A DNA stretch of 64,000 nt from Variovorax sp. RA8 (GTDB taxonomy: Bacteria; Pseudomonadota; Gammaproteobacteria; Burkholderiales; Burkholderiaceae_C): assembly GCF_901827175.1 (NCBI RefSeq), contig NZ_LR594662.1, forward strand, positions 806,001-870,000, read 5' to 3'. Position numbers and translations under genes: made by a program. The notes beneath the pieces were generated by a model. That model saw only the letters and a program-made list of their open reading frames with translations, made no database searches and was not told the DNA's origin. Positions within the stretch are counted from its first letter, which is position 1; each line of letters opens with the position of its first letter. Of this stretch, positions 1-64,000 are shown piece by piece.

Positions 1-696
1 ATGCGCATTGCCCGTGCGCTTCGGCGTCGCACCGTCGAGGAACCAGTTGGCCGCGTGCGGATGCAGCAGCGACAGGCCGCTGTCGTAGAGCGCCGCCTCG
101 ACGAACTGGCCGCAGCCGCTCCTGGCGCGCTCCTGCAGCGCGAGCAGCACGCCGAGGGTGGCGTTGAGCCCGGTCACCATGTCCACCACCGGCAGGCCCA
201 CGCGCAGCGGCCCGCCCTCGGCTTCGCCGTTGATGCTCATGATCCCGGTCATGGCCTGCACCGCGGCGTCGTAGCCCGGCAGCGCGCCCAGCGGGCCATC
301 GGCACCGAAGCCCGACACGCGGCACCACACCAGGCGCGGGAAGCGCTGCGCGAGCGTCTCGTAGCCGATGCCCCAGCGCTCCATGGTGCCGGTCTTGAAG
401 TTCTCGATCAGCACGTCGGCCTCGGGCAGCAGCGCCATCAGCGCGGCGCGGCCGTCCTCCGTGCCCAGGTCCAGATGCTGCACCCGCTTGTTGCGGTTGA
501 GGCCGCGGTAGTAGGAGGACACGCCATCGCGGAAGGGCGGGCCCCACGTGCGCGTGTCGTCGCCCTGCGGCGGCTCGATCTTGAGCACGTCGGCGCCGTG
601 GTCGCCGAGCACCTGGCCGCAGTAGGGGCCGCCCAGCACGCGCGACAGGTCGAGGACGCGGATGCCGGAGAGCGCGCCGGTCGTGGTGTTGTTCAT
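1..696 (-). CDS. CaiB/BaiF (family III) CoA-transferase, 3' end outside window
   Basis: Family III CoA-transferases move CoA between carboxylic acids, usually activating an organic acid in the cytoplasm. The visible 232 residues begin MNNTTTGALSGIRVLDLSRV and contain the family's N-terminal GIRVLDLSRVLGGPYC block, the ADVLKIEPPQGDDTR segment, NKR near residue 70, the EADVLIENFKTGTM segment and a PGYD motif that should carry the catalytic aspartate. Family members are about 390-410 residues, so roughly 40 percent is missing beyond the window edge. The ATG at 696 follows a GGAG six bases upstream. It lies 16 bases behind the Bug receptor gene and is probably the last visible gene of that operon. 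The substrate cannot be told. Confidence 0.9.
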   Translation of the reverse strand, partial: MNNTTTGALSGIRVLDLSRVLGGPYCGQVLGDHGADVLKIEPPQGDDTRTWGPPFRDGVSSYYRGLNRNKRVQHLDLGTEDGRAALMALLPEADVLIENFKTGTMERWGIGYETLAQRFPRLVWCRVSGFGADGPLGALPGYDAAVQAMTGIMSINGEAEGGPLRVGLPVVDMVTGLNATLGVLLALQERARSGCGQFVEAALYDSGLSLLHPHAANWFLDGATPKRTGNAH

Positions 697-712
697 GCGA
701 GGGCTCCGTTGC

Positions 713-1687
713 TCAATCGAGCTGTGCGCCGGACTGCCGCACCACCGCGGCCCACATCTGCAGCTGCGCCGGGATGAACTTGGCGAGCTGCTCGGGCGTG
801 GTGGCGGGCGGCGGCTCCAGGCCCTGGGCCGCGAACTGCTGCCTGACCTTGGGCGAGGCGAGCACCTCGGCGAAGGCGCGGTTGAGCTTCTCTACCCGGT
901 CGGCCGGCGTGCCGGCGGGTGCCACGATGCCGAAGAACACGCTGACGTCATAGCCCTTGAGGCCCTGCTCGGCGATGGTCGGCACCTCGGGCAGCGCCTG
1001 CGAGCGCGCCGCGCTGGCCATGCCGAGCGCCCGCAGCTTGCCGGCCTTGATGTAGGGCAGGGCGGTGAGCACATCGGTGAAGCTCATGCCGACCTGGCCG
1101 CCGAGCAGATCGTTGAGCGCCGGCCCCGTGCCCTTGTACGGGATGTGCTGCAGGTCGGTGCCCGCCATCGAGTTGAAGAGCACGCCCGCGAGGTGCGAGG
1201 ACGCGCCGTTGCCCGACGAGGCGTAGCTCAGCTTGTCGGGGTTGGCCTTGGCATAGGCGATGAGCTCCTTCACGTCCTTGGCCGGCACCGAGGGGTGCAC
1301 CACCAGGATGTTCGGCAGATGCCCCACCTGGATCACCGGCGCGAAGCTCTTGACCGGGTCGTAGCCGATCTTGCGGGAGAGGCTGACGTTGATCGCGAGC
1401 GGCCCGGAGGTGCCGAACAGCAGGGTCTGGCCGTCGGCCGGCGCGCGTGCCACGAACTCGGCGCCGATGTTGCCGCCGGCGCCGGCGCGGTTCTCCACGA
1501 TCATGGGCTGGCCCAGGCGCTCCTTCATCTCGGCGGCCAGCGTGCGCGCCATCGCGTCGGTGGGGCCGCCGGGCGGGAAGGGCACGACCAGCGTGACGGG
1601 CTTGTCGGGGAAGTCGGCCGCGTGGGCTGAGGGCAGCAGCAGGAGGGCTGCCGCGCAAGCGAGGGTGAGGATGGCGAGTCGTCGCAT
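713..1687 (-). CDS. Bug/TctC-family periplasmic solute-binding receptor
   Basis: A 324-residue extracytoplasmic receptor of the Bordetella uptake gene (Bug) family, which binds carboxylates for tripartite tricarboxylate transporters. A Sec signal peptide (MRRLAILTLACAAALLLLPSAHA, cleavage after AHA near residue 23) precedes the family start FPDKPVTLVVPFPPGGPTDAMAR, and the ENRAGAGGNIG motif follows near residue 59. The frame stays open far upstream, but the ATG at 1687 is chosen because it gives the signal peptide and has GGAGAC upstream. No tctA or tctB genes adjoin it, as is usual for orphan Bug proteins. It lies between an acyl-CoA dehydrogenase and a CoA-transferase gene, which suggests capture of an acid that is then CoA-activated and oxidised (inference). 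Confidence 0.93.
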   Translation of the reverse strand: MRRLAILTLACAAALLLLPSAHAADFPDKPVTLVVPFPPGGPTDAMARTLAAEMKERLGQPMIVENRAGAGGNIGAEFVARAPADGQTLLFGTSGPLAINVSLSRKIGYDPVKSFAPVIQVGHLPNILVVHPSVPAKDVKELIAYAKANPDKLSYASSGNGASSHLAGVLFNSMAGTDLQHIPYKGTGPALNDLLGGQVGMSFTDVLTALPYIKAGKLRALGMASAARSQALPEVPTIAEQGLKGYDVSVFFGIVAPAGTPADRVEKLNRAFAEVLASPKVRQQFAAQGLEPPPATTPEQLAKFIPAQLQMWAAVVRQSGAQLD

Positions 1688-1731
1688 GTTTTGTCTCCAG
1701 TTGAAATCGGATGTACGGACCCCCGGCGGCA

Positions 1732-3402
1732 TCAAGCCGCGGAGGTCCAATCGGCCGGCACAACCTCTGCCGACAAAGGGTCGCGCGGCAGCACGCGGTG
1801 CAGCAGCACGGCCTGCGCCCAGCCGACGCGCTGCGCCGAGCCGGCGCGCGCGCCCTCCCAGGCCATGGCGATCGCGCTGCAGCAGTGGTAGAGCGCGGAG
1901 GCCGTCTGGCGGGCGAGGACGGCGCCGCCTTCCTGCGCGGCCTTGCCAGCCAGATCGGCGGCGCGTGCCAGGGCGTCGCGCAACGCGGCGGCGAATGCCG
2001 GTGCGATCGCAGTTTCGGCGAGCAGGTCCCGGAAGTGCGCCTGCAGGGCCGGCAGCGAGCCCTCGCGCTGGACCGCGCGGATCACGTCGAGCGCGACGAT
2101 GTTGCTGGTGCCTTCCCAGATCGAACCCAGGTGCGCGTCGCGCACCAGCCGCGGATCGGCCCACTCCTCGATGTAGCCGCAGCCGCCGCGCACCTCCATC
2201 GCATCGCCCGTGACTTTGCGCGCATCGCGGCAGGCGCGGAACTTGATGAGCGGGGTGAGGATGCGCAGCAGCGGATAGGCGTTCGCGTCGCCGCCATCGG
2301 AGCGCGCCAGCGCCAGTGCGGTCTGGAACACCATCGTTCGCGCCTGCTCGGCCGGAAGGCGCAGCTTCTGCAACTGGCGCTGCATCAGCGGCATCTGGTC
2401 CAGGCGCTGCCCGAAGGCCTGGCGCCGGCTCGCGATGTACTCGGCCTCGGCCACTGCGCGGCGCATCAGGCCGGCGGCGCGCACGCCGTTGGACAGGCGC
2501 GAGTTGTTCACCATGTCCGCCATCTGCTGGAAGCCGCGTCCCGGCTCGCCCACCAGGTGCGCGATGGCGCCTTCGAGCCGGATCTCGCCGCTGGCCATCG
2601 AGCGCGTGCCCAGCTTGTCCTTGAGCCGGATGATGCGGTAGTGATTGAGCGTGCCATCGTCCAGCCGGCGCGGCAGCAGGAACAGCGACACGCCCTTCAT
2701 GCCCGCGGGCGCGCCGTCGGGGCGCGCCAACACCATCGCGAAATCGGCGTCGGGGTTCGAGCAGAACCACTTGTCGCCGCTGAGGCGCCATTGCCCGGCC
2801 TCGTCCTGCGAAGCCGATGTGACCGTGGCCGCGATGTCCGAGCCGGCGGCCTGCTCGGTCATGAACATCGCGCCCTGGGCCAGGGTGTCGAAATCCAGCG
2901 ACTGGAAGCGCGGCAGAAAGCGTTCCACCAGTTCGGGGCTGCCGAACTTGCGCAGCGTGCGCGCCAGCGAATCGGTCATCGAGACCGGGCAGCACAGCCC
3001 GAACTCGGCCTGCACGAAGAGGTAGGTCAGCACGTACTTGACCAGGGGCGGCATCTTTCCCTTCCAGCCCAGCGTCTCCTCGCGGTGCGACATCGCGGCC
3101 AGGCCGAATTCGCTGAGCGCGAGGCGCTCCATCTCGACGTAGGCCGGGTGCTTGATCACCTTCTGCTCATCCAGGCCGGTGCGGGTGCGCTGCGAGAGCG
3201 TGGGCGGGTTGATGTCGGCAACGTGCGCCAAATCGTCGAGCGGGCCGCCGGCCAGCGCGCCCAGGCGCTCGAAGTGCGGCTGCATGTGGGCGAGCAGCGC
3301 GGGCGGCAGGTACAGCGGCAGCAGCTTCAGCAGCTCGGCGTCGGTGCTGTAGAGGTTCTGCCCGTGGCGGTCGGGGACCGGGTGTTCGGCGGCGCGGGTC
3401 AT
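1732..3402 (-). CDS. acyl-CoA dehydrogenase, AidB-like subgroup
   Basis: A 556-residue FAD-dependent acyl-CoA dehydrogenase, catalysing alpha,beta-dehydrogenation of an acyl-CoA in the cytoplasm. The FAD/substrate motif MTEQAAGSD is at residues 181-189, and the C-terminal IWEGTSN motif supplies the presumed catalytic Glu430. The length and the N-terminal extension match the AidB-like subgroup rather than the 380-residue classical enzymes. The ATG at 3402 has AAGGAGA nine bases upstream. It is probably the first gene of a three-gene operon with the Bug receptor and CoA-transferase, divergent from the LysR gene at 3507. The true substrate is unknown; an AidB-type DNA-protection role is less likely in this setting. 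Confidence 0.92.
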   Translation of the reverse strand: MTRAAEHPVPDRHGQNLYSTDAELLKLLPLYLPPALLAHMQPHFERLGALAGGPLDDLAHVADINPPTLSQRTRTGLDEQKVIKHPAYVEMERLALSEFGLAAMSHREETLGWKGKMPPLVKYVLTYLFVQAEFGLCCPVSMTDSLARTLRKFGSPELVERFLPRFQSLDFDTLAQGAMFMTEQAAGSDIAATVTSASQDEAGQWRLSGDKWFCSNPDADFAMVLARPDGAPAGMKGVSLFLLPRRLDDGTLNHYRIIRLKDKLGTRSMASGEIRLEGAIAHLVGEPGRGFQQMADMVNNSRLSNGVRAAGLMRRAVAEAEYIASRRQAFGQRLDQMPLMQRQLQKLRLPAEQARTMVFQTALALARSDGGDANAYPLLRILTPLIKFRACRDARKVTGDAMEVRGGCGYIEEWADPRLVRDAHLGSIWEGTSNIVALDVIRAVQREGSLPALQAHFRDLLAETAIAPAFAAALRDALARAADLAGKAAQEGGAVLARQTASALYHCCSAIAMAWEGARAGSAQRVGWAQAVLLHRVLPRDPLSAEVVPADWTSAA

Positions 3403-3506
3403 GGCGGCTTGTCTCCTTTTGACCGGATTCTTGGGCGCCTGACGATTCCTGTCTAATATCGATTGGGTCTGATTCGATTCGATTCGGCTATCGTTGGAGG
3501 ACGAGC

Positions 3507-4469
3507 ATGGAACTGCGCCACCTGCGCTATTTCGTCGTGCTGGCCGAGGAGCTGCATTTCGGCCGCGCGGCCCGGAGGCTCGCCATCTCGCAGCCGCCAT
3601 TGAGCGTGGCCACCCGGCAGCTGGAGGACGCGGTCGGCGCACGGCTCTTCGAGCGCAACAGCAAGGAGGTCCGGCTGACGCCGGCCGGCGAGGCCCTGCA
3701 GGCCTCCTCTCGCCGCCTGCTGCGCCAAGCCGAGGAGGCCGCGCTGGAGGCGCGCGACATCGCGCGCGGCGCGGCCGGGCGGCTGCGCATCGGCTTCGTC
3801 GGCGCCATGCTCTATCGCGGCCTGCCGCAGGCGCTGGCGAAGTTCCAGGCCAAGCACCCGGCGGTGCGCATCACGCTCGCGGAACTCAACTCGGGCGAGC
3901 AGATCGCCGAGCTGCTGCACGACCGCATGGACCTGGGTTTCGTCCATACCAGCCGCATGCCGGCGGAGCTGAGCCATGCGCTGCTGCTGTCGGAACCCTT
4001 CGTCGCCTGCGTGCCCACGGCGCATCGCCTGGCGCGGCGCCGCTCGATCGCCTTGTCGAGCCTGCGCGAGGAGCCCTTCGTGCTGTTCTCGCGCAGCGCC
4101 TCGCCCGACTACCACGAGCGCATCCTCGCCATCTGCGCCGACGCCGGTTTCCGGCCCGAGGTGCGGCATGAGGTGCGCCACTGGCTGTCGGTGGTCTCGC
4201 TGGTGTCGCAGGGCCTGGGCGTGGCGCTGGTGCCCAGCGCGCTGCGGCATGCGATGCTGCGCGGCGCGGTGTTCCGGCCGCTGGAAGACGATGTGGCGCG
4301 CTCGGACGCCTACTGCGTATGGCGCAATGGCCCGGAGAACATCGTGGTGCAGAGCTTCGTCGGAACGCTCACGCGTACAGCGGCTCCTCCGCCATCGCCT
4401 CGCACTGGTCCTGCAGCATCTGGATCTGCTCCTTCCAGTAATCGCTCGAGCCGAACCAGGGAAAGTTGA
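3507..4469 (+). CDS. LysR-family transcriptional regulator
   Basis: A 320-residue LysR-type regulator. The winged HTH covers residues 1-60 (MELRHLRYFVVLAEELHFGR, then AARRLAISQPPLSVATRQLE), followed by a type 2 periplasmic-binding-like effector domain at about 90-290. It is divergent from the acyl-CoA dehydrogenase operon across a 104-base gap and is the probable regulator of that operon. The last 30 or so residues are Pro/Ser/Arg-rich and read into the end of the convergent srkA gene, overlapping it by 101 bases. That tail is beyond the usual family length and was probably gained when a stop codon was lost. The effector is unknown. Confidence 0.92.
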   Translation: MELRHLRYFVVLAEELHFGRAARRLAISQPPLSVATRQLEDAVGARLFERNSKEVRLTPAGEALQASSRRLLRQAEEAALEARDIARGAAGRLRIGFVGAMLYRGLPQALAKFQAKHPAVRITLAELNSGEQIAELLHDRMDLGFVHTSRMPAELSHALLLSEPFVACVPTAHRLARRRSIALSSLREEPFVLFSRSASPDYHERILAICADAGFRPEVRHEVRHWLSVVSLVSQGLGVALVPSALRHAMLRGAVFRPLEDDVARSDAYCVWRNGPENIVVQSFVGTLTRTAAPPPSPRTGPAASGSAPSSNRSSRTRES

Positions 4470-5391
4470 TCGGAAAGATCGGGTCGCGCCAGCGCCGCGC
4501 GAGCCAGGCGCTGTAGTGGATCTGGCGCAGGGTGCGCAACGGCTCGATCAGCGCCAGCTCGGTGCGGTCGAAGGGGCGGAACTGTTCGTAGCCCTCGAGC
4601 AGGCCGCTGAGCTGCGCCGTGCGCTGGGCGCGGTCGCCGGACAGGAGCATCCAGAGGTCCTGCACCGCGAAGCCGGTGCGGGCGTCGTCGAGATCGACGA
4701 AGTGCGGCCCGCCGTCGGGGCGGTCCGTCGGGGTCCACAGGATGTTGCCGGGGTGCACGTCGCCGTGCAGCCGCAGCTTCTGCATCTCGGTGTAGGTGTC
4801 GGCGCCCAGCGCGGTGAGGGCGATCATCTCGAAGGCCTCGGTGCACGCCTTCTCCCAGTCGCGCTGCACGTCCAGCGGGATCATCTGGTGCTCGAGCAAC
4901 CAGTCGCGCGAGGCCAGGCCGAAGGTCTGCAGGTCGAGCGCCGGCCGTTCGACGAAGGGCCGCGCCGCGCCCACCGTGTGGATTCGCGCCAGGAAGCGGC
5001 CCACCCATTCGAGCACCTCGAAGTCGTCCAGCTCCGGCCGGCGCCCGCCCCGGTAAGGGCTCACGCTGAAGGCGAAGCCGTCGTGGTGGTGCAGCGTGCG
5101 GCCCTCCAGCGCGAGCGGCGCGATCGCCGGGATCTCGGCCGCGGCCAGTTCGGCGGAAAAGCGGTGTTCCTCGGCGATCTGGATATCGCTCCAGCGGCCC
5201 GGCCGGTAGAACTTGAGCACCACCGCGCGGCCGTCCTCCAGGTGCGCCTGGTAGACGCGGTTCTCGTAGGAGTTCAGCGCCATCAGGCGGCCGTCGCCGT
5301 AGAGGCCCAGCCCGGCGAGCGCGTCCAGCACCACATCGGGCGTGAGCGATTCGTAGGGATGGGTGCTGGCCGATTTCTCTGCGGAGGTCAT
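4369..5391 (-). CDS. srkA: stress response kinase SrkA (YihE-type Ser/Thr kinase)
   Basis: A 340-residue aminoglycoside-phosphotransferase-fold protein kinase closely resembling E. coli SrkA (YihE, 328 residues), which counters stress-induced death linked to MazEF. The catalytic loop HGDVHPGN is at residues 209-216 (Asp211), and the metal-binding VDLDDA segment is at 232-237. The N-terminal YENRVYQ and VVLKFYRPGRW segments match the nucleotide-binding lobe. The ATG at 5391 gives the expected N-terminus. It starts 13 bases after a DUF2855 gene, so the two probably share a transcript. Its 3' end overlaps the convergent LysR gene. In E. coli srkA precedes dsbA; that context is absent. Confidence 0.93.
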   Translation of the reverse strand: MTSAEKSASTHPYESLTPDVVLDALAGLGLYGDGRLMALNSYENRVYQAHLEDGRAVVLKFYRPGRWSDIQIAEEHRFSAELAAAEIPAIAPLALEGRTLHHHDGFAFSVSPYRGGRRPELDDFEVLEWVGRFLARIHTVGAARPFVERPALDLQTFGLASRDWLLEHQMIPLDVQRDWEKACTEAFEMIALTALGADTYTEMQKLRLHGDVHPGNILWTPTDRPDGGPHFVDLDDARTGFAVQDLWMLLSGDRAQRTAQLSGLLEGYEQFRPFDRTELALIEPLRTLRQIHYSAWLARRWRDPIFPINFPWFGSSDYWKEQIQMLQDQCEAMAEEPLYA

Positions 5392-5404
5392 CCGCCCATT
5401 GTCG

Positions 5405-6514
5405 CTACCTGGAGAGCGACAGGATATGCCCGATGCGCGGATCGCCCCGCCCCGACAGCACCTGCGCATAAGCGGCCTGCACCGCCGCGGCGCCATCGTG
5501 GTGCTCGGCCACCAGCCAGGGCGCCGTGGGCTGCGCCACCGTCGCGAGGAAGTCTTGCCAGGCCTGCACCATGCGCTGGCCGAAGGCCTGCTCGCCCCAT
5601 TCCGTGGTGCGCTTCTTGATCTGGGCCGGCGCGAAGAAGAAGGTGGCGCGCGGGCCGGGCAGTTCCTTGGCACTGCCGGCCGGTGCGAGCTGTTCGACGT
5701 GCGTGCCGCCGATCACGCAGTCGTGGCGCAGCTGCGGGAAGCGCGTGTGGATCGCCCGCCGCAGCTCGCCATTGCCTGCGAAATCCACGTACACGCAGGC
5801 GGCGTCGGCCGCAACCTGGTCGAGCTCCTCGTAGGCCAGCACCCGGTGGTAGCAGCCCAGGCTCTCGCAGAAGGCCTTGTTGGTCGCCGAGGTGAGGCCG
5901 ACCACCTCGATGCCATCGCGCCGGTGCATCTGGAAGGCGGTGCCGTAGGCCGTCTTGCTCGAGGCGCTGGAGAGCAGGACCACGCCCGGCCGCGCGCCGA
6001 AGAAATCGTTGTCGTCGAAGAAGTCGTCGATCAGCCAGGAGGTGATGAAGAGCGGGCGCAGCAGGGCCTGCAAGTCCTCGGTGCCGGAGGTGTAGAGCGG
6101 GTCGCTGGCGCACCGGAAATACTGGTTGTAGACCGCCGGAAGCGCGGCCCGGTGCGGCGCGCCGTCGGCGAAGCGCGCGGGCGAGAGCCGCTCGGGCGCC
6201 AACACGATACTGGAGGCCATCGGCACATAGCCGTAGAGCCGCTCGCCCACCGCCACGCCGGGGTGCAGCGACTGCACGACCGAGCCGAAGCCCCAGACCG
6301 GGATGCAGCCCCAGCCTTCCTCCCCGGTCGGGAAGAACTGCCAGTAGTTCATCGACTCGCCGAAGGCGGCGTAGGTGATGTTGTTGGCCGTGAGCGCGAA
6401 GCGGTCGATGCGCAGCCGGACCTGGCCCTTGGCCAGCGCTGCGTCTTCGGTCGTGCGAATGCGGGTGGAAGAAAGATCGTCCTTGCGGATCAGCAGCTGG
6501 GTGGTGGTGGTCAT
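5405..6514 (-). CDS. DUF2855 family protein (MDR-like)
   Basis: A 369-residue protein matching the uncharacterised DUF2855 family. It has the general layout of medium-chain dehydrogenase/reductases: an N-terminal GroES-like portion (QVRLRIDRFALTANNITYA) and a later segment resembling a nucleotide-binding fold around VVLLSSASSKTAYGTAF. The canonical zinc ligands and the Gly-rich NADPH loop of true alcohol dehydrogenases are not evident. The start at 6514 has AAGG upstream. It lies directly ahead of srkA with a 13-base gap. Function is unknown; an oxidoreductase-like role is only inference from fold. Confidence 0.85.
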   Translation of the reverse strand: MTTTTQLLIRKDDLSSTRIRTTEDAALAKGQVRLRIDRFALTANNITYAAFGESMNYWQFFPTGEEGWGCIPVWGFGSVVQSLHPGVAVGERLYGYVPMASSIVLAPERLSPARFADGAPHRAALPAVYNQYFRCASDPLYTSGTEDLQALLRPLFITSWLIDDFFDDNDFFGARPGVVLLSSASSKTAYGTAFQMHRRDGIEVVGLTSATNKAFCESLGCYHRVLAYEELDQVAADAACVYVDFAGNGELRRAIHTRFPQLRHDCVIGGTHVEQLAPAGSAKELPGPRATFFFAPAQIKKRTTEWGEQAFGQRMVQAWQDFLATVAQPTAPWLVAEHHDGAAAVQAAYAQVLSGRGDPRIGHILSLSR

Positions 6515-6607
6515 TGGAGTGCCTTCGCTTGGGCTGCGGTATTCGCCTTGGGAGCGGCCCGGCAGCTCATGAAAGGCACCTTAGCGCGAAGCCGCGTCCG
6601 CCGCATG

Positions 6608-6650
6608 AAAAAAGACCCGGCGCCCGTCACCCAGGTGACGCGCTGCCGGG
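6608..6650 (-). terminator. Rho-independent terminator after ohr
   Basis: Read on the minus strand, the arms CCCGGCAGCGCGTCAC and GTGACGGGCGCCGGG form a long GC-rich hairpin with a small loop, followed by TCTTTTTT. It lies 27 bases beyond the ohr stop codon in the correct orientation, so it should end the ohrR-ohr transcript. Confidence 0.85.
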
Positions 6651-6676
6651 CCTGGCGGGCGGGCGCCCGTCGCGCA

Positions 6677-7105
6677 TCAGGCGATCGCGAGTTCGACCTC
6701 GATGTTGCCGCGGGTGGCGTTCGAGTACGGGCAGACCTGGTGGGCAGTTTCGACCAGCAGCTTCTTCTGCGCGTCGTCCAGGCCCGGCAGCGTGATCGCC
6801 AGCTTGACCGCGATGCCGTAGGCCTTGCCGCCGTCCGTCGGGCCCAGCGAGACGCTGGCGTCGACCGCGACGTCCTCCGGCACCTTGACGTTGATCTTGG
6901 GCGCCACCGCCTTCATCGCGCCGATGAAGCAGGCCGAGTAGCCGACCGCGAACAGTTGCTCCGGGTTCGTGCCGGGCTTGCCGGAGCCGGGCGGGTTGAG
7001 CTTGACCTCGAGCGCGCCGTCGCTGGACTGCCCGGCGCCGCCGTCGCGGCCTCCGGTGGTGTGGGATTGGGCGGTGTACAGGACCTTGTCGAGCTGCTTG
7101 ACCAT
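6677..7105 (-). CDS. ohr: organic hydroperoxide resistance protein Ohr
   Basis: A 142-residue Ohr/OsmC-family thiol peroxidase that reduces organic hydroperoxides with lipoyl-type reductants in the cytoplasm. The two catalytic cysteines are present: Cys59 in GYSACFIGA and Cys125 in HQVCPYSNATRGN. The conserved Arg20 and Glu50 that polarise the peroxidatic thiol are also there. The ATG at 7105 has AGAAGGAA upstream. It lies 60 bases downstream of ohrR on the same strand, the usual peroxide-sensing pair, so induction by organic peroxides through OhrR is likely. A strong terminator follows. Confidence 0.96.
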   Translation of the reverse strand: MVKQLDKVLYTAQSHTTGGRDGGAGQSSDGALEVKLNPPGSGKPGTNPEQLFAVGYSACFIGAMKAVAPKINVKVPEDVAVDASVSLGPTDGGKAYGIAVKLAITLPGLDDAQKKLLVETAHQVCPYSNATRGNIEVELAIA

Positions 7106-7130
7106 GATGATTCCTTCTAGGTTGGTGGTG

Positions 7131-7154
7131 AAAAGAATGCTTCGACGCCGAAGC
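7131..7154 (-). terminator. weak hairpin between ohrR and ohr
   Basis: On the minus strand, GCTTCG and CGAAGC form a 6-bp stem around GCGT, followed by ATTCTTTT. It could act as a weak attenuator or mRNA-processing site between ohrR and ohr. The stem is short, so this is only a possibility. Confidence 0.3.
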
Positions 7155-7165
7155 GGGCGGGGAAA

Positions 7166-7621
7166 CTAGGCGGCCGCTTTCACGCGGTCGCGCAACTGCT
7201 GGATCTGCTGCGTGAGCGCCACCAGCTCCTCGATCGAGCATTGGCTGGCGGCCATCAGGCAGGCCGGAACGGAAGCCGCGCGCGCCTTCAGGCGGCGCCC
7301 GGCGGTGGTGAGGCTGACGTGCACGCGGCGCTCGTCGGCCACGTCGCGGATGCGCGCCACCAGGCCGTTGGCCTCGAGGCGCTTGAGCAGCGGCGTCAGC
7401 GTGCCCGAATCGAGCGACAGGCGCTCGCCCAGCTCGGAGACCATGAGGCCGTCACGCTCCCATAACACCAGCATCACAAGATACTGGGGATAGGTGAGCT
7501 TGAGCTTGTCGAGCAGCGGCTTGTACAGCTTGGTCATCGCCAGCGAGGCGGAATAGACCGCGAAGCACAGCTGGTTGTCGAGCTGGAGCATCTCGTCGGC
7601 GGTGGGGGCTTTGGAGGGCAT
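7166..7621 (-). CDS. ohrR: MarR-family organic hydroperoxide sensor OhrR
   Basis: A 151-residue MarR-family repressor that senses organic peroxides by cysteine oxidation. The reactive Cys19 lies in LDNQLCFAVYSAS, the hallmark of OhrR. Cys121 and Cys128 near the C-terminus suggest the two-cysteine subtype that resolves by a disulfide. The winged HTH spans about residues 45-115. The ATG at 7621 is preferred; a TTG at 7642 in the same frame would add seven residues but overlaps the operator palindrome. It lies directly upstream of ohr, and the palindrome just upstream of its start suggests autoregulation. Confidence 0.94.
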   Translation of the reverse strand: MPSKAPTADEMLQLDNQLCFAVYSASLAMTKLYKPLLDKLKLTYPQYLVMLVLWERDGLMVSELGERLSLDSGTLTPLLKRLEANGLVARIRDVADERRVHVSLTTAGRRLKARAASVPACLMAASQCSIEELVALTQQIQQLRDRVKAAA

Positions 7622-7640
7622 GGGCTGAATTGTAGTGCCC

Positions 7641-7664
7641 AACTAAGTTGTGTGCAACTTAATT
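7641..7664. promoter_or_regulatory. ohrR: putative OhrR operator
   Basis: AAGTTG-TGTG-CAACTT is a perfect inverted repeat with 6-base arms. It extends outward to 10-base arms with one mismatch and sits about 20 bases upstream of the ohrR ATG. Its AT-rich, dyadic form and its place fit an OhrR/MarR operator for the ohrR-ohr transcript. Binding is inferred from position and symmetry. Confidence 0.7.
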
Positions 7665-7734
7665 GTGAGCGCTACCTCAGGCCGGTCCCTGTCCTGCCTT
7701 GTCCTCCCTTCCGGAGGAATAGGGCACAGGACAA

Positions 7735-8550
7735 TCAGCGTCCGCTGAAGCGGGCGGGTCGGCGTTCGACGAAGGAGCGCACCCCTTCCGCCGCGTCCTC
7801 GCTGTTCGCCAGCCGCTGCTGCACCGGAATGAAGTCCTCCACCGCCGCCAACGGCCCCTGCTCGATCGCCTTCATCACATTGAGCCGCGTCGCCACCACC
7901 GCCAGCGGCGCCTGGGCGGCAATGCGCTGCGCGATGCGAAGGGCCTCGTCCAGCTCCTGCCCGGGCGGCACCACCTTCTGCACGAAGTTCAGGCGATAGG
8001 CTTCGGCGCTGTCGAATTCATCCGCCGTCAGCAGGTGCAGCATCGCGTTGCCCAGCCCCGCGCGCTCGGCCATGCGCAGTGTGGCGCCGCCGGTGGCCAT
8101 GATGCCGCGCTGCACCTCCATCTGCGAGAAGCGGCAGTTGTCCGCCGCCACCACGATGTCGGCGCCCAGCATCAGCTCGATGCCGACGGTGAAGCAGATG
8201 CCCTTGACCGCTACCACCATCGGCTTGCTGCGGCGGCGATAGCCGGGCGTGCCGAAGTCGTGCGGCTCCACCAGGCCCTCGGGAATCGCCTTCTCGCCGC
8301 GCTTCATGTACTCCGCCACGGCCGGCAGGTCCAGGCCGGCCGTGAAATGATCGCCGAAGGCATGCAGCACGCCCACGCGCAGCGCGGGGTCGTCGTCCAG
8401 CCGCGTGTAGGCTTCGGCCAGCTCGCGGAACATGCGCGGCGTCCAGCCGTTGCGCTTGGCGGGGCGGTTGATGCCGATTAGCAGCACATGGTCGAGCACC
8501 TGGGTGTCGATGCAGCCTTCCGGCGGCGGCGTGGTGGGCGTGGTGGTCAT
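7735..8550 (-). CDS. enoyl-CoA hydratase/isomerase family protein
   Basis: A 271-residue crotonase-fold protein that hydrates or isomerises enoyl-CoA esters. Oxyanion-hole segments are visible as HFTAGLDL near residue 65 and KGICFTVGIELMLGADIV near residue 110, and the SQMEVQRGIMATGGATLRM stretch occupies the usual catalytic region. The assigned start at 8550 gives a Pro/Thr-rich leader before the conserved VLLIGINRPAKRNG strand. It follows a 3-hydroxybutyryl-CoA dehydrogenase gene by 14 bases on the same strand, giving two consecutive beta-oxidation steps. The exact reaction cannot be settled among crotonase paralogues. Confidence 0.9.
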   Translation of the reverse strand: MTTTPTTPPPEGCIDTQVLDHVLLIGINRPAKRNGWTPRMFRELAEAYTRLDDDPALRVGVLHAFGDHFTAGLDLPAVAEYMKRGEKAIPEGLVEPHDFGTPGYRRRSKPMVVAVKGICFTVGIELMLGADIVVAADNCRFSQMEVQRGIMATGGATLRMAERAGLGNAMLHLLTADEFDSAEAYRLNFVQKVVPPGQELDEALRIAQRIAAQAPLAVVATRLNVMKAIEQGPLAAVEDFIPVQQRLANSEDAAEGVRSFVERRPARFSGR

Positions 8551-8564
8551 GGTGCCGTCCGCGT

Positions 8565-9413
8565 TCAGTAGGTGTACACCCCGCGCCCCGTCTTGCGCCC
8601 CAGTTGCCCTGCGGCCACCATCTCCTTCAGCAGCGGGCACGGCCGGTACTTGGAATCGCCGAACTGGGCCAGGTACACCTCCATCACCGCCAGGCACACA
8701 TCCAGCCCGATCATGTCGGCCAGCGCGAGCGGGCCGATCGGCTGGTTGCAGCCCAGCTTCATGCCGGCATCGATGTCCTCGGCCGTTGCCAGCCCCTCGG
8801 CGAGCACGAAGAAGGCCTCGTTGATCATCGGCACCAGGATGCGGTTGACCACGAAGCCCGGCGCGTTCTTCACCGTGATGGGCGACTTGCCCAGGCGCAG
8901 GGCCAGCGCCTTCACCGCGTCGTGGGTCGCGTCGCTCGTCAGGTAGCCGCGGATGATCTCCACCAGCGCCATCATCGGCACCGGGTTGAAGAAGTGCATG
9001 CCGATGAAGCGGTCCGGCCGCGAGGTGGCGGCGGCGAGCTGGGTGATGGAGATGGACGAGGTGTTGGAGGCGATGATGGCCTCCGGCGCGAGCAGGCTGT
9101 CGATCTGTTTCAGGATCTTGAGCTTGAGCTCGTGGTTCTCGGTAGCCGCCTCGATCACGAGCTCGGCGGCCTTCAGGTCCTCGTAGTTCGTCGAGCCCTT
9201 GATCAGCGCCAGAGCCGCGTCCTTCTGCGCCGAGCTCAGTTTGTCCTTCTTGATCAGCCGGTCGAGGCTGCCGGCCACCGTGGCCACGCCTTTGTCGACC
9301 GCAGCCTGTGCGATGTCGACCATGACGACGTTGACGCCCGAGACGGCGCAGGCCTGGGCGATGCCGTTGCCCATCGTGCCGGCGCCGATGATGCCGACGG
9401 TCTGGATAGCCAT
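8565..9413 (-). CDS. 3-hydroxybutyryl-CoA dehydrogenase
   Basis: A 282-residue NAD(P)-dependent 3-hydroxyacyl-CoA dehydrogenase, oxidising 3-hydroxybutyryl-CoA to acetoacetyl-CoA or running in reverse. The Rossmann motif GIIGAGTMGNGIAQ is at residues 7-20. Ser119 in SNTSS, His140 in GMHFFNP and Glu152 correspond to the catalytic and substrate-binding residues, and KNAPGFVVNR opens the C-terminal domain. The length matches the Hbd family. The ATG at 9413 has AAGGAG upstream, and an upstream in-frame extension lacks conservation. It is the first gene of a probable two-gene operon with the crotonase and is divergent from purT. Confidence 0.95.
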   Translation of the reverse strand: MAIQTVGIIGAGTMGNGIAQACAVSGVNVVMVDIAQAAVDKGVATVAGSLDRLIKKDKLSSAQKDAALALIKGSTNYEDLKAAELVIEAATENHELKLKILKQIDSLLAPEAIIASNTSSISITQLAAATSRPDRFIGMHFFNPVPMMALVEIIRGYLTSDATHDAVKALALRLGKSPITVKNAPGFVVNRILVPMINEAFFVLAEGLATAEDIDAGMKLGCNQPIGPLALADMIGLDVCLAVMEVYLAQFGDSKYRPCPLLKEMVAAGQLGRKTGRGVYTY

Positions 9414-9543
9414 GTGAATGCTCCTTGAACTGAAACCCGCGATTGTGGAACAGCCCGTGCCGGCCAGGTGTTGCCGCCGGTGACAGCCGCGGTGATTCAA
9501 AATGCCGCGATCTCCAATCGACCCACCAGCGACGGACCGCACC

Positions 9544-10746
9544 ATGACCACCCTCGGCACGCCCCTTTCCCCCACCGCCACCCGCGTGATGCTGCTCGGC
9601 TCCGGCGAGCTCGGCAAGGAGGTGCTGATCGCGCTGCAGCGCCTGGGCGTGGAGACCATTGCGGTCGACCGCTACGAGAACGCGCCCGGCCAGCAGGTAG
9701 CGCACCACGGGCGCACCATCGCAATGAGCGACCCGGAGCAGCTCAAGGCGCTGATCGAGGCCGAGAAGCCGCAGCTGGTGGTGCCCGAGATCGAGGCCAT
9801 CGCCACGCCCATGCTGCAGCAGCTGGAGGAGGCCGGCACGGTGCGCGTGATCCCCACCGCACGCGCCGCGCGTCTCACCATGGACCGCGAGGGCATCCGC
9901 CGCCTCGCCGCCGAGACGCTCGGCCTGCCCACAAGCCCCTACAAATTCTGCGACTCGCTGGCCGAGCTGCAGGCCGCCATCGACGCCGGCATCGGCTATC
10001 CGTGCATCGTCAAGCCCGTGATGAGCAGCTCGGGCAAGGGCCAGAGCCGGATCGACGGCCCGGCCGACGTGCAGAAGGCCTGGGACTACGCCATGGCAGG
10101 CGGCCGCGTGAGCCACGGCCGCGTGATCGTCGAGGGCTTCATCGACTTCGACTACGAGATCACGCTGCTGACCGTGCGCGCGCTCGCCGCCGACGGCACG
10201 GTGCAGACGCAGTTCTGCGCGCCCATCGGCCATGTGCAGGTCAGCGGCGACTACGTCGAGAGCTGGCAGCCGCACCCGATGGCCCCGGCCGCGCTCGAGA
10301 AGGCGCAGCGCATTGCCCAGGCCGTGACGGCCGACCTGGGCGGCCAGGGCCTGTTCGGCGTGGAGCTGTTCGTCAAGGGCGACCAGGTCTGGTTCAGCGA
10401 GGTCAGCCCGCGGCCGCACGACACCGGCATGGTGACCATGGCCACCCAATGGCAGAACGAATTCGAGCTGCACGCCCGCGCCATCCTCGGCCTGCCGGTG
10501 GACACCACGCTCAAGAGCCCGGGCGCCAGCGCCGTCATCTACGGCGGCGTGGACGCGCAGGGCATCGTCTTCGACGGCGTGGCGCATGCCCTGCAGGTGC
10601 CCGGCAGCGATGTGCGCCTGTTCGGCAAGCCCGAGAGCTTCGTCAAGCGGCGCATGGGCGTCGCGCTGGCGCATGCCGCCGACGTCGAGACGGCGCGCCG
10701 CAACGCCAAGGAAGCCGCCTCGCGCGTCGAGCCGCGCATCGCCTGA
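9544..10746 (+). CDS. purT: formate-dependent phosphoribosylglycinamide formyltransferase PurT
   Basis: A 400-residue ATP-grasp enzyme (E. coli PurT has 392) that makes formyl-GAR from GAR, formate and ATP in purine synthesis. The N-terminal [13 protein letters not shown] nucleotide-like fold, the [13 protein letters not shown] segment, the ATP-grasp lobe with [12 protein letters not shown] and the [15 protein letters not shown] block are all diagnostic. The ATG at 9544 fits the family length; an in-frame ATG at 9502 would add 14 poorly conserved residues. It stands alone and is divergent from the beta-oxidation pair, with an esterase gene 25 bases downstream. Confidence 0.97.
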
Positions 10747-10771
10747 ATCCCCCCAAGCAGGAGTCTTTGCC

Positions 10772-11725
10772 ATGCTGCATCCCCAGGCCCAGGCCTTCAT
10801 CGATCTGCTCATCGAACGCAAGGTGCCGCCCACCCACACGCTCACGCCGGCGGACGCGCGCAAGTTCTACCGCGAGCGCCGCGCGGTCACGCAGCCTGAG
10901 CCCAGCCAGGTCGCGGAAGTGCGCGAGTTGAGTGCGCCGGGCCCGCAGGGCGCGATCCCCTTGCGGTACTACCGCCCGCTCGGCAGCCAGGCCGGGGCCG
11001 TGCTGCCGGTGCTGGTCTACTACCACGGCGGCGGCTGGACCATCGGCGACCTCGACACGCATGACACGCTGTGCCGCGAACTCTGCAATCTCTCCGGCTG
11101 CGCGGTGGTGGCGGTCGACTACCGCATGGGCCCGGAGCATCGCTTTCCTGCGGCGGTCGATGATGCGCTGGCAGCCACGTACTGGGTGCGCGCGCAGGCG
11201 GCGACCCTCGGCGTCGATGCGAGCCGCCTCGCGGTCGGCGGCGACAGCGCCGGCGGCAACCTCGCGGCCGTCGTCGGGATCGCGGCCCGCGATGCCGGCG
11301 ACCTGCCCGTCGCCTTCCAGGTGCTGATCTATCCCGCCACCGACATGCGCTGCGTGCATCCCTCGCACACCAGCAACGGCCAGGGTTTCGTGTTGACCAG
11401 CGACAGCATCCGCTACTTCCACGACAACTACATCGACGACCCGGCGCACGACCTGGACTGGCGCGCCTCGCCGCTGCTGCACCCCGACCTGTCGCGCCTG
11501 CCGCCGGCGCTGGTGCTGACGGCCGGCTACGACCCGCTGCGCGACGAGGGCCTGGACTATGCGCGGGCGCTGACCGCGGCCGGCAACCGCGCGGCGTACG
11601 TCTGCTTCGAGCGCCAGATCCACGGCTTCATCACCATGGGGCGGCTGATCGACGAGGCGAACGCGGCGGTGTCGATGTGCGCGGCCGAGCTGCGGCGTGC
11701 GCTGGGAAGCAGGGCCGCCGAGTAG
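10772..11725 (+). CDS. alpha/beta hydrolase, hormone-sensitive-lipase-type esterase
   Basis: A 317-residue cytoplasmic esterase of the HSL (family IV) group. The oxyanion motif HGGG is at residues 85-88, the nucleophile elbow GDSAGG contains Ser159, and Asp254 and His284 complete the triad. The cap region and length are typical, and no signal peptide is present. The ATG at 10772 has AGGAG upstream. It lies 25 bases after purT, so co-transcription is possible, but no metabolic link is evident. Such enzymes hydrolyse short-chain esters; the natural substrate is unknown. Confidence 0.93.
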   Translation: MLHPQAQAFIDLLIERKVPPTHTLTPADARKFYRERRAVTQPEPSQVAEVRELSAPGPQGAIPLRYYRPLGSQAGAVLPVLVYYHGGGWTIGDLDTHDTLCRELCNLSGCAVVAVDYRMGPEHRFPAAVDDALAATYWVRAQAATLGVDASRLAVGGDSAGGNLAAVVGIAARDAGDLPVAFQVLIYPATDMRCVHPSHTSNGQGFVLTSDSIRYFHDNYIDDPAHDLDWRASPLLHPDLSRLPPALVLTAGYDPLRDEGLDYARALTAAGNRAAYVCFERQIHGFITMGRLIDEANAAVSMCAAELRRALGSRAAE

Positions 11726-11882
11726 TGAATGGAATGGGCGGGGGCGCACGGCGCCTCGCTCTCGACCCGCATGCAGCTATTGCTGGTGATGGTCCATGGA
11801 ACGTTTAGCGCACCGGTGCCACCTATCAAGGTTCTCGCGTGGCATGCGGAACGTCTTTCCAAACCCCCACAGCAATACAAAC

Positions 11883-13421
11883 ATGCGATTCATTCACAAG
11901 AGAATTACTCCTGCTCGGCATAACTACACCCCATTGGTCAATAACGAACTGACAGACACCGGCGCCTGGAAGGCCAGGCTCGTCAAGCAGTTGCCTCCTC
12001 ATGACGCGTCTCCATTCAACCAACGGATCAGGGACTATCTCATCGAGGACGACAAATCGGACCTGAGTTCCCTGGTCTGCGAATGCATGAAGCACGGTAA
12101 CGTGGACGTGCTTACCTACATCCTGGCGAACGAGGACATCAAGAGCCTGCACATAGAGGGTCCGATCAGCGGGCGAGGATGGAAAGCCCTGGCCAAGGCC
12201 ATCCCGGATGCCCTCCATGCCACGGAGCTGACGGTGTCGAAAGATGGCTTCGATGCTTACAAGTGCAAGCAGCTGTTCAGGGTGCTGAAACACATGCCTG
12301 AACTGCAGAAGATCTCTCTGAGCAAGGTTACGGAAGAGGGGGGCATTCTCTTCGACCAATTGGAGTGCCCAGACTTGCCAGAGCTCGTGGACCTGGATGT
12401 CTTTGCGAAATCCGATCCGAAAGCTGGCGGCTTTCGGCTGCCGCTGAAAATTCTCAGGGCTTGCAAGGTTCAGCGCCTGAGCATCGAAGAGTCTGGAGCG
12501 ATCAGCATCGACAAGCATTTGCAGCTTGCCAAACTGCTGCCCGAGCAAACCCTGCTGGACTCCCTGCGATTGAAAATCGAGCATCGCGACACGCCGAAGC
12601 AGTTTGAGTGCTATATGCCATTCCTTTGCGGCGAGACACCGACACCACTCGTCCATCTGGATCTGAGCAGCTGTTGTATCGGGGCATACAACCTCAACCA
12701 ACTGCTCGAAGCGCTGCCGCAAACACAGTCCGCATTGGCGAGTCTCTCACTCAGCCGCTGCGGGGTGGCTCGCCACAAGAAGCACGGGGAGACGATCGGG
12801 ATCAACCTCTTGCCCCTGGCCGGCATGAACAGCCTCGCGCACCTGGATCTCAGTGACAATCTTCTTCCACCGGAGCCGACGGTGGCGTTGCTCGCGGAGT
12901 TGCAGAAGACGCCGAACCGCCTCGAGATCCTGAACCTGAATAGAAACTTGATCTCAAAGAACACCTATTCCGCAATGGCGTCCTTCCTGCGGGACAACGA
13001 GACGCTCCGTCGCCTTTCCTTCGAACCCTCTCTGAGTCAAGCGAATCTCCATGACGAAGTGGGAGTGCTGAATGAGCTGGTTGGAGCCATGGAGCAGAAC
13101 AAGTGCTTGCTGGAGCTCGAGTTCCATTGGTCCTGGCCCATCGATGAGCACCGTGCAAGCGTGGATGCCTACCTTGATCGCAACAGGAAGCAGGCTTTCA
13201 TGGACGCGGCCTCGCAGACCGCCGCGGCGTTCGTCATGCCTCGGCTCCTCATGGGCCCGGAGGACCAAGAGGAATTCCTGAACCGCCGGCAATTGCCAAA
13301 GGAATTCGTCAGGCACATCATCGGACAGGGCTTGAGCGAACAAGATGCGTTGACCCTCTCTTCGCTCAATAAAGCGACTCGAGAGGCGCACGAGGAGTTC
13401 CTGCGAAAAGCCGGGTCTTGA
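11883..13421 (+). CDS. ribonuclease-inhibitor-like leucine-rich-repeat protein with a C-terminal F-box-like segment
   Basis: I do not recognise a named gene. The 512-residue product has degenerate ribonuclease-inhibitor-type LRR units over about residues 80-420, clearest in LVHLDLSSC, SLAHLDLSDNLLPPEPTVAL and LEILNLNRNLISKNTYSAM. Residues 471-505 (LPKEFVRHIIGQGLSEQDAL onward) resemble an F-box helix: LP start, hydrophobic I/L spacing, an Asp, and a final Arg. No signal peptide or transmembrane segment is visible, and base composition is less GC-rich than the neighbours, suggesting transfer. An earlier in-frame start at 11796 would add 29 residues. LRR and F-box combinations occur in GALA-type type III effectors, but the order here differs and no secretion system lies nearby. 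A host-directed or protein-binding role is inference. Confidence 0.75.
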   Translation: MRFIHKRITPARHNYTPLVNNELTDTGAWKARLVKQLPPHDASPFNQRIRDYLIEDDKSDLSSLVCECMKHGNVDVLTYILANEDIKSLHIEGPISGRGWKALAKAIPDALHATELTVSKDGFDAYKCKQLFRVLKHMPELQKISLSKVTEEGGILFDQLECPDLPELVDLDVFAKSDPKAGGFRLPLKILRACKVQRLSIEESGAISIDKHLQLAKLLPEQTLLDSLRLKIEHRDTPKQFECYMPFLCGETPTPLVHLDLSSCCIGAYNLNQLLEALPQTQSALASLSLSRCGVARHKKHGETIGINLLPLAGMNSLAHLDLSDNLLPPEPTVALLAELQKTPNRLEILNLNRNLISKNTYSAMASFLRDNETLRRLSFEPSLSQANLHDEVGVLNELVGAMEQNKCLLELEFHWSWPIDEHRASVDAYLDRNRKQAFMDAASQTAAAFVMPRLLMGPEDQEEFLNRRQLPKEFVRHIIGQGLSEQDALTLSSLNKATREAHEEFLRKAGS

Positions 13422-13732
13422 GCGACGCCGGCAGAGCGCTCGCCCGACACCTCTACCACCCCGCTCGACATTCCCAATACGGTAAGAAATCCAACGTCTG
13501 GCAACTGGAAGGCCTCGCTCAGGTTGAAGTTGCAGACCTCTCTGCATGATTGGCAGGAAAGGGCCCCCGGGTTCCAGAAGCTGTTCAACGACTACGTGAG
13601 CAGCGAGCCCGTCGAAGGATAGAAAGCATGCCGGCCAGCTTCCCCGTGCAGTCGTTGAAGCTGTCGATCATGGGCCTCGATTCTTTGAAGGCCGGTTTGC
13701 TGCTCAAGGCGCTGGGCGGAATCCCGAAGTGA
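13422..13732 (+). pseudogene. remnants of a second LRR-protein gene
   Basis: Directly after the LRR gene's stop, the same frame stays open to a stop at 13620-13622 without any start codon. It encodes GNWKASLRLKLQTSLHDWQE and FQKLFNDYV, which resemble the N-terminal GAWKARLVKQL and FNQRIRDYL segments of the intact protein. In another frame, 13628-13732 encodes VQSLKLSIMGLDSLKAGLLL, an LRR-like stretch ending at a stop. The two pieces fit a tandem paralogue that has lost its start, most of its repeats and its frame. It is too short and split to be functional. Confidence 0.6.
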
Positions 13733-13878
13733 CCCGGCGCGTGGCCCGCTGAGCCGCAGTAGCCGCCGCCAGCAGTGTCTAGGGTAAGTCCCTGCGGGAA
13801 TCGCGCGCGCAGGGCCGGCGCACGCCGCTACGATGGCCCGGCGCGACGCCGATCCGGCTGAGCGCCCCGCACAGGAGA

Positions 13879-14685
13879 ATGCGCATCGTGGCAACGCGGC
13901 AAACGAAGACAGCGCTGCGTGGCAGCGACGGTCGGCTGATGTGGCTCGGCCCCACGCGCGTGTTCTACGCCGGCCTCCTGGGCGCGACCTCGCAGCGCAG
14001 CCTGGGCGGCCACGGAATCTACGTCTCCCCCACCGGCGAGCCGCTGCGCATGCGCGTGGCCGGCGGGGCGTGGCGCAGCGGCGAGCTGCTGGCGGTGCCG
14101 GCCCGCGTGTCGCACCAGGTGGCGACCGAGCATCCGCTGGTCCTCAACCTGCTGCTCGAATCGGAGTCGATCGACCCGGCGCGCCTGCCGCCCTTCCTGC
14201 GCCACTGCGGGCCCGTCGAAGCGCCTGCCTTCGCGCAGCGCGTGCGCGACAGCCATGCACAGCTGCTCGCGCTCGCGAGCCGCGAAGGCCCGGCCGGCTT
14301 CCCCGATTTCGACGCGCTCTTCTTCGGCGGCGCGCTGCCGCCGCCGGTGCTCGACGCCCGCATCCGCGAGGCGATCGCGCGCATCAACGCCGACCCCGCG
14401 GCGCCGAGCCCGGCCGAAGAATGCGCCGCCGCGGTCGGGCTGTCCTTCTCGCGCTTCCTCCATCTCTTCAAGCAGGAGACCGGCGTCACCTTCCGCGCCT
14501 TCCGCGCCTGGAAGCGCGCCCGCGGCCTGCTCTACCACGTCGACCAGCCGGCGAGCCTGACCGACATCGCGCTCGACACCGGCTACCCCGACTCCACCCA
14601 TTTCAGCCACTCGATCCGGCAGGTCTACGGCCTTCGGCCCAGCGACATCCTCGCCGGATCGCGCCGCCTCGCAGTGCATCGATGA
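13879..14685 (+). CDS. AraC-family transcriptional regulator
   Basis: A 268-residue regulator with two C-terminal AraC-type HTH motifs in about residues 165-262 (CAAAVGLSFSRFLHLFKQE and LTDIALDTGYPDSTHFSHSI) and a cupin-like N-terminal half. The ATG at 13879 sits only two bases from AGGAG, so the in-frame GTG at 13888, ten bases from it, is a credible alternative start. It lies 94 bases upstream of, and co-directional with, the liv-type transporter operon at 14780, so it may regulate that operon (inference). The inducer is unknown. Confidence 0.9.
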   Translation: MRIVATRQTKTALRGSDGRLMWLGPTRVFYAGLLGATSQRSLGGHGIYVSPTGEPLRMRVAGGAWRSGELLAVPARVSHQVATEHPLVLNLLLESESIDPARLPPFLRHCGPVEAPAFAQRVRDSHAQLLALASREGPAGFPDFDALFFGGALPPPVLDARIREAIARINADPAAPSPAEECAAAVGLSFSRFLHLFKQETGVTFRAFRAWKRARGLLYHVDQPASLTDIALDTGYPDSTHFSHSIRQVYGLRPSDILAGSRRLAVHR

Positions 14686-14779
14686 GGCTGCGCCCGGCTG
14701 CCGGGCAGGCCATGCGGGACAACCCTCTGCGCCGCGTGGACGGGCGGCCCTATAAACCGCCAATCCCACCGAGGCGCCG

Positions 14780-15658
14780 TTGCTTCAAATCCTCCAACTC
14801 CTCCTTTCAGGCATCGCGCAAGGCTGCATCTACGGCCTGATCGCGCTGGGGTTCGTGCTGATCTACAAGGCCACCGAGACGGTGAGCTTCGCCCAGGGTG
14901 AACTGATGATGCTGGGCGCCTTCTGTGCCTTCGCCGGCATGTCGCTGGTCGGGCTGCCCTTCTGGCTGGCGGCGTTGCTGGCCATCGCCGCGATGGCGGC
15001 CTTCGGCGTGCTGCTGGAGCTGGTGGTGATCCGGCCCATCCTCGGGCAGCCGCAGTTCTCGATCGTGATGCTGACCATCGGCATCGGCTACGTGGCGCGC
15101 GGGCTGATCACCATGGTCCCCGGCATCGGCACCGACACGCACGCGCTCGCCGTCCCCTACAAGGACGAGATCTGGAAGCTCGGTGCGCTGGTGGTCAACG
15201 TGGAGCAGGCGGCGATCATCGGCGCCACGGCCGTCCTGTGCGGGCTGCTCTACGCGATGTTCCGCTACAGCAAGCTGGGCATCGCGATGCAGGCCTCCTC
15301 GCAGAACCAGCTCGCGGCCTACTACATGGGCATCCCGGTCAAGCGGCTCAACGGGCTGGTGTGGGGGCTGGCGGCGGCGGTGGCGGCCATTGCCGGCATG
15401 CTGCTCGCGCCCATCACCTTCGTGCATGCCAACATGGGCTTCATCGGGCTCAAGGCCTTTCCGGCGGCGGTGGTGGGCGGCTTCGGCAGCCTGCCGGGCG
15501 CGATCGTCGGCGGGCTGGTGATCGGCATCGTCGAGTCCTTCGCCGGCTTCTACCTGCCCGACGGTTTCAAGGACACGGCGCCCTACATCGTGGTGCTGGT
15601 CATGCTGATGGTGAAGCCCAACGGCCTGTTCGGCGAGAAGCTGCGCAAGAAAGTCTAG
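14780..15658 (+). CDS. livH: branched-chain amino acid-type ABC transporter permease (LivH)
   Basis: A 292-residue inner-membrane permease of the LivH family. It starts with the typical LLLSGIAQGCIYGLIALGFV segment and has about eight hydrophobic spans, plus the GLVWGLAAAVAAIAGMLLAP and GGFGSLPGAIVGGL signatures. The start is a TTG at 14780 with GAGG just upstream; no ATG gives a full N-terminus. It is the first of five genes (H, M, G, F, acyl-CoA ligase) followed by the binding protein. With an acyl-CoA ligase in the operon, the cargo may be an aromatic or fatty acid rather than an amino acid (inference). Confidence 0.94.
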   Translation: MLQILQLLLSGIAQGCIYGLIALGFVLIYKATETVSFAQGELMMLGAFCAFAGMSLVGLPFWLAALLAIAAMAAFGVLLELVVIRPILGQPQFSIVMLTIGIGYVARGLITMVPGIGTDTHALAVPYKDEIWKLGALVVNVEQAAIIGATAVLCGLLYAMFRYSKLGIAMQASSQNQLAAYYMGIPVKRLNGLVWGLAAAVAAIAGMLLAPITFVHANMGFIGLKAFPAAVVGGFGSLPGAIVGGLVIGIVESFAGFYLPDGFKDTAPYIVVLVMLMVKPNGLFGEKLRKKV

Positions 15659-15664
15659 AACATG

Positions 15665-15749
15665 TGCCCCCACGCTCGTCACTTCGTGTACTCGCTGCCC
15701 CCCGAGGGGACGCAGGCCTGCCTTGGGGCGGCCCGGCGGCTGGCCTGAC
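15665..15749 (+). repeat. intergenic GC-rich repeat, copy 1
   Basis: This 85-base spacer between livH and livM is closely similar to the copy at 16831-16918. Shared blocks include TGCCCCC, ACTTCGT, CCCCCCGAGGGG, CCTTGGGGCGGCCCGGCGG and a final CTGGC-GAC-type end. It ends at the livM ATG. Repeats of this form are scattered between genes in Comamonadaceae (recalled knowledge). The two copies in one operon indicate a dispersed element rather than chance. Confidence 0.8.
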
Positions 15750-16826
15750 ATGCGTTTCATCTTCAAGACCAGCTACGCCCAGGACATCGCCCTGGCCAGG
15801 CACGGCGGGCACGTGTTCTGGTACGGCCTGCTGGGCGCGGTGCTGATCGCGGCGCCCTGGCTGCTGCCGGAGTACTGGCTGGCGCAGCTGACCTTCGTGC
15901 TGATCTACGGCATCGTCGGCCTGGGCCTGATGCTGCTGGCCGGCTTCACCGGGCAGTTCTCGATCGGGCATGCCGCCTTCCTGGGCACGGGTGCCTACAC
16001 GCAGGCGGTGCTGGCCAATGCGGGCGTGCCCTTTCCGATTGCGCTGGCGGCGGCGGCGGCGCTGTCCGCGGCGGTGGGCGTCGTGGTGGCGCTGCCCGCA
16101 CTGCGGGTGAAGGGCATCTACCTGGGCATTGCCACGCTGGCCTTCGGCTTCATCGTGGAGGAGGTATTCGCCCGCTGGGAACGCGTGACCGGCGGCAACT
16201 CGGGACTGCACGTGAAGTCGCCCAATCTCTTCGGGCTCGACATCAGCTCGAGCGAAAGCTTCTACATCGTGTGCCTGCTCATCGCGGTGCTGTGCACCTT
16301 CGCGATCCTGAACCTGCTGCGCTCGCCCACCGGCCGTGCCTTCGTCGCCATCCGCGACTCGGAGATCTCGGCCCAGAGCATGGGCATCCACCTGGCGCGC
16401 TACAAGACCCTGTCCTTCGCCATCTCGGCGGCCATGGCGGGGCTGGGCGGGGCGCTGTATGCGCACAAGCTCAGCTTCATCTCGCCGGACCAGTTCAACA
16501 TCCTGCAGTCCATCGACCTCCTGCTGATGGTGGTGATCGGCGGGCTGGGCTCGGTGCACGGCGCTTTCCTGGGCGCCATCTTCCTGATCGCGATGCCGCA
16601 GCTGATCGCGCTGGGCAAGGACTGGCTGCCGCCGGTGATCGGACAGGCGCCGGGGCTGCAGGGGCTGGTCTACGGGCTCGTGCTGATCGGCTTCGTGCTC
16701 TTCGAGCCGCTGGGACTGTACGGGCGCTGGCTCAAGGTGCGCACCTACCTGCAGCTCTTTCCGTTCTACCGCAAGGGGCTGTTCAAGCGGCAGAAGGCCT
16801 TCACCAAGTCGGACCGTCTCCGATGA
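15750..16826 (+). CDS. livM: branched-chain amino acid-type ABC transporter permease (LivM)
   Basis: A 358-residue LivM-family inner-membrane permease with about nine to ten hydrophobic segments. It carries the family signatures GLNLMLLAGFTGQFSIGHAA-like (here GLGLMLLAGFTGQFSIGHAA), GRAFVAIRDSEISAQSMGI and GGLGSVHGAFLGAIF. The ATG at 15750 directly follows the intergenic repeat, so no Shine-Dalgarno independent of the repeat is available. Its stop overlaps the livG start in an ATGA arrangement, implying translational coupling. It should pair with LivH to form the membrane channel. Confidence 0.94.
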   Translation: MRFIFKTSYAQDIALARHGGHVFWYGLLGAVLIAAPWLLPEYWLAQLTFVLIYGIVGLGLMLLAGFTGQFSIGHAAFLGTGAYTQAVLANAGVPFPIALAAAAALSAAVGVVVALPALRVKGIYLGIATLAFGFIVEEVFARWERVTGGNSGLHVKSPNLFGLDISSSESFYIVCLLIAVLCTFAILNLLRSPTGRAFVAIRDSEISAQSMGIHLARYKTLSFAISAAMAGLGGALYAHKLSFISPDQFNILQSIDLLLMVVIGGLGSVHGAFLGAIFLIAMPQLIALGKDWLPPVIGQAPGLQGLVYGLVLIGFVLFEPLGLYGRWLKVRTYLQLFPFYRKGLFKRQKAFTKSDRLR

Positions 16827-17725
16827 TGACTGCCCCCCGGCTTGCGACTTCGTCTGCTGCGCCACCCCCCGAGGGGGAGGCCCGGCCGCCTTGGGGCGGC
16901 CCGGCGGCGGCTGGCGACATCCTCCTGTCCGCCAAGGAGCTGAGCGTGCGCTTCGGCGGCGTGCTCGCGGTCAACAAGGTGAGCTTCGAGGTGCGGCGCG
17001 GCGAGGTGTTCACGCTGATCGGGCCCAACGGCGCCGGCAAGACGACGGTGTTCAACCTGATCAGCCGGATCTACGCGCCGACCACGGGCGAGATCCTGTG
17101 GCACGGCGGCGAGGGCGCGCCGGCCGTGCTGACCGGCCAGGCGCCGCACGAGATCGCGGCGCTGGGCATCGCGCGCACCTTCCAGAACATCGAGCTCTTC
17201 GAGCATGCGACGGTGCTGCACAACTTGCTGATCGGCCGCCACACGCATCGGCGCTCGGGCTTCTGGAGCGAGATCTTCTTCACCCCGGCCACGCGGCGCG
17301 CCGAGATCGAGGCGCGCGAGAAGGTGGAGCGGGTGATCGACCTGCTGGACCTGCAGCATCACCGCGATTCGATGGTGGCGGGGCTGCCCTACGGCGTGCG
17401 CAAGGTGGTGGAGCTGGCGCGCGCGCTGTGCACCGAGCCGAAGCTGCTGCTGCTCGACGAGCCGTCCTCGGGGCTCAACGTGGAGGAGACGGCGGACATG
17501 GCCTTCTGGATCCAGGACATCCAGAAGGAGCTGGGCATCTCGGTGCTGATGGTCGAGCACGACATGTCGCTGGTGTCGAAGGTGTCGGACCGCGTGCTGG
17601 CGATGAACATGGGGGAGGCGCTGGCTTCCGGGACGCCGCGGGAGGTGCAGTCGGATGCGCGGGTGATCGAGGCCTATCTGGGGACGGTGGATGACCTGAG
17701 CAGCTTGAGGAGGGGGTCTTCATGA
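16823..17725 (+). CDS. livG: branched-chain amino acid-type ABC transporter ATPase (LivG) with repeat-derived N-terminus
   Basis: A 300-residue ABC ATPase. Walker A GPNGAGKT is at residues 67-74, the LivG-type signature LPYGVRKVVELARAL follows, and Walker B LLLLDEPSSGLN precedes the H-loop VEHDMSLV. The start is ATGATG at 16823, overlapping the livM stop. Residues 4-32 (APRLATSSAAPPPEGEARPP and onward) are translated from a copy of the intergenic repeat found upstream of livM. The conserved ATPase domain begins only afterwards at ILLSAKELSVRFGG. A later, non-ATG start that avoids the repeat is possible but none is obvious. Confidence 0.93.
   Translation: MMTAPRLATSSAAPPPEGEARPPWGGPAAAGDILLSAKELSVRFGGVLAVNKVSFEVRRGEVFTLIGPNGAGKTTVFNLISRIYAPTTGEILWHGGEGAPAVLTGQAPHEIAALGIARTFQNIELFEHATVLHNLLIGRHTHRRSGFWSEIFFTPATRRAEIEAREKVERVIDLLDLQHHRDSMVAGLPYGVRKVVELARALCTEPKLLLLDEPSSGLNVEETADMAFWIQDIQKELGISVLMVEHDMSLVSKVSDRVLAMNMGEALASGTPREVQSDARVIEAYLGTVDDLSSLRRGSS
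16831..16918 (+). repeat. GC-rich repeat, copy 2, inside the livG reading frame
   Basis: An 88-base copy of the element at 15665-15749, in the same orientation. Here it falls after the livG start codons and is read through in frame as an Ala/Pro-rich linker. Shared blocks include ACTTCGTCTGCT-like and CCTTGGGGCGGCCCGGCGG. Confidence 0.8.
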
Positions 17726-18510
17726 ACGACATGAAGGACGACAACCCCGTCCTCGAGCTCCTCAACGTAGAAAGCGCCTACGGCCCCATCAAGGCCATAC
17801 GCGGCGTCAGCCTCAAGGTGCGCCGGGGAGAGATCGCCACGGTGCTCGGCTCCAACGGCGCCGGCAAGACCACCATCCTCAAGACCATCTCCGGCATCAT
17901 CGACCCGAGGAAAGGGAGCATCGCATTCGAGGGTCGCAGCATCACCGCCCAGGACCCGGCCCACATCGTCCAGCAGGGCCTCAGCCACGTCCCCGAGGGC
18001 CGCGAAGTCTTCCCGCTGCTGTCGGTCAGGGACAACCTGCTGATGGGCGCCTACACCCGAGGCGACCGCGACGGCGTGGCGCGAGACATCGAGACCGTCT
18101 ACGCCTACTTCCCCATCCTGCGCGAGCGCGCTTCGCAGGCCGCCGGCCTGCTCTCCGGCGGGCAGCAGCAGATGCTGGCCATCTCGCGCGCCATCATGGC
18201 CGCGCCCAAGCTGATCCTGCTCGACGAGCCCAGCCTCGGCCTGTCGCCCAAGCTCACGCGCGAGATCTTCGAGATCGTGGTGCGCATCAACCGCGAGCGC
18301 GGCACCACCATCCTGCTGGTCGAGCAGAACGCCAACATGGCGCTCAATGCCTCCGACTACGGCTACGTGCTGGAGAACGGCCGCATCGTGATGGAGGACA
18401 GCTGCGAGCGCCTGCGCGAGAAGGAGGACATCAAGGAGTTCTACCTCGGCCTGAAGGACGAGGGCGTGCGCGGCGAGCGGCGCTGGAAAAGGAAGAAGAC
18501 CTGGAGGTGA
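17722..18510 (+). CDS. livF: branched-chain amino acid-type ABC transporter ATPase (LivF)
   Basis: A 262-residue ABC ATPase of the LivF family. Walker A GSNGAGKT is at residues 43-50, the LLSGGQQQMLAISRA signature follows, Walker B is LILLDEPSLGLSP and the H-region is LLVEQNANMAL. The C-terminus is Lys/Arg-rich (ERRWKRKKTWR), somewhat longer than usual. Its ATG overlaps the livG stop by four bases and its stop overlaps the ligase start, so the operon is tightly coupled. It forms the ATPase heterodimer with LivG. Confidence 0.95.
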   Translation: MNDMKDDNPVLELLNVESAYGPIKAIRGVSLKVRRGEIATVLGSNGAGKTTILKTISGIIDPRKGSIAFEGRSITAQDPAHIVQQGLSHVPEGREVFPLLSVRDNLLMGAYTRGDRDGVARDIETVYAYFPILRERASQAAGLLSGGQQQMLAISRAIMAAPKLILLDEPSLGLSPKLTREIFEIVVRINRERGTTILLVEQNANMALNASDYGYVLENGRIVMEDSCERLREKEDIKEFYLGLKDEGVRGERRWKRKKTWR

Positions 18511-20372
18511 ACGCCATGCAGGGACTCTGGGACACCGCCCGCATCCAACCGCGCCACGACATCATCGTGCCGGGCGAGACCATCCCGGCCGTCTTCTGGA
18601 ACGCCGTTGCCTCGCGCGGCGACCAGGTCTGGATGCGGCAGAAGCAATTCGGCATCTGGCGCAGCTGGAGCTGGCGCCAGACCGCCGAGGCGGTGCGCGA
18701 GATCGCCGGCGGCCTGATGGCCCTCGGTTTCGCGCCCGGCGAGTGCGCCTCCATCCTCGCCAACACCGTCGTCGAATGGGTGCTGGCCGACCTCGCCGTG
18801 CTCAGCTGCGGCGGCGTGGCCAACGGCATCTACCCGACCGATGCAGCGTCGCAGGCGCACTACCTCTGCGAGGACTCGCGCACCACCGTGCTCTTCGTCG
18901 AGGACGACGAGCAGCTCGACAAGGCGCTGGAGGTGCGCGCCGGGCTGCCGCTGCTGCGCAAGGTGATCGTCTTCGACATGGAAGGGCTGCGCGATCTCCA
19001 CGACCCCGGCGTCATGAGCCTGGATGCCCTGCGCGCCCTCGGCCGCGGCCATCTCCAGGCCCACCCCCAGGCGCTCGAGCAGCGCGTCGCCGCCTGCCGT
19101 CCCGAAGACCTCGCGATCCTGGTCTACACCTCGGGCACCACCGGCAAGCCCAAGGGCGCGATGCACTGCCACCGCGGCCTGGTGCACATCACGCGCGGCT
19201 ACAACACCCTGATCGCGCAGGACGAGCATGACGAGCGCATGTGCTTCCTGCCCCTGTGCCACATCGCCGAGCGCCTGGGCGGCGAGTACTTCTCGATGTA
19301 CACCGGGGCCATCCTGAACTTCGTCGAGAACCCCGAGACCGTGCCCGAGAACGTGCGCGAGATCGCGCCCACCGTCTTCACCGCCGTGCCGCGCGTGTGG
19401 GAGAAGTTCTACTCGGGCGTCATGATCGCCCTCAAGGAGGCGAGCGGCCTGCAGCAGGCAGCCTACGCCTGGAGCATCGGCGTGGGCGCCGCCATCGCCG
19501 AGCGCGTGCTCGCGGGCCGGCCAGTGGGCGCCGGATGGCGCTTCAAGTTCCGGCTGGCGCGCTGGCTGGCGCTGGACAACGTGCGCAAGCTCATCGGCAT
19601 CCACCGCGCGCGTTTCCTGGTCACCGGCGCGGCGCCGATCTCGCCGGAACTGGTCAAGTGGTACCTGGCGCTGGGCGTGCCCATGGTCGAGGTCTGGGGC
19701 ATGACCGAGACCTGCGGCGCCGCAACCGGCGCGCCGGCGGGGCGCATCAAGCCCGGCTCCATCGGCCCGGCCGCGGGCTACAACGAGGTGCGCCTCGATC
19801 CCGCCACCGGCGAAATCCTGGTGCGCGGCACCAACGTCTTCATGGGCTACCTCAACCTGCCCGGGAAGACCGCCGAGACCATCGACGCCGATGGCTGGCT
19901 GCACACCGGCGACGTCGGCACCGTCGACGAGGACGGGTATTTCCGCATTACCGACCGGATGAAGGACATCATCATCACGGCAGGCGGCAAGAACATCACG
20001 CCCAGCGAACTGGAGAACGAGCTCAAGTTGAGCCCTTACATCACCGACGCCGTGGTGATCGGCGATGCCAGGCCCTATCTGACGGTGATCATCATGATCG
20101 ACCAGGAGAACGTCGAAAAATTCGCCCAGGACCACGACGTGCCTTTCAGCAACTACCGGAGCCTCACGCGCGCGCGGGAGGTGCAGGACCTGATCCAGGG
20201 CGAGCTCGACCGCGTCAACGCGAAATTCGCCCGCGTCGAGCAGATCAAGAAGTTCTTCCTGCTCGAGACCCAGCTGAGCGCCGAGGACGAGGAGCTCACC
20301 CCCACCATGAAGCTCAAGCGCAAGCTGGTGCAGACCAAGTATGCCGAGCGCATCGACGCGATGTACGCCTAG
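18507..20372 (+). CDS. AMP-binding long-chain acyl-CoA synthetase-like ligase
   Basis: A 621-residue adenylate-forming ligase that activates a carboxylic acid to its CoA thioester. The P-loop motif YTSGTTGKPKG is at residues 207-217, WGMTETCG forms the adenylate motif, and TGDVGTVDEDGYFRITDRMKD plus AGGKNITPSELEN cover the hinge region. The first codon is GTG at 18507 overlapping the livF stop; ATG at 18516 is an alternative. Its place inside a liv-type transporter operon suggests imported acids are trapped as CoA esters. The family includes long-chain and aryl acids, so substrate is open. Confidence 0.94.
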   Translation: MNAMQGLWDTARIQPRHDIIVPGETIPAVFWNAVASRGDQVWMRQKQFGIWRSWSWRQTAEAVREIAGGLMALGFAPGECASILANTVVEWVLADLAVLSCGGVANGIYPTDAASQAHYLCEDSRTTVLFVEDDEQLDKALEVRAGLPLLRKVIVFDMEGLRDLHDPGVMSLDALRALGRGHLQAHPQALEQRVAACRPEDLAILVYTSGTTGKPKGAMHCHRGLVHITRGYNTLIAQDEHDERMCFLPLCHIAERLGGEYFSMYTGAILNFVENPETVPENVREIAPTVFTAVPRVWEKFYSGVMIALKEASGLQQAAYAWSIGVGAAIAERVLAGRPVGAGWRFKFRLARWLALDNVRKLIGIHRARFLVTGAAPISPELVKWYLALGVPMVEVWGMTETCGAATGAPAGRIKPGSIGPAAGYNEVRLDPATGEILVRGTNVFMGYLNLPGKTAETIDADGWLHTGDVGTVDEDGYFRITDRMKDIIITAGGKNITPSELENELKLSPYITDAVVIGDARPYLTVIIMIDQENVEKFAQDHDVPFSNYRSLTRAREVQDLIQGELDRVNAKFARVEQIKKFFLLETQLSAEDEELTPTMKLKRKLVQTKYAERIDAMYA

Positions 20373-20400
20373 TTTTTGCCACAACCGAGGAGACCACGCC

Positions 20401-21573
20401 ATGAAGATCCAGGCTCTGATTCCGCTGGCCGCGACGGCCGGCCTCGCACTGAGTTCCGGCCTGGCCGGCGCGCAATCGCAGGGCGTCACCAAGGACGAGA
20501 TCCGCATCGGCACCATCCAGGACCTGTCGGGCCCGCTCGCCGGCTTCGGCAAGCAGGCGCGCAACGGCATGCAGCTGCGGGTGGACGAGCTCAACGAGCA
20601 GGGCAACGTCAACGGCCGCAAGCTCAAGCTCTTCGTCGAGGACTCGGGCTATGACCCCAAGAAGGCGGTGCTGGCCGCGCAGAAGCTGGTCAACCAGGAC
20701 AAGATCTTCATCATGGCCGGCCACATCGGCACCGCCCAGAACATGGCGGCGATGCCGGTGCAGTTCGAGAAGAACGTGGTCAACTTCCTCCCCATCACCG
20801 CGGCGCGCGAGATGTACGAGCCGCACCACAGGCTCAAGTACTCCTTCGCCGCCACCTACTACGACCAGATCCGCCTGGCGCTGCCCAGGATGATCAAGGA
20901 CAAGGGCGCCAAGAAGGTGTGCACCATCTACCAGGACGACGAGTTCGGGCTCGAGGTGCAGCGCGGCGCCGAGGCCGGCCTCAAGACCGTGGGCATGGAA
21001 CTGGCCGAGAAGACCTCGTACAAGCGCGGCGCCACCGATTTCTCGTCGCAGGTCGCGAAGATGAAGGCGGCCAACTGCGACCTGGTGGTGCTCGGCACCA
21101 TCATCCGCGAGACCATCGGCACGGTGGGCGAGGCGCGCAAGACCGGCTTCAACCCGACCTTCCTGGGCTCGAGCGCCGCCTACACTGACCTGATCCACAA
21201 GCTCGGCGGCAAGGCCATGGACGGCATCTATGCCACCCATACGGCCCAGCACCCGTACCTCGACGAGGCCTCGCAGCCGATGCGCTTCTGGGCCAACAAG
21301 TACAAGACCAAGTTCAACGAGGACCCGACGGTGTTCTCGGTCTACGGCTACACGATCATCGACCAGTTCATCAAGGCCGCGCAGAAGGCCGGGCCCAACC
21401 TCACGACCGACAGCTTCGTCAAGGCGATGGACACGATGACCTTCGAGCCCGACATGTTCGGCTCGCCGAAGAGCACATACACCGCCACCAAGCGATTGGG
21501 CAACGACCTGTCGCGGTTGTCGCAGATTGTGGATGGGAAGTGGAAGGTGGTTTCGGACTACGTGGCGCCTTGA
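20401..21573 (+). CDS. livK: branched-chain amino acid-type ABC transporter substrate-binding protein
   Basis: A 390-residue periplasmic binding protein (Peripla_BP_6 type). A signal peptide at residues 1-24 (ending GLAGAQ) is followed by VTKDEIRIGTIQDLSGPLAG, the family's opening strand. GYDPKKAVLAAQKLVNQDKI and YTLFD-type hinge segments occur in order. The ATG at 20401 has GAGGAGA upstream; the frame's upstream extension overlaps the ligase and lacks a signal sequence. It lies 28 bases behind the ligase and completes the transporter operon. Its ligand is unidentified. Confidence 0.95.
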   Translation: MKIQALIPLAATAGLALSSGLAGAQSQGVTKDEIRIGTIQDLSGPLAGFGKQARNGMQLRVDELNEQGNVNGRKLKLFVEDSGYDPKKAVLAAQKLVNQDKIFIMAGHIGTAQNMAAMPVQFEKNVVNFLPITAAREMYEPHHRLKYSFAATYYDQIRLALPRMIKDKGAKKVCTIYQDDEFGLEVQRGAEAGLKTVGMELAEKTSYKRGATDFSSQVAKMKAANCDLVVLGTIIRETIGTVGEARKTGFNPTFLGSSAAYTDLIHKLGGKAMDGIYATHTAQHPYLDEASQPMRFWANKYKTKFNEDPTVFSVYGYTIIDQFIKAAQKAGPNLTTDSFVKAMDTMTFEPDMFGSPKSTYTATKRLGNDLSRLSQIVDGKWKVVSDYVAP

Positions 21574-21604
21574 GGGGTGAATCGCCGGGTGAGTGCTTGG
21601 CGGC

Positions 21605-23608
21605 CTACTCTGATTTTGCGCCGGCAGAAAGCTTGTATCCCGCCTTGTGAACGAAGCCACTGGGCTTTTCCGTGCTCGCAAGCAGTGTGAGGAACCGCCT
21701 GGCGCGCGTCATTCCCACATAGAACAGGTTCTGCTCTTCCTTGTTGGATGCCGTGGGCATCGGAAACTCGCCCTGCGCGAGGTTGGGCAGCACGACGTGA
21801 TCGAACTCCAGGCCCTTCACGCTGGCGATGTTGGCAATCACTAGGCTGGAGGTCTTCTTTGACTGGCGCTGCTTTTGCTCCGCATCGTTGAGGCTCTGGA
21901 AGTAGTCTCGGGCCGTATCGAACTTTGTCGCTGCCCGCTTGAGTCCCTCGATGTTGCCCAGCGCGTCCTGGCGTCGCTGCCTGGACACATAGACTTCCTT
22001 GACAATGCTCTCGATGTCCAGGGCTGCCAGCAGCTGAGCGAGAAGGCTCGGGCCAGCCTGCTCGCGAGCGACCTTCACGGCTGCCTTCAGACGCCTGTTC
22101 ATGCCGGGCCCTGCGGTTCGCAAGACTTGATTCTCGAAGAAGTGCGTGAGGAAGCCGGGGGCTTCCTTGACGCTCCGGATGGCATCGGACAGCAGCGCCT
22201 CCTGGCTTTCGTGTTCGCGGCCTTTGACATCGATCTTGCTGCCGCTGAAAAAGCAGAGGGCTTTCATCACTTTCTCGCGGGTCTGATCATCCGCAACGCT
22301 GGCGATGTTGTCTGTCGCCACGGCGAGCAATCCTCGGACGAAAAGCACTTCCGGGCGCATCAGGTAGCTGTCCAAGCCTTTCATCGTGTACGAGAAGCCG
22401 TTCTCCAGCAAAGCGTTCTCGATGAGCACCGACTGGTGCGAATGCCGCAGCAGGATCGCGAACTCATTCATCCTGGCCTTTGGCTGGCCCTGCCAATCCT
22501 TCGCCGTATCCACGACCAGACCTGCACATTCCTCCGGCGTGCCATAGCCGGCGAGCAGGAGCTTCGTCTCGTGAGCTGCCATGGAACTGTATGGCTTGGC
22601 CGCGATGCGACCTGCCTTGATTGCAAGGGATCGGCCAAACCGATAGCTGTGCGTCAACGGATAGCGACGAACAGTTCGGCGTGTGTAGCTCTCCATGACC
22701 TTGCCCATGAAGCTCGCATCGGCACCCGTCGCTTCGTGGAGGACTTGATCGACGTCACCCACGCCGCAGAAGAAGCTGGGCGTGGTGTTGAGAAGTTCCT
22801 GCAGCACCCTGAACATCGCTTGATTCAGGTCGTGCATCTCGTCCACCACCAATACCTTGGTCGAGAACGGCCAGCTCTGCAGTCCCTGAACGGGCTCGTC
22901 CTTGTAGAGCAGGCATGCCAGATCGTAGGTGGCGTCCAGCGGGCCGCGGAACAGCGGGCGGTCCGCGTTCTCCCTGCGGCGAATCCGTTCGTAAGCCAGG
23001 AAGATTCTCAGCTGGGTGTACTCGACGCCGATGGCGGCTGCATAGTCCGGGGACACCGAACTGTCGCCGCGCTCGAGCGTGTCGCGCATGGTGCCCTTCA
23101 GCCTTGTACTCAGCCTGAGGAACTCTTCGACCATCCCGCTGTCGCCCAGAGCCGGCAGGATGAGTTCGGAGCGCCATCGCTCGCTCTCGTTTTCCTCGAC
23201 GCGCTTGACGGCTTGCCAGACGAAGGGGCGCAGTTCCTCGTCCAAACCGTAGACGGGGACGCGCGCCCCGACGATCTCGTAGAGGATCTGTTCGCAGAAC
23301 TCCTCGAAGGTTTGAATGCGGAATCGGCCCACCACACTGGAAGGGACGCCGATCTTGGCGAGAGCGCCCTTCAAGGCATCGCAAGCAGGCTGTGTGTAGG
23401 TGAGGGCGAGGAACAGATCGGGACTCGTGCCACGTCGCCAGCTTTCGGCCATGCGCAGGGCCAGGGTCGTCGTCTTGGCGGCACCAGCATTGGCTTCAAC
23501 AATGATCGCGCGATCCGTTGCCGATTGGATGACCAACTGTTCCTCGGTTGCTTGGATGCCTTTCGGCTCGAATGCCACTTCCCGGGAGGAGGCGTTTCTG
23601 CTTGTCAT
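21605..23608 (-). CDS. SF1 UvrD/Rep-like ATP-dependent helicase with atypical Walker A
   Basis: A 667-residue superfamily 1A DNA helicase. The Q-motif lies near residue 24, Walker A reads ANAGAAKT at 39-46, Walker B is VDEMHD at 255-260, motif III is GDVDQ at 284-288, motif V is the ASVKGLEFDHVVL region, and motif VI is FYVGMTRARRFL at 629-640. The Walker A has Ala where UvrD has Gly-Ser-Gly before Lys45, but the Lys and Thr are kept. Motifs Ia-VI are present, so it is probably active. It is a single gene, convergent with the liv operon and less GC-rich than the neighbours, suggesting accessory DNA. A defence or repair role cannot be decided. Confidence 0.88.
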   Translation of the reverse strand: MTSRNASSREVAFEPKGIQATEEQLVIQSATDRAIIVEANAGAAKTTTLALRMAESWRRGTSPDLFLALTYTQPACDALKGALAKIGVPSSVVGRFRIQTFEEFCEQILYEIVGARVPVYGLDEELRPFVWQAVKRVEENESERWRSELILPALGDSGMVEEFLRLSTRLKGTMRDTLERGDSSVSPDYAAAIGVEYTQLRIFLAYERIRRRENADRPLFRGPLDATYDLACLLYKDEPVQGLQSWPFSTKVLVVDEMHDLNQAMFRVLQELLNTTPSFFCGVGDVDQVLHEATGADASFMGKVMESYTRRTVRRYPLTHSYRFGRSLAIKAGRIAAKPYSSMAAHETKLLLAGYGTPEECAGLVVDTAKDWQGQPKARMNEFAILLRHSHQSVLIENALLENGFSYTMKGLDSYLMRPEVLFVRGLLAVATDNIASVADDQTREKVMKALCFFSGSKIDVKGREHESQEALLSDAIRSVKEAPGFLTHFFENQVLRTAGPGMNRRLKAAVKVAREQAGPSLLAQLLAALDIESIVKEVYVSRQRRQDALGNIEGLKRAATKFDTARDYFQSLNDAEQKQRQSKKTSSLVIANIASVKGLEFDHVVLPNLAQGEFPMPTASNKEEQNLFYVGMTRARRFLTLLASTEKPSGFVHKAGYKLSAGAKSE

Positions 23609-23852
23609 TGTCTTGTTTCTCTGAAGTCGCTATGCGGTTCAGTCCGTTGAACGCGAGCTCGGCAAAGCTCGTGATGTCAGGATTTGGCATGACATCGAGG
23701 GGCAGCCCGGTTGTGTGCCGTCGTGGGCTTCTTGTCACCGAACGCGCTTTACGCCCACTTGCAAACATTGGTTTATGACATTGGAAGATCGAGCACGCAC
23801 CGCATGAGTCATCCACACAGTCCGTGAGCGGAATGTCATGAGGCGAAGGCGC

Positions 23853-24215
23853 TCATTTGGATGCAACAAGGCCGAAGCGCGATTCCTCGAAATCAACAAA
23901 CCCTAGATCCTTGAGCGTGTCCATCGGCATTGCTGCCGCGTTGACCCCTTGCATTACAAGCGTGTCATAGCCGGGCTGCTGCGAGTACTCGTTGTAGTGA
24001 TCATCCAGGGACATGGCGATTCGCGCTGCTGCCTGTTCAAGCGATTCGCCTGCTCTTAGTGGAAACCAAGTCATTTGCTCGGGATCAGCTGTCGAACTAG
24101 CCTTGATCTGTGCGTTCGCCTGCGTGTCGGCTATCCATACGGGGACTTCTCGGGCGATGCGCCGGACGAACAGTTGACTGTCCGCTTGCAGGATAAGCAT
24201 GACGAATCGACTCAT
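23853..24215 (-). CDS. putative immunity protein for the adjacent RHS toxin
   Basis: A 120-residue soluble protein starting MSRFVMLILQADSQLFVRRI, with no signal peptide or transmembrane segment. I do not recognise its family. It begins 10 bases after the RHS gene's stop with a strong AGAGGAGG ribosome site, which is the standard toxin-immunity order. The sequence is acidic, as many immunity proteins are. The frame is open upstream into the RHS 3' end, but the Shine-Dalgarno fixes the ATG at 24215. The immunity role is inferred from position only. Confidence 0.65.
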   Translation of the reverse strand: MSRFVMLILQADSQLFVRRIAREVPVWIADTQANAQIKASSTADPEQMTWFPLRAGESLEQAAARIAMSLDDHYNEYSQQPGYDTLVMQGVNAAAMPMDTLKDLGFVDFEESRFGLVASK

Positions 24216-24225
24216 GTTGCCTCCT

Positions 24226-26196
24226 CTAGTTGCATGATTTTCTGCCGCGGGGCCAAGGTGACAGAGGCCAACCCTTGTCGCGTCCGCCAGGCCCCCAATT
24301 GTGACCATGCGGCGCACCTTGTCCGTGATCGTGATCCCAGTCGATGTCGAGTTCCGGCTTGCCATCTGCGCCGTACTTGCGCTCTTGCCCGCTACCAGGG
24401 TTCACATGCCATGAGGCGGGCTCGCCATTGTTGGGCGTCCTGTCCTGAAACATCGGCCCAAACACATCCCAGCCGAGCACAGCTCCGGCCGTGGCCCCTG
24501 CAGCGCCTGCGATCCAACCACCGACCGTGGGTGCTGCCGGTAGCAGGAATGCAAAGCGGCCATCCGGATCTGCGTACTTCAGTGGATTCAAGTTGGCATG
24601 GGGGAACCTGTTCCACCCTCCGCCGAGGCCAATCCGATCAGGCTGCGTGTACCGGCCGCAAGCAGGACAGTAGCTTCGATTCCAGTTGTCGTATAGGCCG
24701 CTCTCCTTGTCGCCGTACGTCACGCCCTTGAAGTCCGTCTCGCTGGTGACCAGGCCGTTGGAATCCTGCACGCGGTTGGCAGCGTCGGCCCTGCCCGACG
24801 CCGATGGCAGCGAACCGCTCGTGACGGCGAGCTTGTCCTTGTTGCTGCCATAGACGTAGGTGCGCTGGGTGCCCACGGGGTCCCGGACGCTGGCGCTGTT
24901 GCTGTAGGGGTAGGAGACCTCGTAGCGCTCGGCGCCTCCGGCCAATTGGGTGCTGGTGGCGCGGCCGAGGTCGTCGTAGCCGAAGGTGCCCCAGCGCACG
25001 CCGCTCTCGCCGACGATGCCCGTGAGGGCATGCGGGTAGCTGCCGTTCTCGTACAGATATCCCCGGCTCTTGCCGTCTGGGTAGGTCACGAATGCGAGCC
25101 GGCCCATCGTGTCGTAGGCATAGCCGATCGTGCGGCCATCGGGCGTGGTCACAGTCGAGAGCCGGCCCGCGCCGTCGTAGCCGAGCGACAGGGTGCGGCC
25201 GAAGCCATTGCTGATGGTGGCCAGGCGGTCCAGGCCGTCGTAGCCGTACGTGGTGACGAGGCCACCACGCCCGGTCTTCGTCTGCAACCTGCCGGACGAA
25301 TCGAAGGTGAGCAGGGTATCGTCGTCCGCGCGCTTGTAGCTCCAGCCTGAGGGCGTCGCGCTCAGCGAGTCGGCGCTGTTGTCCGCGGTCCAGGCTGCGC
25401 TCGACGACGCCTTCGAGAAGGTGCGCTGATGGCCCTCGGGGCCGATGATGGCGACCGTCTGGGAAGTCACGCCGAGTTGAAGCTGGACGGCGTGGTTGTG
25501 GCTCCATGCCTGCCCCAGCCCGGTTGGGGTGCCGGGCCTGCCGCTGCCCCAGTTGCTGCGATAGAAGCGCACCATGCCGAGCGCAGCAGGTCCGGAATCC
25601 GTCCAGTCGGTTTCGGCACGAAACTTTTCGGCGCCCGCAAGGAAGAAGGGATTGCCGGAATACAACCCGTCAGGTGCGCCACAGGAGTTCTGCTCTGGCT
25701 CGGGCGGTGTCGCCGGAATGCATCGCAATGGAGAGGCCGAAGGATCCGCCTTGTAGCCGGCGGAGCACTCGCACGATGGCGCCCCCCAAGCAGGGACGAC
25801 GGGCTTGGAATTGGGGTCCCCGCAATCGACGGTGCTTGCGTCCATCGCGGCGAAAAGTTCATCGGCGTCGGGATATCGCGTCGAGTAGTACTCACAAGTC
25901 GTCGGGCTGTAGCTGGGAACAAAGTAGCTCTGCTCCGGAAACTTGTATGCCTTGCAGAAGTCGTCCATGCTCTCGAACAGCGGCAGTTCCGAATGGGGGG
26001 TGTGCCCTGAGAAGTAGTACCAAGTCTTCGCATTCGCATGGCCCGAGAAGCACACGAACGCGATGAGCATCGCGTGCCACAGACTCTTGTTGGTGAAAGC
26101 GCCAGGTCGCTTCCGAGTCGCGATGCTGGACTGGCTTCGAGCGAACGGGTTTGAAAGTGCAGCGCGCACGCGTGCGCGCCGTTGGCGGCTTGCCAT
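24226..26196 (-). CDS. shortened RHS/YD-repeat protein with C-terminal toxin-like domain
   Basis: A 656-residue exported RHS-family protein. Residues 38-56 form a hydrophobic signal segment ending SGHANA. A Cys-containing N-terminal region (57-190) precedes the DUF6531-like stretch and YD repeats at about 303-450 (for example TYGYDGLDRLATISNGFGRT). The conserved RHS core, DKESGLYDNWNRSYCPACGR and PDRIGLGGG, is at 497-526. The variable tail (549-656) starts with a hydrophobic Gly/Ala stretch and ends in an Asp/His-rich region, DIDWDHDHGQGAPHGHNW, suggestive of a nuclease-like toxin. Typical RHS proteins are over 1,200 residues; here most central repeats appear deleted in frame near residues 490-497. 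An immunity-like gene follows. Confidence 0.8.
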   Translation of the reverse strand: MASRQRRARVRAALSNPFARSQSSIATRKRPGAFTNKSLWHAMLIAFVCFSGHANAKTWYYFSGHTPHSELPLFESMDDFCKAYKFPEQSYFVPSYSPTTCEYYSTRYPDADELFAAMDASTVDCGDPNSKPVVPAWGAPSCECSAGYKADPSASPLRCIPATPPEPEQNSCGAPDGLYSGNPFFLAGAEKFRAETDWTDSGPAALGMVRFYRSNWGSGRPGTPTGLGQAWSHNHAVQLQLGVTSQTVAIIGPEGHQRTFSKASSSAAWTADNSADSLSATPSGWSYKRADDDTLLTFDSSGRLQTKTGRGGLVTTYGYDGLDRLATISNGFGRTLSLGYDGAGRLSTVTTPDGRTIGYAYDTMGRLAFVTYPDGKSRGYLYENGSYPHALTGIVGESGVRWGTFGYDDLGRATSTQLAGGAERYEVSYPYSNSASVRDPVGTQRTYVYGSNKDKLAVTSGSLPSASGRADAANRVQDSNGLVTSETDFKGVTYGDKESGLYDNWNRSYCPACGRYTQPDRIGLGGGWNRFPHANLNPLKYADPDGRFAFLLPAAPTVGGWIAGAAGATAGAVLGWDVFGPMFQDRTPNNGEPASWHVNPGSGQERKYGADGKPELDIDWDHDHGQGAPHGHNWGPGGRDKGWPLSPWPRGRKSCN

Positions 26197-26454
26197 GGGT
26201 TCTCCCTGGGTGATTGATCTTCTCGCTGCGCGTCATGGCGCGCAGCGGCGATTCAATGAGAGCGGTTGCGGCGGCAACGACATCCGGCCGCCGCATCCAT
26301 TTCATTGGTGGCGCGGATCATAGTCACGCAAGCCACAACACAACAGGCAGGAGAAAGTTCAAGCCACGTCAGTTCGAGGGTGCTGAAGTAGCACTTGCCG
26401 TGTCATCGAGAGACTTCAACAAGCCTGCATGTCCTCCAACCGCCATCACCGTCA

Positions 26455-26937
26455 TCACGCCAACCTGAACTCCTGCGCCTGCCTCACCACCGCTGCCTTG
26501 TCGAAGGCATTGATCTCATCGATCAGCTCGTTGGTGAACACGTTGCGCAGGTCACCCAGTTGCTGCGGCAGCTGCGGGTTGGCGGTCGAGCTTGCGGTGA
26601 TGGCGACGATCTGCTGCCATTCCTCCTGGCGCGAGGCGCCCCAGCGCAGATCGGGGATCGTCCGGGCGGCGGATCCAGTTGTCCTTGCGCCGGCCGAGAA
26701 ACAGCTCGATCTCCTTGCGGCTCTCGGCGTCCGACTTGTTCTTCGACTTGGTCTCCGGATAGAGCGCCCAGTGGATGCTGATCGCCTCGCCGAGGTTGGT
26801 GTGCGCGAACAGTGTGGACTTGGCGACCGCGCGGAGTTCGCGCCGCGGAACACCTTGCGGCCCTGGGCCGAGACGCCCGCGCCCCAGACGGGCGCGAGGC
26901 CGCCGAGTCCCAGGTTGAAGTGACGGCGATCGATCAT
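26455..26937 (-). pseudogene. decayed NitT/TauT-type ABC transporter substrate-binding protein gene
   Basis: The annotated frame starts MIDRRHFNLGLGGLAPVWGA, a Tat-like leader, then becomes Arg/Ser-rich nonsense. A neighbouring frame supplies the missing sensible middle (ELRAVAKSTLFAHTNLGEAI, then SIHWALYPETKSKNKSDAES and IELFLGRRKDNWIRRP). The original frame resumes as DLRWGASRQEEWQQIVAITA and ends FTNELIDEINAFDKAAVVRQ. These blocks resemble the C-terminal third of NMT1/TauT-like binding proteins. At least two single-base frameshifts and loss of the middle of the protein are needed to explain it. Identification is by recalled family pattern. Confidence 0.55.
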
Positions 26938-26974
26938 GCAGTCCCCGCTTTCTGAAGAAGATGAGGTTGGGGAA

Positions 26975-27110
26975 TCAGGCGCTCACGGTCTTGTGCGCGT
27001 CCTCGACCGGCATCTAGCCATGCGGTTCAGGTCGATGGCCTTCAAGCCGGCGATGCTGGTCACCAGCACCGGGAAGAAGGTGAGCATGCGGCCGAGCGCC
27101 GCCACCCGGC
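26975..27110 (-). pseudogene. fragment of an ABC transporter permease gene
   Basis: On the minus strand this encodes LGRMLTFFPVLVTSIAGLKA followed by IDLNRMA, which resembles the conserved TFFPVLVNTVxGLRAVD segment of NitT/TauT-type permeases. One base shift later, MPVEDAHKTVSA ends at a stop at 26975-26977. Only about 40 codons survive. It lies upstream of the decayed binding-protein gene in the same orientation, so both are likely remains of one transporter operon. Confidence 0.4.
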
Positions 27111-27251
27111 CCCGCAAGCCGCCCGTGGCCGCCAACGCCGGCGCACATCCACAGCGACATCCCTGGCTTGACCTGATGGCGTGCCGAAGTCCCCCGGTGG
27201 TGTAGGAGAATGGCGCCTTCTCCAAAGAAATTCACTCGAGCCCACCGAGAC

Positions 27252-28088
27252 ATGACCGCAGCAAGCCTGGACGAGCTGTTTGCCGAGAGCCATTCGCTTC
27301 CTTCGGTCCCGAAGGTGGTCCGCGACCTGATCGAGGTCTTGAGCAACGACAACGCCACGCTCTCGCAGGTGGCCCGCAAGATCGATGTCGACCAGGTGCT
27401 CACCGCCAGGATGCTGCGCCTGGCCAACTCGCCGTTCTACGGCGTGCGGCGGAAGATCTCGACGATGGAGGAGGCGATCCGGATGCTGGGCCTGTCGTCG
27501 ATCCGGACCCTGGTCATCAGCTCCAACCTCACGGGAACCTTCAAGAAAGTCCCCCACGTGGACCTGCCGAAGTTCTGGCGCCATAGCCTGCGCGTCGCTT
27601 CCGCCGCCCGCCATCTGGCCGGCGCAAGCCGCGCCGCCGACCCGAACCTTGCCTTTACCGTGGGCAGCATGCATGCAATCGGGCACCTGATCATGTGCAT
27701 CGTGATGCCCGACGAAATGGGGCCGCTCAACACGGCCTGCCCGGTCGACGCCATGGGCCGGCTCGAGGCCGAGGAGCAAGCCTTCGGCTACCACTTCGGC
27801 GATGTCAGCGCGAGGCTGGCCTCGCGCTGGAATTTCTCCGACGAGTTCGTCACCGCGCTGGGCGGGTTCGCGCGGCCGCTGCGCGTGCAGCCCTTCGATG
27901 CGCTGGCCGGCATCGTGCACCTGGCCGTCTGGCGCGTGGCGCTGGATCGCGACGGGCCGGCGCTGTCGTCCGACTTCGAGGCCTGGCCTTCGGAGGTCGG
28001 GCGCGCGGTCGGCCTCTCGCGGGAAAGCCTCGAGGACATGCCGACGCCCTCGGAGCTGGCCGCCGACCTCGAAGTCATGATCGCCTGA
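27252..28088 (+). CDS. HDOD domain signalling protein
   Basis: A 278-residue protein made almost entirely of an HDOD domain. Diagnostic stretches are LPSVPKVVRDLIEVLSNDNA, VDQVLTARMLRLANSPFYG and MEEAIRMLGLSSIRTLVIS near residues 17-95. HDOD proteins lack HD phosphohydrolase metal ligands and act as non-enzymatic regulators of motility, biofilm or stress circuits. The ATG at 27252 is preferred over 27210, which lies in the remnant region. It is monocistronic, followed by a GAF gene 174 bases later. Partner and signal are unknown. Confidence 0.92.
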   Translation: MTAASLDELFAESHSLPSVPKVVRDLIEVLSNDNATLSQVARKIDVDQVLTARMLRLANSPFYGVRRKISTMEEAIRMLGLSSIRTLVISSNLTGTFKKVPHVDLPKFWRHSLRVASAARHLAGASRAADPNLAFTVGSMHAIGHLIMCIVMPDEMGPLNTACPVDAMGRLEAEEQAFGYHFGDVSARLASRWNFSDEFVTALGGFARPLRVQPFDALAGIVHLAVWRVALDRDGPALSSDFEAWPSEVGRAVGLSRESLEDMPTPSELAADLEVMIA

Positions 28089-28262
28089 GCCACGAACGGA
28101 CTGCCTCAGCCGTCTGCCGACCCACGCGCTAGAACTAATGCCCGACGACGGAAATCACGTCGACGCGACAAGTTGCAGCGCCGGCCAAATTTTTGCGTCG
28201 TCCTTCACACCCGGCGAAGCAAGCCTGCACTTACGATTGCCGCACTCTCCAGATCGTTATAC

Positions 28263-28832
28263 ATGGAAACCTACCCGGACCCTCGCACCAACCCCGCCCC
28301 GGAGGCATGGGTCGAGCAGTTGCGCATCGTCACCGCGGCCGGGCGCTTTCATGCCGGAGAGGTGTCGGTGCAGCGCGCGATCGGCGAATTGCTGAGCCTC
28401 GTGCGCGATCTGCTCCAGCTCGAGGTGGTGTTCGTCAGCGAGATCGTGGATGGCCGGCGCGTCTTCCGCCATATCGAGTCGCAGGACGGGACGGCGACCA
28501 TCCGTCCCGGCCAGTCCGCCCCGCTCGAGAAGACCATCTGCCAGCGCATCCTCGACGGCCGCATGCCGAACGTGGTACGCGACGTCAACGCCGTGCGCGA
28601 GGCACAGGGGCTGCCGCGCAACTTCGAGGGCATGGGCACGCACATCGGGGTGCCGGTCCGGATGGCGGACGGCAGGCTCTACGGCATGCTGTGCGGCTTC
28701 AACATGAGAGGCGTGACCGAGCTGGACGAGCGCGACGTGCGGCGCCTCGAAGTCGCCGCGGGTGCAGCCGCGCGCCTGCTCGCGAGCGCGGATGGGCGCG
28801 AACACACGCCTTTCGATCCCGCGCTGAGCTAG
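28263..28832 (+). CDS. GAF domain protein
   Basis: A 189-residue protein with one GAF domain over about residues 30-180. The N-terminal METYPDPRTNPAPEAW leader is followed by AIGELLSLVRDLLQLEVVFV and a SAPLEKTICQRILDGRMPNV segment, then GTHIGVPVRMADGRLYGMLC, as in phytochrome-like GAF sensors attached to EAL/GGDEF proteins. No output domain is present, so it is either a stand-alone ligand sensor or a remnant of a larger one. The ATG at 28263 is taken as the start because an upstream in-frame extension is not conserved-looking. The ligand is unknown. Confidence 0.85.
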   Translation: METYPDPRTNPAPEAWVEQLRIVTAAGRFHAGEVSVQRAIGELLSLVRDLLQLEVVFVSEIVDGRRVFRHIESQDGTATIRPGQSAPLEKTICQRILDGRMPNVVRDVNAVREAQGLPRNFEGMGTHIGVPVRMADGRLYGMLCGFNMRGVTELDERDVRRLEVAAGAAARLLASADGREHTPFDPALS

Positions 28833-28852
28833 CCCCGGCCTTCAGTCGGCCT

Positions 28853-29233
28853 TCAGTCGGCCTTCTCGGACGCGTCGAAGTCCAGCTCCACCTTGGCCCC
28901 GTTGGGGTCGTGGCAGAACAGCTGCCAGGTCCCGGCACCCGCCTGCCGCCGCAGCTCGTACTTCGTGCCGCTTTCATCGAAGCGCCCCTTCACCGTGCGC
29001 AGGTCGCGTGCCGTGAATGCCATGTGGTCGATCACGCCCGCGCGCTGCGCCGGCACGGGGCGGTCGAAGTAAAGGTGCACCAGCGCCTGCGGCCCCTCGC
29101 CGTAGAGCCAGGCCCCGGGGAAGCCGAGGTCCGGCCGGTGGCCGATCCGCAGCCCGAGCAGGCCGGTGTAGAAATCCAGCGTCTTCTTCTCGTCCTCCGC
29201 GATCACGGTGAAGTGGTTCATGCCGACGATCAT
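28853..29233 (-). CDS. VOC (glyoxalase/bleomycin-resistance) family protein
   Basis: A 126-residue vicinal-oxygen-chelate fold protein. The opening MNHFTVIAEDEKKTLDFYTG, the central VIDHMAFTARDL and the terminal FCHDPNGAKVELDF match the family, with candidate metal ligands His7, His74 and Glu122. Members include glyoxalases, dioxygenases and epimerases, so the reaction is undetermined. It is the last gene of the long minus-strand operon, 22 bases after the SRPBCC-oxidoreductase gene. A tandem 11-base duplication (CTTCAGTCGGC at 28840-28861) spans the stop codon. Confidence 0.88.
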   Translation of the reverse strand: MIVGMNHFTVIAEDEKKTLDFYTGLLGLRIGHRPDLGFPGAWLYGEGPQALVHLYFDRPVPAQRAGVIDHMAFTARDLRTVKGRFDESGTKYELRRQAGAGTWQLFCHDPNGAKVELDFDASEKAD

Positions 29234-29255
29234 GGGATGGCTCCTTCTTGGTTGT

Positions 29256-30719
29256 TCAGGGCAGCAGGACCAATGCGCCCAGCGTGGCGCGCGATTCGAG
29301 CCGCGCGTGCGCCTGCGCCGCGGCCTCCAGCGAATGGCGCTCGATCGGCGGCAACCGGATGCTGCCGTCGGCGAGCGCATCCCAGACGCGCTGCGCCCGC
29401 TCGGCCAGCTGCGCCTGGCTCGCCACGTAGTCGAACACCACCGGCCGCGAGAAGCTCAGCGACTTCGCGACCAGCGCATCGGGCGGCAGCGGCGCCAGCG
29501 GGCCGCTGGCCTGGCCGAGGCTGATCCAGTGGCCGCGTCGCGCCAGCGCCGCCAGGTTCTCGTCGCGGGCCGCATCGCCCAGGCCGTCGATCAGTACGTC
29601 GGCACCGCCGCAGGCGCGCTGCACGGCATCGGCGAAGCGGTAGTCGCGTGTGACGATCGCATGCTCGCAGCCGTGGTCGCGCGCGACGCGGGCCTTCTCC
29701 TCGCTGGATACCGTGCCCAGCACCGTCGCGCCCAGCCTGCGCGCCCAGGTGCAGACCAGCAGGCCCACGCCGCCGGCCGCCGCGTGCACCAGCAGCCGCG
29801 TGCCGCGCTGCACCCGGCCCAGGTCGTGCAGCAGGTAGTCGGCGGTGATGCCCTTGAGCAGCAGGGCGGCCGCGGTCTCGTCCTCGATCGCCGCGGGCAG
29901 GCGCACCACCCAGTCCGCCGGCACGCAGCGCACGCCGCAGTAGGCGCCGGGCGCCGGGCCGAGGTAGGCCACGCGATCGCCCGGCAGCAGTCCGCTCACC
30001 TGCGGCCCGACATCGAGCACGCTGCCCGCGGCCTCCATGCCCGGCACCAGCGGCAAGGCCGACGGGATCCAGCCGCGCCGCAGGTAGATGTCGATGAAGT
30101 TGACGCCGATCGCGCGCTGCCGGATGCGCACCTCGCCCGCGCGCGGCGCCGGGGCCTCGCCCTCCTGCGGGTGCAGCACCTCGGGGCCGCCGTGATGTTC
30201 GACCACCACGCGGCGCGTGGGCAGGGGCAGGGCGGCCGGCATCGCCTCCGAACTACCGCTCCCGCGCAGGTCGCCGCCCTGGCGCAGGTAGCGCCGCAGG
30301 TTCTCGAAACCCGTCTCGTACACGCCCTTCGCCACCATGTCGCGCAGCTCGCGCTCCATGCCGGGCGGCGTGGCAAAGCGCGATTCCCAATGCCAGAAAG
30401 TGCGGTTGCCGTCGGTCACCGTCTTCAGCGTGACGGTGGCCACGTAGCGCTGCAGCGGCACCGTCGCCTCGACGATGCAATAGGTGCTCTTGTGCTCGCT
30501 GTCCGACAGCGTCAGCAGCTGCTCGCGGATGCGGTTGCCGTCCCTGAGCGTGAAGCTGCGCACGCAGCCCACCTGGTCGCTGCGCTCGCCGCCCTCGATG
30601 CGGCTGGCCTCCACGGCCTCGTGCCACTGGTCGTGGCTGTTGAAATCGCGCAGCACCGCCCAGACGCGCTCGATCGGCGCATCGATGATGGTCGAGCGAA
30701 CGACGCGCTGCAGCATCAT
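29256..30719 (-). CDS. SRPBCC domain fused to quinone oxidoreductase (QOR/zeta-crystallin type)
   Basis: A 487-residue two-domain protein. Residues 1-150 form an SRPBCC (START-like) ligand-binding domain, with VWAVLRDFNSHDQWHEAVEA and YVATVTLKTVTDGNRTFWHW. Residues 165-487 form an NADPH-dependent quinone oxidoreductase with VNFIDIYLRRGWIPSALPLV and the nucleotide loop AAAGGVG at 313-319. A short linker (GSGSSEAMPAALPLPTRR) joins them, and an internal Met160 could serve as a start for the reductase alone. The N-terminal domain is clearly paralogous to the next upstream gene, which overlaps by one base. Both domains are intact, so this looks like a genuine fusion rather than a frameshift. The substrate is unknown. 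Confidence 0.9.
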   Translation of the reverse strand: MMLQRVVRSTIIDAPIERVWAVLRDFNSHDQWHEAVEASRIEGGERSDQVGCVRSFTLRDGNRIREQLLTLSDSEHKSTYCIVEATVPLQRYVATVTLKTVTDGNRTFWHWESRFATPPGMERELRDMVAKGVYETGFENLRRYLRQGGDLRGSGSSEAMPAALPLPTRRVVVEHHGGPEVLHPQEGEAPAPRAGEVRIRQRAIGVNFIDIYLRRGWIPSALPLVPGMEAAGSVLDVGPQVSGLLPGDRVAYLGPAPGAYCGVRCVPADWVVRLPAAIEDETAAALLLKGITADYLLHDLGRVQRGTRLLVHAAAGGVGLLVCTWARRLGATVLGTVSSEEKARVARDHGCEHAIVTRDYRFADAVQRACGGADVLIDGLGDAARDENLAALARRGHWISLGQASGPLAPLPPDALVAKSLSFSRPVVFDYVASQAQLAERAQRVWDALADGSIRLPPIERHSLEAAAQAHARLESRATLGALVLLP

Positions 30720-31159
30720 CAGCGATGCCCGAAGTGGCGCTTCAGCGCCTCGAAGCCTGCCTGGAAGACGCCTTGCCCAATCGACTCGGCGAGTTCACGC
30801 TCGCGGCCCTCGTCGCACTCGAACTCCGCGCTCCACTCCGCAAAGCAGCGCCCCCCGTCCGTCACCGGCGTGAGCTTGAGCGTGGCGATGTAGTTCGCCA
30901 CGCCCATCGGGCTCTCGAGGATCTCGTAGCTGCAGCTGTACTCGTAGTCCGACAGGGCCAGCAAGCGCTCGCGGATGGCGCCCCCGTCCTTGGTGTGGAA
31001 CTGCCGGATACAGCCCACGCGGTCCGCCGGCTGCCCGTTCTCGATGCGGCTGTCCGCGATCGACGGGTGCCATTGCGGCAGGCCGTTGAAGTCGCGAATG
31101 CGCGACCACACGTTGTCGGCGCTGGCATCGATGACGCTCGAGACATAGACCTGCACCAT
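30719..31159 (-). CDS. SRPBCC family protein
   Basis: A 146-residue stand-alone SRPBCC domain protein, binding hydrophobic ligands in a helix-grip fold and often acting as cyclase, aromatase or carrier. It shares RDFN, QWH, SRIE, VGC, LSD and PVTDG/TVTDG landmarks with the N-terminal domain of the downstream fusion protein. Its stop shares one base with the fusion gene's start. It begins 3 bases after the flotillin gene ends. The pair may act on the same ligand, one binding and the other binding and reducing (inference). Confidence 0.9.
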   Translation of the reverse strand: MVQVYVSSVIDASADNVWSRIRDFNGLPQWHPSIADSRIENGQPADRVGCIRQFHTKDGGAIRERLLALSDYEYSCSYEILESPMGVANYIATLKLTPVTDGGRCFAEWSAEFECDEGRERELAESIGQGVFQAGFEALKRHFGHR

Positions 31160-31162
31160 CCC

Positions 31163-32863
31163 TCATTCCTTCTTCTTGCCGACGCCGGAAAGCAGCGCAG
31201 CCTGCGTGCCCGCGGGGTCGCCCACCAGGCGCTGGATATCGCCGCCTTCGATGCCGATCTCGCGTAGCAGCTGGTCCACCAGCGGCGCCTGCGCGCGGAA
31301 GCGCAGCGCGGAGTTCACCAGCCCGTCGGCAAAGCCCCCGTTCGCGTCGCCGTTGGGAATGCCCCCGTGCGACCCGCCTCCGCCCAGTCCCTCCACATGC
31401 AGGATCTTGATGCCCTCGATGCGCTCCATCGGCCGCACCGACTCGCGGATGATGGCCTCGGCCTTCTCCACCAGCTTCATGCGCAGCGCCGACATGCGGG
31501 CATCGGCCGACAGCATGTTGTGCGCCTCGTTCATCATGCGCTGCGCCTCGGCCTCGATCTCGGCGCGCACGCGCATCGCCATCGACTTGATCTTGTCCGC
31601 ATCGGCATCCGCCTCGGCCTGGGCGCGCAGCGCGGCGCCACGGTCGGCGCTGGCCTCCTTCTCGGCCTGCGCGGCGGTCGTCAGGCGCAGCGCATCGCGC
31701 TCGGCCGCCTGGGCCGCGCCGATCAGCTCGATGGCCTTCCTGCGCTCGGCCATCTCCACCTCGCGTGCGGTGAACACCTTCTCCTCGGCAGAGACGGCCT
31801 GTGCGCGCGCGGATTCCGCCTCGGCCTGGGCCTCGCTCTGCGCCTTGCTCTCGCGCGCCACCGCGATTGCGCGCTGCTGCTCGGCCAGCTCCAGCGACAG
31901 CCGGCGCTCGATCTCGGCGCCCTGGATCGCGCGCTCCTTGGCGATGCGCTCCTGCTCGATGGTCTGCTCGGCCCGGATGCGGGCGGCGTCGATGCTCTGC
32001 TTGGCCGCGATCTGCGCGCCCTCGGCGTCCTGGTCGCGCTGGGCCCGCTCGGTCGCCAGTTCGGCGCGCTGGCGGGCGCGCGCGATCTCCACTTCGCGCT
32101 GCTGCGTGAGGCGCGCGTGCTCGCCCTCGCGGTCGATCTCCAGCGAGAGCTTCTCGGCTTCGAGGTTCTTGTTGCGGATCGCGATCAGCGTGTCCTGCTC
32201 GACATCGTTGCGCTGCTTCTTGCGATGCTCGATCTGCTCGGTCAGGCGCGTCAGGCCCTCGGCGTCGAAGGCGTTGCTCGGGTTGAAGAACTCCATGCCG
32301 GTCTGGTCCAGCTGCGTCAGCGAGGCGGCCTCCAGCTCCAGGCCGTTCTTGGTCAGGTCCTCGGCCACCGATTCGCGCACCGACTTCACGTAGGCGCCGC
32401 GCTTCTCGTGCAGCTGCTCCATCGTCATCTCGGCGGCGGCGGTGCGCAGGGCATCGACGAACTTGCCCTCGACCAGCTCCTTCAGCTGCTCGGGCTCCAT
32501 GGTGCGCAGGCCCAGGGTCTGCGCGGCCGCGGCGACCGCGTCGGGATGGGCAGCCACCCGCACGTAGAACTCGGCGATCACGTCGACGCGCATGCGGTCC
32601 TTGGTGATGAGCGCCTTGTCGCGGCCGCGGCTCACCTCGAGCCGCAGCGTGTTCATGTTGACGGGGATCACGTCGTGCACGATGGGCAGCACGAAGGCGC
32701 CGCCGTCGAGCACCACCTTCTGCCCGCCCAGGCCGGTGCGCACGAAGGCCCGTTCCTTCGAGCTGCGCAGGTAGAGCCAGTGGAGCAGCCAGACCGCGAT
32801 CGCGACCACGATCGCGACCACGATCAGCCCCAGGATGAAGTTGCCGAATTGAGCGCCTGACAT
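31163..32863 (-). CDS. flotillin/YqiK-like SPFH membrane protein
   Basis: A 566-residue flotillin family protein. A single N-terminal transmembrane helix (about residues 9-31) is followed by an SPFH/band-7 domain (about 40-200, with KALITKDRMRVDVIAEFYVR) and a long Ala/Glu/Arg/Gln-rich coiled coil (about 230-460). The C-terminal region is Gly-rich. Flotillins organise membrane microdomains and oligomerise. It starts 18 bases after the TIM-barrel gene and has GAGGAGA upstream, so it appears to be co-transcribed with the catabolic genes, an unusual setting. A direct pathway role is not shown. Confidence 0.92.
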   Translation of the reverse strand: MSGAQFGNFILGLIVVAIVVAIAVWLLHWLYLRSSKERAFVRTGLGGQKVVLDGGAFVLPIVHDVIPVNMNTLRLEVSRGRDKALITKDRMRVDVIAEFYVRVAAHPDAVAAAAQTLGLRTMEPEQLKELVEGKFVDALRTAAAEMTMEQLHEKRGAYVKSVRESVAEDLTKNGLELEAASLTQLDQTGMEFFNPSNAFDAEGLTRLTEQIEHRKKQRNDVEQDTLIAIRNKNLEAEKLSLEIDREGEHARLTQQREVEIARARQRAELATERAQRDQDAEGAQIAAKQSIDAARIRAEQTIEQERIAKERAIQGAEIERRLSLELAEQQRAIAVARESKAQSEAQAEAESARAQAVSAEEKVFTAREVEMAERRKAIELIGAAQAAERDALRLTTAAQAEKEASADRGAALRAQAEADADADKIKSMAMRVRAEIEAEAQRMMNEAHNMLSADARMSALRMKLVEKAEAIIRESVRPMERIEGIKILHVEGLGGGGSHGGIPNGDANGGFADGLVNSALRFRAQAPLVDQLLREIGIEGGDIQRLVGDPAGTQAALLSGVGKKKE

Positions 32864-32881
32864 GAATGAGGTCTCCTCTGT

Positions 32882-33712
32882 TTATCGCGTGATCTGGACG
32901 AAGCGGCGCGTGGTCTCCATCAGCGCCGTTTCGGTGGGCAGCCGCTCCATCGAGCTGGCGCCGTAGAAGCCGTGGCACGCGGGGCAGCGGGCGAGCACAT
33001 GCCGCGCGTCATCGGGCGTGGCGATGGGGCCGCCGTGGCACAGCACGATGGCTTGCGGGTTCACCGCATGCGCCGCCGCCGCCCAGGCGTTGATGCGGCC
33101 CACGCAGTCGTCCAGCGTGAGCGCCGTCTCCGCGCCGATCGCTCCGCCGGTGGTGAGGCCCAGGTGGCACACGATGATGTCCGCGCCGGCCGCGGCCATG
33201 GCGTGCGCATCGGCCTCGCTGAACACGTAGGGCGTGGTCAGCAGGTTCATCGCGTGGGCGCGCGCGATCAGCTCGACCTCCAGCGCGTACCCCATGCCGG
33301 TTTCCTCGAGGTTGGCGCGAAAGGTGCCGTCGATCAGCCCCACCGTGGGAAAGTTCTGCACGCCGGAGAAGCCCAGCGATATCAGCCTCCGCAGGAACTC
33401 CTCCGGGATCATGAAGGGGTCGGTGCCGTTGACGCCCGCCAGCACCGGCGTGTGCTTCACCACCGGCAGCACCTCGTGCGCCATCTCGCAGACGATCTCG
33501 TTGGCGTTGCCGTAGGCGAGCAGGCCCGCCAGCGAGCCGCGGCCGGCCATGCGGTAGCGGCCCGAGTTGTAGATCACGATCAGGTCGATGCCGCCGGCCT
33601 CCTCGCACTTGGCCGAGAGGCCCGTGCCGGCGCCGCCGCCGATGATCGGCCGGCCGTCGGCAATCTTCGCGTGGAAGCGTTCGAGCAGCGTGGATCGGGC
33701 GATGCGGGGCAT
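32882..33712 (-). CDS. phosphoenolpyruvate hydrolase-like TIM-barrel protein
   Basis: A 276-residue TIM-barrel protein of the family annotated as phosphoenolpyruvate hydrolase-like or TIM-barrel signal-transduction protein. Landmarks are [56 protein letters not shown] and [14 protein letters not shown]. In plant Tm-1 proteins this barrel is joined to an N-terminal Tm-1-like domain. In this genome it is a separate gene five bases after the one carrying that domain. The ATG at 33712 is fixed by the [17 protein letters not shown] start. The reaction is not established for this family. Confidence 0.9.
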
Positions 33713-33717
33713 GGTCG

Positions 33718-35996
<2,279 letters not shown>

Positions 35997-35997
<1 letters not shown>

Positions 35998-36812
35998 CAG
36001 TGCCGGCTCCCCATGTAGATGGCCTGCACCTCGGCATCGTTCTCGATCTCCTCGGGGCTCCCGGTGCGCAGCGTGCGGCCGTTGTGCATCACCGTGACCT
36101 TCTCGGTCACGCGCAAGGCGATGTCGAGGTCGTGCTCGATCAGGACGAAGCTCATGTGCGCCGGCAGCGAGCGCAGCAGCGCCACCAGCTCGCGCCGCTC
36201 GGCCGGCGAGAGGCCGGCGGCCGGCTCGTCGAACAGGATCAGGCGCGGCGCCCCCGCCAGCGCCATGCCGATCTCGAGCTGGCGCTGCTGGCCATGGGCC
36301 AGGTTGGCCACGCGTTCATCGGCCAGATGGGCCAGCCGCGTGCGCTCCAGCAGATCCTGCGCCGCGAGCGTGGAGGCATGCCCCCGACCGGCCCGCAGGA
36401 GGCCGAAGCGGCCGCTCGCGACGCCGCGCACCGCGAGGAAGAGGTTGTCGCGCACCGTCAGTTCGCGGAACAGCAGGGACGATTGATAGGTGCGCCGCAG
36501 CCCCTTGCGGATGCGCTCGAAGGGAGGCAGCGCGGTGATGTCCTCGCCGAAGAAATGGATGCGGCCGGCGGTGGGCGGGAAGTCGCCGGTGATGGCGTTG
36601 AAGAGTGTGGTCTTGCCCGCGCCGTTGGAGCCGAGGATCGCGTACTTCTGGCCGGCCGCGACGGTGAGCGACACATCGTCGACCGCGCGCAGTGCGCCGA
36701 AGGCGCGCGTCACCCCCGCCAGGCGCAGCGCATCGCCCGACAGCAGCTGCGCGCCGCCGCCGCTGCCGCTGCTGCGCGGCACAGGCGGCCGCAGGGAAGT
36801 GATCGTGGCCAT
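35997..36812 (-). CDS. branched-chain amino acid-type ABC transporter ATPase (LivG-type)
   Basis: A 271-residue ABC ATPase. Walker A GSNGAGKT is at residues 61-68, the signature is the variant [17 protein letters not shown], Walker B is [13 protein letters not shown] and the H-loop is [10 protein letters not shown]. Residues 1-28 are a Ser/Gly/Pro-rich leader without homology to the domain. It follows the binding-protein gene by 22 bases and overlaps the LivF-Tm-1 fusion gene by one base. It is the LivG partner of the second transporter. The cargo is probably the substrate of the operon's hydrolases. Confidence 0.93.
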
Positions 36813-36834
36813 CGTGCCGCGCGCTTTCTCGCCC

Positions 36835-38088
36835 CTACTTGCGGCAGTCCGGGACGTCGCGCGTGCCCAGGCCCATCTTCTTGAACTCCGCTTCGGGCAA
36901 GCCCAGCGTCTGCGAGATGTCGGGGACCGACTTCACCACCTTGTTGTAGAAGGAGCCGTCCGGCGCCTTCGTCACCTCGGTGATGTAGGTGGTGCCGACG
37001 CCGTTGCGGTTGGCATCGATCTTCACCGGGCCGGCCGGGCCCTTGAAGTTCGTCTTCTGCAGCGCGTCCCGGTACGCCTTCTGCCCGCCGGAAAGATCGC
37101 CCTTGACCGCATCGAGCGCATCGAGTGCGGCCTTGGTGTTGATGTAGTAAAGGTACGCGAACAGCGACGGGCTGGGGAAGCCGTCCTTGAAGTTGGCCTT
37201 GTAGTCGGCCACGAACTTCTTCCACTCGGGCGTGTCGATCGAATCGGCCATCGGGCCCGCGGAGGCGGTGCCCAGCAAGGACTCGCGGCGCTTGCCCTTG
37301 AAGTTGAGCACCGTCTGGTCCACCGTGATGGAGCCGCCGATCATCGGCTTGTCGCCGCCGGCCTGCTCGTACTGCGTGAGGAAGTTCACCGCGTCCGAGC
37401 CGCCCAGCACCACCACCAGCGCGTCCACGTCCTTCGGGATCTTGGCGATCACCGAGGCATAGTCCTTGGTGCCGAGCGGCACCCAGGCCTTGTCCACCAC
37501 CTTGCCGCCCTTGGCGCAATAGCTGGCCATGAAGCCCTGCACCTGCGAATAGGGGAAGCCGTAGTCCTCCGCGATCAGGAAGGTCTTCTTGTAGCCCTTG
37601 GACAGCGCGTGCTCGCCCAGGCCCACCATCCACTGCGCGCCCTCGGTGTTGAAGCGGTAGAAGTTGGGCGCCGGGTCGGTCAGCGTCGCCGCCTGCGCGC
37701 CGGAGGAGCCGTTGATGAAGGTGATGTTGGGCTGCGTCTTGGCGTAGTTCTTGACCGCGATGCCTTCGTCACCCGACAGCGGGCCGATCATGACCTGCAC
37801 CTTGTCCTGCTCCACCGCCTTGCGCGTGGCGTTGACCGCCTTGTCGGGCGTGGCGTCGGAGGACACCTTGACGAACTCGATCTTCTTGCCGCCGGCCATG
37901 CCGTTCTTCTGCTTGAGCGCAAGCTCCGCGCCGCGCATGCCGTCCTGGCCCGGTGCCGCGAAGGGGCCTTCCAGCGAGGCCAGCAGGCCGACCTTGAGGG
38001 TCTCCTGCGCCTGCGCCAGGCCGACCGCCGCGATCAAGGCCGCGGCGCCGACGAGGCTGCGTCCGAACACTCTTCTGCTTGTCTTCAT
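36835..38088 (-). CDS. branched-chain amino acid-type ABC transporter substrate-binding protein
   Basis: A 417-residue periplasmic binding protein of the Peripla_BP_6 type. A signal peptide (MKTSRRVFGRSLVGAAALIA, cleaved near AQAQ at residue 28) precedes ETLKVGLLASLEGPFAAPGQ. The RR near the start could allow Tat export but the pattern is weak. FKRKAVEQ-type hinge segments and a paired Cys near the C-terminus (VPDCRK) are present. Its start overlaps the LivM-type gene's stop by four bases. It is only distantly like the binding protein at 20401, so it should bind a different ligand. Confidence 0.93.
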   Translation of the reverse strand: MKTSRRVFGRSLVGAAALIAAVGLAQAQETLKVGLLASLEGPFAAPGQDGMRGAELALKQKNGMAGGKKIEFVKVSSDATPDKAVNATRKAVEQDKVQVMIGPLSGDEGIAVKNYAKTQPNITFINGSSGAQAATLTDPAPNFYRFNTEGAQWMVGLGEHALSKGYKKTFLIAEDYGFPYSQVQGFMASYCAKGGKVVDKAWVPLGTKDYASVIAKIPKDVDALVVVLGGSDAVNFLTQYEQAGGDKPMIGGSITVDQTVLNFKGKRRESLLGTASAGPMADSIDTPEWKKFVADYKANFKDGFPSPSLFAYLYYINTKAALDALDAVKGDLSGGQKAYRDALQKTNFKGPAGPVKIDANRNGVGTTYITEVTKAPDGSFYNKVVKSVPDISQTLGLPEAEFKKMGLGTRDVPDCRK

Positions 38089-39260
38089 GTCTCGCTCCTG
38101 GTTGTCATTGATGAACGAATACGGCCGAGGCCGCGGGCGGTGAACGGGCCGCCTAGGCGCGTGCGCAGGCTCTGCCACAAACCCAGCAGCCCATCGGGGG
38201 AGAACAGGACGATGGCGAGGAACACGCCGCCGATGACGAGGTTGAAGCGCTCGCGGTCGACCAGGTCGATCGCGAAGTTCTGCAGGAGCACGAACACGAT
38301 CGCGCCGACGAAGGCGCCGATCGGGTGCTTCATGCCGCCGAGCACGGCGATGATGAGGATGTTGATCATCGCGCCGGTGCCGACCGTGCCGGGCGAGATG
38401 CGGCCGTTGTACCAGACCATCAGCACGCCGCCGACTGCCGCGAGGAATCCCGCCACGGCATAGGCGGCGACCCGGTGCGCGGTCACGTCGTAGCCGAGCG
38501 CCGACATGCGGCGCGGGTTGTCGCGGATGCCTTGGAGCGCCACGCCGAAGGGAGCGCGCACCAGGTACTTGACGAAGAAGTAGCCGCCGAGCGCGCACGC
38601 CAGCGCCAGGAAGTAGAAGGGCAGGGGCTCGCGCAGGTCGAGCTCGAAGAGCGTCGGCGCCGCGATGCGGCTGAAGCCCTGGAAGCCGTTGAAGAGCGTG
38701 TAGTTCTGCTGAGCCAAGTAGAAGAAGGCCACGCCGACCGCCAGCGTGATCATGATGGTGTAGATGCCCTCTGTGCGCACCGAGAGCCAGCCCACCGCCG
38801 CGGCGAACAGCGTGGCGAGCGCGACGGCGATCCCCAGCGCCAGCCACCAGGGCCAGCCCAGGCTGATCGCGACGTTGCTGCTGGTGCCGAAGATGGCCAG
38901 CATGTAGGCCGCGAAACCCGCCACCGTCATCTGCGCCAGCGACACCATGCCGCCATAGCCGCCGAGGAAGGTGAGCGAGAGCGCGATCAGGCCGAGCGCG
39001 AGCGATTGCGCGCCGATCTGGAAAGTGAAGAAGGGCGAGGCGAAGAAGGGGTAGGCGAGGACGAAGGCCATGACGATGACATGGCGCGGGCGGATCGCGC
39101 CCAGCACATCGCGCAGCCGCTGCGCCCAGCCTGCGCCGGTCGGCACGGCGACCGCGCCTGGTGCCGGGGCCGGCCGCAGCGGCGCCGTGCCGGACGGCCG
39201 CCGCGCCGCGCTCGCCGCCGCCGAGGAATTCATCGCCCGTCGCCATTGAGCGGCGCTCAT
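38085..39260 (-). CDS. branched-chain amino acid-type ABC transporter permease (LivM-type)
   Basis: A 391-residue LivM-family inner-membrane permease. About ten hydrophobic spans follow a 50-residue Ala/Pro-rich cytoplasmic leader. Family signatures are LSLTFLGGYGGMVSLAQMTV, GVALQGIRDNPRRMSALGYD and VLGGMKHPIGAFVGAIVF. The ATG at 39260 starts 13 bases after the LivH-type gene; an internal start nearer the first membrane span is possible given the unconserved leader. It should pair with the LivH-type gene product. Confidence 0.92.
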   Translation of the reverse strand: MSAAQWRRAMNSSAAASAARRPSGTAPLRPAPAPGAVAVPTGAGWAQRLRDVLGAIRPRHVIVMAFVLAYPFFASPFFTFQIGAQSLALGLIALSLTFLGGYGGMVSLAQMTVAGFAAYMLAIFGTSSNVAISLGWPWWLALGIAVALATLFAAAVGWLSVRTEGIYTIMITLAVGVAFFYLAQQNYTLFNGFQGFSRIAAPTLFELDLREPLPFYFLALACALGGYFFVKYLVRAPFGVALQGIRDNPRRMSALGYDVTAHRVAAYAVAGFLAAVGGVLMVWYNGRISPGTVGTGAMINILIIAVLGGMKHPIGAFVGAIVFVLLQNFAIDLVDRERFNLVIGGVFLAIVLFSPDGLLGLWQSLRTRLGGPFTARGLGRIRSSMTTRSET

Positions 39261-39273
39261 GGTGCCCCCACGC

Positions 39274-40215
39274 TCATGATGCCTTCCCCATCAGCCCGCG
39301 CGGCTTGAAGGCCAGCGCGACGACCATGATCACGAAGGTAAAGACCACGCTGTAGGTCGGCGCGTAGGCCTGGCCGAACTGCTCGGCGAGCCCGATCAGC
39401 AACGCGCCGATCGCGGCGCCCACCACGCTGCCCATGCCGCCCACGATCACGACCACCAGCGAGGCCAGCAGGTAGCGCGTGTCCTCGCCCGGCGAGATCG
39501 ACAGTGCCGTGCCGCCGACCACGCCGGCGAGGCCGGCGAGGCCGGCACCGATCGCGAAGGTCAGGGCAAATACGCGCTGCACGTTGACCCCCGAGGCCGC
39601 GAGCATGCCGCGGTCGTCCACGCCGGCGCGGATCATCATGCCGATGCGGGTGCGCGCCAGCAGCAGCCACAGGCCGACGCCGATCAGGATCGAGGCGAGC
39701 AGCACGAACAGGCGATAGGTCGGAAACTTGTCGACCAGCGGCAGCGTGGTCGAGCCGTAGATCCAGGCCGGCGGGTCGAAGGTGTAGATCTCGGCACCCC
39801 AGATCCACAGCGCGACGTCGGCCAGCACGATCGAAAGGCCGATGGTCACCAGCGTCTGCCGCAGGTCCTGCCCCTGCATGTGGCGGAACACCAGCAGCTG
39901 CATGAGCAGGCCCAGCACCGCGGCCGACAGGAAGCCAGCGAACACGGCCAGCACCCAGGAGCCGGTGCGCTCGCCCACCATCCAGCCGACGTAGGCGCCG
40001 ATCAGGTAGAGCGAGCCGTGCGCCAGGTTGACGTTGCGCATCAGCCCGAAGACCAGGGTGAAGCCGCTGGCGACCAGGAAGTAGAGGGAAGCCAGCGTCA
40101 GGCCGTTGAGCAGGGTCTTGAAGAAAAGCGGCGAGTTGTCGGCGACGGCCCAGGCCGCGAACACCGCGACGGGCAGGCCGAACAGCAGCCACGGGATCCA
40201 GCGCGACTTCTTCAT
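39274..40215 (-). CDS. branched-chain amino acid-type ABC transporter permease (LivH-type)
   Basis: A 313-residue LivH-family inner-membrane permease with about eight to nine hydrophobic segments. LLNGLTLASLYFLVASGFTL and FGLMRNVNLAHGSLYLIGAY are family hallmarks near the N-terminus, and VVIVGGMGSVVGAAIGALLI lies near the C-terminus. It carries an additional N-terminal hydrophobic segment (IPWLLFGLPVAVFAAWAVA) compared with the livH at 14780. It lies 70 bases after an amidohydrolase gene, which puts hydrolases and transporter in one transcript. Confidence 0.93.
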   Translation of the reverse strand: MKKSRWIPWLLFGLPVAVFAAWAVADNSPLFFKTLLNGLTLASLYFLVASGFTLVFGLMRNVNLAHGSLYLIGAYVGWMVGERTGSWVLAVFAGFLSAAVLGLLMQLLVFRHMQGQDLRQTLVTIGLSIVLADVALWIWGAEIYTFDPPAWIYGSTTLPLVDKFPTYRLFVLLASILIGVGLWLLLARTRIGMMIRAGVDDRGMLAASGVNVQRVFALTFAIGAGLAGLAGVVGGTALSISPGEDTRYLLASLVVVIVGGMGSVVGAAIGALLIGLAEQFGQAYAPTYSVVFTFVIMVVALAFKPRGLMGKAS

Positions 40216-40285
40216 GGAGTACCTTCGCCTTCGGCTGCGGTGCCGTGCTCCACCACGCCACAGCAGCGGGTTGACACAGGATGTC

Positions 40286-41569
40286 TCATGCGGCGCGCTC
40301 CCAGGTCCGCTGCGAGGCGACTTCCGGCGCCTTGGCGAACTCGCCGTCCTTCATCACCGCCAGGATGCGCTTCGGGTCGCGCAGGATCGCCAGGTTGGCC
40401 AGCGGGTCGCCGTCGACCAGCAGCAGGTCCGCGAGGTAGCCGTCCTGGATGGTGCCGAGCTCGTCGCCGCGCTTCATGATCTGGCCGCCGTAGAGCGTGG
40501 CGCAGCGGATCGCCTCCATCGGCGTGAAACCCAGGTAGCGCACGAAGAACTCCAGGTCGCGCGCGTTCTGGCAGTGCGGCGTGAAGGCGAAGCCGTAGTC
40601 GCCCCCGGGCAGGATGCGCACGCCGCGCCGGTGCATGGCCTTGAGCGATTCGAGCGCCGCATCCCATTCGACCTGGTAGCCCATCGCCACCGCCTTGTCG
40701 TGGGTGATCCCGAAGGGCTCGGCCTCGTGCAGCATGGCGTACAGGATGGCGATGCCGGGGGCGACGAAGATGCGGTCCTTCGCCGCCTCCAGCATGTCCA
40801 GCGTCTCCTCGTCGGTGAAGCTGGCGTGGTAGATCACCTCGATGCCGTGGCGCAGTGCCTGCTTGACGGACGCGGCCGAGCGCGCATGCGCGGTGCCGCG
40901 CTTGCCGCGCACGCGGACCTCCTCCATCGCGGCGGCCACCTCGGCGTCGCTCATCCAGGTGGTGTCGGCCGGCGAGTCGGGCGTGAAGTTGTCGCCCGAG
41001 AGGTTGAGCTTGATCGAATCGACGCCGTACTTGAGGAACATGCGCACGACCTTGCGCATCTCGTCCGCGCAGTTCACGTTGACGCCGAAGCTGAACTCGG
41101 GGAAGGGCAGGTGCGGCAAGGTCTCGTCGCCCAGGCCGCCCGGCACGGTGATCTCCTGGCTCGCCGCCAGGTAGCGCGGGCCGGGGATCTGGCCGGCGTT
41201 GATGGCATTGCGGATCACCACGTCCAGCCGCGGCTTGGCGCAGGCGGCCCCGACGCAGGAGGTGAAGCCGGCCTCCAGGTATCGCCTGGCGACCTTTGCG
41301 CACCACAGGACGTGTTCCTCCAGCGGCATGCGCTGGATCGCCGACAGCGTGGCCGCGTCGTTCCAGGAGAAATGCGTATGGGCCTCGCACATCCCGGGCA
41401 TCAGCGTGGCGCCGGCGCCGTCGACCACCATGGCGCCGCCGGGTGCGATCGGGGCTGTGCTGCGGCCCACCTGGCGGATGCGGTTGCCGCGGACCAGCAC
41501 GCTGCCGGTGTAGGGGTTCTGGCCCGTACCGTCGAGGATACGGACGTTGGTGAAGACGACATCGCTCAT
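40286..41569 (-). CDS. metal-dependent amidohydrolase, paralogue A
   Basis: A 427-residue cytoplasmic amidohydrolase-superfamily enzyme. The HxH metal motif is EAHTHFSW (His64, His66), then further candidate ligands occur in KLNLSGDNF, GTAHARSAASVK and VIYHASFTDEE, and a GGDYGFAFTPH segment holds the usual Asp/His near residue 320. The family includes imidazolonepropionase- and prolidase-like hydrolases acting on cyclic amides or C-N bonds. The ATG at 41569 is the first with a sensible VVFTNVRILDG N-terminus. It shares most landmarks with the next upstream gene, so the pair arose by duplication. Confidence 0.92.
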   Translation of the reverse strand: MSDVVFTNVRILDGTGQNPYTGSVLVRGNRIRQVGRSTAPIAPGGAMVVDGAGATLMPGMCEAHTHFSWNDAATLSAIQRMPLEEHVLWCAKVARRYLEAGFTSCVGAACAKPRLDVVIRNAINAGQIPGPRYLAASQEITVPGGLGDETLPHLPFPEFSFGVNVNCADEMRKVVRMFLKYGVDSIKLNLSGDNFTPDSPADTTWMSDAEVAAAMEEVRVRGKRGTAHARSAASVKQALRHGIEVIYHASFTDEETLDMLEAAKDRIFVAPGIAILYAMLHEAEPFGITHDKAVAMGYQVEWDAALESLKAMHRRGVRILPGGDYGFAFTPHCQNARDLEFFVRYLGFTPMEAIRCATLYGGQIMKRGDELGTIQDGYLADLLLVDGDPLANLAILRDPKRILAVMKDGEFAKAPEVASQRTWERAA

Positions 41570-41635
41570 GTGCTTCTCCCGTTTGACTCCCTGTCCCGGA
41601 GGGAGAGGGAACAAGACAGCGAACCCGGTGCCATC

Positions 41636-42925
41636 TCAAGCCGCCCAGCGCGTCATGTGCGCGCGCCGCACCGGCGGCGCACGGTGGAACTCGCCGTCCT
41701 TCATCACCGCCAGGATCCGGGCCTTGTCCTGCAGCACCGTGATGTCGGCCAGCGGATCGCCGTCGATCAGCAGCAGGTCGGCGAGATAGCCTTCGCGCAC
41801 ATAGCCCAGCACCTTGCCCATGCGCATCATCGGCGCGCCCCAGGCGGTGGCCGACAGCAACGCTTCCATGGTGCTCATGCCGACGTACTTGACGAAGTAC
41901 TCCAGGTCCCTGGCGTTGGTCCCGTGCGGCGTCCATGCAAAGCCGTAGTCGCCGCCGGGCAGGATGCGGATGCCCCGCTTGCGCATCGCCCGCATGCTCT
42001 CGACGGCGGCCTCGAGCTCGCGGTGGTAGCCCATGCGCCGCGTCACCTCGGGCGTCAGTCCCCATTCGCTTGCGTGATGGCAGGTGTTGATCAGCCAGGC
42101 CAGGCCGGGCGCGATGAAGTGCTCGAACTTGTGCGCCTCGAGCATGTCCAGCGCCTCCTCGTCGGTGAAGCTGGCGTGGTAGATCACCTCGATCCCGTGC
42201 CTCACGCACTGCTTGATCGACCAGGTCGAGCGCGCATGCGCCGCCACCCGCTTGCCCCAGGCCTTGGCCTCCTGCACGCACACCGTGATCTCTTCCTCGG
42301 TGAACTGGCTCATCTCGCTGGACATGCCGGTGATGGACTCGCCCGAGAGATTGATCTTCAGCGAGTCCACGCCGTACTTGGCGAACATGCGCACGCAGCG
42401 GCGCATCTCCTCGGCGCCGCTGACCACGGCGCCGAAGGCGAACTCGGGCTGCGGCAGGTGCGGCTGGGTGGTGTCTCCCAAGCCGCCCGGCACGGTGATC
42501 TCCTGGCTGGCGGCCAGGTAGCGCGGGCCGATGATGGTCCCGTCGGCGATGGCGTTGCGGATGACCACGTCAAGCCGAGGCTTGGCCGCGGCGGCGCCCA
42601 CGCAACTGGTCCAGCCCATGTCGAGATAGCGCTTCGCGACCTCGGCGCACCAGAGGATGTGCTCCTCCGGCGGCATGCGCTGGATGGCATCCAGGCTGGG
42701 CTGGTCGTTCCACGAGAAGTGCGTGTGCGCCTCCACCATGCCGGGCATGAGGAAGGCGCCGGCGCCGTCGATCGTCTGCGCGCCCATGACCGGCGCGGCG
42801 CGCTGCCCGTAGCCCGTCTTGACGACGCGTGCGATGCGGTTGCCCTGCACCAGCACGTCGCCGGTGAAGGGCGCCTCGCCGCCGCCGTCGAAGACACGGA
42901 CATTGGTGAAGAGAACGTCCGCCAT
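41636..42925 (-). CDS. metal-dependent amidohydrolase, paralogue B
   Basis: A 429-residue paralogue of the enzyme at 40286. HxH is EAHTHFSW (His67, His69). KINLSGESI, RVAAHARSTWSIK, VIYHASFTDEEALDMLEAHK and GGDYGFAWTPH mirror the other copy, as does the closing ADLLLIDGDPLADI block. The two proteins are similar along their full length but differ in the segment after the metal site (INTCHHASEWGLTPEVTRR here), which could alter substrate choice. It lies 66 bases before paralogue A and 4 bases after an alpha/beta hydrolase gene. Confidence 0.92.
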   Translation of the reverse strand: MADVLFTNVRVFDGGGEAPFTGDVLVQGNRIARVVKTGYGQRAAPVMGAQTIDGAGAFLMPGMVEAHTHFSWNDQPSLDAIQRMPPEEHILWCAEVAKRYLDMGWTSCVGAAAAKPRLDVVIRNAIADGTIIGPRYLAASQEITVPGGLGDTTQPHLPQPEFAFGAVVSGAEEMRRCVRMFAKYGVDSLKINLSGESITGMSSEMSQFTEEEITVCVQEAKAWGKRVAAHARSTWSIKQCVRHGIEVIYHASFTDEEALDMLEAHKFEHFIAPGLAWLINTCHHASEWGLTPEVTRRMGYHRELEAAVESMRAMRKRGIRILPGGDYGFAWTPHGTNARDLEYFVKYVGMSTMEALLSATAWGAPMMRMGKVLGYVREGYLADLLLIDGDPLADITVLQDKARILAVMKDGEFHRAPPVRRAHMTRWAA

Positions 42926-42929
42926 GGTT

Positions 42930-43727
42930 TCAGCTCCTCGCGTTCGCGGCCAGGAAGTCGCGCAGCTCGCGCTGGCATTCGTCGGGACGCTCGACCGGCG
43001 TCCAGTGGCCGCAACGCGACAGCACCACCACGCGCTTGCGCGCCGCGTTGTGCAGCCGGTCGGCCATGGCGCGCACCGACTGCGGCGGCGCCACGCCGTC
43101 CTCGTCGCCGGTGACCAGCAGCACCGGCGCCTCGATGCGCTCCACTGCCGCGGCCTGCGCGCCGGCCAGCGCCTCGCAGCTGCGCGCATAGGCCTCGCCT
43201 TCCTGCCGCATCAGGCTCTCGCGCACGAAGGCCACGGCGAGCGGCAGGCGCTGGCGCGTGTCGGCGGAGACCGCGGCCTGGAGCAACCCCTGCGTGATCT
43301 CGTGCATCCCGGCCGCGCCTTCGCGGGCCCTGGCGGCGCGCGCCTTCATCGCCGTGCGCGCGGCGTCCGGCGGCGCGATCAGCGGGCCGAAGAGGGCGAC
43401 GCTCGCCGCCAGCTTGGGGTGCGCGGCCGCGATGTGCTGGCAGACGATGGTGCCCATCGAATGCCCCACCCAGTGGGCGCGCGCGACGCCGAGGCGATCG
43501 CAGATGCGCAGCAGCACTTCGACGTAGCGTTCGATCGAGAGCTCGCCCTCGGCCCGCTGCGAACGCCCGCTGCCCGGCAGGTCCACGCGCAGCACGCGGT
43601 GCCGCGCCAGCGCAGGCATCAGCGGCGTGAAGCTGTTGGAGCTGCCGCCGAGGCCGTGGACGCAGACCACGGCCGGGCCTTCGCCTTCCTCTTCCACCGC
43701 GACACGGTCGATCAGTTGGAATGACAT
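42930..43727 (-). CDS. alpha/beta hydrolase
   Basis: A 265-residue alpha/beta hydrolase resembling the carboxylesterase/C-C hydrolase group. The oxyanion region is VHGLGGSS, the nucleophile elbow VGHSMGT contains Ser90, the acid lies in TGDEDGVAPP, and the histidine is in SRCGHWTPVE. There is no signal peptide. It sits 12 bases after the FAH-family gene and 4 bases before amidohydrolase B. Such enzymes hydrolyse lactones, esters or ring-cleavage products; which of these cannot be told. Confidence 0.92.
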   Translation of the reverse strand: MSFQLIDRVAVEEEGEGPAVVCVHGLGGSSNSFTPLMPALARHRVLRVDLPGSGRSQRAEGELSIERYVEVLLRICDRLGVARAHWVGHSMGTIVCQHIAAAHPKLAASVALFGPLIAPPDAARTAMKARAARAREGAAGMHEITQGLLQAAVSADTRQRLPLAVAFVRESLMRQEGEAYARSCEALAGAQAAAVERIEAPVLLVTGDEDGVAPPQSVRAMADRLHNAARKRVVVLSRCGHWTPVERPDECQRELRDFLAANARS

Positions 43728-43739
43728 CGTCGGGCCTGC

Positions 43740-44606
43740 CTACTCGAAGGGGTTCTCGATGACGCCCACGCCATCGATCTCGATGCGCACCACGTCGCCG
43801 GACTTCAGCCACTGCGGCGGTGTCTGCCCCATGCCAACGCCGGCCGGCGTGCCGGTGGCGATCACGTCGCCGGGGTGGAGCGTGATGCCGCGCGAGCAGG
43901 TCTCGATCAGCGTGGGGATGTCGAAGATCATGTCCCGGGTCTGGCCGTCCTGGCGCAGCGCGCCGTTGACCCAGCCGCGCACGCGCGTGGCGCGGCCGTC
44001 GAGTTCGTCGGCCGTCACGATCCACGGGCCCATGGGGCAGAAGCCGTCGAAGCTCTTGCCCAGCTCCCATTGCTGGTGGCGCATCTGCACGTCGCGCGCG
44101 GTCACGTCGTTGACCACCGTGTAGCCGAACACATGGTCCATCGCGCGCGACCGCGGGATGTCGCGCCCGCCGCTGCCGATGACCACCGCGAGCTCCGACT
44201 CGTAGTCGATCTGCACCGAGGTGGCGGGCGAGGGCAGGCGCACCACGTCGCGCGGACCGATCACGCATTCGCCCAGCTTGCCGAAGACGATGGGCCAGGG
44301 GTCGCTCTGCGGCATGGACTCGCGGAACACGGTGCCGGCGAGCTCGCTGGCATGCGCGCGGTAATTGCGACCGACGCAGAACAGGCTGCGCAGCGGGCGC
44401 GGCAGCGGCGCGCGCAGCGTGAGGACCTCGACCGGCAGCCGGGCGCCGGAAGGGGAGGGCAAGGGTTCGTCGCGCGCGAGCGCCTGGATCAGCGGCAGCA
44501 CGCCGGCCGATGCGTCGCGCACGGCCAGCGGCGTGGCCTCGCGGCCGTCGGCCGAGACCATGCCCGCGTAGTCGCGGCCGCCCCAACTCCAGCTTGCCAG
44601 GCGCAT
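43740..44606 (-). CDS. fumarylacetoacetate hydrolase (FAH) family protein
   Basis: A 288-residue FAH-superfamily enzyme, hydrolysing or hydrating/decarboxylating beta-diketo or 2-oxo acids with a divalent metal. The LFCVGRNYRAHASELAGTVF segment, the metal ligands in DYESELAVVIGSGG, and VVNDVTARDVQMRHQQWELG with FDGFCPMGPW are diagnostic. GVGMGQTPPQWLKSGDVV closes the domain. It is the first gene of the long operon, starting at 44606, with the TetR gene divergent 175 bases away. Fumarylpyruvate, acylpyruvate or homoprotocatechuate-type substrates are possible. Confidence 0.94.
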   Translation of the reverse strand: MRLASWSWGGRDYAGMVSADGREATPLAVRDASAGVLPLIQALARDEPLPSPSGARLPVEVLTLRAPLPRPLRSLFCVGRNYRAHASELAGTVFRESMPQSDPWPIVFGKLGECVIGPRDVVRLPSPATSVQIDYESELAVVIGSGGRDIPRSRAMDHVFGYTVVNDVTARDVQMRHQQWELGKSFDGFCPMGPWIVTADELDGRATRVRGWVNGALRQDGQTRDMIFDIPTLIETCSRGITLHPGDVIATGTPAGVGMGQTPPQWLKSGDVVRIEIDGVGVIENPFE

Positions 44607-44682
44607 CGCCGTTGTCTCCGTCTTGTCTCGAATGTCATGCGGGGCTCGCGCCGCGCCGCCTCGAGATCAGGGAATCGTGGTT

Positions 44683-44702
44683 TTTGAGACTTGCGTCTCA
44701 AA
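44683..44702. promoter_or_regulatory. putative TetR operator between tetR and the 14-gene operon
   Basis: TTTGAGAC-TTGC-GTCTCAAA is a perfect inverted repeat with 8-base arms. It lies 77 bases upstream of the FAH gene start and 80 bases upstream of the TetR ATG, midway in the only divergent gap of the region. Its form fits a TetR dimer site controlling both promoters. Binding is inferred from symmetry and position. Confidence 0.75.
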
Positions 44703-44781
44703 TCGGGATCGGTGCATCATACGTGCCGAGCTCGGCACTCCACAAGCAAGGCAAAGCCCTTCCGCACTCCGTACAAACCCC

Positions 44782-45492
44782 ATGACGCGACTGAAGCACA
44801 AGCTGAGCGAACCTCCGGTGCCGCCCGAGCGCGGCGTCAAGGCGGCGACCTTCAAGCTGCTGCTCGATACCGCCATGGACATCATCCGGCAGAGCGGCCA
44901 TATCCCTTCGGTGGCGGAGGCGGCGGCGCGCTCGAAGGTCTCGCGCGCCACGGCGTATCGCTATTTCCCGAGCCGCAGCGCGCTGGTCACGGCTGTCATC
45001 GACAGCTCGCTGGGGCCGGTGCGCAGGCTGGCTTCCGACAACCCGAGCGGCCGCGAGCGGGTGCACGAGCTGTTCCTGCAGACCTTCCCGCGCTTCAAGG
45101 AATTCGAGGCCCAGCTGCGCGCCGCCGCCCAGCTCTCGCTCGAGCAGTGGGGGCTCGAGCGCGCCGGGCTGCTGGAGGAGGAGCCTTACCGGCGCGGCCA
45201 TCGCGTGCGCATCCTCGAGCACGCGATCGAGCCGCTGGTGCCGCAGCTGCGGCCCGCCGTGCGCAAGCGGCTGCACCATGCCCTGTCGGTGGTGTACGGC
45301 ATCGAGCCCTACGTGATCCTGAAGGACATATGGGGCCTCGGCGACCGCGAGGTCGAGCGCACCGCGCTGTGGATGGCCGATGCGCTGATCGATGCGGCGC
45401 TGCGCGAGTCCGAGCAGAAGCCCGCGTCCAGCGGCCGCCCGAAGCCGAACGGTGCACGGGTGCCGGCAGCGGCCGCTGCGAAGCGGCGCTGA
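44782..45492 (+). CDS. TetR-family transcriptional regulator
   Basis: A 236-residue TetR-type regulator. The HTH is at about residues 21-68, with AMDIIRQSGHIPSVAEAAAR and KVSRATAYRYFPSRSALVTA. The C-terminal effector domain is helical and the last 25 residues form an unstructured Pro/Ala/Lys tail. The ATG at 44782 is preferred; the frame is open upstream through the intergenic palindrome. It diverges from the 14-gene operon and is its likely repressor, with a perfect palindrome between them. The inducer would be a pathway substrate or CoA-free intermediate (inference). Confidence 0.92.
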   Translation: MTRLKHKLSEPPVPPERGVKAATFKLLLDTAMDIIRQSGHIPSVAEAAARSKVSRATAYRYFPSRSALVTAVIDSSLGPVRRLASDNPSGRERVHELFLQTFPRFKEFEAQLRAAAQLSLEQWGLERAGLLEEEPYRRGHRVRILEHAIEPLVPQLRPAVRKRLHHALSVVYGIEPYVILKDIWGLGDREVERTALWMADALIDAALRESEQKPASSGRPKPNGARVPAAAAAKRR

Positions 45493-45527
45493 ATGCGGCC
45501 GAAGTTTCGCCGCAGCTGTGCCTGAAC

Positions 45528-46463
45528 ATGGCCGAAGTCATCCCACCCCCTGCCTGGTACGACGCGCAGTACAACAACCGCGCGCGCATTCCCGGGCATC
45601 CCGCGATCCTGCAGCACTGGGCCGAGGCCTCGGCCCGCGCCTATGCGCGCCCGGGCTGGGTGCTCGATCTCGCCTATGGGAACGACGCCAGCGAGCGCCT
45701 CGATGTGCTGCCTGCCGCTCGACCGGGCGCGCCCGTGCTGGTCTACATCCACGGCGGCTACTGGCGCGCGCTCGACAAGCGCGACCAGAGCTTCGTGGCG
45801 CCGCCCTTCGCCGACGCGGGCGCGATGGTCGTGCTGGCCAACTACGCGCTGTGCCCGGCGGTCGCGATCGAGCGCATCGTGCTGCAGCTGGTCCAGGCCG
45901 TGGCCTGGGTCTATCGGAACGCGCCCGGGCATGGCGGCGATCCCGCCCGCATCGTGGTTGCCGGCCATTCGGCGGGCGGGCACCTGGCAACGATGCTGCT
46001 GGCTTGCGACTGGAAAGGCGTGGCGCCTGACTTGCCCGGGGACTTGGTGAAGGCAGCGCTCTCGATCTCGGGCCTCTACGAGCTGGAGCCGCTGCGGCAT
46101 GCGCCCTTCCTGGCAGGCGATATCGGCCTGACAGCGGCATCGGCCCTGCGGCTCAGCCCCGCCGCCATGCCCGCGCCGGAGCGCGGCGCACTGGTCACCG
46201 TGGTGGGCGGCGACGAGAGCGAGGAGTTCCTGCGGCAGGCCGACCTGATCGCGCAGGCCTGGGGGCCGGGCGTGGTGCGCGCGTCGGAGTGCGTCCCAGG
46301 GCGCAACCACATGGACGTGCTGCACGAACTCGCGGACCCGCGCTCGCGCACGCACCGGCGAGCCCTGCAACTGCTCGGCCTCGAATCGTGGGACGTGACT
46401 GCCAACGGCAGCAGCGCGCCGACCGCAAAGCTCGACGCGGAGACTCTTCTCGAAATCCGTTGA
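45528..46463 (+). CDS. alpha/beta hydrolase, kynurenine formamidase-like
   Basis: A 311-residue hydrolase of the alpha/beta fold resembling arylformamidase-type enzymes. The YIHGGYWRALDKRDQSF oxyanion region is near residue 80, the nucleophile lies in VVAGHSAGGHLA, and the acid and base lie in GGDESEEFL and GRNHMDVLHEL. The N-terminus (WYDAQYNNRARIPGHPAILQ) also matches that group. It follows the TetR gene by 35 bases on the same strand, so it may be under the same control as the divergent operon. Whether it works in tryptophan breakdown or on the operon's amide is open. Confidence 0.88.
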   Translation: MAEVIPPPAWYDAQYNNRARIPGHPAILQHWAEASARAYARPGWVLDLAYGNDASERLDVLPAARPGAPVLVYIHGGYWRALDKRDQSFVAPPFADAGAMVVLANYALCPAVAIERIVLQLVQAVAWVYRNAPGHGGDPARIVVAGHSAGGHLATMLLACDWKGVAPDLPGDLVKAALSISGLYELEPLRHAPFLAGDIGLTAASALRLSPAAMPAPERGALVTVVGGDESEEFLRQADLIAQAWGPGVVRASECVPGRNHMDVLHELADPRSRTHRRALQLLGLESWDVTANGSSAPTAKLDAETLLEIR

Positions 46464-46561
46464 CGCAGATCAAGAACGGCTGCTCAGCGTCGATGGCCGT
46501 CGATGTTCAAGCGCTCTCGCAGGCAGACAATGGTGTGCGGCGCCGAGCCGAAGGAGTTGCA

Positions 46562-46762
46562 ATGACTACAGAAGAATCGATCCCCACGTTGGAAGAACGT
46601 ATCTCCAAAGCTGTTGCCGACTGCGAGGCATGGAGGCAAACCGGGTTCAGCGAAAGCTACATGGAGGCGTACGACCTTGTAGAGGCGTTGCAGTTGCAAC
46701 TGCGAAGACGTCTGCGGCTACCTGCCGCTGCCGCTGCCGCTGGTGATGGGCGAGACCGTTAG
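46562..46762 (+). CDS. small hypothetical protein
   Basis: A 66-residue product, MTTEESIPTLEERISKAVAD onward, with a good AAGGAG ribosome site eight bases upstream. The first 45 residues look like a coherent helical protein. The last 20 are Arg/Leu/Ala-rich and coincide with repetitive GCTGCC sequence next to a decayed IS66 fragment, so the C-terminus may be altered. No function can be assigned. Confidence 0.6.
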   Translation: MTTEESIPTLEERISKAVADCEAWRQTGFSESYMEAYDLVEALQLQLRRRLRLPAAAAAAGDGRDR

Positions 46763-46782
46763 CGTCAGGCGGGTCGCGCGCC

Positions 46783-46869
46783 GGCGCGGTCTCCGTACCG
46801 GCGCGCACGGCGATCGGCTCGATGGCCAGCCACACCGCATCGATGCCGACCAACGCGGGCGCTCGCGCA
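46783..46869 (-). pseudogene. remnant of an IS66-family tnpB gene
   Basis: On the minus strand this encodes IDAVWLAIEPIAVRAGTETA, which resembles the start of IS66 TnpB proteins (IDxVWLAxEPxDMRAGTETA). The match stops abruptly after about 25 codons, and no transposase or terminal repeats are visible. It is an insertion-sequence scar. Confidence 0.5.
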
Positions 46870-46876
46870 CTCCTTG

Positions 46877-48016
46877 CTAGCCAAGCGCCCTGCGCGGAAG
46901 TTTGATGGTGAACACACACCCTGTGCCAGGTTCGTCCCGGACGGTCAAGGAGCCTCCATCAGCCGCAACGCTTTGTCGCGCGATGGACAGACCAAGTCCC
47001 AACCCGCTCTTGTTCTCGCCGACCTGAACAAAGGGCTGGAAGATGCGTGAGGCAGCGCCTGGAGGAAGCCCTCCGCAGTGGTCCCTGACGTCGATCAGAA
47101 CATGGTCTCCCTCGGCGTAGGCGCCAAGTGTGACCTCGGTGTGGGCGTGGGTGAACTTGAATGCGTTCTGCAGCAAGTTCACCAAGGCCGCGAGGAGACG
47201 CTCCCTGTTTCCGGAGATGCCCAGTGCGGCATCGACATCGAGGACCGAGAACGTGCAGCCCTTGGCACTCGCGTCGAGTGCAGCGGCATTCGCGGCCTCC
47301 GCGACGAACGATGCGACTGAAAACGCAGGCTCCCGCGGCGGCTCGACCGTGCCCCTCACCTGGGACAGCGACAGGTTGAGCAGGGCCGTCATCGAAGTCA
47401 GGCTCCTTTTCAACACGGCGCCGATTGCACCATTGAATGGAACCTTTCCCGCTTCCAGGGCGGCGAAGGCAAGCGTTGCGGTATGCAAGTAGTTCCGCAG
47501 CTCATGCACCAGGACGCCGAGGCGCTCGTTCTCCTCGGCGGTCTGCTGAAGTGCGACGTGCGCATCCCGCCAGGCGTCGAAGTCCGTGACCGCATCGGCG
47601 ACGGCGTTGTCGAGGCAACGACTCAACGTGCGGAACTCTTTGACGGAGAAGGGGGCATCGCGCTCAACCGCGAGGTCTGTTATGGCTTGGCACAGCGCTC
47701 CGTAGTCATGCACCACCTGGTCAACGGAAAAGCCGAGCTCCAGGAGTTTCTTGCCGTGCGCAGCGGCGCCCTGGTCCATCTCGGACAAGGCGACTGAGTC
47801 ACCGCCAGCGGCACCTGAAATCCTGGAACTCTCGTCGACCTCACCCATCTCCTGTGACGCCAGTGTTCTGATCAACTGGTCCAGGAACATCGGAATGCCA
47901 TTGGCGAGTTGCGCGGCCGTCGCGGCTCGCCGGGGCCGCTGGGCGACCTTGGCCTTGCACCGCTCGATGAGCTCGTCCCGATTGTTATGGAGGAATCGAT
48001 GCATGGAGGGGTCCAC
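46877..48016 (-). CDS. soluble sensor histidine kinase
   Basis: A 379-residue kinase without membrane spans. The N-terminal half (about 1-150) resembles the RsbRD-type sensing region, with LELGFSVDQVVHDYGALCQA. The phosphoacceptor is His171 in LVHELRNYLHTA. The HATPase domain shows the N-box LVNLLQNAFKFTHAH, the G1 box DVRDHCGGLPP and the G2 box SGLGLGLSIARQ. The first codon is GTG at 48016, with ATG at 48004 as alternative. There is no adjacent response-regulator gene, so it is an orphan. Its GC is lower than the neighbours. Confidence 0.92.
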   Translation of the reverse strand: MDPSMHRFLHNNRDELIERCKAKVAQRPRRAATAAQLANGIPMFLDQLIRTLASQEMGEVDESSRISGAAGGDSVALSEMDQGAAAHGKKLLELGFSVDQVVHDYGALCQAITDLAVERDAPFSVKEFRTLSRCLDNAVADAVTDFDAWRDAHVALQQTAEENERLGVLVHELRNYLHTATLAFAALEAGKVPFNGAIGAVLKRSLTSMTALLNLSLSQVRGTVEPPREPAFSVASFVAEAANAAALDASAKGCTFSVLDVDAALGISGNRERLLAALVNLLQNAFKFTHAHTEVTLGAYAEGDHVLIDVRDHCGGLPPGAASRIFQPFVQVGENKSGLGLGLSIARQSVAADGGSLTVRDEPGTGCVFTIKLPRRALG

Positions 48017-48041
48017 GTCGGCGAAGCCCAGCCAAGGCTTC

Positions 48042-48200
48042 CTAGATGCGTCCCAGCACCAAAAGCACGATCAGCACCAGCAGCACGAGACCGAGCACGC
48101 CGCTAGGCGCATAGCCCCAACTTCTGCTGTGGGGCCAAGTCGGAATGGCACCGATCAGCAAAAGAATTAGAACAATCAGCAGAATGGTGCCTAAGGTCAT
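48042..48200 (-). CDS. DUF3309 family small membrane protein
   Basis: A 52-residue, two-span hydrophobic protein not long enough for most ORF calls: MTLGTILLIVLILLLIGAIP then TWPHSRSWGYAPSGVLGLVL and a hydrophobic tail. This is the standard DUF3309 pattern with the central TWPHSRSWGYxPSG motif. AAGGGAA lies upstream of the ATG at 48200. Function is unknown; the family is widespread and often stress-associated. It is 25 bases upstream of the histidine kinase gene and could be co-transcribed with it. Confidence 0.93.
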   Translation of the reverse strand: MTLGTILLIVLILLLIGAIPTWPHSRSWGYAPSGVLGLVLLVLIVLLVLGRI

Positions 48201-48680
48201 GATGTTCCCTTGAACGGTTTGAGACGAAACTGCAGGCCAGCGCCCGCCAGAACCAGTCTAGAAGGAAGGCGGAGGGCCATCGGTACGCTACCGCACACAA
48301 GGCGACCCAACGTTGACGTGGATCAAACGGGGGGGCCTTGAGCCGACCCTACAAGCACGAACGACCAAGGCCGGGACCGCCGCGCCCAGTGCGCCGCCGG
48401 CGTGGCAATCACGTTCGTCCCTGGATGCCAGCCGGCCGGTCTTCCCCTGTAGGCGAGTGTGTCCTGGCTTCGTCCTGCGACCTTCATTTGCAAACGGCGT
48501 GCGCCTTGATGAGCGTCTGCATTGAAATTTAGTGTTTGCGACGCCGGGCTCAGATACAGAGGCATACGCAAACCGCCCGCCGGGCCGTCTCCCCGCCGAA
48601 CAATCGCGCCATCAGTTCGGCAAGCGCATGCGATCCGGCTGACAACCCCTACTCAATCAATTCAGATCCAGGAGATCTCA
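48201..48680. other. 480-base intergenic region, nothing recognised
   Basis: This gap lies between the DUF3309 gene and the exported hydrolase gene. Short open frames exist on both strands but none has a convincing ribosome site or protein-like composition. No repeat, hairpin terminator or RNA gene was recognised. It should hold the two divergent promoters. Confidence 0.5.
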
Positions 48681-49703
48681 ATGACCGCTTCGCAACAGTT
48701 GCCCCGTCGCTCGTTCCTCGGCAAGGCCGCGCTTGGCATCGCCGCCGCCCAGCTGGCTTCGGTCGTGCCTGCTTTCGCCCAATCCGCCGGCCCAGGCAGC
48801 GTCAAGCGCCTCGAGCCGCTCAAGAGCATCGAAGCCGGTGGCCTGCGCATCGGGTATGTCGAGGCAGGGCCGGCCGACGGTGCCCCGGTGATTCTTCTTC
48901 ACGGCTGGCCCTACGACATCCACATGTTCGTCGACGTCGTACCGCTGCTGGCCGCCGCGGGCTTCCGGGTGGTCGTGCCGTATTTGCGCGGGTACGGCAG
49001 CACCCGCTTCCTGTCGGCCGACACGCCGCGCAACGGGCAGCAGTCGGCGGTCGCCGTCGACATCATCGCCCTGATGGATGCGTTGAAGATCCAGGTCGCC
49101 ACTGTTGCCGGCTGCGATTGGGGCGCTCGTACGGCGTGCATCATGGCCGCGCTGTGGCCGGAGCGCGTGAAGGCGCTGGTCTCTGTCAGCGGCTACCTGA
49201 TCGGCAGCCAGGAGGCCGGCAAGATCCCCTTGCCGCCGCAGGCCGAGTTGCAGTGGTGGTACCAGTACTACTTCGCGACCGAGCGCGGCCGCGCGGGCTA
49301 CGAGAAGAACCGCAACGACTTCGCTAGGCTGATCTGGCAGCTCGCATCGCCGAAGTGGAACTTCGATGCGGCCACGTTCGAGCGCAGCGCCGTGGCGCTC
49401 GAGAACCCCGATCACGTTGCCATCACGGTCCACAACTACCGCTGGCGCCTCGGCCTGGCCGACGGCGAGGCGAAGTACCAGGCGCTCGAGAACCGGCTCG
49501 CCAAGGCGCCGGTGATCGGCGTGCCGACGATCACGCTCGAAGGCGATGCCAACGGCGCACCGCATCCGGACCCCAGCGCCTATGCGAAGAAGTTCTCGGG
49601 GCGCTACGAGCATCGGCTGGTCAGCGGCGGCATCGGCCACAACCTGCCGCAGGAAGCGCCCCAGGCCTTCGCGAAGGCCGTGATCGACGTGGCGCGCGGG
49701 TGA
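48681..49703 (+). CDS. exported alpha/beta hydrolase, epoxide hydrolase/dehalogenase type
   Basis: A 340-residue hydrolase with a twin-arginine signal (LPRRSFLGKAALGIAAAQLA, cleavage near AFAQ). HGWP at residues 74-77 forms the oxyanion region. The nucleophile position in GCDWGA is Asp146, which is typical of epoxide hydrolases and haloalkane dehalogenases rather than esterases. GGIGHNLPQE near the C-terminus holds the catalytic His. The ATG at 48681 has CAGGAGA upstream. It lies 24 bases before an aldehyde dehydrogenase gene. Export of this enzyme type through Tat is notable; the substrate is unknown. Confidence 0.92.
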   Translation: MTASQQLPRRSFLGKAALGIAAAQLASVVPAFAQSAGPGSVKRLEPLKSIEAGGLRIGYVEAGPADGAPVILLHGWPYDIHMFVDVVPLLAAAGFRVVVPYLRGYGSTRFLSADTPRNGQQSAVAVDIIALMDALKIQVATVAGCDWGARTACIMAALWPERVKALVSVSGYLIGSQEAGKIPLPPQAELQWWYQYYFATERGRAGYEKNRNDFARLIWQLASPKWNFDAATFERSAVALENPDHVAITVHNYRWRLGLADGEAKYQALENRLAKAPVIGVPTITLEGDANGAPHPDPSAYAKKFSGRYEHRLVSGGIGHNLPQEAPQAFAKAVIDVARG

Positions 49704-49727
49704 GCCCGGGAGGCAGGGGAAGCGGCC

Positions 49728-51179
49728 ATGTGGCACATCGATCAGGCATACATCGACGGCGCCTTCGTGCCCGTGCAGGGCAGCGAGCGGCTGGAGATCG
49801 GCAACCCGGCGACCGAGCAAGTCATCGGCACGGTGACGCTGGCGAATCGCGAGGATGCGAAACGCGCGATCGCTGCCGCGAACCGGGCCCAGCCGGCGCT
49901 GGCGCGAAGCACCAGGGCACAGCGCATCGAGATGCTCAGGCGCCTCGAGGCTGCCATGGTGGCGCGCACCGACCAGATCTGCGAGGCCACGATCGAAGAG
50001 TACGGCGGCCCGCTGGCCCGTTCGCAATGGGTCAGCAACTACGCCGCGCAATGCTTCGCCAGCACGGCGCAAATGCTGCAGGACTACGCCTTCGAACGCC
50101 GCCTGGGCGATGCCACGGTGGTGATGGAACCGGTCGGCGTCGCCGGCCTCATCGCGCCGTGGAACAGCGCTGCCGGCAGCATCTGCAGCAAGCTGGCTTC
50201 GGCCATTGCCGCGGGCTGCGCGTCGGTCGTCAAGCCCAGCGAACTGGGCCCGCTGCAGGCGCACGTCGTGACCGAGGCGCTGCATGACGCGCGTCTTCCG
50301 GCCGGCGTCGTCAATGTGCTGCTCGGGCGCGGCAGCGACGTGGGCGACGAGATTGCCACCAGTTCGGGGATCTCGAAGATCTCGTTCACCGGTTCGACGC
50401 AGACTGGAAAGCTCATTGCGCGCGCGGGCCTGGAGACCATGAAGCGCGTGAGCCTCGCGCTCTCGGGCAAGTCGGCCACCGTGGTGCTGGACGATGCCGA
50501 CTTGGCCACCGCGTTGCCCATGGCGCTGAACGCCGCCTTCATGAACAACGGCCAGGCCTGCGTGGCCGGCACGCGCCTGCTGGTCCCGAGCCTGCACATG
50601 GCGCAGGCCATCGAACGCGTGCGGGCAGCGGTGGCCGCCCTGCGCGTGGGCGATCCGCGCGACGCCGCCACCGCGGTCGGACCGCTCGCGAGCAAGGCGC
50701 AGTTTGAGCGCGTGCAGCATTTCATCCGCCGCGGGCTGGCGCAGGGAGCGACGCTGGTGGCCGGCGGCGAGGGCCGCCCGGACGGTCTCGCCAAGGGTTG
50801 GTTCGCCCGGCCCACGGTGTTCGCCGGCGTGCGCAACGACATGGACATCGCGCGCGAGGAGATCTTCGGACCGGTGCTCTCGATGATCGGCTATGGCGAC
50901 GAGGACGAAGCCGTCGACATCGCGAACGACTCGCCGTACGGCTTGCAGGCCTACGTCTTCTCGTCGCAGCCGCAGCGTGCCTTTCGCGTGGCCTCGCGAC
51001 TGCGCGCCGGCACCGTGCTGGTCAACCGCATCGCACCCGAGTTGAGCGCGCCCTTCGGCGGCGTCAAGCAATCGGGCATCGGCAGGGAGTTCGGCGTCTT
51101 CGGCATGGAAGCTTTCCTGGAGCCGAAGACGGTTGCCACCGCGAACGGCCATGCGCAGACGACCCCTGCCACAGCGTGA
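49728..51179 (+). CDS. aldehyde dehydrogenase family protein lacking the usual general-base Glu
   Basis: A 483-residue NAD(P)-dependent aldehyde dehydrogenase homologue. Asn146 (APWNSAAG), the FTGSTQTG cofactor loop and the catalytic Cys278 (NNGQACVAGTRL) are present. The normally ELGGK motif reads ALSGK at 244-248, so the general-base glutamate is Ala244. The motifs FGPVLSMIGY and NDSPYGLQAYVFS complete the fold. It follows the exported hydrolase by 24 bases. It may act by a variant mechanism or as a non-oxidative/esterase enzyme (inference). A four-gene run upstream offers no substrate clue. Confidence 0.93.
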   Translation: MWHIDQAYIDGAFVPVQGSERLEIGNPATEQVIGTVTLANREDAKRAIAAANRAQPALARSTRAQRIEMLRRLEAAMVARTDQICEATIEEYGGPLARSQWVSNYAAQCFASTAQMLQDYAFERRLGDATVVMEPVGVAGLIAPWNSAAGSICSKLASAIAAGCASVVKPSELGPLQAHVVTEALHDARLPAGVVNVLLGRGSDVGDEIATSSGISKISFTGSTQTGKLIARAGLETMKRVSLALSGKSATVVLDDADLATALPMALNAAFMNNGQACVAGTRLLVPSLHMAQAIERVRAAVAALRVGDPRDAATAVGPLASKAQFERVQHFIRRGLAQGATLVAGGEGRPDGLAKGWFARPTVFAGVRNDMDIAREEIFGPVLSMIGYGDEDEAVDIANDSPYGLQAYVFSSQPQRAFRVASRLRAGTVLVNRIAPELSAPFGGVKQSGIGREFGVFGMEAFLEPKTVATANGHAQTTPATA

Positions 51180-51313
51180 ACGACACCGCTGCATCGCCGC
51201 GCATTGTTTCCACGACATGAACGCCGGGGTGCGAAAACGCACATCCGCAAGGTGCCTTGCGGGCGCAAACTTCATTCCACACCAACCCATTCAACTCCTT
51301 GAAGGAATCCGAC

Positions 51314-51688
51314 ATGAACACCGCTTCCAAGCTCCTCTCCGGCTTTGCGCTCGCGATCCTCGCTGCCGCAGGCGTGCAGGCAGAAACCTATGACGGCGTC
51401 GCCAAGGTCACGTCGACCCAGGCCCGTGCCGCGGTCCGCGCCGAAGGCGTCGCGGCTGCGCGCAGCGGCGATCCATTCAGCGATGTGGCCGGGCAGGGCG
51501 TGACCAGCATCGCCAGTTCGGTCGAGCGTGCTTCGGTTCGCTCGGAAGGAATCGCTGCCGCTCGCAGCGCGAATCCGTACGCGGAAGGCTACGGCCAAGG
51601 CGTGACGCGTGTCGATTCGACCGTCGACCGCGCCAGCGCGCGCATCCAGGCCCGCGCAGCCGCGCGCGGCGATCGCCTGGCGATCTGA
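51314..51688 (+). CDS. small exported Ala-rich triple-repeat protein
   Basis: A 124-residue protein with a signal peptide (MNTASKLLSGFALAILAAAG, cleaved near VQAE). The mature part is three units of about 34 residues, each with a GV-x(5)-T/S-x-x-RA core followed by R-x-E-GxAAARSxxP: GVAKVTSTQARAAVRAEGVA, GVTSIASSVERASVRSEGIA and GVTRVDSTVDRASARIQARA. The family is not recognised. AAGGAA lies upstream of the ATG. It is monocistronic with a strong terminator. It is probably periplasmic; a role in protein-protein or surface interactions is inference. Confidence 0.85.
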   Translation: MNTASKLLSGFALAILAAAGVQAETYDGVAKVTSTQARAAVRAEGVAAARSGDPFSDVAGQGVTSIASSVERASVRSEGIAAARSANPYAEGYGQGVTRVDSTVDRASARIQARAAARGDRLAI

Positions 51689-51712
51689 AGCGCAGCGCTC
51701 CACAAAGAGAAG

Positions 51713-51736
51713 AGCCGGGCTGGGCCCGGCTTTTTT
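51713..51736 (+). terminator. Rho-independent terminator
   Basis: GCCGGGC and GCCCGGC form a 7-bp stem with a TGG loop, followed by TTTTTT. It lies 24 bases after the triple-repeat gene and also faces the end of tctA on the other strand. Confidence 0.88.
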
Positions 51737-51787
51737 GCGTGGAGGTGTTGCCCCGGAAGGGATGACGTGCCCCGCAAGTATGAGAGC

Positions 51788-53299
51788 CTAGTCCTCGACG
51801 AATGCCTCTTCGCGCTTCGCCTTGATCGACGGCAGCAGCACGATCCCCAGCAACAGCAGCGCCGCAGCCAGCAGCCCCGCAGACAGCGGCCGCGACACGA
51901 ACACGCTCCAGGTCCCGCGCGACAGCAGCAGCGCGCGCCGCAGGTTCTCTTCCATCATCGGCCCCAGGATGAAGCCCAGCAGCAGCGGCGCCGGCTCGGT
52001 GCGCAGCTTGAGGAAGGCGTAGCCCACGAAACCGAAGATCGCGACCATCCAGACATCGAAGGTGTTGTTGTTGGTCGAGTAGACGCCGATCGCGCAGAAC
52101 AGCACGATGGCCGGGAACAGGAACTTGTAGGGCACGGTGAGCAGCTTGATCCACATGCCGATCAGCGGCAGGTTCAGGATGATCAGCATCGCATTGCCGA
52201 GCCACATGGAGGCGATCAGGCCCCAGAAGAGTTCCGGGTTGCTGGTCATCACCTGCGGACCGGGCTGGATGTTGTGGATGGTCATCGCCCCCACCATCAG
52301 CGCCATCACCGCGTTGGGCGGAATACCCAGCGTCAGCAGCGGGATGAAGGAGGTCTGCGCGCCGGCGTTGTTGGCCGACTCGGGAGAGGCCACGCCGCGG
52401 ATGTTGCCCTTGCCGAATGCGACTTCGCCGGGGCGCATCTTGATCTTCTTCTCCAGCGCATAGGCCGCAAAGGCCGCCAGCAGCGCGCCGCCGCCGGGCA
52501 GGATGCCCAGCGCCGAGCCTAGCGTGGTGCCGCGCAGCACCGCGGGCGCCATGTTCTTGAAGTCCTCCTTCGTCGGCCACAGGCCCTTGACCTTGGAGGT
52601 GAACACCTCGCGCTCGTCGTCGGGCTGGGAGAGGTTGCCGATGATCTCGCCGTAGCCGAACACGCCCATGGCGATCACCACGAAGCCGATGCCGTCGGTC
52701 AGTTCCGGGATGTCGAAGCTGAAGCGCGCCACGCCCGAGTTCACGTCGGTTCCGACGATGCCCAGCAGCAGGCCCAGCACGATCATCGCCACGGCCTTGA
52801 GCAGCGAGCCGGAGGCCAGCACCACCGCGCCGATCAGGCCCAGCACCATCAGCGAGAAGTACTCGGCCGGGCCGAACTTGAAGGCAAGTTCGGTCAGCGG
52901 CGGTGCGAAGGCGGCCAGGATCAGCGTGCCCACGCAGCCGGCGAAGAAGGACCCCAGGCCGGCCGCCGCGAGCGCTGGACCCGCGCGTCCCTGCCGGGCC
53001 ATCTGGTAGCCGTCGATGCAGGTCACCACTGAGGACGACTCGCCCGGCAGGTTGACCAGGATGGCCGTGGTGGAGCCGCCGTACTGCGCCCCGTAGTAGA
53101 TGCCCGCGAGCATGATCAGCGCCGACACCGGCGGCAGCGCGTAGGTGGCCGGCAGCAGCATGGCGATGGTCGCCACCGGGCCGATGCCGGGGAGCACGCC
53201 GATCAGCGTGCCGAGAATGCAGCCGATCAGGCAATACAGCAGATTGGTGAAGGTGAAGGCGACACCGAAGCCGGTCGCCAGGTTGTGGATCAGGTCCAT
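51788..53299 (-). CDS. tctA: tripartite tricarboxylate transporter permease TctA
   Basis: A 503-residue TctA-family large membrane subunit with about eleven to twelve hydrophobic spans. GTLIGVLPGIGPVATIAMLL near the N-terminus and GILPGGGALLAAFAAYALEK with GVASPESANNAGAQTSFIPL are the two characteristic internal repeats. NFVLGPMMEENLRRALLLSR-like residues (GFILGPMMEENLRRALLLSR) occur near the C-terminus. It follows tctB by 13 bases. The matching TctC receptor gene is not adjacent; an orphan Bug receptor gene lies at 713. Tricarboxylates or other small acids are likely cargo. Confidence 0.96.
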   Translation of the reverse strand: MDLIHNLATGFGVAFTFTNLLYCLIGCILGTLIGVLPGIGPVATIAMLLPATYALPPVSALIMLAGIYYGAQYGGSTTAILVNLPGESSSVVTCIDGYQMARQGRAGPALAAAGLGSFFAGCVGTLILAAFAPPLTELAFKFGPAEYFSLMVLGLIGAVVLASGSLLKAVAMIVLGLLLGIVGTDVNSGVARFSFDIPELTDGIGFVVIAMGVFGYGEIIGNLSQPDDEREVFTSKVKGLWPTKEDFKNMAPAVLRGTTLGSALGILPGGGALLAAFAAYALEKKIKMRPGEVAFGKGNIRGVASPESANNAGAQTSFIPLLTLGIPPNAVMALMVGAMTIHNIQPGPQVMTSNPELFWGLIASMWLGNAMLIILNLPLIGMWIKLLTVPYKFLFPAIVLFCAIGVYSTNNNTFDVWMVAIFGFVGYAFLKLRTEPAPLLLGFILGPMMEENLRRALLLSRGTWSVFVSRPLSAGLLAAALLLLGIVLLPSIKAKREEAFVED

Positions 53300-53312
53300 G
53301 GCGCTCTCGTCC

Positions 53313-53801
53313 TCAGCCCGAAATGAAGGTCGGCCAGACCTGGATCTGCAGCTTGAGCGCCCAGATGAAGGCCACGTAGCTGCCCACCGCCAGGATGGTG
53401 GCGAGGACCAGCACGTCGCGCAGCTTGAAATGCGCGCCGGCCATGCTGGAGATGATCGTCAGCGCATAGATCGCGATGATCATGCCCATGGCCGGCAGGC
53501 CGATGGAGGGCAGGCCGCCGAGCAGCACGCCGAAGGCGAGGTTGGCGCCGAGCACGTAGGTGAGCGGCTTCCACGCCCACTTGCCGATCTTCTCGCCGTC
53601 TGCCGTTTCGATGACCAGGGCCTGGAACATGATGCCGGCGCCTAGGAGTGCCAGCAGGATGCCCAGCATGAGCGGGAAATAGCCGGGGCCCATGCGGGCG
53701 CCGTCTCCGATGTTGTAGCTGGTGGCGCCGATGGCGAAGCTCCCTCCGACCACGGTGAACATGACCCCCGAATAGAAGTCAGCCTGACTCTTGATACGCA
53801 T
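53313..53801 (-). CDS. tctB: tripartite tricarboxylate transporter small subunit TctB
   Basis: A 162-residue membrane protein with four hydrophobic spans. MRIKSQADFYSGVMFTVVGG, ATSYNIGDGARMGPGYFPLM and a C-terminal pair of helices match TctB. The frame is open far upstream through a repeat, but the ATG at 53801 fits the family start. It precedes tctA. The stretch where tctC commonly lies is occupied by an inverted repeat pair. Confidence 0.94.
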   Translation of the reverse strand: MRIKSQADFYSGVMFTVVGGSFAIGATSYNIGDGARMGPGYFPLMLGILLALLGAGIMFQALVIETADGEKIGKWAWKPLTYVLGANLAFGVLLGGLPSIGLPAMGMIIAIYALTIISSMAGAHFKLRDVLVLATILAVGSYVAFIWALKLQIQVWPTFISG

Positions 53802-53965
53802 TGTCTCGATCCTCGTTGTGAACCGTTCGAGGGTCGTCGGGGGCGGCTGACTGCTGGCTGACCGGGGGTGTACGGACTTCCACGTAGTGGGCTCTGCTGG
53901 CTTGCTCTTTCTTTTGGAGGCCGGGGGGGCCGTCGGGTTGTCGATTTCGTACGGTGCTGTTCTGT

Positions 53966-54193
53966 TGAGGCCGGAGCCGGGATTTCGCCCCGGCGGGCGA
54001 GTCACTTTCTTTGTCTCGCCAAAGAAAGTAACCAAAGAAAGGCGACCCCACTGCGCGCGTCCCTCCGCTTCGCTACGGGCAACCTGCGGTGCTCGCTTCA
54101 GGCGGGGTCCGCGCAAACTCGCTTCGCTCAAACACGCGCGGCCCTTTTTCCGCCTGAAGCTGCGCTTCTCGGCACGCGCAGAGGGGATATGGG
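53966..54193 (+). repeat. dispersed repeat, arm 1 of an inverted pair
   Basis: About 228 bases containing GCGGGCGAGTCACTTTC, GCCAAAGAAAGTAACCAAAG, AACCTGCGGTGCTCGCTT and AACACGCGCGGCCCTTT. The same blocks occur in reverse complement at 54396-54622 in matching order. Repeats of this family are scattered in Comamonadaceae genomes and are often mis-called as genes (recalled knowledge). Confidence 0.85.
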
Positions 54194-54273
54194 ACGGGCC
54201 TTTGCTTCGCTCGGCCATCAACGGCCTCGCTGCGCGAGGCCTCGAACAGGTGTGTGCGTATGGGTACGAACGT

Positions 54274-54304
<31 letters not shown>

Positions 54305-54395
54305 TGCGTGTGCGCGAGTGTCAGCATGAGCGAAGACCCGGAGCTCACGCCAACCTGCACACCACACAAGGACGCGCCATGGCGCGTTGGATTCC

Positions 54396-54622
54396 AAGTC
54401 CCCTCTGGCCGCGCCGAGGAGCGGAGCTTTTCGCGGATAAAGGGCCGCGCGTGTTTGAGCCGAAGGCGAGTTTGCGCGGACCCCGCGAAAAGCGAGCACC
54501 GCAGGTTGCCCGCAGCTTCGCTGCGGGTCGCGGCCAGTGGGGTCGCCTTTCTTTGGTTACTTTCTTTGGCGAGACAAAGAAAGTGACTCGCCCGCCGGGG
54601 CGAACTTCCGGCTCCTGCCTCA
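54396..54622 (-). repeat. dispersed repeat, arm 2 of an inverted pair
   Basis: The reverse complement of this 227-base segment follows arm 1 block for block, with a few substitutions in the variable parts (for example TCGCTTTTCGCGGGG versus TCGCTTCAGGCGGGG). The arms are about 200 bases apart and could form a large cruciform or an RNA hairpin. Confidence 0.85.
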
Positions 54623-54689
54623 AACCCAAGCGCACCGTATGAAATCAGACTGAATCAGACGAACTCCCCCAAAGGGGAAGGGATCCAAG

Positions 54690-55868
54690 TCAATCGCGCA
54701 AAGGCCGCTTCGCAATCCCCATCGTCTTCGCCAGAATCCCCAGCATCACCTCATCGGCCCCTCCCCCGATCGAGGCCAGCCGCCCGTCCCGATAAAGACG
54801 CGAAACCCGGTTCTCCCACGTGAACCCCATGCCTCCCCAGAACTGCAGGCAGGTATCCGCCACCTCCCGCGTGAGGCGCCCGCACTTGAGCTTGGCCATC
54901 GAAGCCAGCGCGGTCACGTCCTCCCCCTGCACATGCAGGTCGCAGGCGCGGTAGGTCAGGGCACGCAGCGCCTCCACCTCGGTCTGCAGCTCGGCCAGCT
55001 TGAACTGCACCCACTGCTGGTCGGCCAGCGTGCCGCCGAAGAGGCGGCGCTCCTGCGCCCATTCGATGGTCTCGCGGATGCAGTCCTCCATCGGCTCGAG
55101 CGAGCTGGCGGCGCACCACATGCGCTCTTCCTGGAACTGCTGCATCTGGTAGACGAAGCCCTGGCCTTCCTCGCCGATGCGATAGCGCTGCGGCACCCGC
55201 ACCTCGTCGAAATAGATCAGGCCGGTGTCGCTCGAATGCATGCCGATCTTGCGGATCTTCTTCGCACGCTCGATGCCGGGGCTGTCCATCGGCACGATCA
55301 CCAGCGACTTGTTGCGATGAGGACTGCCGCCCGCTTCTCCCGTCCCGTCCCCGGTGTTGACCAGCATGCACATCCAGTCGGCCTGCAGGCTGTTGGTGAT
55401 CCACATTTTCTGGCCGCTGATGAGGTAGTCGCCGCCGTCCTTGCGCGCGCGGCTCTTCAGCCCGGCCACGTCGCTGCCGGCGCCGGGCTCGCTGACGCCG
55501 ATGCAACCCACGGTCCGGCCCGCGATCGCGGGGGCCAGGAATTCGCGCTTGAGCGCATCGCTGCCGAAGCGCGCCAGCGCGGGCGTGCACATGTCGGTCT
55601 GCACGCCGATGGCCATCGGCACGCCGCCGCAGCGCACATGGCCGAGCGCCTCGGCCATCGCCATCGCGTAGGAGTAGTCGAGGCCGGCGCCGCCGTAGTC
55701 CTCGGGCTTGTTGAGCCCCAGCAGGCCCAGCGCGCCGAGCCGCGCGAACACCGCGTGCGCGGGGAAGCTCTCTGCCGCCTCCCACTCGTCCACATGCGGG
55801 TTGATCTCCTCGTCGATGAAGCGCCGCAGCGTCTTCTGGATCGCGACGTGTTCGTGGGTGTACTGCAT
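54690..55868 (-). CDS. acyl-CoA dehydrogenase (IVD/LCAD-like)
   Basis: A 392-residue FAD-dependent acyl-CoA dehydrogenase. The VSEPGAGSDVAGLKS and WITNSLQADW motifs at about 125-165 bind FAD and substrate. The YEGT-type glutamate of medium-chain enzymes is replaced by SIGGGADEV, while FQEER at residues 245-249 supplies a candidate base, as in isovaleryl- and long-chain enzymes. The length is typical. The ATG at 55868 is used; upstream in-frame codons are not conserved. It lies 89 bases after the beta-propeller gene's stop on the same strand. Confidence 0.93.
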   Translation of the reverse strand: MQYTHEHVAIQKTLRRFIDEEINPHVDEWEAAESFPAHAVFARLGALGLLGLNKPEDYGGAGLDYSYAMAMAEALGHVRCGGVPMAIGVQTDMCTPALARFGSDALKREFLAPAIAGRTVGCIGVSEPGAGSDVAGLKSRARKDGGDYLISGQKMWITNSLQADWMCMLVNTGDGTGEAGGSPHRNKSLVIVPMDSPGIERAKKIRKIGMHSSDTGLIYFDEVRVPQRYRIGEEGQGFVYQMQQFQEERMWCAASSLEPMEDCIRETIEWAQERRLFGGTLADQQWVQFKLAELQTEVEALRALTYRACDLHVQGEDVTALASMAKLKCGRLTREVADTCLQFWGGMGFTWENRVSRLYRDGRLASIGGGADEVMLGILAKTMGIAKRPLRD

Positions 55869-55957
55869 GCCCCACTCTAGGCGCGCCGCCGGCACGCCGC
55901 TTGCGCCAATTGGCTATGCGCGGCGCGGCGTGCCCACCTTAGGCTCATCCAGCGCGA

Positions 55958-57613
55958 TCAGCGCTGCGGCCGGATCCGATAGAGCCCGTTGTCGCGATCG
56001 GCCGATAGGTAGATGGTGCCGTCGGCACCCACCGCCACGCCGGTCGGCACATAGGACGGCGGCAGGCCCGGGCCGCCGGCCAGGCCGATCGGCAGGTTCT
56101 CGGCAACCGTGCGGCGCGTGCCGTTCGCGGGGTCGATCTCCACCAGCCGCCGTGCCGCACTCTCCGCGACGATGAAGCTGCCCCAGGGCGTCTGGGCCAG
56201 GCCTTCGGGCAGCGCCAGCCCGTTGGCGACGACGCGCAGCGGGGCGCTCGCGTCGAGCGGGATGCGCGTGAGCTTGCCCGCGGCCTCCGTCAGGTAGAGC
56301 GCGCCGTCCCGACCCATCACCATCTGCACCGGCCCGCCCAGGCCGCTGGCGACGAGCTGGCGGGTCTCGAAGTTGGGGCCGCTCGCACGGGTCACGCTGC
56401 CGGTGGCGATCTCGGCATAGAGCAGGCTGCCGTCGGGCATCGGGATCGCATCCACCGGCGCCTTCAGGCCGTGCAGCACGGCCGTGGTCTTGAGCGTCCT
56501 GCGATCCACCAGCTGCACCGATCCGGTGAACCAGGAGGACAGCGCGATCTGCGAGGCCGACAGCCCCACGCTGAACGGATAGTCGAGCTCCGGGTCGCGT
56601 TGCATGCGGAAGATGTCGCGCACGGCGCCGGTCTTCGCATCGACCTGGCGGAAGCCGAAGATGTCGGCCACGAAGAGCGTATCGCCGTCGATCTTGAGGC
56701 CGGCCGGCACCGCCAGCTGCCCACCGGTCAGCAGGCGCGAGGTGCCGGTCTCCGGCTCGAAGGCCTCCACCGAGTTGTCGGCCATGTTCGAGACGTAGAT
56801 CGTTCCTTCGGGCGCGATCGCGAGGTTGTCGATCGAGGGCTTGAACTGCTTCGCGACCGTCTTGCGCCCGCTGGCGAGCTCGACGCGCACCAGCTCGCCG
56901 CTGCGGGCGTCGACCACCCACAGGTTGCCCTTGCCGTCGAGGTTGGCAGCGGCCGGCACCTGGAAACCCTCGGCGATCACTGTGAGCCGGCCGTCGGCGG
57001 GGTCGATCTTCGCCACCTGGCCCTTGAACCACAGCGGACCGTAGAGCAGGCCGTCCGGCCCCACCTCGAAGCCGTTGAAGCCGCCCATGTCCTTCTTGAT
57101 CAGGCGCGGCGGCTTCTGGCCGGCGACGTCGATCTCCCACAGCGCGTCGCCGAGGAAGACCTGCGAGGCGTAGAGCTTGCCGTTCCTGCGGTCGAAATCG
57201 AGCGAATTGATGCCGGGCAGGTCCTTGGCGAGCACGCGTATGGGCGCGCCGTCGTGCTCGCGCAAGCGCACCATGCCCGTCAGGTAGTTGGTCCAGGCGA
57301 GCTCGCCCCGGGGGCCGACCGCGACGTCGTCGGCCTGCCCGTCGGGCGCATCGATCAGCACACGCGCGGCGCCGGTCGCGCGGTCGACGACCCACAGCTG
57401 GCTGCCGACCACCGTGCCGGCGAGCAGGCGGCCCTGGCGATCGATCGCCAGGCCGTGGACGCCTGAGAAGGAAGAGGGCGCCACCAGCGCCTCCGGCGGG
57501 CCCCAGCTCGCGGGGCGGGTGGGTGCAGAGGTGGCGGTGCGCGGGGCCGGAACGGTGCAGGCGCCGAGCGCGAGCATCGAAGCGAGCAGGGCGGCGGCGA
57601 AGGCACGAGGCAC
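55958..57613 (-). CDS. lipoprotein with SMP-30/NHL-like beta-propeller
   Basis: A 551-residue predicted outer-membrane or periplasmic lipoprotein. The lipobox LGAC puts the lipidated Cys at residue 19. The rest consists of repeating beta-propeller blades with GLAIDRQGRL, VGPRGELAW, LDGKGNLWVV, APEGTIYVS, DGTIYLSADRDNGLYRI motifs, like SMP-30/gluconolactonase and virginiamycin-lyase-like (Vgb) proteins. The start is GTG at 57613 with AAGGAG upstream. coaX lies 16 bases upstream on the same strand. No catalytic assignment is possible; ligand binding or lactone hydrolysis are options. Confidence 0.9.
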   Translation of the reverse strand: MPRAFAAALLASMLALGACTVPAPRTATSAPTRPASWGPPEALVAPSSFSGVHGLAIDRQGRLLAGTVVGSQLWVVDRATGAARVLIDAPDGQADDVAVGPRGELAWTNYLTGMVRLREHDGAPIRVLAKDLPGINSLDFDRRNGKLYASQVFLGDALWEIDVAGQKPPRLIKKDMGGFNGFEVGPDGLLYGPLWFKGQVAKIDPADGRLTVIAEGFQVPAAANLDGKGNLWVVDARSGELVRVELASGRKTVAKQFKPSIDNLAIAPEGTIYVSNMADNSVEAFEPETGTSRLLTGGQLAVPAGLKIDGDTLFVADIFGFRQVDAKTGAVRDIFRMQRDPELDYPFSVGLSASQIALSSWFTGSVQLVDRRTLKTTAVLHGLKAPVDAIPMPDGSLLYAEIATGSVTRASGPNFETRQLVASGLGGPVQMVMGRDGALYLTEAAGKLTRIPLDASAPLRVVANGLALPEGLAQTPWGSFIVAESAARRLVEIDPANGTRRTVAENLPIGLAGGPGLPPSYVPTGVAVGADGTIYLSADRDNGLYRIRPQR

Positions 57614-57629
57614 TCTTGGCTCCTTGACA

Positions 57630-58403
57630 TCAAGACGCCAGCAAGCGTTCCTGCGCGATCACCAGCAGCCCGTCCATGATCAAGCTGTCCACCAGCTCGA
57701 AGTTCCCGTTCATGCTCGGCGCCATCTTCCATGCCGCGCCACCCGTCATGTAGCAGGCCGGCTCGGCGCCGCCGTGTGCGCGCACATGCTGCACCATGCG
57801 CTCCACCGCGCCGGCGATGGCATAGGTGCCGCCGCTGGTCAGCGCGTCGCTGGTGTTGGTGGGGAACTCGCGCACCTCGCCGGTGGGCACATGCAGGCCG
57901 GCAGTGCCCGACTCGAGGGCGCGCAGCATGATGCCGTGGCCCGGCAGGATCAGGCCGCCGAGGAACTTGCCGTGGACATCCACCGCCTCCACCGTGACGG
58001 CGGTGCCGATCATCACCACCACCATCGGGCGCGCCGGGCCCTGGGCGAGCATGCGGTGGCGCGCGCCGATCATCGCGACCCAGCGATCGGCACCCAGCCG
58101 CGTCGGGTGGTCGTAGCCATTGACGATCCCGGCCTCGGCCGCGCTCGACACCACCCAGCGCGGCGAGCAATCGAAGCGCTCGACCACCTGTTCTTCCGCG
58201 CGCCGCCGCACCGCGTCGCCGGCCACCGCGCAGCCCAGCATCGACGAAGGTCCGGGCAGCTCGGCCCAGGGTCCGTCGGCCAGCCGTTCGATGTGGTCGA
58301 GGAACTCGGCGCCGTGCGCAAGCAGCGATGCACCCGGCCTGGCCGCGTCGTAGAGCGACCACTTGAGCCGGGTGTTGCCGATGTCGATTGCGAGGAATGC
58401 CAT
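57630..58403 (-). CDS. coaX: type III pantothenate kinase CoaX
   Basis: A 257-residue type III pantothenate kinase, the first step of CoA synthesis, which is not feedback-inhibited by CoA. The ATP-binding DIGNTRLKW at residues 6-14, the [19 protein letters not shown] motif with catalytic Asp, the [10 protein letters not shown] and the [15 protein letters not shown] segments are all diagnostic. The ATG at 58403 gives the standard N-terminus. birA, the common neighbour, is not here. It is divergent from the BON-LysM gene. Confidence 0.96.
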
Positions 58404-58586
58404 GCGGCGCATTATTGCGGCGTGGGCCGTAACAGTCGATTCGGGAGTGAAGGCAGGCACTTCCGAATTGGCTGTTGCGGTCCCTAGTCCTGACAGATGC
58501 TTGCAGTTGCGATGCCCGCCTACGTGGGGGCGTCACGGCCAGCCGTTACAGTGGGCGTCCCTCAACCTAGGCACAAGGAGAAACCC

Positions 58587-59051
58587 ATGGGATTGCTCAG
58601 TTTCATCAAGGAGGCCGGAGAAAAACTGTTCGGCGGCTCGTCCGCCCAAGCCGCCGAGCCTGATGCCAACAAGGTGGCGGGCGCCGCCATCAAGACCTAC
58701 ATCGAGACGCAGAACCTCGGCCTCACCAATCTCGAAGTGACCTACGTCGCTGCCGAAGGCCTGGTGACGCTCAAGGGCAGCGCGCCCTCGCAGGAAGCCA
58801 GCGAGAAGGCCACGCTGGCCGCCGGCAACGTGGCCAACGTGACGAAGGTCGACAACCAGCTCGTCGCGCCTGCCGCCGACCCGGCGCAGTACCACGACGT
58901 GGTGAAGGGCGACACGCTCTCAGCCATTTCCAAGAAGTACTACGGCGACGCGAACAAGTACAACGCGATCTTCGAGGCCAACAAGCCGATGCTGACGCAT
59001 CCGGACAAGATCTATCCGGGCCAGAAGCTGCGGATTCCGCCCCAGAAATGA
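58587..59051 (+). CDS. BON-LysM domain protein (Kbp/YgaU-like)
   Basis: A 154-residue protein with an N-terminal MGLLSFIKEAGEKLFG helix, a BON domain (about 30-95, VTYVAAEGLVTLKGSAPSQE) and a C-terminal LysM domain (about 100-152, YHDVVKGDTLSAISKKYYGD). This is the architecture of E. coli Kbp (YgaU), a cytoplasmic potassium-binding protein. AAGGAG precedes the ATG at 58587. It is monocistronic and divergent from coaX. No signal peptide is present, in line with Kbp. Confidence 0.93.
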   Translation: MGLLSFIKEAGEKLFGGSSAQAAEPDANKVAGAAIKTYIETQNLGLTNLEVTYVAAEGLVTLKGSAPSQEASEKATLAAGNVANVTKVDNQLVAPAADPAQYHDVVKGDTLSAISKKYYGDANKYNAIFEANKPMLTHPDKIYPGQKLRIPPQK

Positions 59052-59140
59052 GCGCAGCGTCGCGCGGCGGGTAGAGACTTCCACATGCCGCCTCGTCGGC
59101 GCACTGGATGGCCGGCAACTGGACTTCGGGTTTCTCGCGC

Positions 59141-59605
59141 CTAGTTCTGCTTCCAGGGCAGGCCGCGCAGGCGCCAGCCGCCCTTGCGCCCGCGGTGGCC
59201 CTCGGCGTCGGCGTCGCCCTCGAAGCCCTCGAGGATGTTGTAGGCCTCCAGGCCCAGCTCGGTGGCGCGGCGCGCGGCCGCGATCGAGCGCACACCGCTG
59301 CGGCACAACAGCACGGCCTTCTTGCCGGGCGGCACGGCAGCGCGCAGGCCAGCATCGAAGCCGGGGTTGAAGGCCATGCCCGGCCACTGCTTCCAGGCCA
59401 GGCCGATGGCGCCAGGCACATAGCCCACCCACTCGCGCTCCGCGTCGCTGCGCACGTCGACGAGCACGGCCTCGCCATGGGTCATCCAGGCGTGGGCCAG
59501 TTCGGGCAGCACGTCGCCGGCGTAGCCCTCCGCGGGCCGGATGTCCGGCTGTTCACCAGCCGATGTGCTGTCCGCGGCTGGCGAGTTGGAGGCTGCTGGG
59601 GTCAT
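59141..59605 (-). CDS. rhodanese-like domain protein
   Basis: A 154-residue single-domain rhodanese (sulfurtransferase). The active-site loop LCRSGVRS holds Cys101, and VLVDVRSDAEREWVGYVPGA is the conserved first strand and CDC25-like element. The N-terminal 25 residues are Ser/Ala-rich and unstructured. It diverges from the TRAP receptor gene across a 163-base gap that contains two inverted repeats. The sulfur donor and acceptor are unknown. Confidence 0.92.
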   Translation of the reverse strand: MTPAASNSPAADSTSAGEQPDIRPAEGYAGDVLPELAHAWMTHGEAVLVDVRSDAEREWVGYVPGAIGLAWKQWPGMAFNPGFDAGLRAAVPPGKKAVLLCRSGVRSIAAARRATELGLEAYNILEGFEGDADAEGHRGRKGGWRLRGLPWKQN

Positions 59606-59670
59606 GGCGCTTTCTTCCTTTCAGTGGACTAGGGTTTGTGCGTAGAGCGGGGCACAGCCCGATAGATGAT

Positions 59671-59690
59671 TTTTCACCAGTTCGTGAAAA
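59671..59690. promoter_or_regulatory. inverted repeat in the rhodanese-TRAP intergenic region
   Basis: TTTTCAC-CAGTTC-GTGAAAA is a perfect 7-base inverted repeat. It lies 65 bases upstream of the rhodanese start and 79 bases upstream of the TRAP receptor ATG. It could be an operator for either gene; the regulator is not identified. Confidence 0.5.
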
Positions 59691-59695
59691 CCCTC

Positions 59696-59721
59696 TTTGT
59701 CACGCTTGTTCACGTGTCAAA
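59696..59721. promoter_or_regulatory. second inverted repeat in the rhodanese-TRAP intergenic region
   Basis: TTTGTCACGC and ACGTGTCAAA form a 10-base dyad with two mismatches around TTGTTC, five bases after the first inverted repeat. Two dyads close together suggest a regulated promoter for the TRAP operon (inference). Confidence 0.4.
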
Positions 59722-59768
59722 GATGGGAGTCTGGGTTTTTTCCAGTCACATCTACGGAGACATACACA

Positions 59769-60884
59769 ATGACCGACACCAAACCGAACCGCCGCCGCAG
59801 CCTCCTCAAGGGCGCAGCTGTGGCGGCCGGCGCCATGTCCGCGCCCATGGTCAGCATGGCGCAGACCACGTCCTTACGCTTCCAGAGCACCTGGCCGGCG
59901 AAGGATATCTTCCACGAGTACGCGCAGGATTTCGCCAAGAAGGTGAACGACATGGCGGGCAGCCGTCTCAAGATCGAGGTGCTGCCCGCCGGCTCCGTGG
60001 TGCCGGCCTTCCAGCTGCTGGATGCCGTGGCCAAGGGCACGCTCGATGGCGGGCACGGGGTGGTCGCCTACTGGTACGGCAAGAACTCGGCACTCGCGCT
60101 GTGGGGCTCGGGCCCGGGCTTCGGCATGGACGCCAACATGGTGCTCGCCTGGCACAACTACGGCGGCGGCAAGGCGCTGCTGGACGAGATCTACAAGGGC
60201 CTGAACCTGGATGTCGCCTCCTATCTCTACGGTCCCATGCCGACCCAGCCACTGGGCTGGTTCAAGAAGCCGGTGGCCAAGGTCGAGGATATGAAGGGCC
60301 TGAAGTTCCGCACCGTGGGCCTGGCAGTGGACGTCTTCACCGACATGGGCACGGCGGTCAATCCGCTGCCGGGCGGCGAGATCGTGCCTGCACTGGACCG
60401 CGGTCTGATCGACGCTGCCGAGTTCAACAACGCCTCCAGCGACCGCGTGCTCGGCTTCCCCGACGTGGCCAAGAACTGCATGCTGCAGAGCTTCCACCAG
60501 TCGGGCGAGCAGTTCGAGATCCTGTTCAACCGCTCCAAGCTCAACGCGCTGCCGCCCGAGCTGAAGGCGATCATCGAGTACGGCGTGCAAGCCGCAAGCG
60601 CGGACATGAGCTGGAAGGCGATCGAGCGCAATTCGGCGGACTATATCGAGCTCAAGAAGGCCGGCATCAAGTTCTACAAGACGCCCGACGCGATCCTGCG
60701 CGCGCAGCTCGCCTCGTGGGACAAGACAGTGGCCAAGAAGGCGACGGAGAACCCTGCGTTCAAGAAGGTGCTGGATTCGCAACGAGCCTTCGCGGAGCGT
60801 GCAGGCCAGTGGTACAACGACTACACCGTCGATTTCAAGATGGCCTACAACCACTACTTCGGCCGCCAGGCCAAGAAGTCCTGA
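59769..60884 (+). CDS. TRAP transporter substrate-binding protein (DctP family)
   Basis: A 371-residue extracytoplasmic receptor of the TRAP type. A twin-arginine leader (PNRRRSLLKGAAVAAGAM) ends near AQTT at residue 33. LRFQSTWPAKDIFHEYAQDF opens the mature protein, and VEDMKGLKFRTVGLAVDVF contains the conserved Arg that binds substrate carboxylates. The C-terminal helices match TakP-like receptors that handle 2-oxo acids. GGAGA precedes the ATG at 59769. The two membrane genes follow after a hairpin. Confidence 0.95.
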   Translation: MTDTKPNRRRSLLKGAAVAAGAMSAPMVSMAQTTSLRFQSTWPAKDIFHEYAQDFAKKVNDMAGSRLKIEVLPAGSVVPAFQLLDAVAKGTLDGGHGVVAYWYGKNSALALWGSGPGFGMDANMVLAWHNYGGGKALLDEIYKGLNLDVASYLYGPMPTQPLGWFKKPVAKVEDMKGLKFRTVGLAVDVFTDMGTAVNPLPGGEIVPALDRGLIDAAEFNNASSDRVLGFPDVAKNCMLQSFHQSGEQFEILFNRSKLNALPPELKAIIEYGVQAASADMSWKAIERNSADYIELKKAGIKFYKTPDAILRAQLASWDKTVAKKATENPAFKKVLDSQRAFAERAGQWYNDYTVDFKMAYNHYFGRQAKKS

Positions 60885-60902
60885 CCTTCACCGGCCATGG
60901 CA

Positions 60903-60930
60903 AGGGGCACTGCGGTGCCCCTCCTTTTTT
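60903..60930 (+). terminator. intercistronic terminator/attenuator after the TRAP receptor gene
   Basis: GGGGCAC and GTGCCCC form a 7-bp stem around a TGCG loop, followed by TCCTTTTTT. It lies 18 bases after the receptor stop and 27 bases before the permease start. It fits partial termination that keeps receptor expression above that of the membrane subunits. Confidence 0.75.
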
Positions 60931-60957
60931 CCGCGCCCCGGGCGCCAGGGTTTCTCA

Positions 60958-61578
60958 ATGCAATCTTTTCTGTTGGCGGTCGACCGCTTCTCGACCTGGG
61001 TCGGCAAGACCTTTGCCTGGTGCGCGGTGCTGCTCACCGTGCTCATCAGCTGGGAGGTGTTCTCCCGCTACGCGCTCAACCGGCCCCATGCCTGGGTGCT
61101 CGACGCGCAGATCATGCTGTACGGCACGCTGTTCATGACCGCCGGCGCCTACACGCTCGCCAAGAACGGCCATGTGCGCGGCGACGTGCTCTACGGCTTC
61201 TTCCGGCCGCGCACGCAGGCGATCGTCGACCTGACGCTGTACATCCTCTTCTTCCTCCCGGGCATCGTCGCGCTGACCTGGGCCGGCTGGATCTATGCCG
61301 GGGAGTCGCTGTCGATCCGCGAGCAGACTTTCTCCGCGGATCCGCTCCCGCTCTATCCGTTCAAGTACGTCATCCCGCTCGCCGGCGTCACCCTGCTGCT
61401 GCAGGGCGTCGTCGAGATCGTGCGCTGCGTGCAGTGCATTCGCGACGGCGTATGGCCCTCGCGCGAGCAGGACGTCGAGGAAGTGGACGTCGCGAAGCTC
61501 AAGGAAATGGTGCACGTGGACGATGCCGACATCCGGGCTCTGGACGCGGTGGTGGTTGCCAAGGAGGCCAGGCCATGA
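60958..61578 (+). CDS. TRAP transporter small permease subunit (DctQ family)
   Basis: A 206-residue membrane protein with four hydrophobic spans: VGKTFAWCAVLLTVLISWEV, LDAQIMLYGTLFMTAGAYTL, a middle LYILFFLPGIVALTWAGWIY and a last YVIPLAGVTLLLQGVVEIV. EVFSRYALNRPHAW is a family motif. The C-terminal 30 residues are acidic and cytoplasmic, longer than usual. Its stop overlaps the large-subunit start in ATGA, so the two are translationally coupled. Confidence 0.93.
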   Translation: MQSFLLAVDRFSTWVGKTFAWCAVLLTVLISWEVFSRYALNRPHAWVLDAQIMLYGTLFMTAGAYTLAKNGHVRGDVLYGFFRPRTQAIVDLTLYILFFLPGIVALTWAGWIYAGESLSIREQTFSADPLPLYPFKYVIPLAGVTLLLQGVVEIVRCVQCIRDGVWPSREQDVEEVDVAKLKEMVHVDDADIRALDAVVVAKEARP

Positions 61579-63533
61579 TCCGGCGCGAACTCTGGTTCGG
61601 CCTGTCGTTCATGGTGCTGATCGTCGCCGCGGCGGGGATCATGCTGCTGCGCGCCGACACGATCACCAACGGCCACCTCGGCCTGCTGATGCTGTCGCTG
61701 GTGGTGGTCGCGATCATGCTGGGCTTTCCCACGGCGTTCACGCTGATGGGCATGGGCATGATCTTCACCTGGTTCGCCTATGACAGGAACATCACGCACA
61801 CGCTCGACCTGATGGTGCAGGCGGCCTACAAGACGATGGCGAACGACGTGCTGATCGCGGTACCGCTGTTCGTCTTCATGGGCTACCTGGTCGAGCGCGC
61901 CAACCTGATTGAGACCCTCTTCAAGAGCCTGCACCTGGCACTTGCCCGGCTGCCGGGCGCGCTGGCGGTGGCAACGTTGGTGACCTGCACGATCTTCGCC
62001 ACGGCCACCGGCATCGTCGGTGCCGTGGTGACACTGATGGGGCTGCTGGCGTTGCCTGCCATGTTGCGCGCCGGCTACAGCATCCCGCTGTCCGCGGGGG
62101 CGATCACGGCGGGCGGCTGCCTCGGCATCCTGATCCCGCCTTCGGTGCTGCTGATCGTCTACGGCGCTACCGCCGGCGTATCGGTGGTGCAGCTGTACGC
62201 CGGCGCTTTCTTTCCCGGCGTTTTGCTGGCGTCGCTGTACGTGCTCTACGTGATCCTGGTCGCCAAGCTCAAGCCCGCCTGGGCGCCCCCGCTTTCGGCC
62301 GCCGATCGCGCGGTGCCGCTGCCGCCGCTGACGCAGCTGATCACGCCCGATCCGACGCGCCACGCGTTCGCGGGCTTGGTGGCCGGGCTCAAGGGCCGCC
62401 GCAATGCCGAGGTGCCCGCCGGGTTCCTGCTGCGGCAACTCGGCATCGTCTTGCTGCCCGGCCTGCTCTTCGCGCTGATGGCCGTCACCACCTATCGCGC
62501 CGTGACCACCGTGGAGGCGGCGGAGCAGTACGACATTCAGGAAATCGGTGCCCGGCGCAGCGCACCCGAGCCGGCCTCGGGCGGGTTGCAGGAGCCGCCC
62601 GCCGAGAACGAGGGCGGCCTCCAGGAGCCACCGAGCGAGGGCGGGCTTGCCGAGCCGCCAGGCGCCGGCGCCGTGCAGGAGCCCCCGGGTGCGGGCACAC
62701 GCGCCGCGCAGCTGCCGTCCGGCAGTGCTGCGGTAGCCCCCGTCGCGAAGCCCGGCGCCGCGGAGGGCGCCACCACGCGGCCGGCGCCCACCTGGTGGTG
62801 GGTCTGCTTCGCGCTGATCGGTGCGATGGTCGCGCTGTTCTACCTGTTTCTCAGCTTCGCGCGGCTCGAGATCTTCAAGATGCTGCTGGCCTCGTTCTTC
62901 CCGCTGATGATCCTCATCGTGGCGGTGCTCGGGTCGATCGTGCTGGGCCTGGCCACGCCGACGGAGGCGGCAGCCATGGGCGCCCTCGGGGGCTTCCTGC
63001 TGGCCGCCGCCTACCGCCGGCTGACGCTGGATGTGCTCAAGGAATCGGTCTTCCTCACGGCCAAGACATCGGCCATGGTGTGCTGGCTGTTCGTGGGCTC
63101 GGCCATTTTCTCGGCCGCCTTCGCGCTGCTCGGCGGCCAGCAGCTGGTCGAGGAATGGGTCCTGAGCATGAACCTCTCGAAGGTTCAGTTCCTGGTGCTG
63201 AGCCAGGTGATCATCTTCATCCTGGGCTGGCCGCTGGAATGGACCGAGATCATCGTGATCTTCATGCCCATTTTCATACCGCTGCTGGACAACTTCGGCG
63301 TCGACCCGCTGTTCTTCGGGCTGCTGGTGGCCATGAACCTCCAGACTGCCTTCCTGTCGCCACCGGTCGCCATGGCGGCCTTCTACCTGAAGGGCGTGAG
63401 CCCGCCCCATGTGACGCTGAACCAGATCTTCCTCGGCATGCTGCCCTTCATGGGCATCCAGGTGCTGGCGATCCTCATGCTGTACATCTGGCCGCAGATC
63501 GGATTGTGGTTGCCGCAGCTGCTGTACAAATAG
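61575..63533 (+). CDS. TRAP transporter large permease subunit (DctM family) with Pro/Glu-rich insertion
   Basis: A 652-residue DctM-family permease, against about 430 for typical members. The N-terminal half (about 30-235) and C-terminal half (about 405-650) each carry recognisable DctM segments, such as AGYSIPLSAGAITAGGCLGI, ILIPPSVLLIVYGATAG and FLSPPVAMAAFYLKGVSPP. Between them lies an extra region of about 170 residues with an extra membrane span and a hydrophilic loop. Four imperfect GGLQEPP-like units (336-342, 347-353, 356-362, 365-371) lie in that loop. The frame is intact. The insertion looks like a genuine elaboration, not a frameshift. Confidence 0.93.
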   Translation: MIRRELWFGLSFMVLIVAAAGIMLLRADTITNGHLGLLMLSLVVVAIMLGFPTAFTLMGMGMIFTWFAYDRNITHTLDLMVQAAYKTMANDVLIAVPLFVFMGYLVERANLIETLFKSLHLALARLPGALAVATLVTCTIFATATGIVGAVVTLMGLLALPAMLRAGYSIPLSAGAITAGGCLGILIPPSVLLIVYGATAGVSVVQLYAGAFFPGVLLASLYVLYVILVAKLKPAWAPPLSAADRAVPLPPLTQLITPDPTRHAFAGLVAGLKGRRNAEVPAGFLLRQLGIVLLPGLLFALMAVTTYRAVTTVEAAEQYDIQEIGARRSAPEPASGGLQEPPAENEGGLQEPPSEGGLAEPPGAGAVQEPPGAGTRAAQLPSGSAAVAPVAKPGAAEGATTRPAPTWWWVCFALIGAMVALFYLFLSFARLEIFKMLLASFFPLMILIVAVLGSIVLGLATPTEAAAMGALGGFLLAAAYRRLTLDVLKESVFLTAKTSAMVCWLFVGSAIFSAAFALLGGQQLVEEWVLSMNLSKVQFLVLSQVIIFILGWPLEWTEIIVIFMPIFIPLLDNFGVDPLFFGLLVAMNLQTAFLSPPVAMAAFYLKGVSPPHVTLNQIFLGMLPFMGIQVLAILMLYIWPQIGLWLPQLLYK

Positions 63534-63550
63534 GCAGGCAGGGGGCACGA

Positions 63551-63572
63551 GGGCCGACAATCGGCCCTTTTT
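63551..63572 (+). terminator. Rho-independent terminator of the TRAP operon
   Basis: GGGCCGA and TCGGCCC form a 7-bp stem around CAA, followed by TTTTT. It lies 17 bases after the large-permease stop. Confidence 0.88.
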
Positions 63573-63585
63573 GCCCGCCCCTCCC

Positions 63586-64000
63586 TTGACATCCCTGTTC
63601 GAACGAATTGCACGCTGGGCGCGCGCCGTGCCGCGCGCCTTGCGGCGCATCGGCCTGCTGCCGCCCGCGGCGCCGGACCAGTGGCTCGATGGCCATTTCG
63701 AGCACCAGCACCGCAACGTGGACTACAAGCTCTTCGTCCCCGGGCGCGGTGCCGGCAGGCCCCGCCCGCTGCTGCTGATGCTGCACGGCTGCACCCAGGA
63801 TCCGGAGGACTTCGCCACAGGGACGCGGATGAACCGGATCGCCGCCGAGCTCGGCTTCCTCGTGATCTATCCGACACAGACCCAGAGGGCCAACGCGGGC
63901 AAGTGCTGGAACTGGTTCCTGCCGCAGCACCAGCAGGCCGGGCGGGGCGAGCCCGCACTGCTGGCGGCGCTTACGCAGGCGGCCATGCGCGAGCACGGGG
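63586..64000 (+). CDS. PHB depolymerase-family esterase, 3' end outside window
   Basis: The 138 residues visible match the PHB depolymerase/feruloyl-esterase-like hydrolase family. LLLMLHGCTQDPEDFATGTR is the oxyanion region, and the YPTQTQRANAGKCWNWFLPQ block with CWNWF is diagnostic. The first plausible codon is TTG at 63586; no ATG is available upstream and a GTG in the same frame at residue 15 is possible. There is no evident signal peptide, so an intracellular enzyme is likely. The catalytic Ser lies beyond the window. Confidence 0.85.
   Translation, partial: MTSLFERIARWARAVPRALRRIGLLPPAAPDQWLDGHFEHQHRNVDYKLFVPGRGAGRPRPLLLMLHGCTQDPEDFATGTRMNRIAAELGFLVIYPTQTQRANAGKCWNWFLPQHQQAGRGEPALLAALTQAAMREHG

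Follow-up and report, generated by a model that had tools for sequence, protein, structure and literature searches.

Fourteen minus-strand genes lie between positions 28853 and 44606 of the window, the whole 64,000-nucleotide stretch of Variovorax sp. RA8 DNA that was analyzed. Their coordinates bear out the layout given in the original prediction, with gaps of -4 to 70 bases; for the gene starts chosen in this analysis, the successive intergenic gaps are 12, 4, 66, 70, 13, -4, 22, -1, 5, 18, 3, -1, and 22. The features of the locus are as follows.

44782..45492, plus strand: divergent TetR-like regulator, 236 aa (PF00440, E 4e-6)
44607..44781, no strand: divergent intergenic region, presumed promoter/operator (from its position only)
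43740..44606, minus strand: FAH-family hydrolase (PF01557, FAA_hydrolase, E 5.4e-72; DYESE and NDVTARD motifs)
42930..43727, minus strand: alpha/beta hydrolase, ABH (PF00561, Abhydrolase_1, E 3.5e-34; GHSMG motif)
41636..42925, minus strand: amidohydrolase AH1 (PF01979, Amidohydro_1, E 1.5e-26; HTH, K, H, H, and D motifs)
40286..41569, minus strand: amidohydrolase AH2 (PF01979, Amidohydro_1, E 1.5e-24)
39274..40215, minus strand: LivH permease (PF02653, BPD_transp_2, E 1.1e-40)
38085..39260, minus strand: LivM permease (PF02653, BPD_transp_2, E 9.6e-37)
36835..38088, minus strand: LivK-type substrate-binding protein (PF13458, Peripla_BP_6, E 1.4e-54)
35997..36812, minus strand: LivG ATPase (PF00005, ABC_tran, E 2.5e-31)
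33718..35997, minus strand: LivF-UPF0261 fusion, 759 aa (PF00005, E 3.5e-26; PF06792, E 1.6e-60; PF23189, E 5.7e-91)
32882..33712, minus strand: TIM barrel, phosphoenolpyruvate-hydrolase-like, TBST (PF09370, PEP_hydrolase, E 4e-130; 2p10, E 1.8e-125)
31163..32863, minus strand: flotillin/SPFH protein (PF15975, Flot, E 8.6e-33; PF01145, Band_7)
30719..31159, minus strand: SRPBCC protein 1 (PF10604, Polyketide_cyc2, E 1.4e-28)
29256..30719, minus strand: SRPBCC 2 and an NADPH:quinone-oxidoreductase-like domain in one 487-aa frame (PF10604; PF08240, ADH_N; PF00107, ADH_zinc_N)
28853..29233, minus strand: VOC/glyoxalase-fold protein (PF00903, Glyoxalase, E 4.5e-8)

Gene content and the fused LivF frame

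Pfam scans supported the domain types that had been proposed for these genes, but the proposed gene list missed the LivF-UPF0261 fusion and is amended by a second one, SRPBCC 2-quinone oxidoreductase. The scans recovered the predicted complete liv-type ABC transporter (a substrate-binding protein, two BPD_transp_2 permeases, and two ABC_tran ATPases). All five parts of LIV/HAAT-type importers (LivKHMGF) are present in the operon, although its LivF has about 500 more residues than LIV/HAAT LivF. The nearest solved chains to LivK are 4zpj (closest), 4evq, and 4ey3, and 4evq, 4ey3, and 4f06 are binders of benzoate derivatives; LivK scored under the curated cutoffs of the three NCBIfam models that it matched (two urea, one LIV). 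The two amidohydrolases are paralogous, as predicted, with 62% identity over 422 columns, and the listed AH1 motifs are presumably metal ligands. The closest solved relative of the alpha/beta hydrolase is 3-oxoadipate enol-lactonase (2xua, E 1.3e-26). Four terminator-like sites were observed on both strands of 28700-45000 versus 5.2 (SD 2.4) in shuffles, and a search of the same region found no sigma-70-like site. A homolog of the divergent TetR-like regulator was present in 13 of the 14 loci with sufficient upstream DNA.

Within the 759-aa frame, ABC_tran occupies residues 34-170 and UPF0261 residues 358-749. LivF and UPF0261 form a single open frame in 93 of the 97 loci where they are adjacent, a count that includes one locus (L171) with a degenerate UPF0261. 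The four others comprise one interrupted by a single stop (L065), two in other frames (L075 and L094), and L184, where the pairing is probably spurious. LivF, UPF0261, and the TIM barrel adjoin each other unfused in Thermomicrobium roseum. Variovorax entries at NCBI include unfused UPF0261 proteins about 400-417 aa long; therefore, an internal start giving a free UPF0261 domain is possible.

Conservation and modularity

Relative loci were viewed over about 20 kb, named genomes apart, and some genomes occur twice (e.g., L092 with L103 and L179 with G760), so the counts are of loci and not of independent events. Gene order was kept across the 80 Burkholderiales loci listed of the 213 found, which argues that the grouping exceeds chance. 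Among these 80 listed loci, twelve operon parts occupied every covered slot; FAH, AH2, and VOC did not always. AH2 was found in 64 of 66 of them, VOC was optional (46 of 61), and FAH lay on the opposite strand in six. SRPBCC 2 and the quinone oxidoreductase were fused in every locus having both (77/77). Of 101 genomes in the genus, 30 carry AH1, and these same 30 carry the UPF0261 domain; PF06792 was found in all 27 genomes carrying PF09370. In one survey, 504 bacterial genomes had TBST and 491 of those also had UPF0261 (PMC5028733). The 14-gene block is a real unit, and the earlier proposal that uptake and hydrolysis form one conserved unit is backed by locus conservation and by the shared genome distribution of AH1 and UPF0261. 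Independent occurrence of the parts without co-conservation had been named as grounds for rejecting that proposal, and here the outcome is mixed: parts do occur separately as modules, but across the loci and the genus surveyed the full set shows strong co-conservation.

The operon is modular, with a separable FAH-hydrolase-amidohydrolase set, an importer-UPF0261-flotillin-SRPBCC core, and an exchangeable LivH/LivK. Of ten plasmid regions read outside V. paradoxus VAI-C, nine had FAH and ABH no more than about 9 kb from the amidohydrolase, and none contained a LivF-UPF0261 gene. Variovorax loci with a 62-69% identical amidohydrolase had FAH and ABH in seven of seven cases and neither UPF0261 nor TIM in six of seven; the three most distant amidohydrolase loci, of ten from Variovorax, had FAH only (L174), FAH and ABH (L177), or neither (L178). 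LivH and LivK come in two classes that are exchanged between lineages, with seven changes when counted by parsimony on a single FastTree tree of 61 loci (L075 was omitted from class assignment, and L065, L075, and L094 from the count). TIM was missing from some loci: L171 retains LivF-UPF0261, flotillin, and FAH-ABH-amidohydrolase with no TIM in the stretch seen, and none was found in L216 or L217.

The fused core carries a xanthine-dehydrogenase-type Mo hydroxylase in eight loci. In a different class of fused loci, nine in number, FAH, ABH, amidohydrolase, and oxidoreductase were present without a Mo subunit in three and the reverse held in six, as if a single pathway could end in either of two tails. 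The tails can nevertheless coexist, as in T. roseum, where FAH occurs alongside Mo subunits. Several alphaproteobacterial core relatives end in CO-dehydrogenase/xanthine-dehydrogenase-type clusters (FAD, 2Fe-2S, and Mo subunits with a MadB/MoxR-like AAA protein), and the Yoonia relative has a CoxE-like protein as well as an Amidohydro_2 gene downstream of its Mo genes. The window operon, in contrast, has no Mo-hydroxylase genes, and a search of the 80 listed Burkholderiales loci (of 213) gave one locus with a match at E 1e-15, in which only the FeS subunit was hit.

Relatives of the UPF0261 domain

The UPF0261/Tm-1-like family is represented in bacteria, archaea, fungi, and land plants (PMC5028733). 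The window UPF0261 carries both the N- and C-terminal Pfam domains and shares 43% identity with Tm-1 across the aligned region. Adjacency of a Tm-1-like UPF0261 and its TBST partner is common to both, but the plant UPF0261 is fused to TBST, whereas in the window it is fused to LivF and the adjoining TBST gene is separate. The named UPF0261 functions that we found are plant virus inhibitor and, presumably, MarK. The bacterial UPF0261 structure 9mpy has acetovanillone bound and probably represents the aromatic kinase MarK, judging from PMC13101465; MarK in turn would be Saro_1862, the acetovanillone kinase of Novosphingobium aromaticivorans. The window UPF0261 is 28% identical to 9mpy and matches it at 26 of 30 positions, picked post hoc among invariant columns; the degenerate L171 domain matches at nine. 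Model pLDDT was 75.6 for UPF0261 and 77.0 for TIM. In a FastTree tree of 52 sequences, rooted on the window protein and with Tm-1 left out, 9mpy and twelve TIM-less relatives formed one clade that excludes the window UPF0261 (support 0.95). On midpoint rooting, TIM-paired L163 and L164 fell on the 9mpy side and L114 at the root, so proteins paired with TIM occur in more than one clade.

The window domain differs from MarK in sequence (28% identity) and clade, in its fusion to a transporter ATPase, and in its TIM-barrel pairing; the window operon also has no carboxylase or phosphatase. Free UPF0261 genes elsewhere adjoin biotin carboxylase and phosphatase genes resembling those of the Hpe pathway, and no other kinase was seen among the genes scanned in those clusters. 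Together with the acetovanillone-bound structure, these members give better support to a first step in which a phenolic or enolic substrate is phosphorylated, and the UPF0261 domain on LivF is probably a kinase.

Proposed pathway and alternatives

We put the probability at about 45% that this is a catabolic operon in which a phenolic or enolic carbonyl compound is phosphorylated in a step coupled to its import and is hydrolyzed afterwards. This best reading is based on gene content, open fused frames, conservation, and modularity, from which we infer the kinase activity, substrate class, coupling, and step order. The liv-type importer would take up a small carbonyl compound, most likely phenolic or enolic and plant- or lignin-derived; perhaps the substrate is a plant-derived phenol-like compound. 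Because LivF carries the probable kinase as a C-terminal fusion, ATP-dependent phosphorylation would probably occur at the inner face of the importer, trapping and activating the compound. The TIM-barrel protein would act next on the phosphorylated product, flotillin may hold the enzymes at the membrane, and the SRPBCC domains may bind a hydrophobic intermediate that the fused quinone oxidoreductase would reduce. FAH, the alpha/beta hydrolase, and the amidohydrolases would then cut C-C, lactone, or amide bonds to yield central metabolites, and the TetR-like regulator presumably responds to the substrate. Several findings weigh against this reading: the distance of the window UPF0261 from 9mpy in identity and clade; the lack of biotin carboxylase, phosphatase, and CoA ligase genes in the operon; the T. 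roseum dikinase; the sugar-type or Bmp-type importers beside UPF0261/TIM pairs elsewhere; the loci without TIM, among them L171 with its degenerate UPF0261; and the possible internal start. A stricter version is doubtful: group translocation by an ABC importer, in which kinase-linked LivF phosphorylates each molecule leaving the channel as a PTS-like trap, and the uptake part is swapped between lineages while kinase and downstream enzymes stay constant.

The operon would share its logic of ATP-dependent phosphorylation first with the Hpe/Acv hydroxyphenylethanone pathway (HpeHI-HpeCBA-HpeD; AcvABCDEF). HpeHI, however, is not UPF0261 but a two-component dikinase resembling rifampin phosphotransferase (PMC12167813). 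Pfam scans of all 14 window genes found no biotin-dependent carboxylase, HAD phosphatase, or CoA ligase. The view that the combination matches no named pathway stood in the full-text literature searched, a scope outside which most subscription papers lie.

An unlikely alternative is that the operon simply imports and hydrolyzes an N-heterocycle, lactam, or amide and that UPF0261 and TIM serve as accessory proteins. The two amidohydrolases have the expected motifs, and their nearest solved relatives are of arginine carboxypeptidase, Xaa-Pro dipeptidase, amide hydrolase, and ochratoxinase types; moreover, xanthine-dehydrogenase-type Mo hydroxylases, present in eight fused-core loci, often hydroxylate N-heterocycles. 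However, amidohydrolase superfamily members open lactones too; 9mpy holds an aromatic ketone, and the operon data gave no sign of substrate nitrogen.

Similarly improbable is a sensory or regulatory role, with UPF0261 and TIM reading the cytoplasmic substrate and gating import rather than acting as metabolic enzymes. The fusion of a PEP_hydrolase domain to a sigma-54 activator in L163 indicates that the TIM barrel can be a sensor, and L171 has kept the LivF fusion despite losing most chosen UPF0261 sites. T. roseum has a dikinase beside UPF0261, which may therefore do something other than phosphorylation there, and plant Tm-1 directly inhibits virus RNA replication (PMC5028733). Against this role, free UPF0261 genes sit in the catabolic carboxylase/phosphatase clusters described above, and 9mpy binds a catabolic substrate. 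Less probable still are two independent functions, with FAH-ABH-amidohydrolase acting on one compound and the importer-UPF0261-TIM-flotillin-SRPBCC core on another: the plasmid regions without LivF-UPF0261, the six Variovorax loci with neither UPF0261 nor TIM, and cores with Mo hydroxylase in place of the hydrolase tail, favor this, but the alternative-tail pattern and the 30 shared genomes do not.

If the operon works by coupled import and phosphorylation as proposed, an ABC transporter would join the two steps, UPF0261/Tm-1-like proteins would be carbonyl- or phenol-directed kinases with a TIM-barrel partner, and a testable pathway would be at hand in an easily grown soil genus. UPF0261/TIM pairs elsewhere adjoin sugar-type or Bmp-type importers, which leaves room for a non-aromatic substrate. 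The fused gene is annotated "ABC transporter permease" in V. paradoxus VAI-C and Yoonia records, an annotation that the proposed pathway would correct.

Layout and conservation of the operon

The fourteen minus-strand genes of the original prediction, running from 44606 to 28853, were borne out in the window, with intergenic gaps, in operon order from 44606, of 12, 4, 66, 70, 13, -4, 22, -1, 5, 18, 3, -1 and 22 bases. By Pfam, the hydrolases are an FAA_hydrolase (FAH), an alpha/beta hydrolase (ABH) and two Amidohydro_1 proteins (AH1 and AH2). The importer comprises two BPD_transp_2 permeases (LivH and LivM), a Peripla_BP_6 binding protein (LivK) and two ABC_tran ATPases (LivG and LivF), the second fused to UPF0261; the remaining genes encode a PEP_hydrolase TIM barrel (TIM), a flotillin, an SRPBCC protein, an SRPBCC-quinone-oxidoreductase fusion and a VOC protein. 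Terminator-like sites were not above shuffled sequences (4 versus 5.2). One further gene was recorded beside the operon:

from 44782, divergent from the operon, TetR-like gene

On the plus strand, the operon is flanked by further alpha/beta hydrolases, of BD-FAE-like and Abhydrolase_1 type, together with an aldehyde dehydrogenase (45495–46463 and 48672–51179). Visual inspection of the translation points to RHS/YD-type repeats and an end resembling an RHS core in a 656-aa frame on the minus strand at 24226–26196.

When public genomes were searched with the UPF0261 part as the query, 213 encoded relatives were found. The best 80 of these, from Burkholderiales or metagenome bins (two with unlikely species labels), were analyzed, and each gene was counted only where the available DNA covered its slot.

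Occurrence of each gene in covered loci among the best 80 of 213
FAH, 48/49 (opposite strand in six loci)
ABH, 61/61
AH1, 63/63
AH2, 64/66
LivH, 68/68
LivM, 70/70
LivK, 74/74
LivG, 77/77
LivF, 79/79
TIM, 79/79
Flotillin, 74/74
SRPBCC1, 71/71
SRPBCC2, 69/69
Quinone oxidoreductase, 68/68
VOC, 46/61

All sixteen domains occur together in 34 loci of these best 80. Among 101 genomes of the genus, including the window's own, AH1 (at least 85%) was present in 30 and UPF0261 (at least 80%) in exactly the same 30; the two lie on one contig and strand, 6.5–7.5 kb apart, in 28 genomes and on separate contigs in 2. The window's TIM protein has 94–97% identity to several Variovorax proteins. The operon is an intact unit with a patchy distribution. 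Conserved co-occurrence, proposed as a check in the original prediction, holds for the whole set in both samples, but the parts also occur separately as modules.

The LivF-UPF0261 fusion

LivF adjoins UPF0261 in 97 of 111 loci having both, with a stop-free single frame in 93 of the 97, and SRPBCC2 is fused to the oxidoreductase in 77/77 loci having both. The open LivF-UPF0261 frame extends to another class of the phylum, probably Alphaproteobacteria (L145, L149, L153–L156 and L162); in the alphaproteobacterial Shinella zoogloeoides and Yoonia plasmids it is open for 731 and 721 codons over the tested part. The linker of approximately 100 residues is variable, but it keeps short motifs (TRW/NRW, plus VxTVxRA in Burkholderiales) and therefore appears to be translated. 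NCBI lists free Variovorax UPF0261 proteins of about 400–417 aa, and for strain JS1663 it has both forms, fused (735 aa) and free (415 aa), on contigs of equal length, so an internal start yielding free UPF0261 is possible even though the DNA frame is open (L020). In Thermomicrobium roseum, from another phylum, the order LivH, LivM, LivK, LivG, LivF, UPF0261, TIM is kept, with LivF and UPF0261 as separate genes:

L221:5923–21992, T. roseum plasmid cluster with unfused LivHMKGF, UPF0261 and TIM

Neither the operon nor the fusion is named in the literature searched, which is a weak negative because most subscription papers lie outside that search. The operon's parts are individually known; what appears new is an importer ATPase fused to a probable kinase, together with exchangeable modules.

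UPF0261 function and a proposed mechanism

The solved structures nearest to UPF0261 by sequence are plant Tm-1 (3wry) and 9mpy. In the structural comparison, the title of 9mpy identifies it as the UPF0261 protein Saro_1862 from Novosphingobium aromaticivorans in complex with acetovanillone. Acetovanillone catabolism in this species begins with the single-component kinase MarK, according to a 2026 paper (PMC13101465). MarK is probably Saro_1862, which is supported by the carboxylase and phosphatase neighbors of UPF0261 in two relative loci. In L213, the genes after UPF0261 (69% to 9mpy) encode a biotin carrier, a biotin carboxylase, a carboxyltransferase-type protein and a HAD phosphatase; in L203, carboxyltransferase-type, phosphatase and AMP-ligase genes precede it (53% to 9mpy). 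These are the same enzyme kinds as in the hydroxyphenylethanone (Hpe) pathway, whose carboxylase accepted only phosphorylated ketones (PMC9618137).

A 52-sequence tree places 9mpy with L213 and L203 (support 0.999); ten further relatives join them in a wider clade (0.95), and the window's UPF0261 falls outside this wider clade. No TIM match was present in any of the twelve loci grouping with 9mpy. The window's UPF0261 is 43% identical to Tm-1, a protein absent from this tree, and on that identity we label its group Tm-1-type. The window and 9mpy have 26 of 30 analyst-picked sites in common. Among 398 genomes of the phylum, every one of the 27 that carry a PF09370 TIM barrel also has UPF0261, and ten further genomes have UPF0261 over the cut-off without PF09370. 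Members of the 9mpy group are therefore likely to act as phosphotransferases, and for the window's group such a role is plausible. Very many barrels match the predicted TIM model, TrpA, IGPS and other phosphate-binding ones among them, which would fit action on a phosphorylated product, although several conserved loops are poorly modeled.

The T. roseum cluster is evidence for phosphorylation chemistry in clusters of this kind. UPF0261 and TIM are followed there by a GntR regulator and a Cyclase-family protein and, further on, by a PPDK_N protein (323 aa) and a PEP-utilizers protein (564 aa), the latter with PEP synthase and rifampin phosphotransferase entries as its best solved relatives. This pair is similar to HpeI and HpeH, the two parts of the phenolic dikinase (PMC12167813); given such a dikinase-like pair, UPF0261 need not be the kinase there.

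Gene anatomy suggests a sequence of import, phosphorylation and hydrolysis. LivK would capture the substrate, and LivHM would import it with LivG and LivF as the driving ATPases; the LivF-tethered UPF0261 domain would phosphorylate the imported compound, and TIM would process the product. The SRPBCC domains could handle a hydrophobic intermediate at a flotillin-organized membrane patch, the oxidoreductase would reduce it, and the amidohydrolases, ABH and FAH would carry out hydrolysis. Directly established are gene content, the open fusion, conservation and modularity only. The proposed substrate class draws on 9mpy and on the presumed ligands of the solved relatives of LivK.

A LivF-fused UPF0261 in one Variovorax locus (L171:15225–17408) keeps 9 of the 30 chosen sites and, judged from these residues, is possibly a pseudo-kinase; no TIM gene was found in the fetched stretch. 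The decayed domain, still fused to LivF, argues that phosphorylation is dispensable in some versions, and this single case ties TIM loss to UPF0261 decay. At L163:12767–14944, a sigma-54 activator containing a Fis HTH also carries a PEP_hydrolase TIM barrel, which may be a ligand sensor there; a divergent UPF0261-TIM pair adjoins this fusion gene.

Modules and apparent exchange

Besides the V. paradoxus VAI-C record carrying the fused gene, ten plasmid regions were read, and nine carry FAH-ABH-amidohydrolase without the rest of the operon (Pantoea, Pseudomonas, Cupriavidus, Azospirillum, Paraburkholderia, Corynebacterium, Alicyclobacillus, Priestia and Peteryoungia); the set was not found in the tenth, from Rhodococcus. 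Eight of the nine have a GntR/FadR/FCD regulator, often with an MFS, liv or sugar-type transporter. Seven Variovorax loci (L169–L173, L175 and L176) have a 62–69% amidohydrolase with FAH and ABH close by (in L172, FAH has 46% identity and lies about 2 kb from ABH); FAH/ABH results were mixed for three with more distant amidohydrolases. The Azospirillum argentinense plasmid p3 (L183:1–47001) has both an FAH-ABH-DUF1636-amidohydrolase set, which has a liv importer of its own, and a UPF0261-TIM-SRPBCC cluster, separated by about 20 kb.

Nine fetched loci from another class share the core of LivKHMGF::UPF0261, flotillin, SRPBCC1 and SRPBCC2; their tails were compared at E 1e-15 over about 20 kb per locus. 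Within these limits, six are of a Mo type, with a molybdenum hydroxylase (FAD, 2Fe-2S and Mo subunits) plus a MadB-like AAA protein and no match to FAH, ABH, amidohydrolase or oxidoreductase; the other three have all four of these and no Mo subunit match, and two of them (L216 and L217) have no TIM. The Shinella and Yoonia operons are of the Mo type, Yoonia with an Amidohydro_2 gene further down. The T. roseum cluster combines pieces of both tails (FAH; FAD and Mo subunits). The Mo-ending form was seen in L154, L149, L145, L153, L155, L156, L222 and L223, where two successive genes match the large subunit of the hydroxylase (in L154 they encode 592 and 340 aa). UPF0261-TIM pairs also adjoin importers of the sugar or Bmp type, where their partners are cupin, Gfo/Idh or SRPBCC proteins.

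LivH and LivK (window 36835–40215; loci L019–L098) fall into two deeply separated classes among otherwise similar operons, with 27 A, 38 B and zero discordance among 65 loci having both; LivM, situated between them, has no clear split by identity. Class A forms one clade (support 1.0) on the LivH+LivK tree, whereas on the LivG+UPF0261+TIM tree of the same 61 loci it requires seven changes by parsimony. One genus member (G710) has AH1 at 100%, UPF0261 at 97% and LivH at 69% identity to the window. The specificity part of the importer therefore appears, from these trees and identities, to have been exchanged between lineages.
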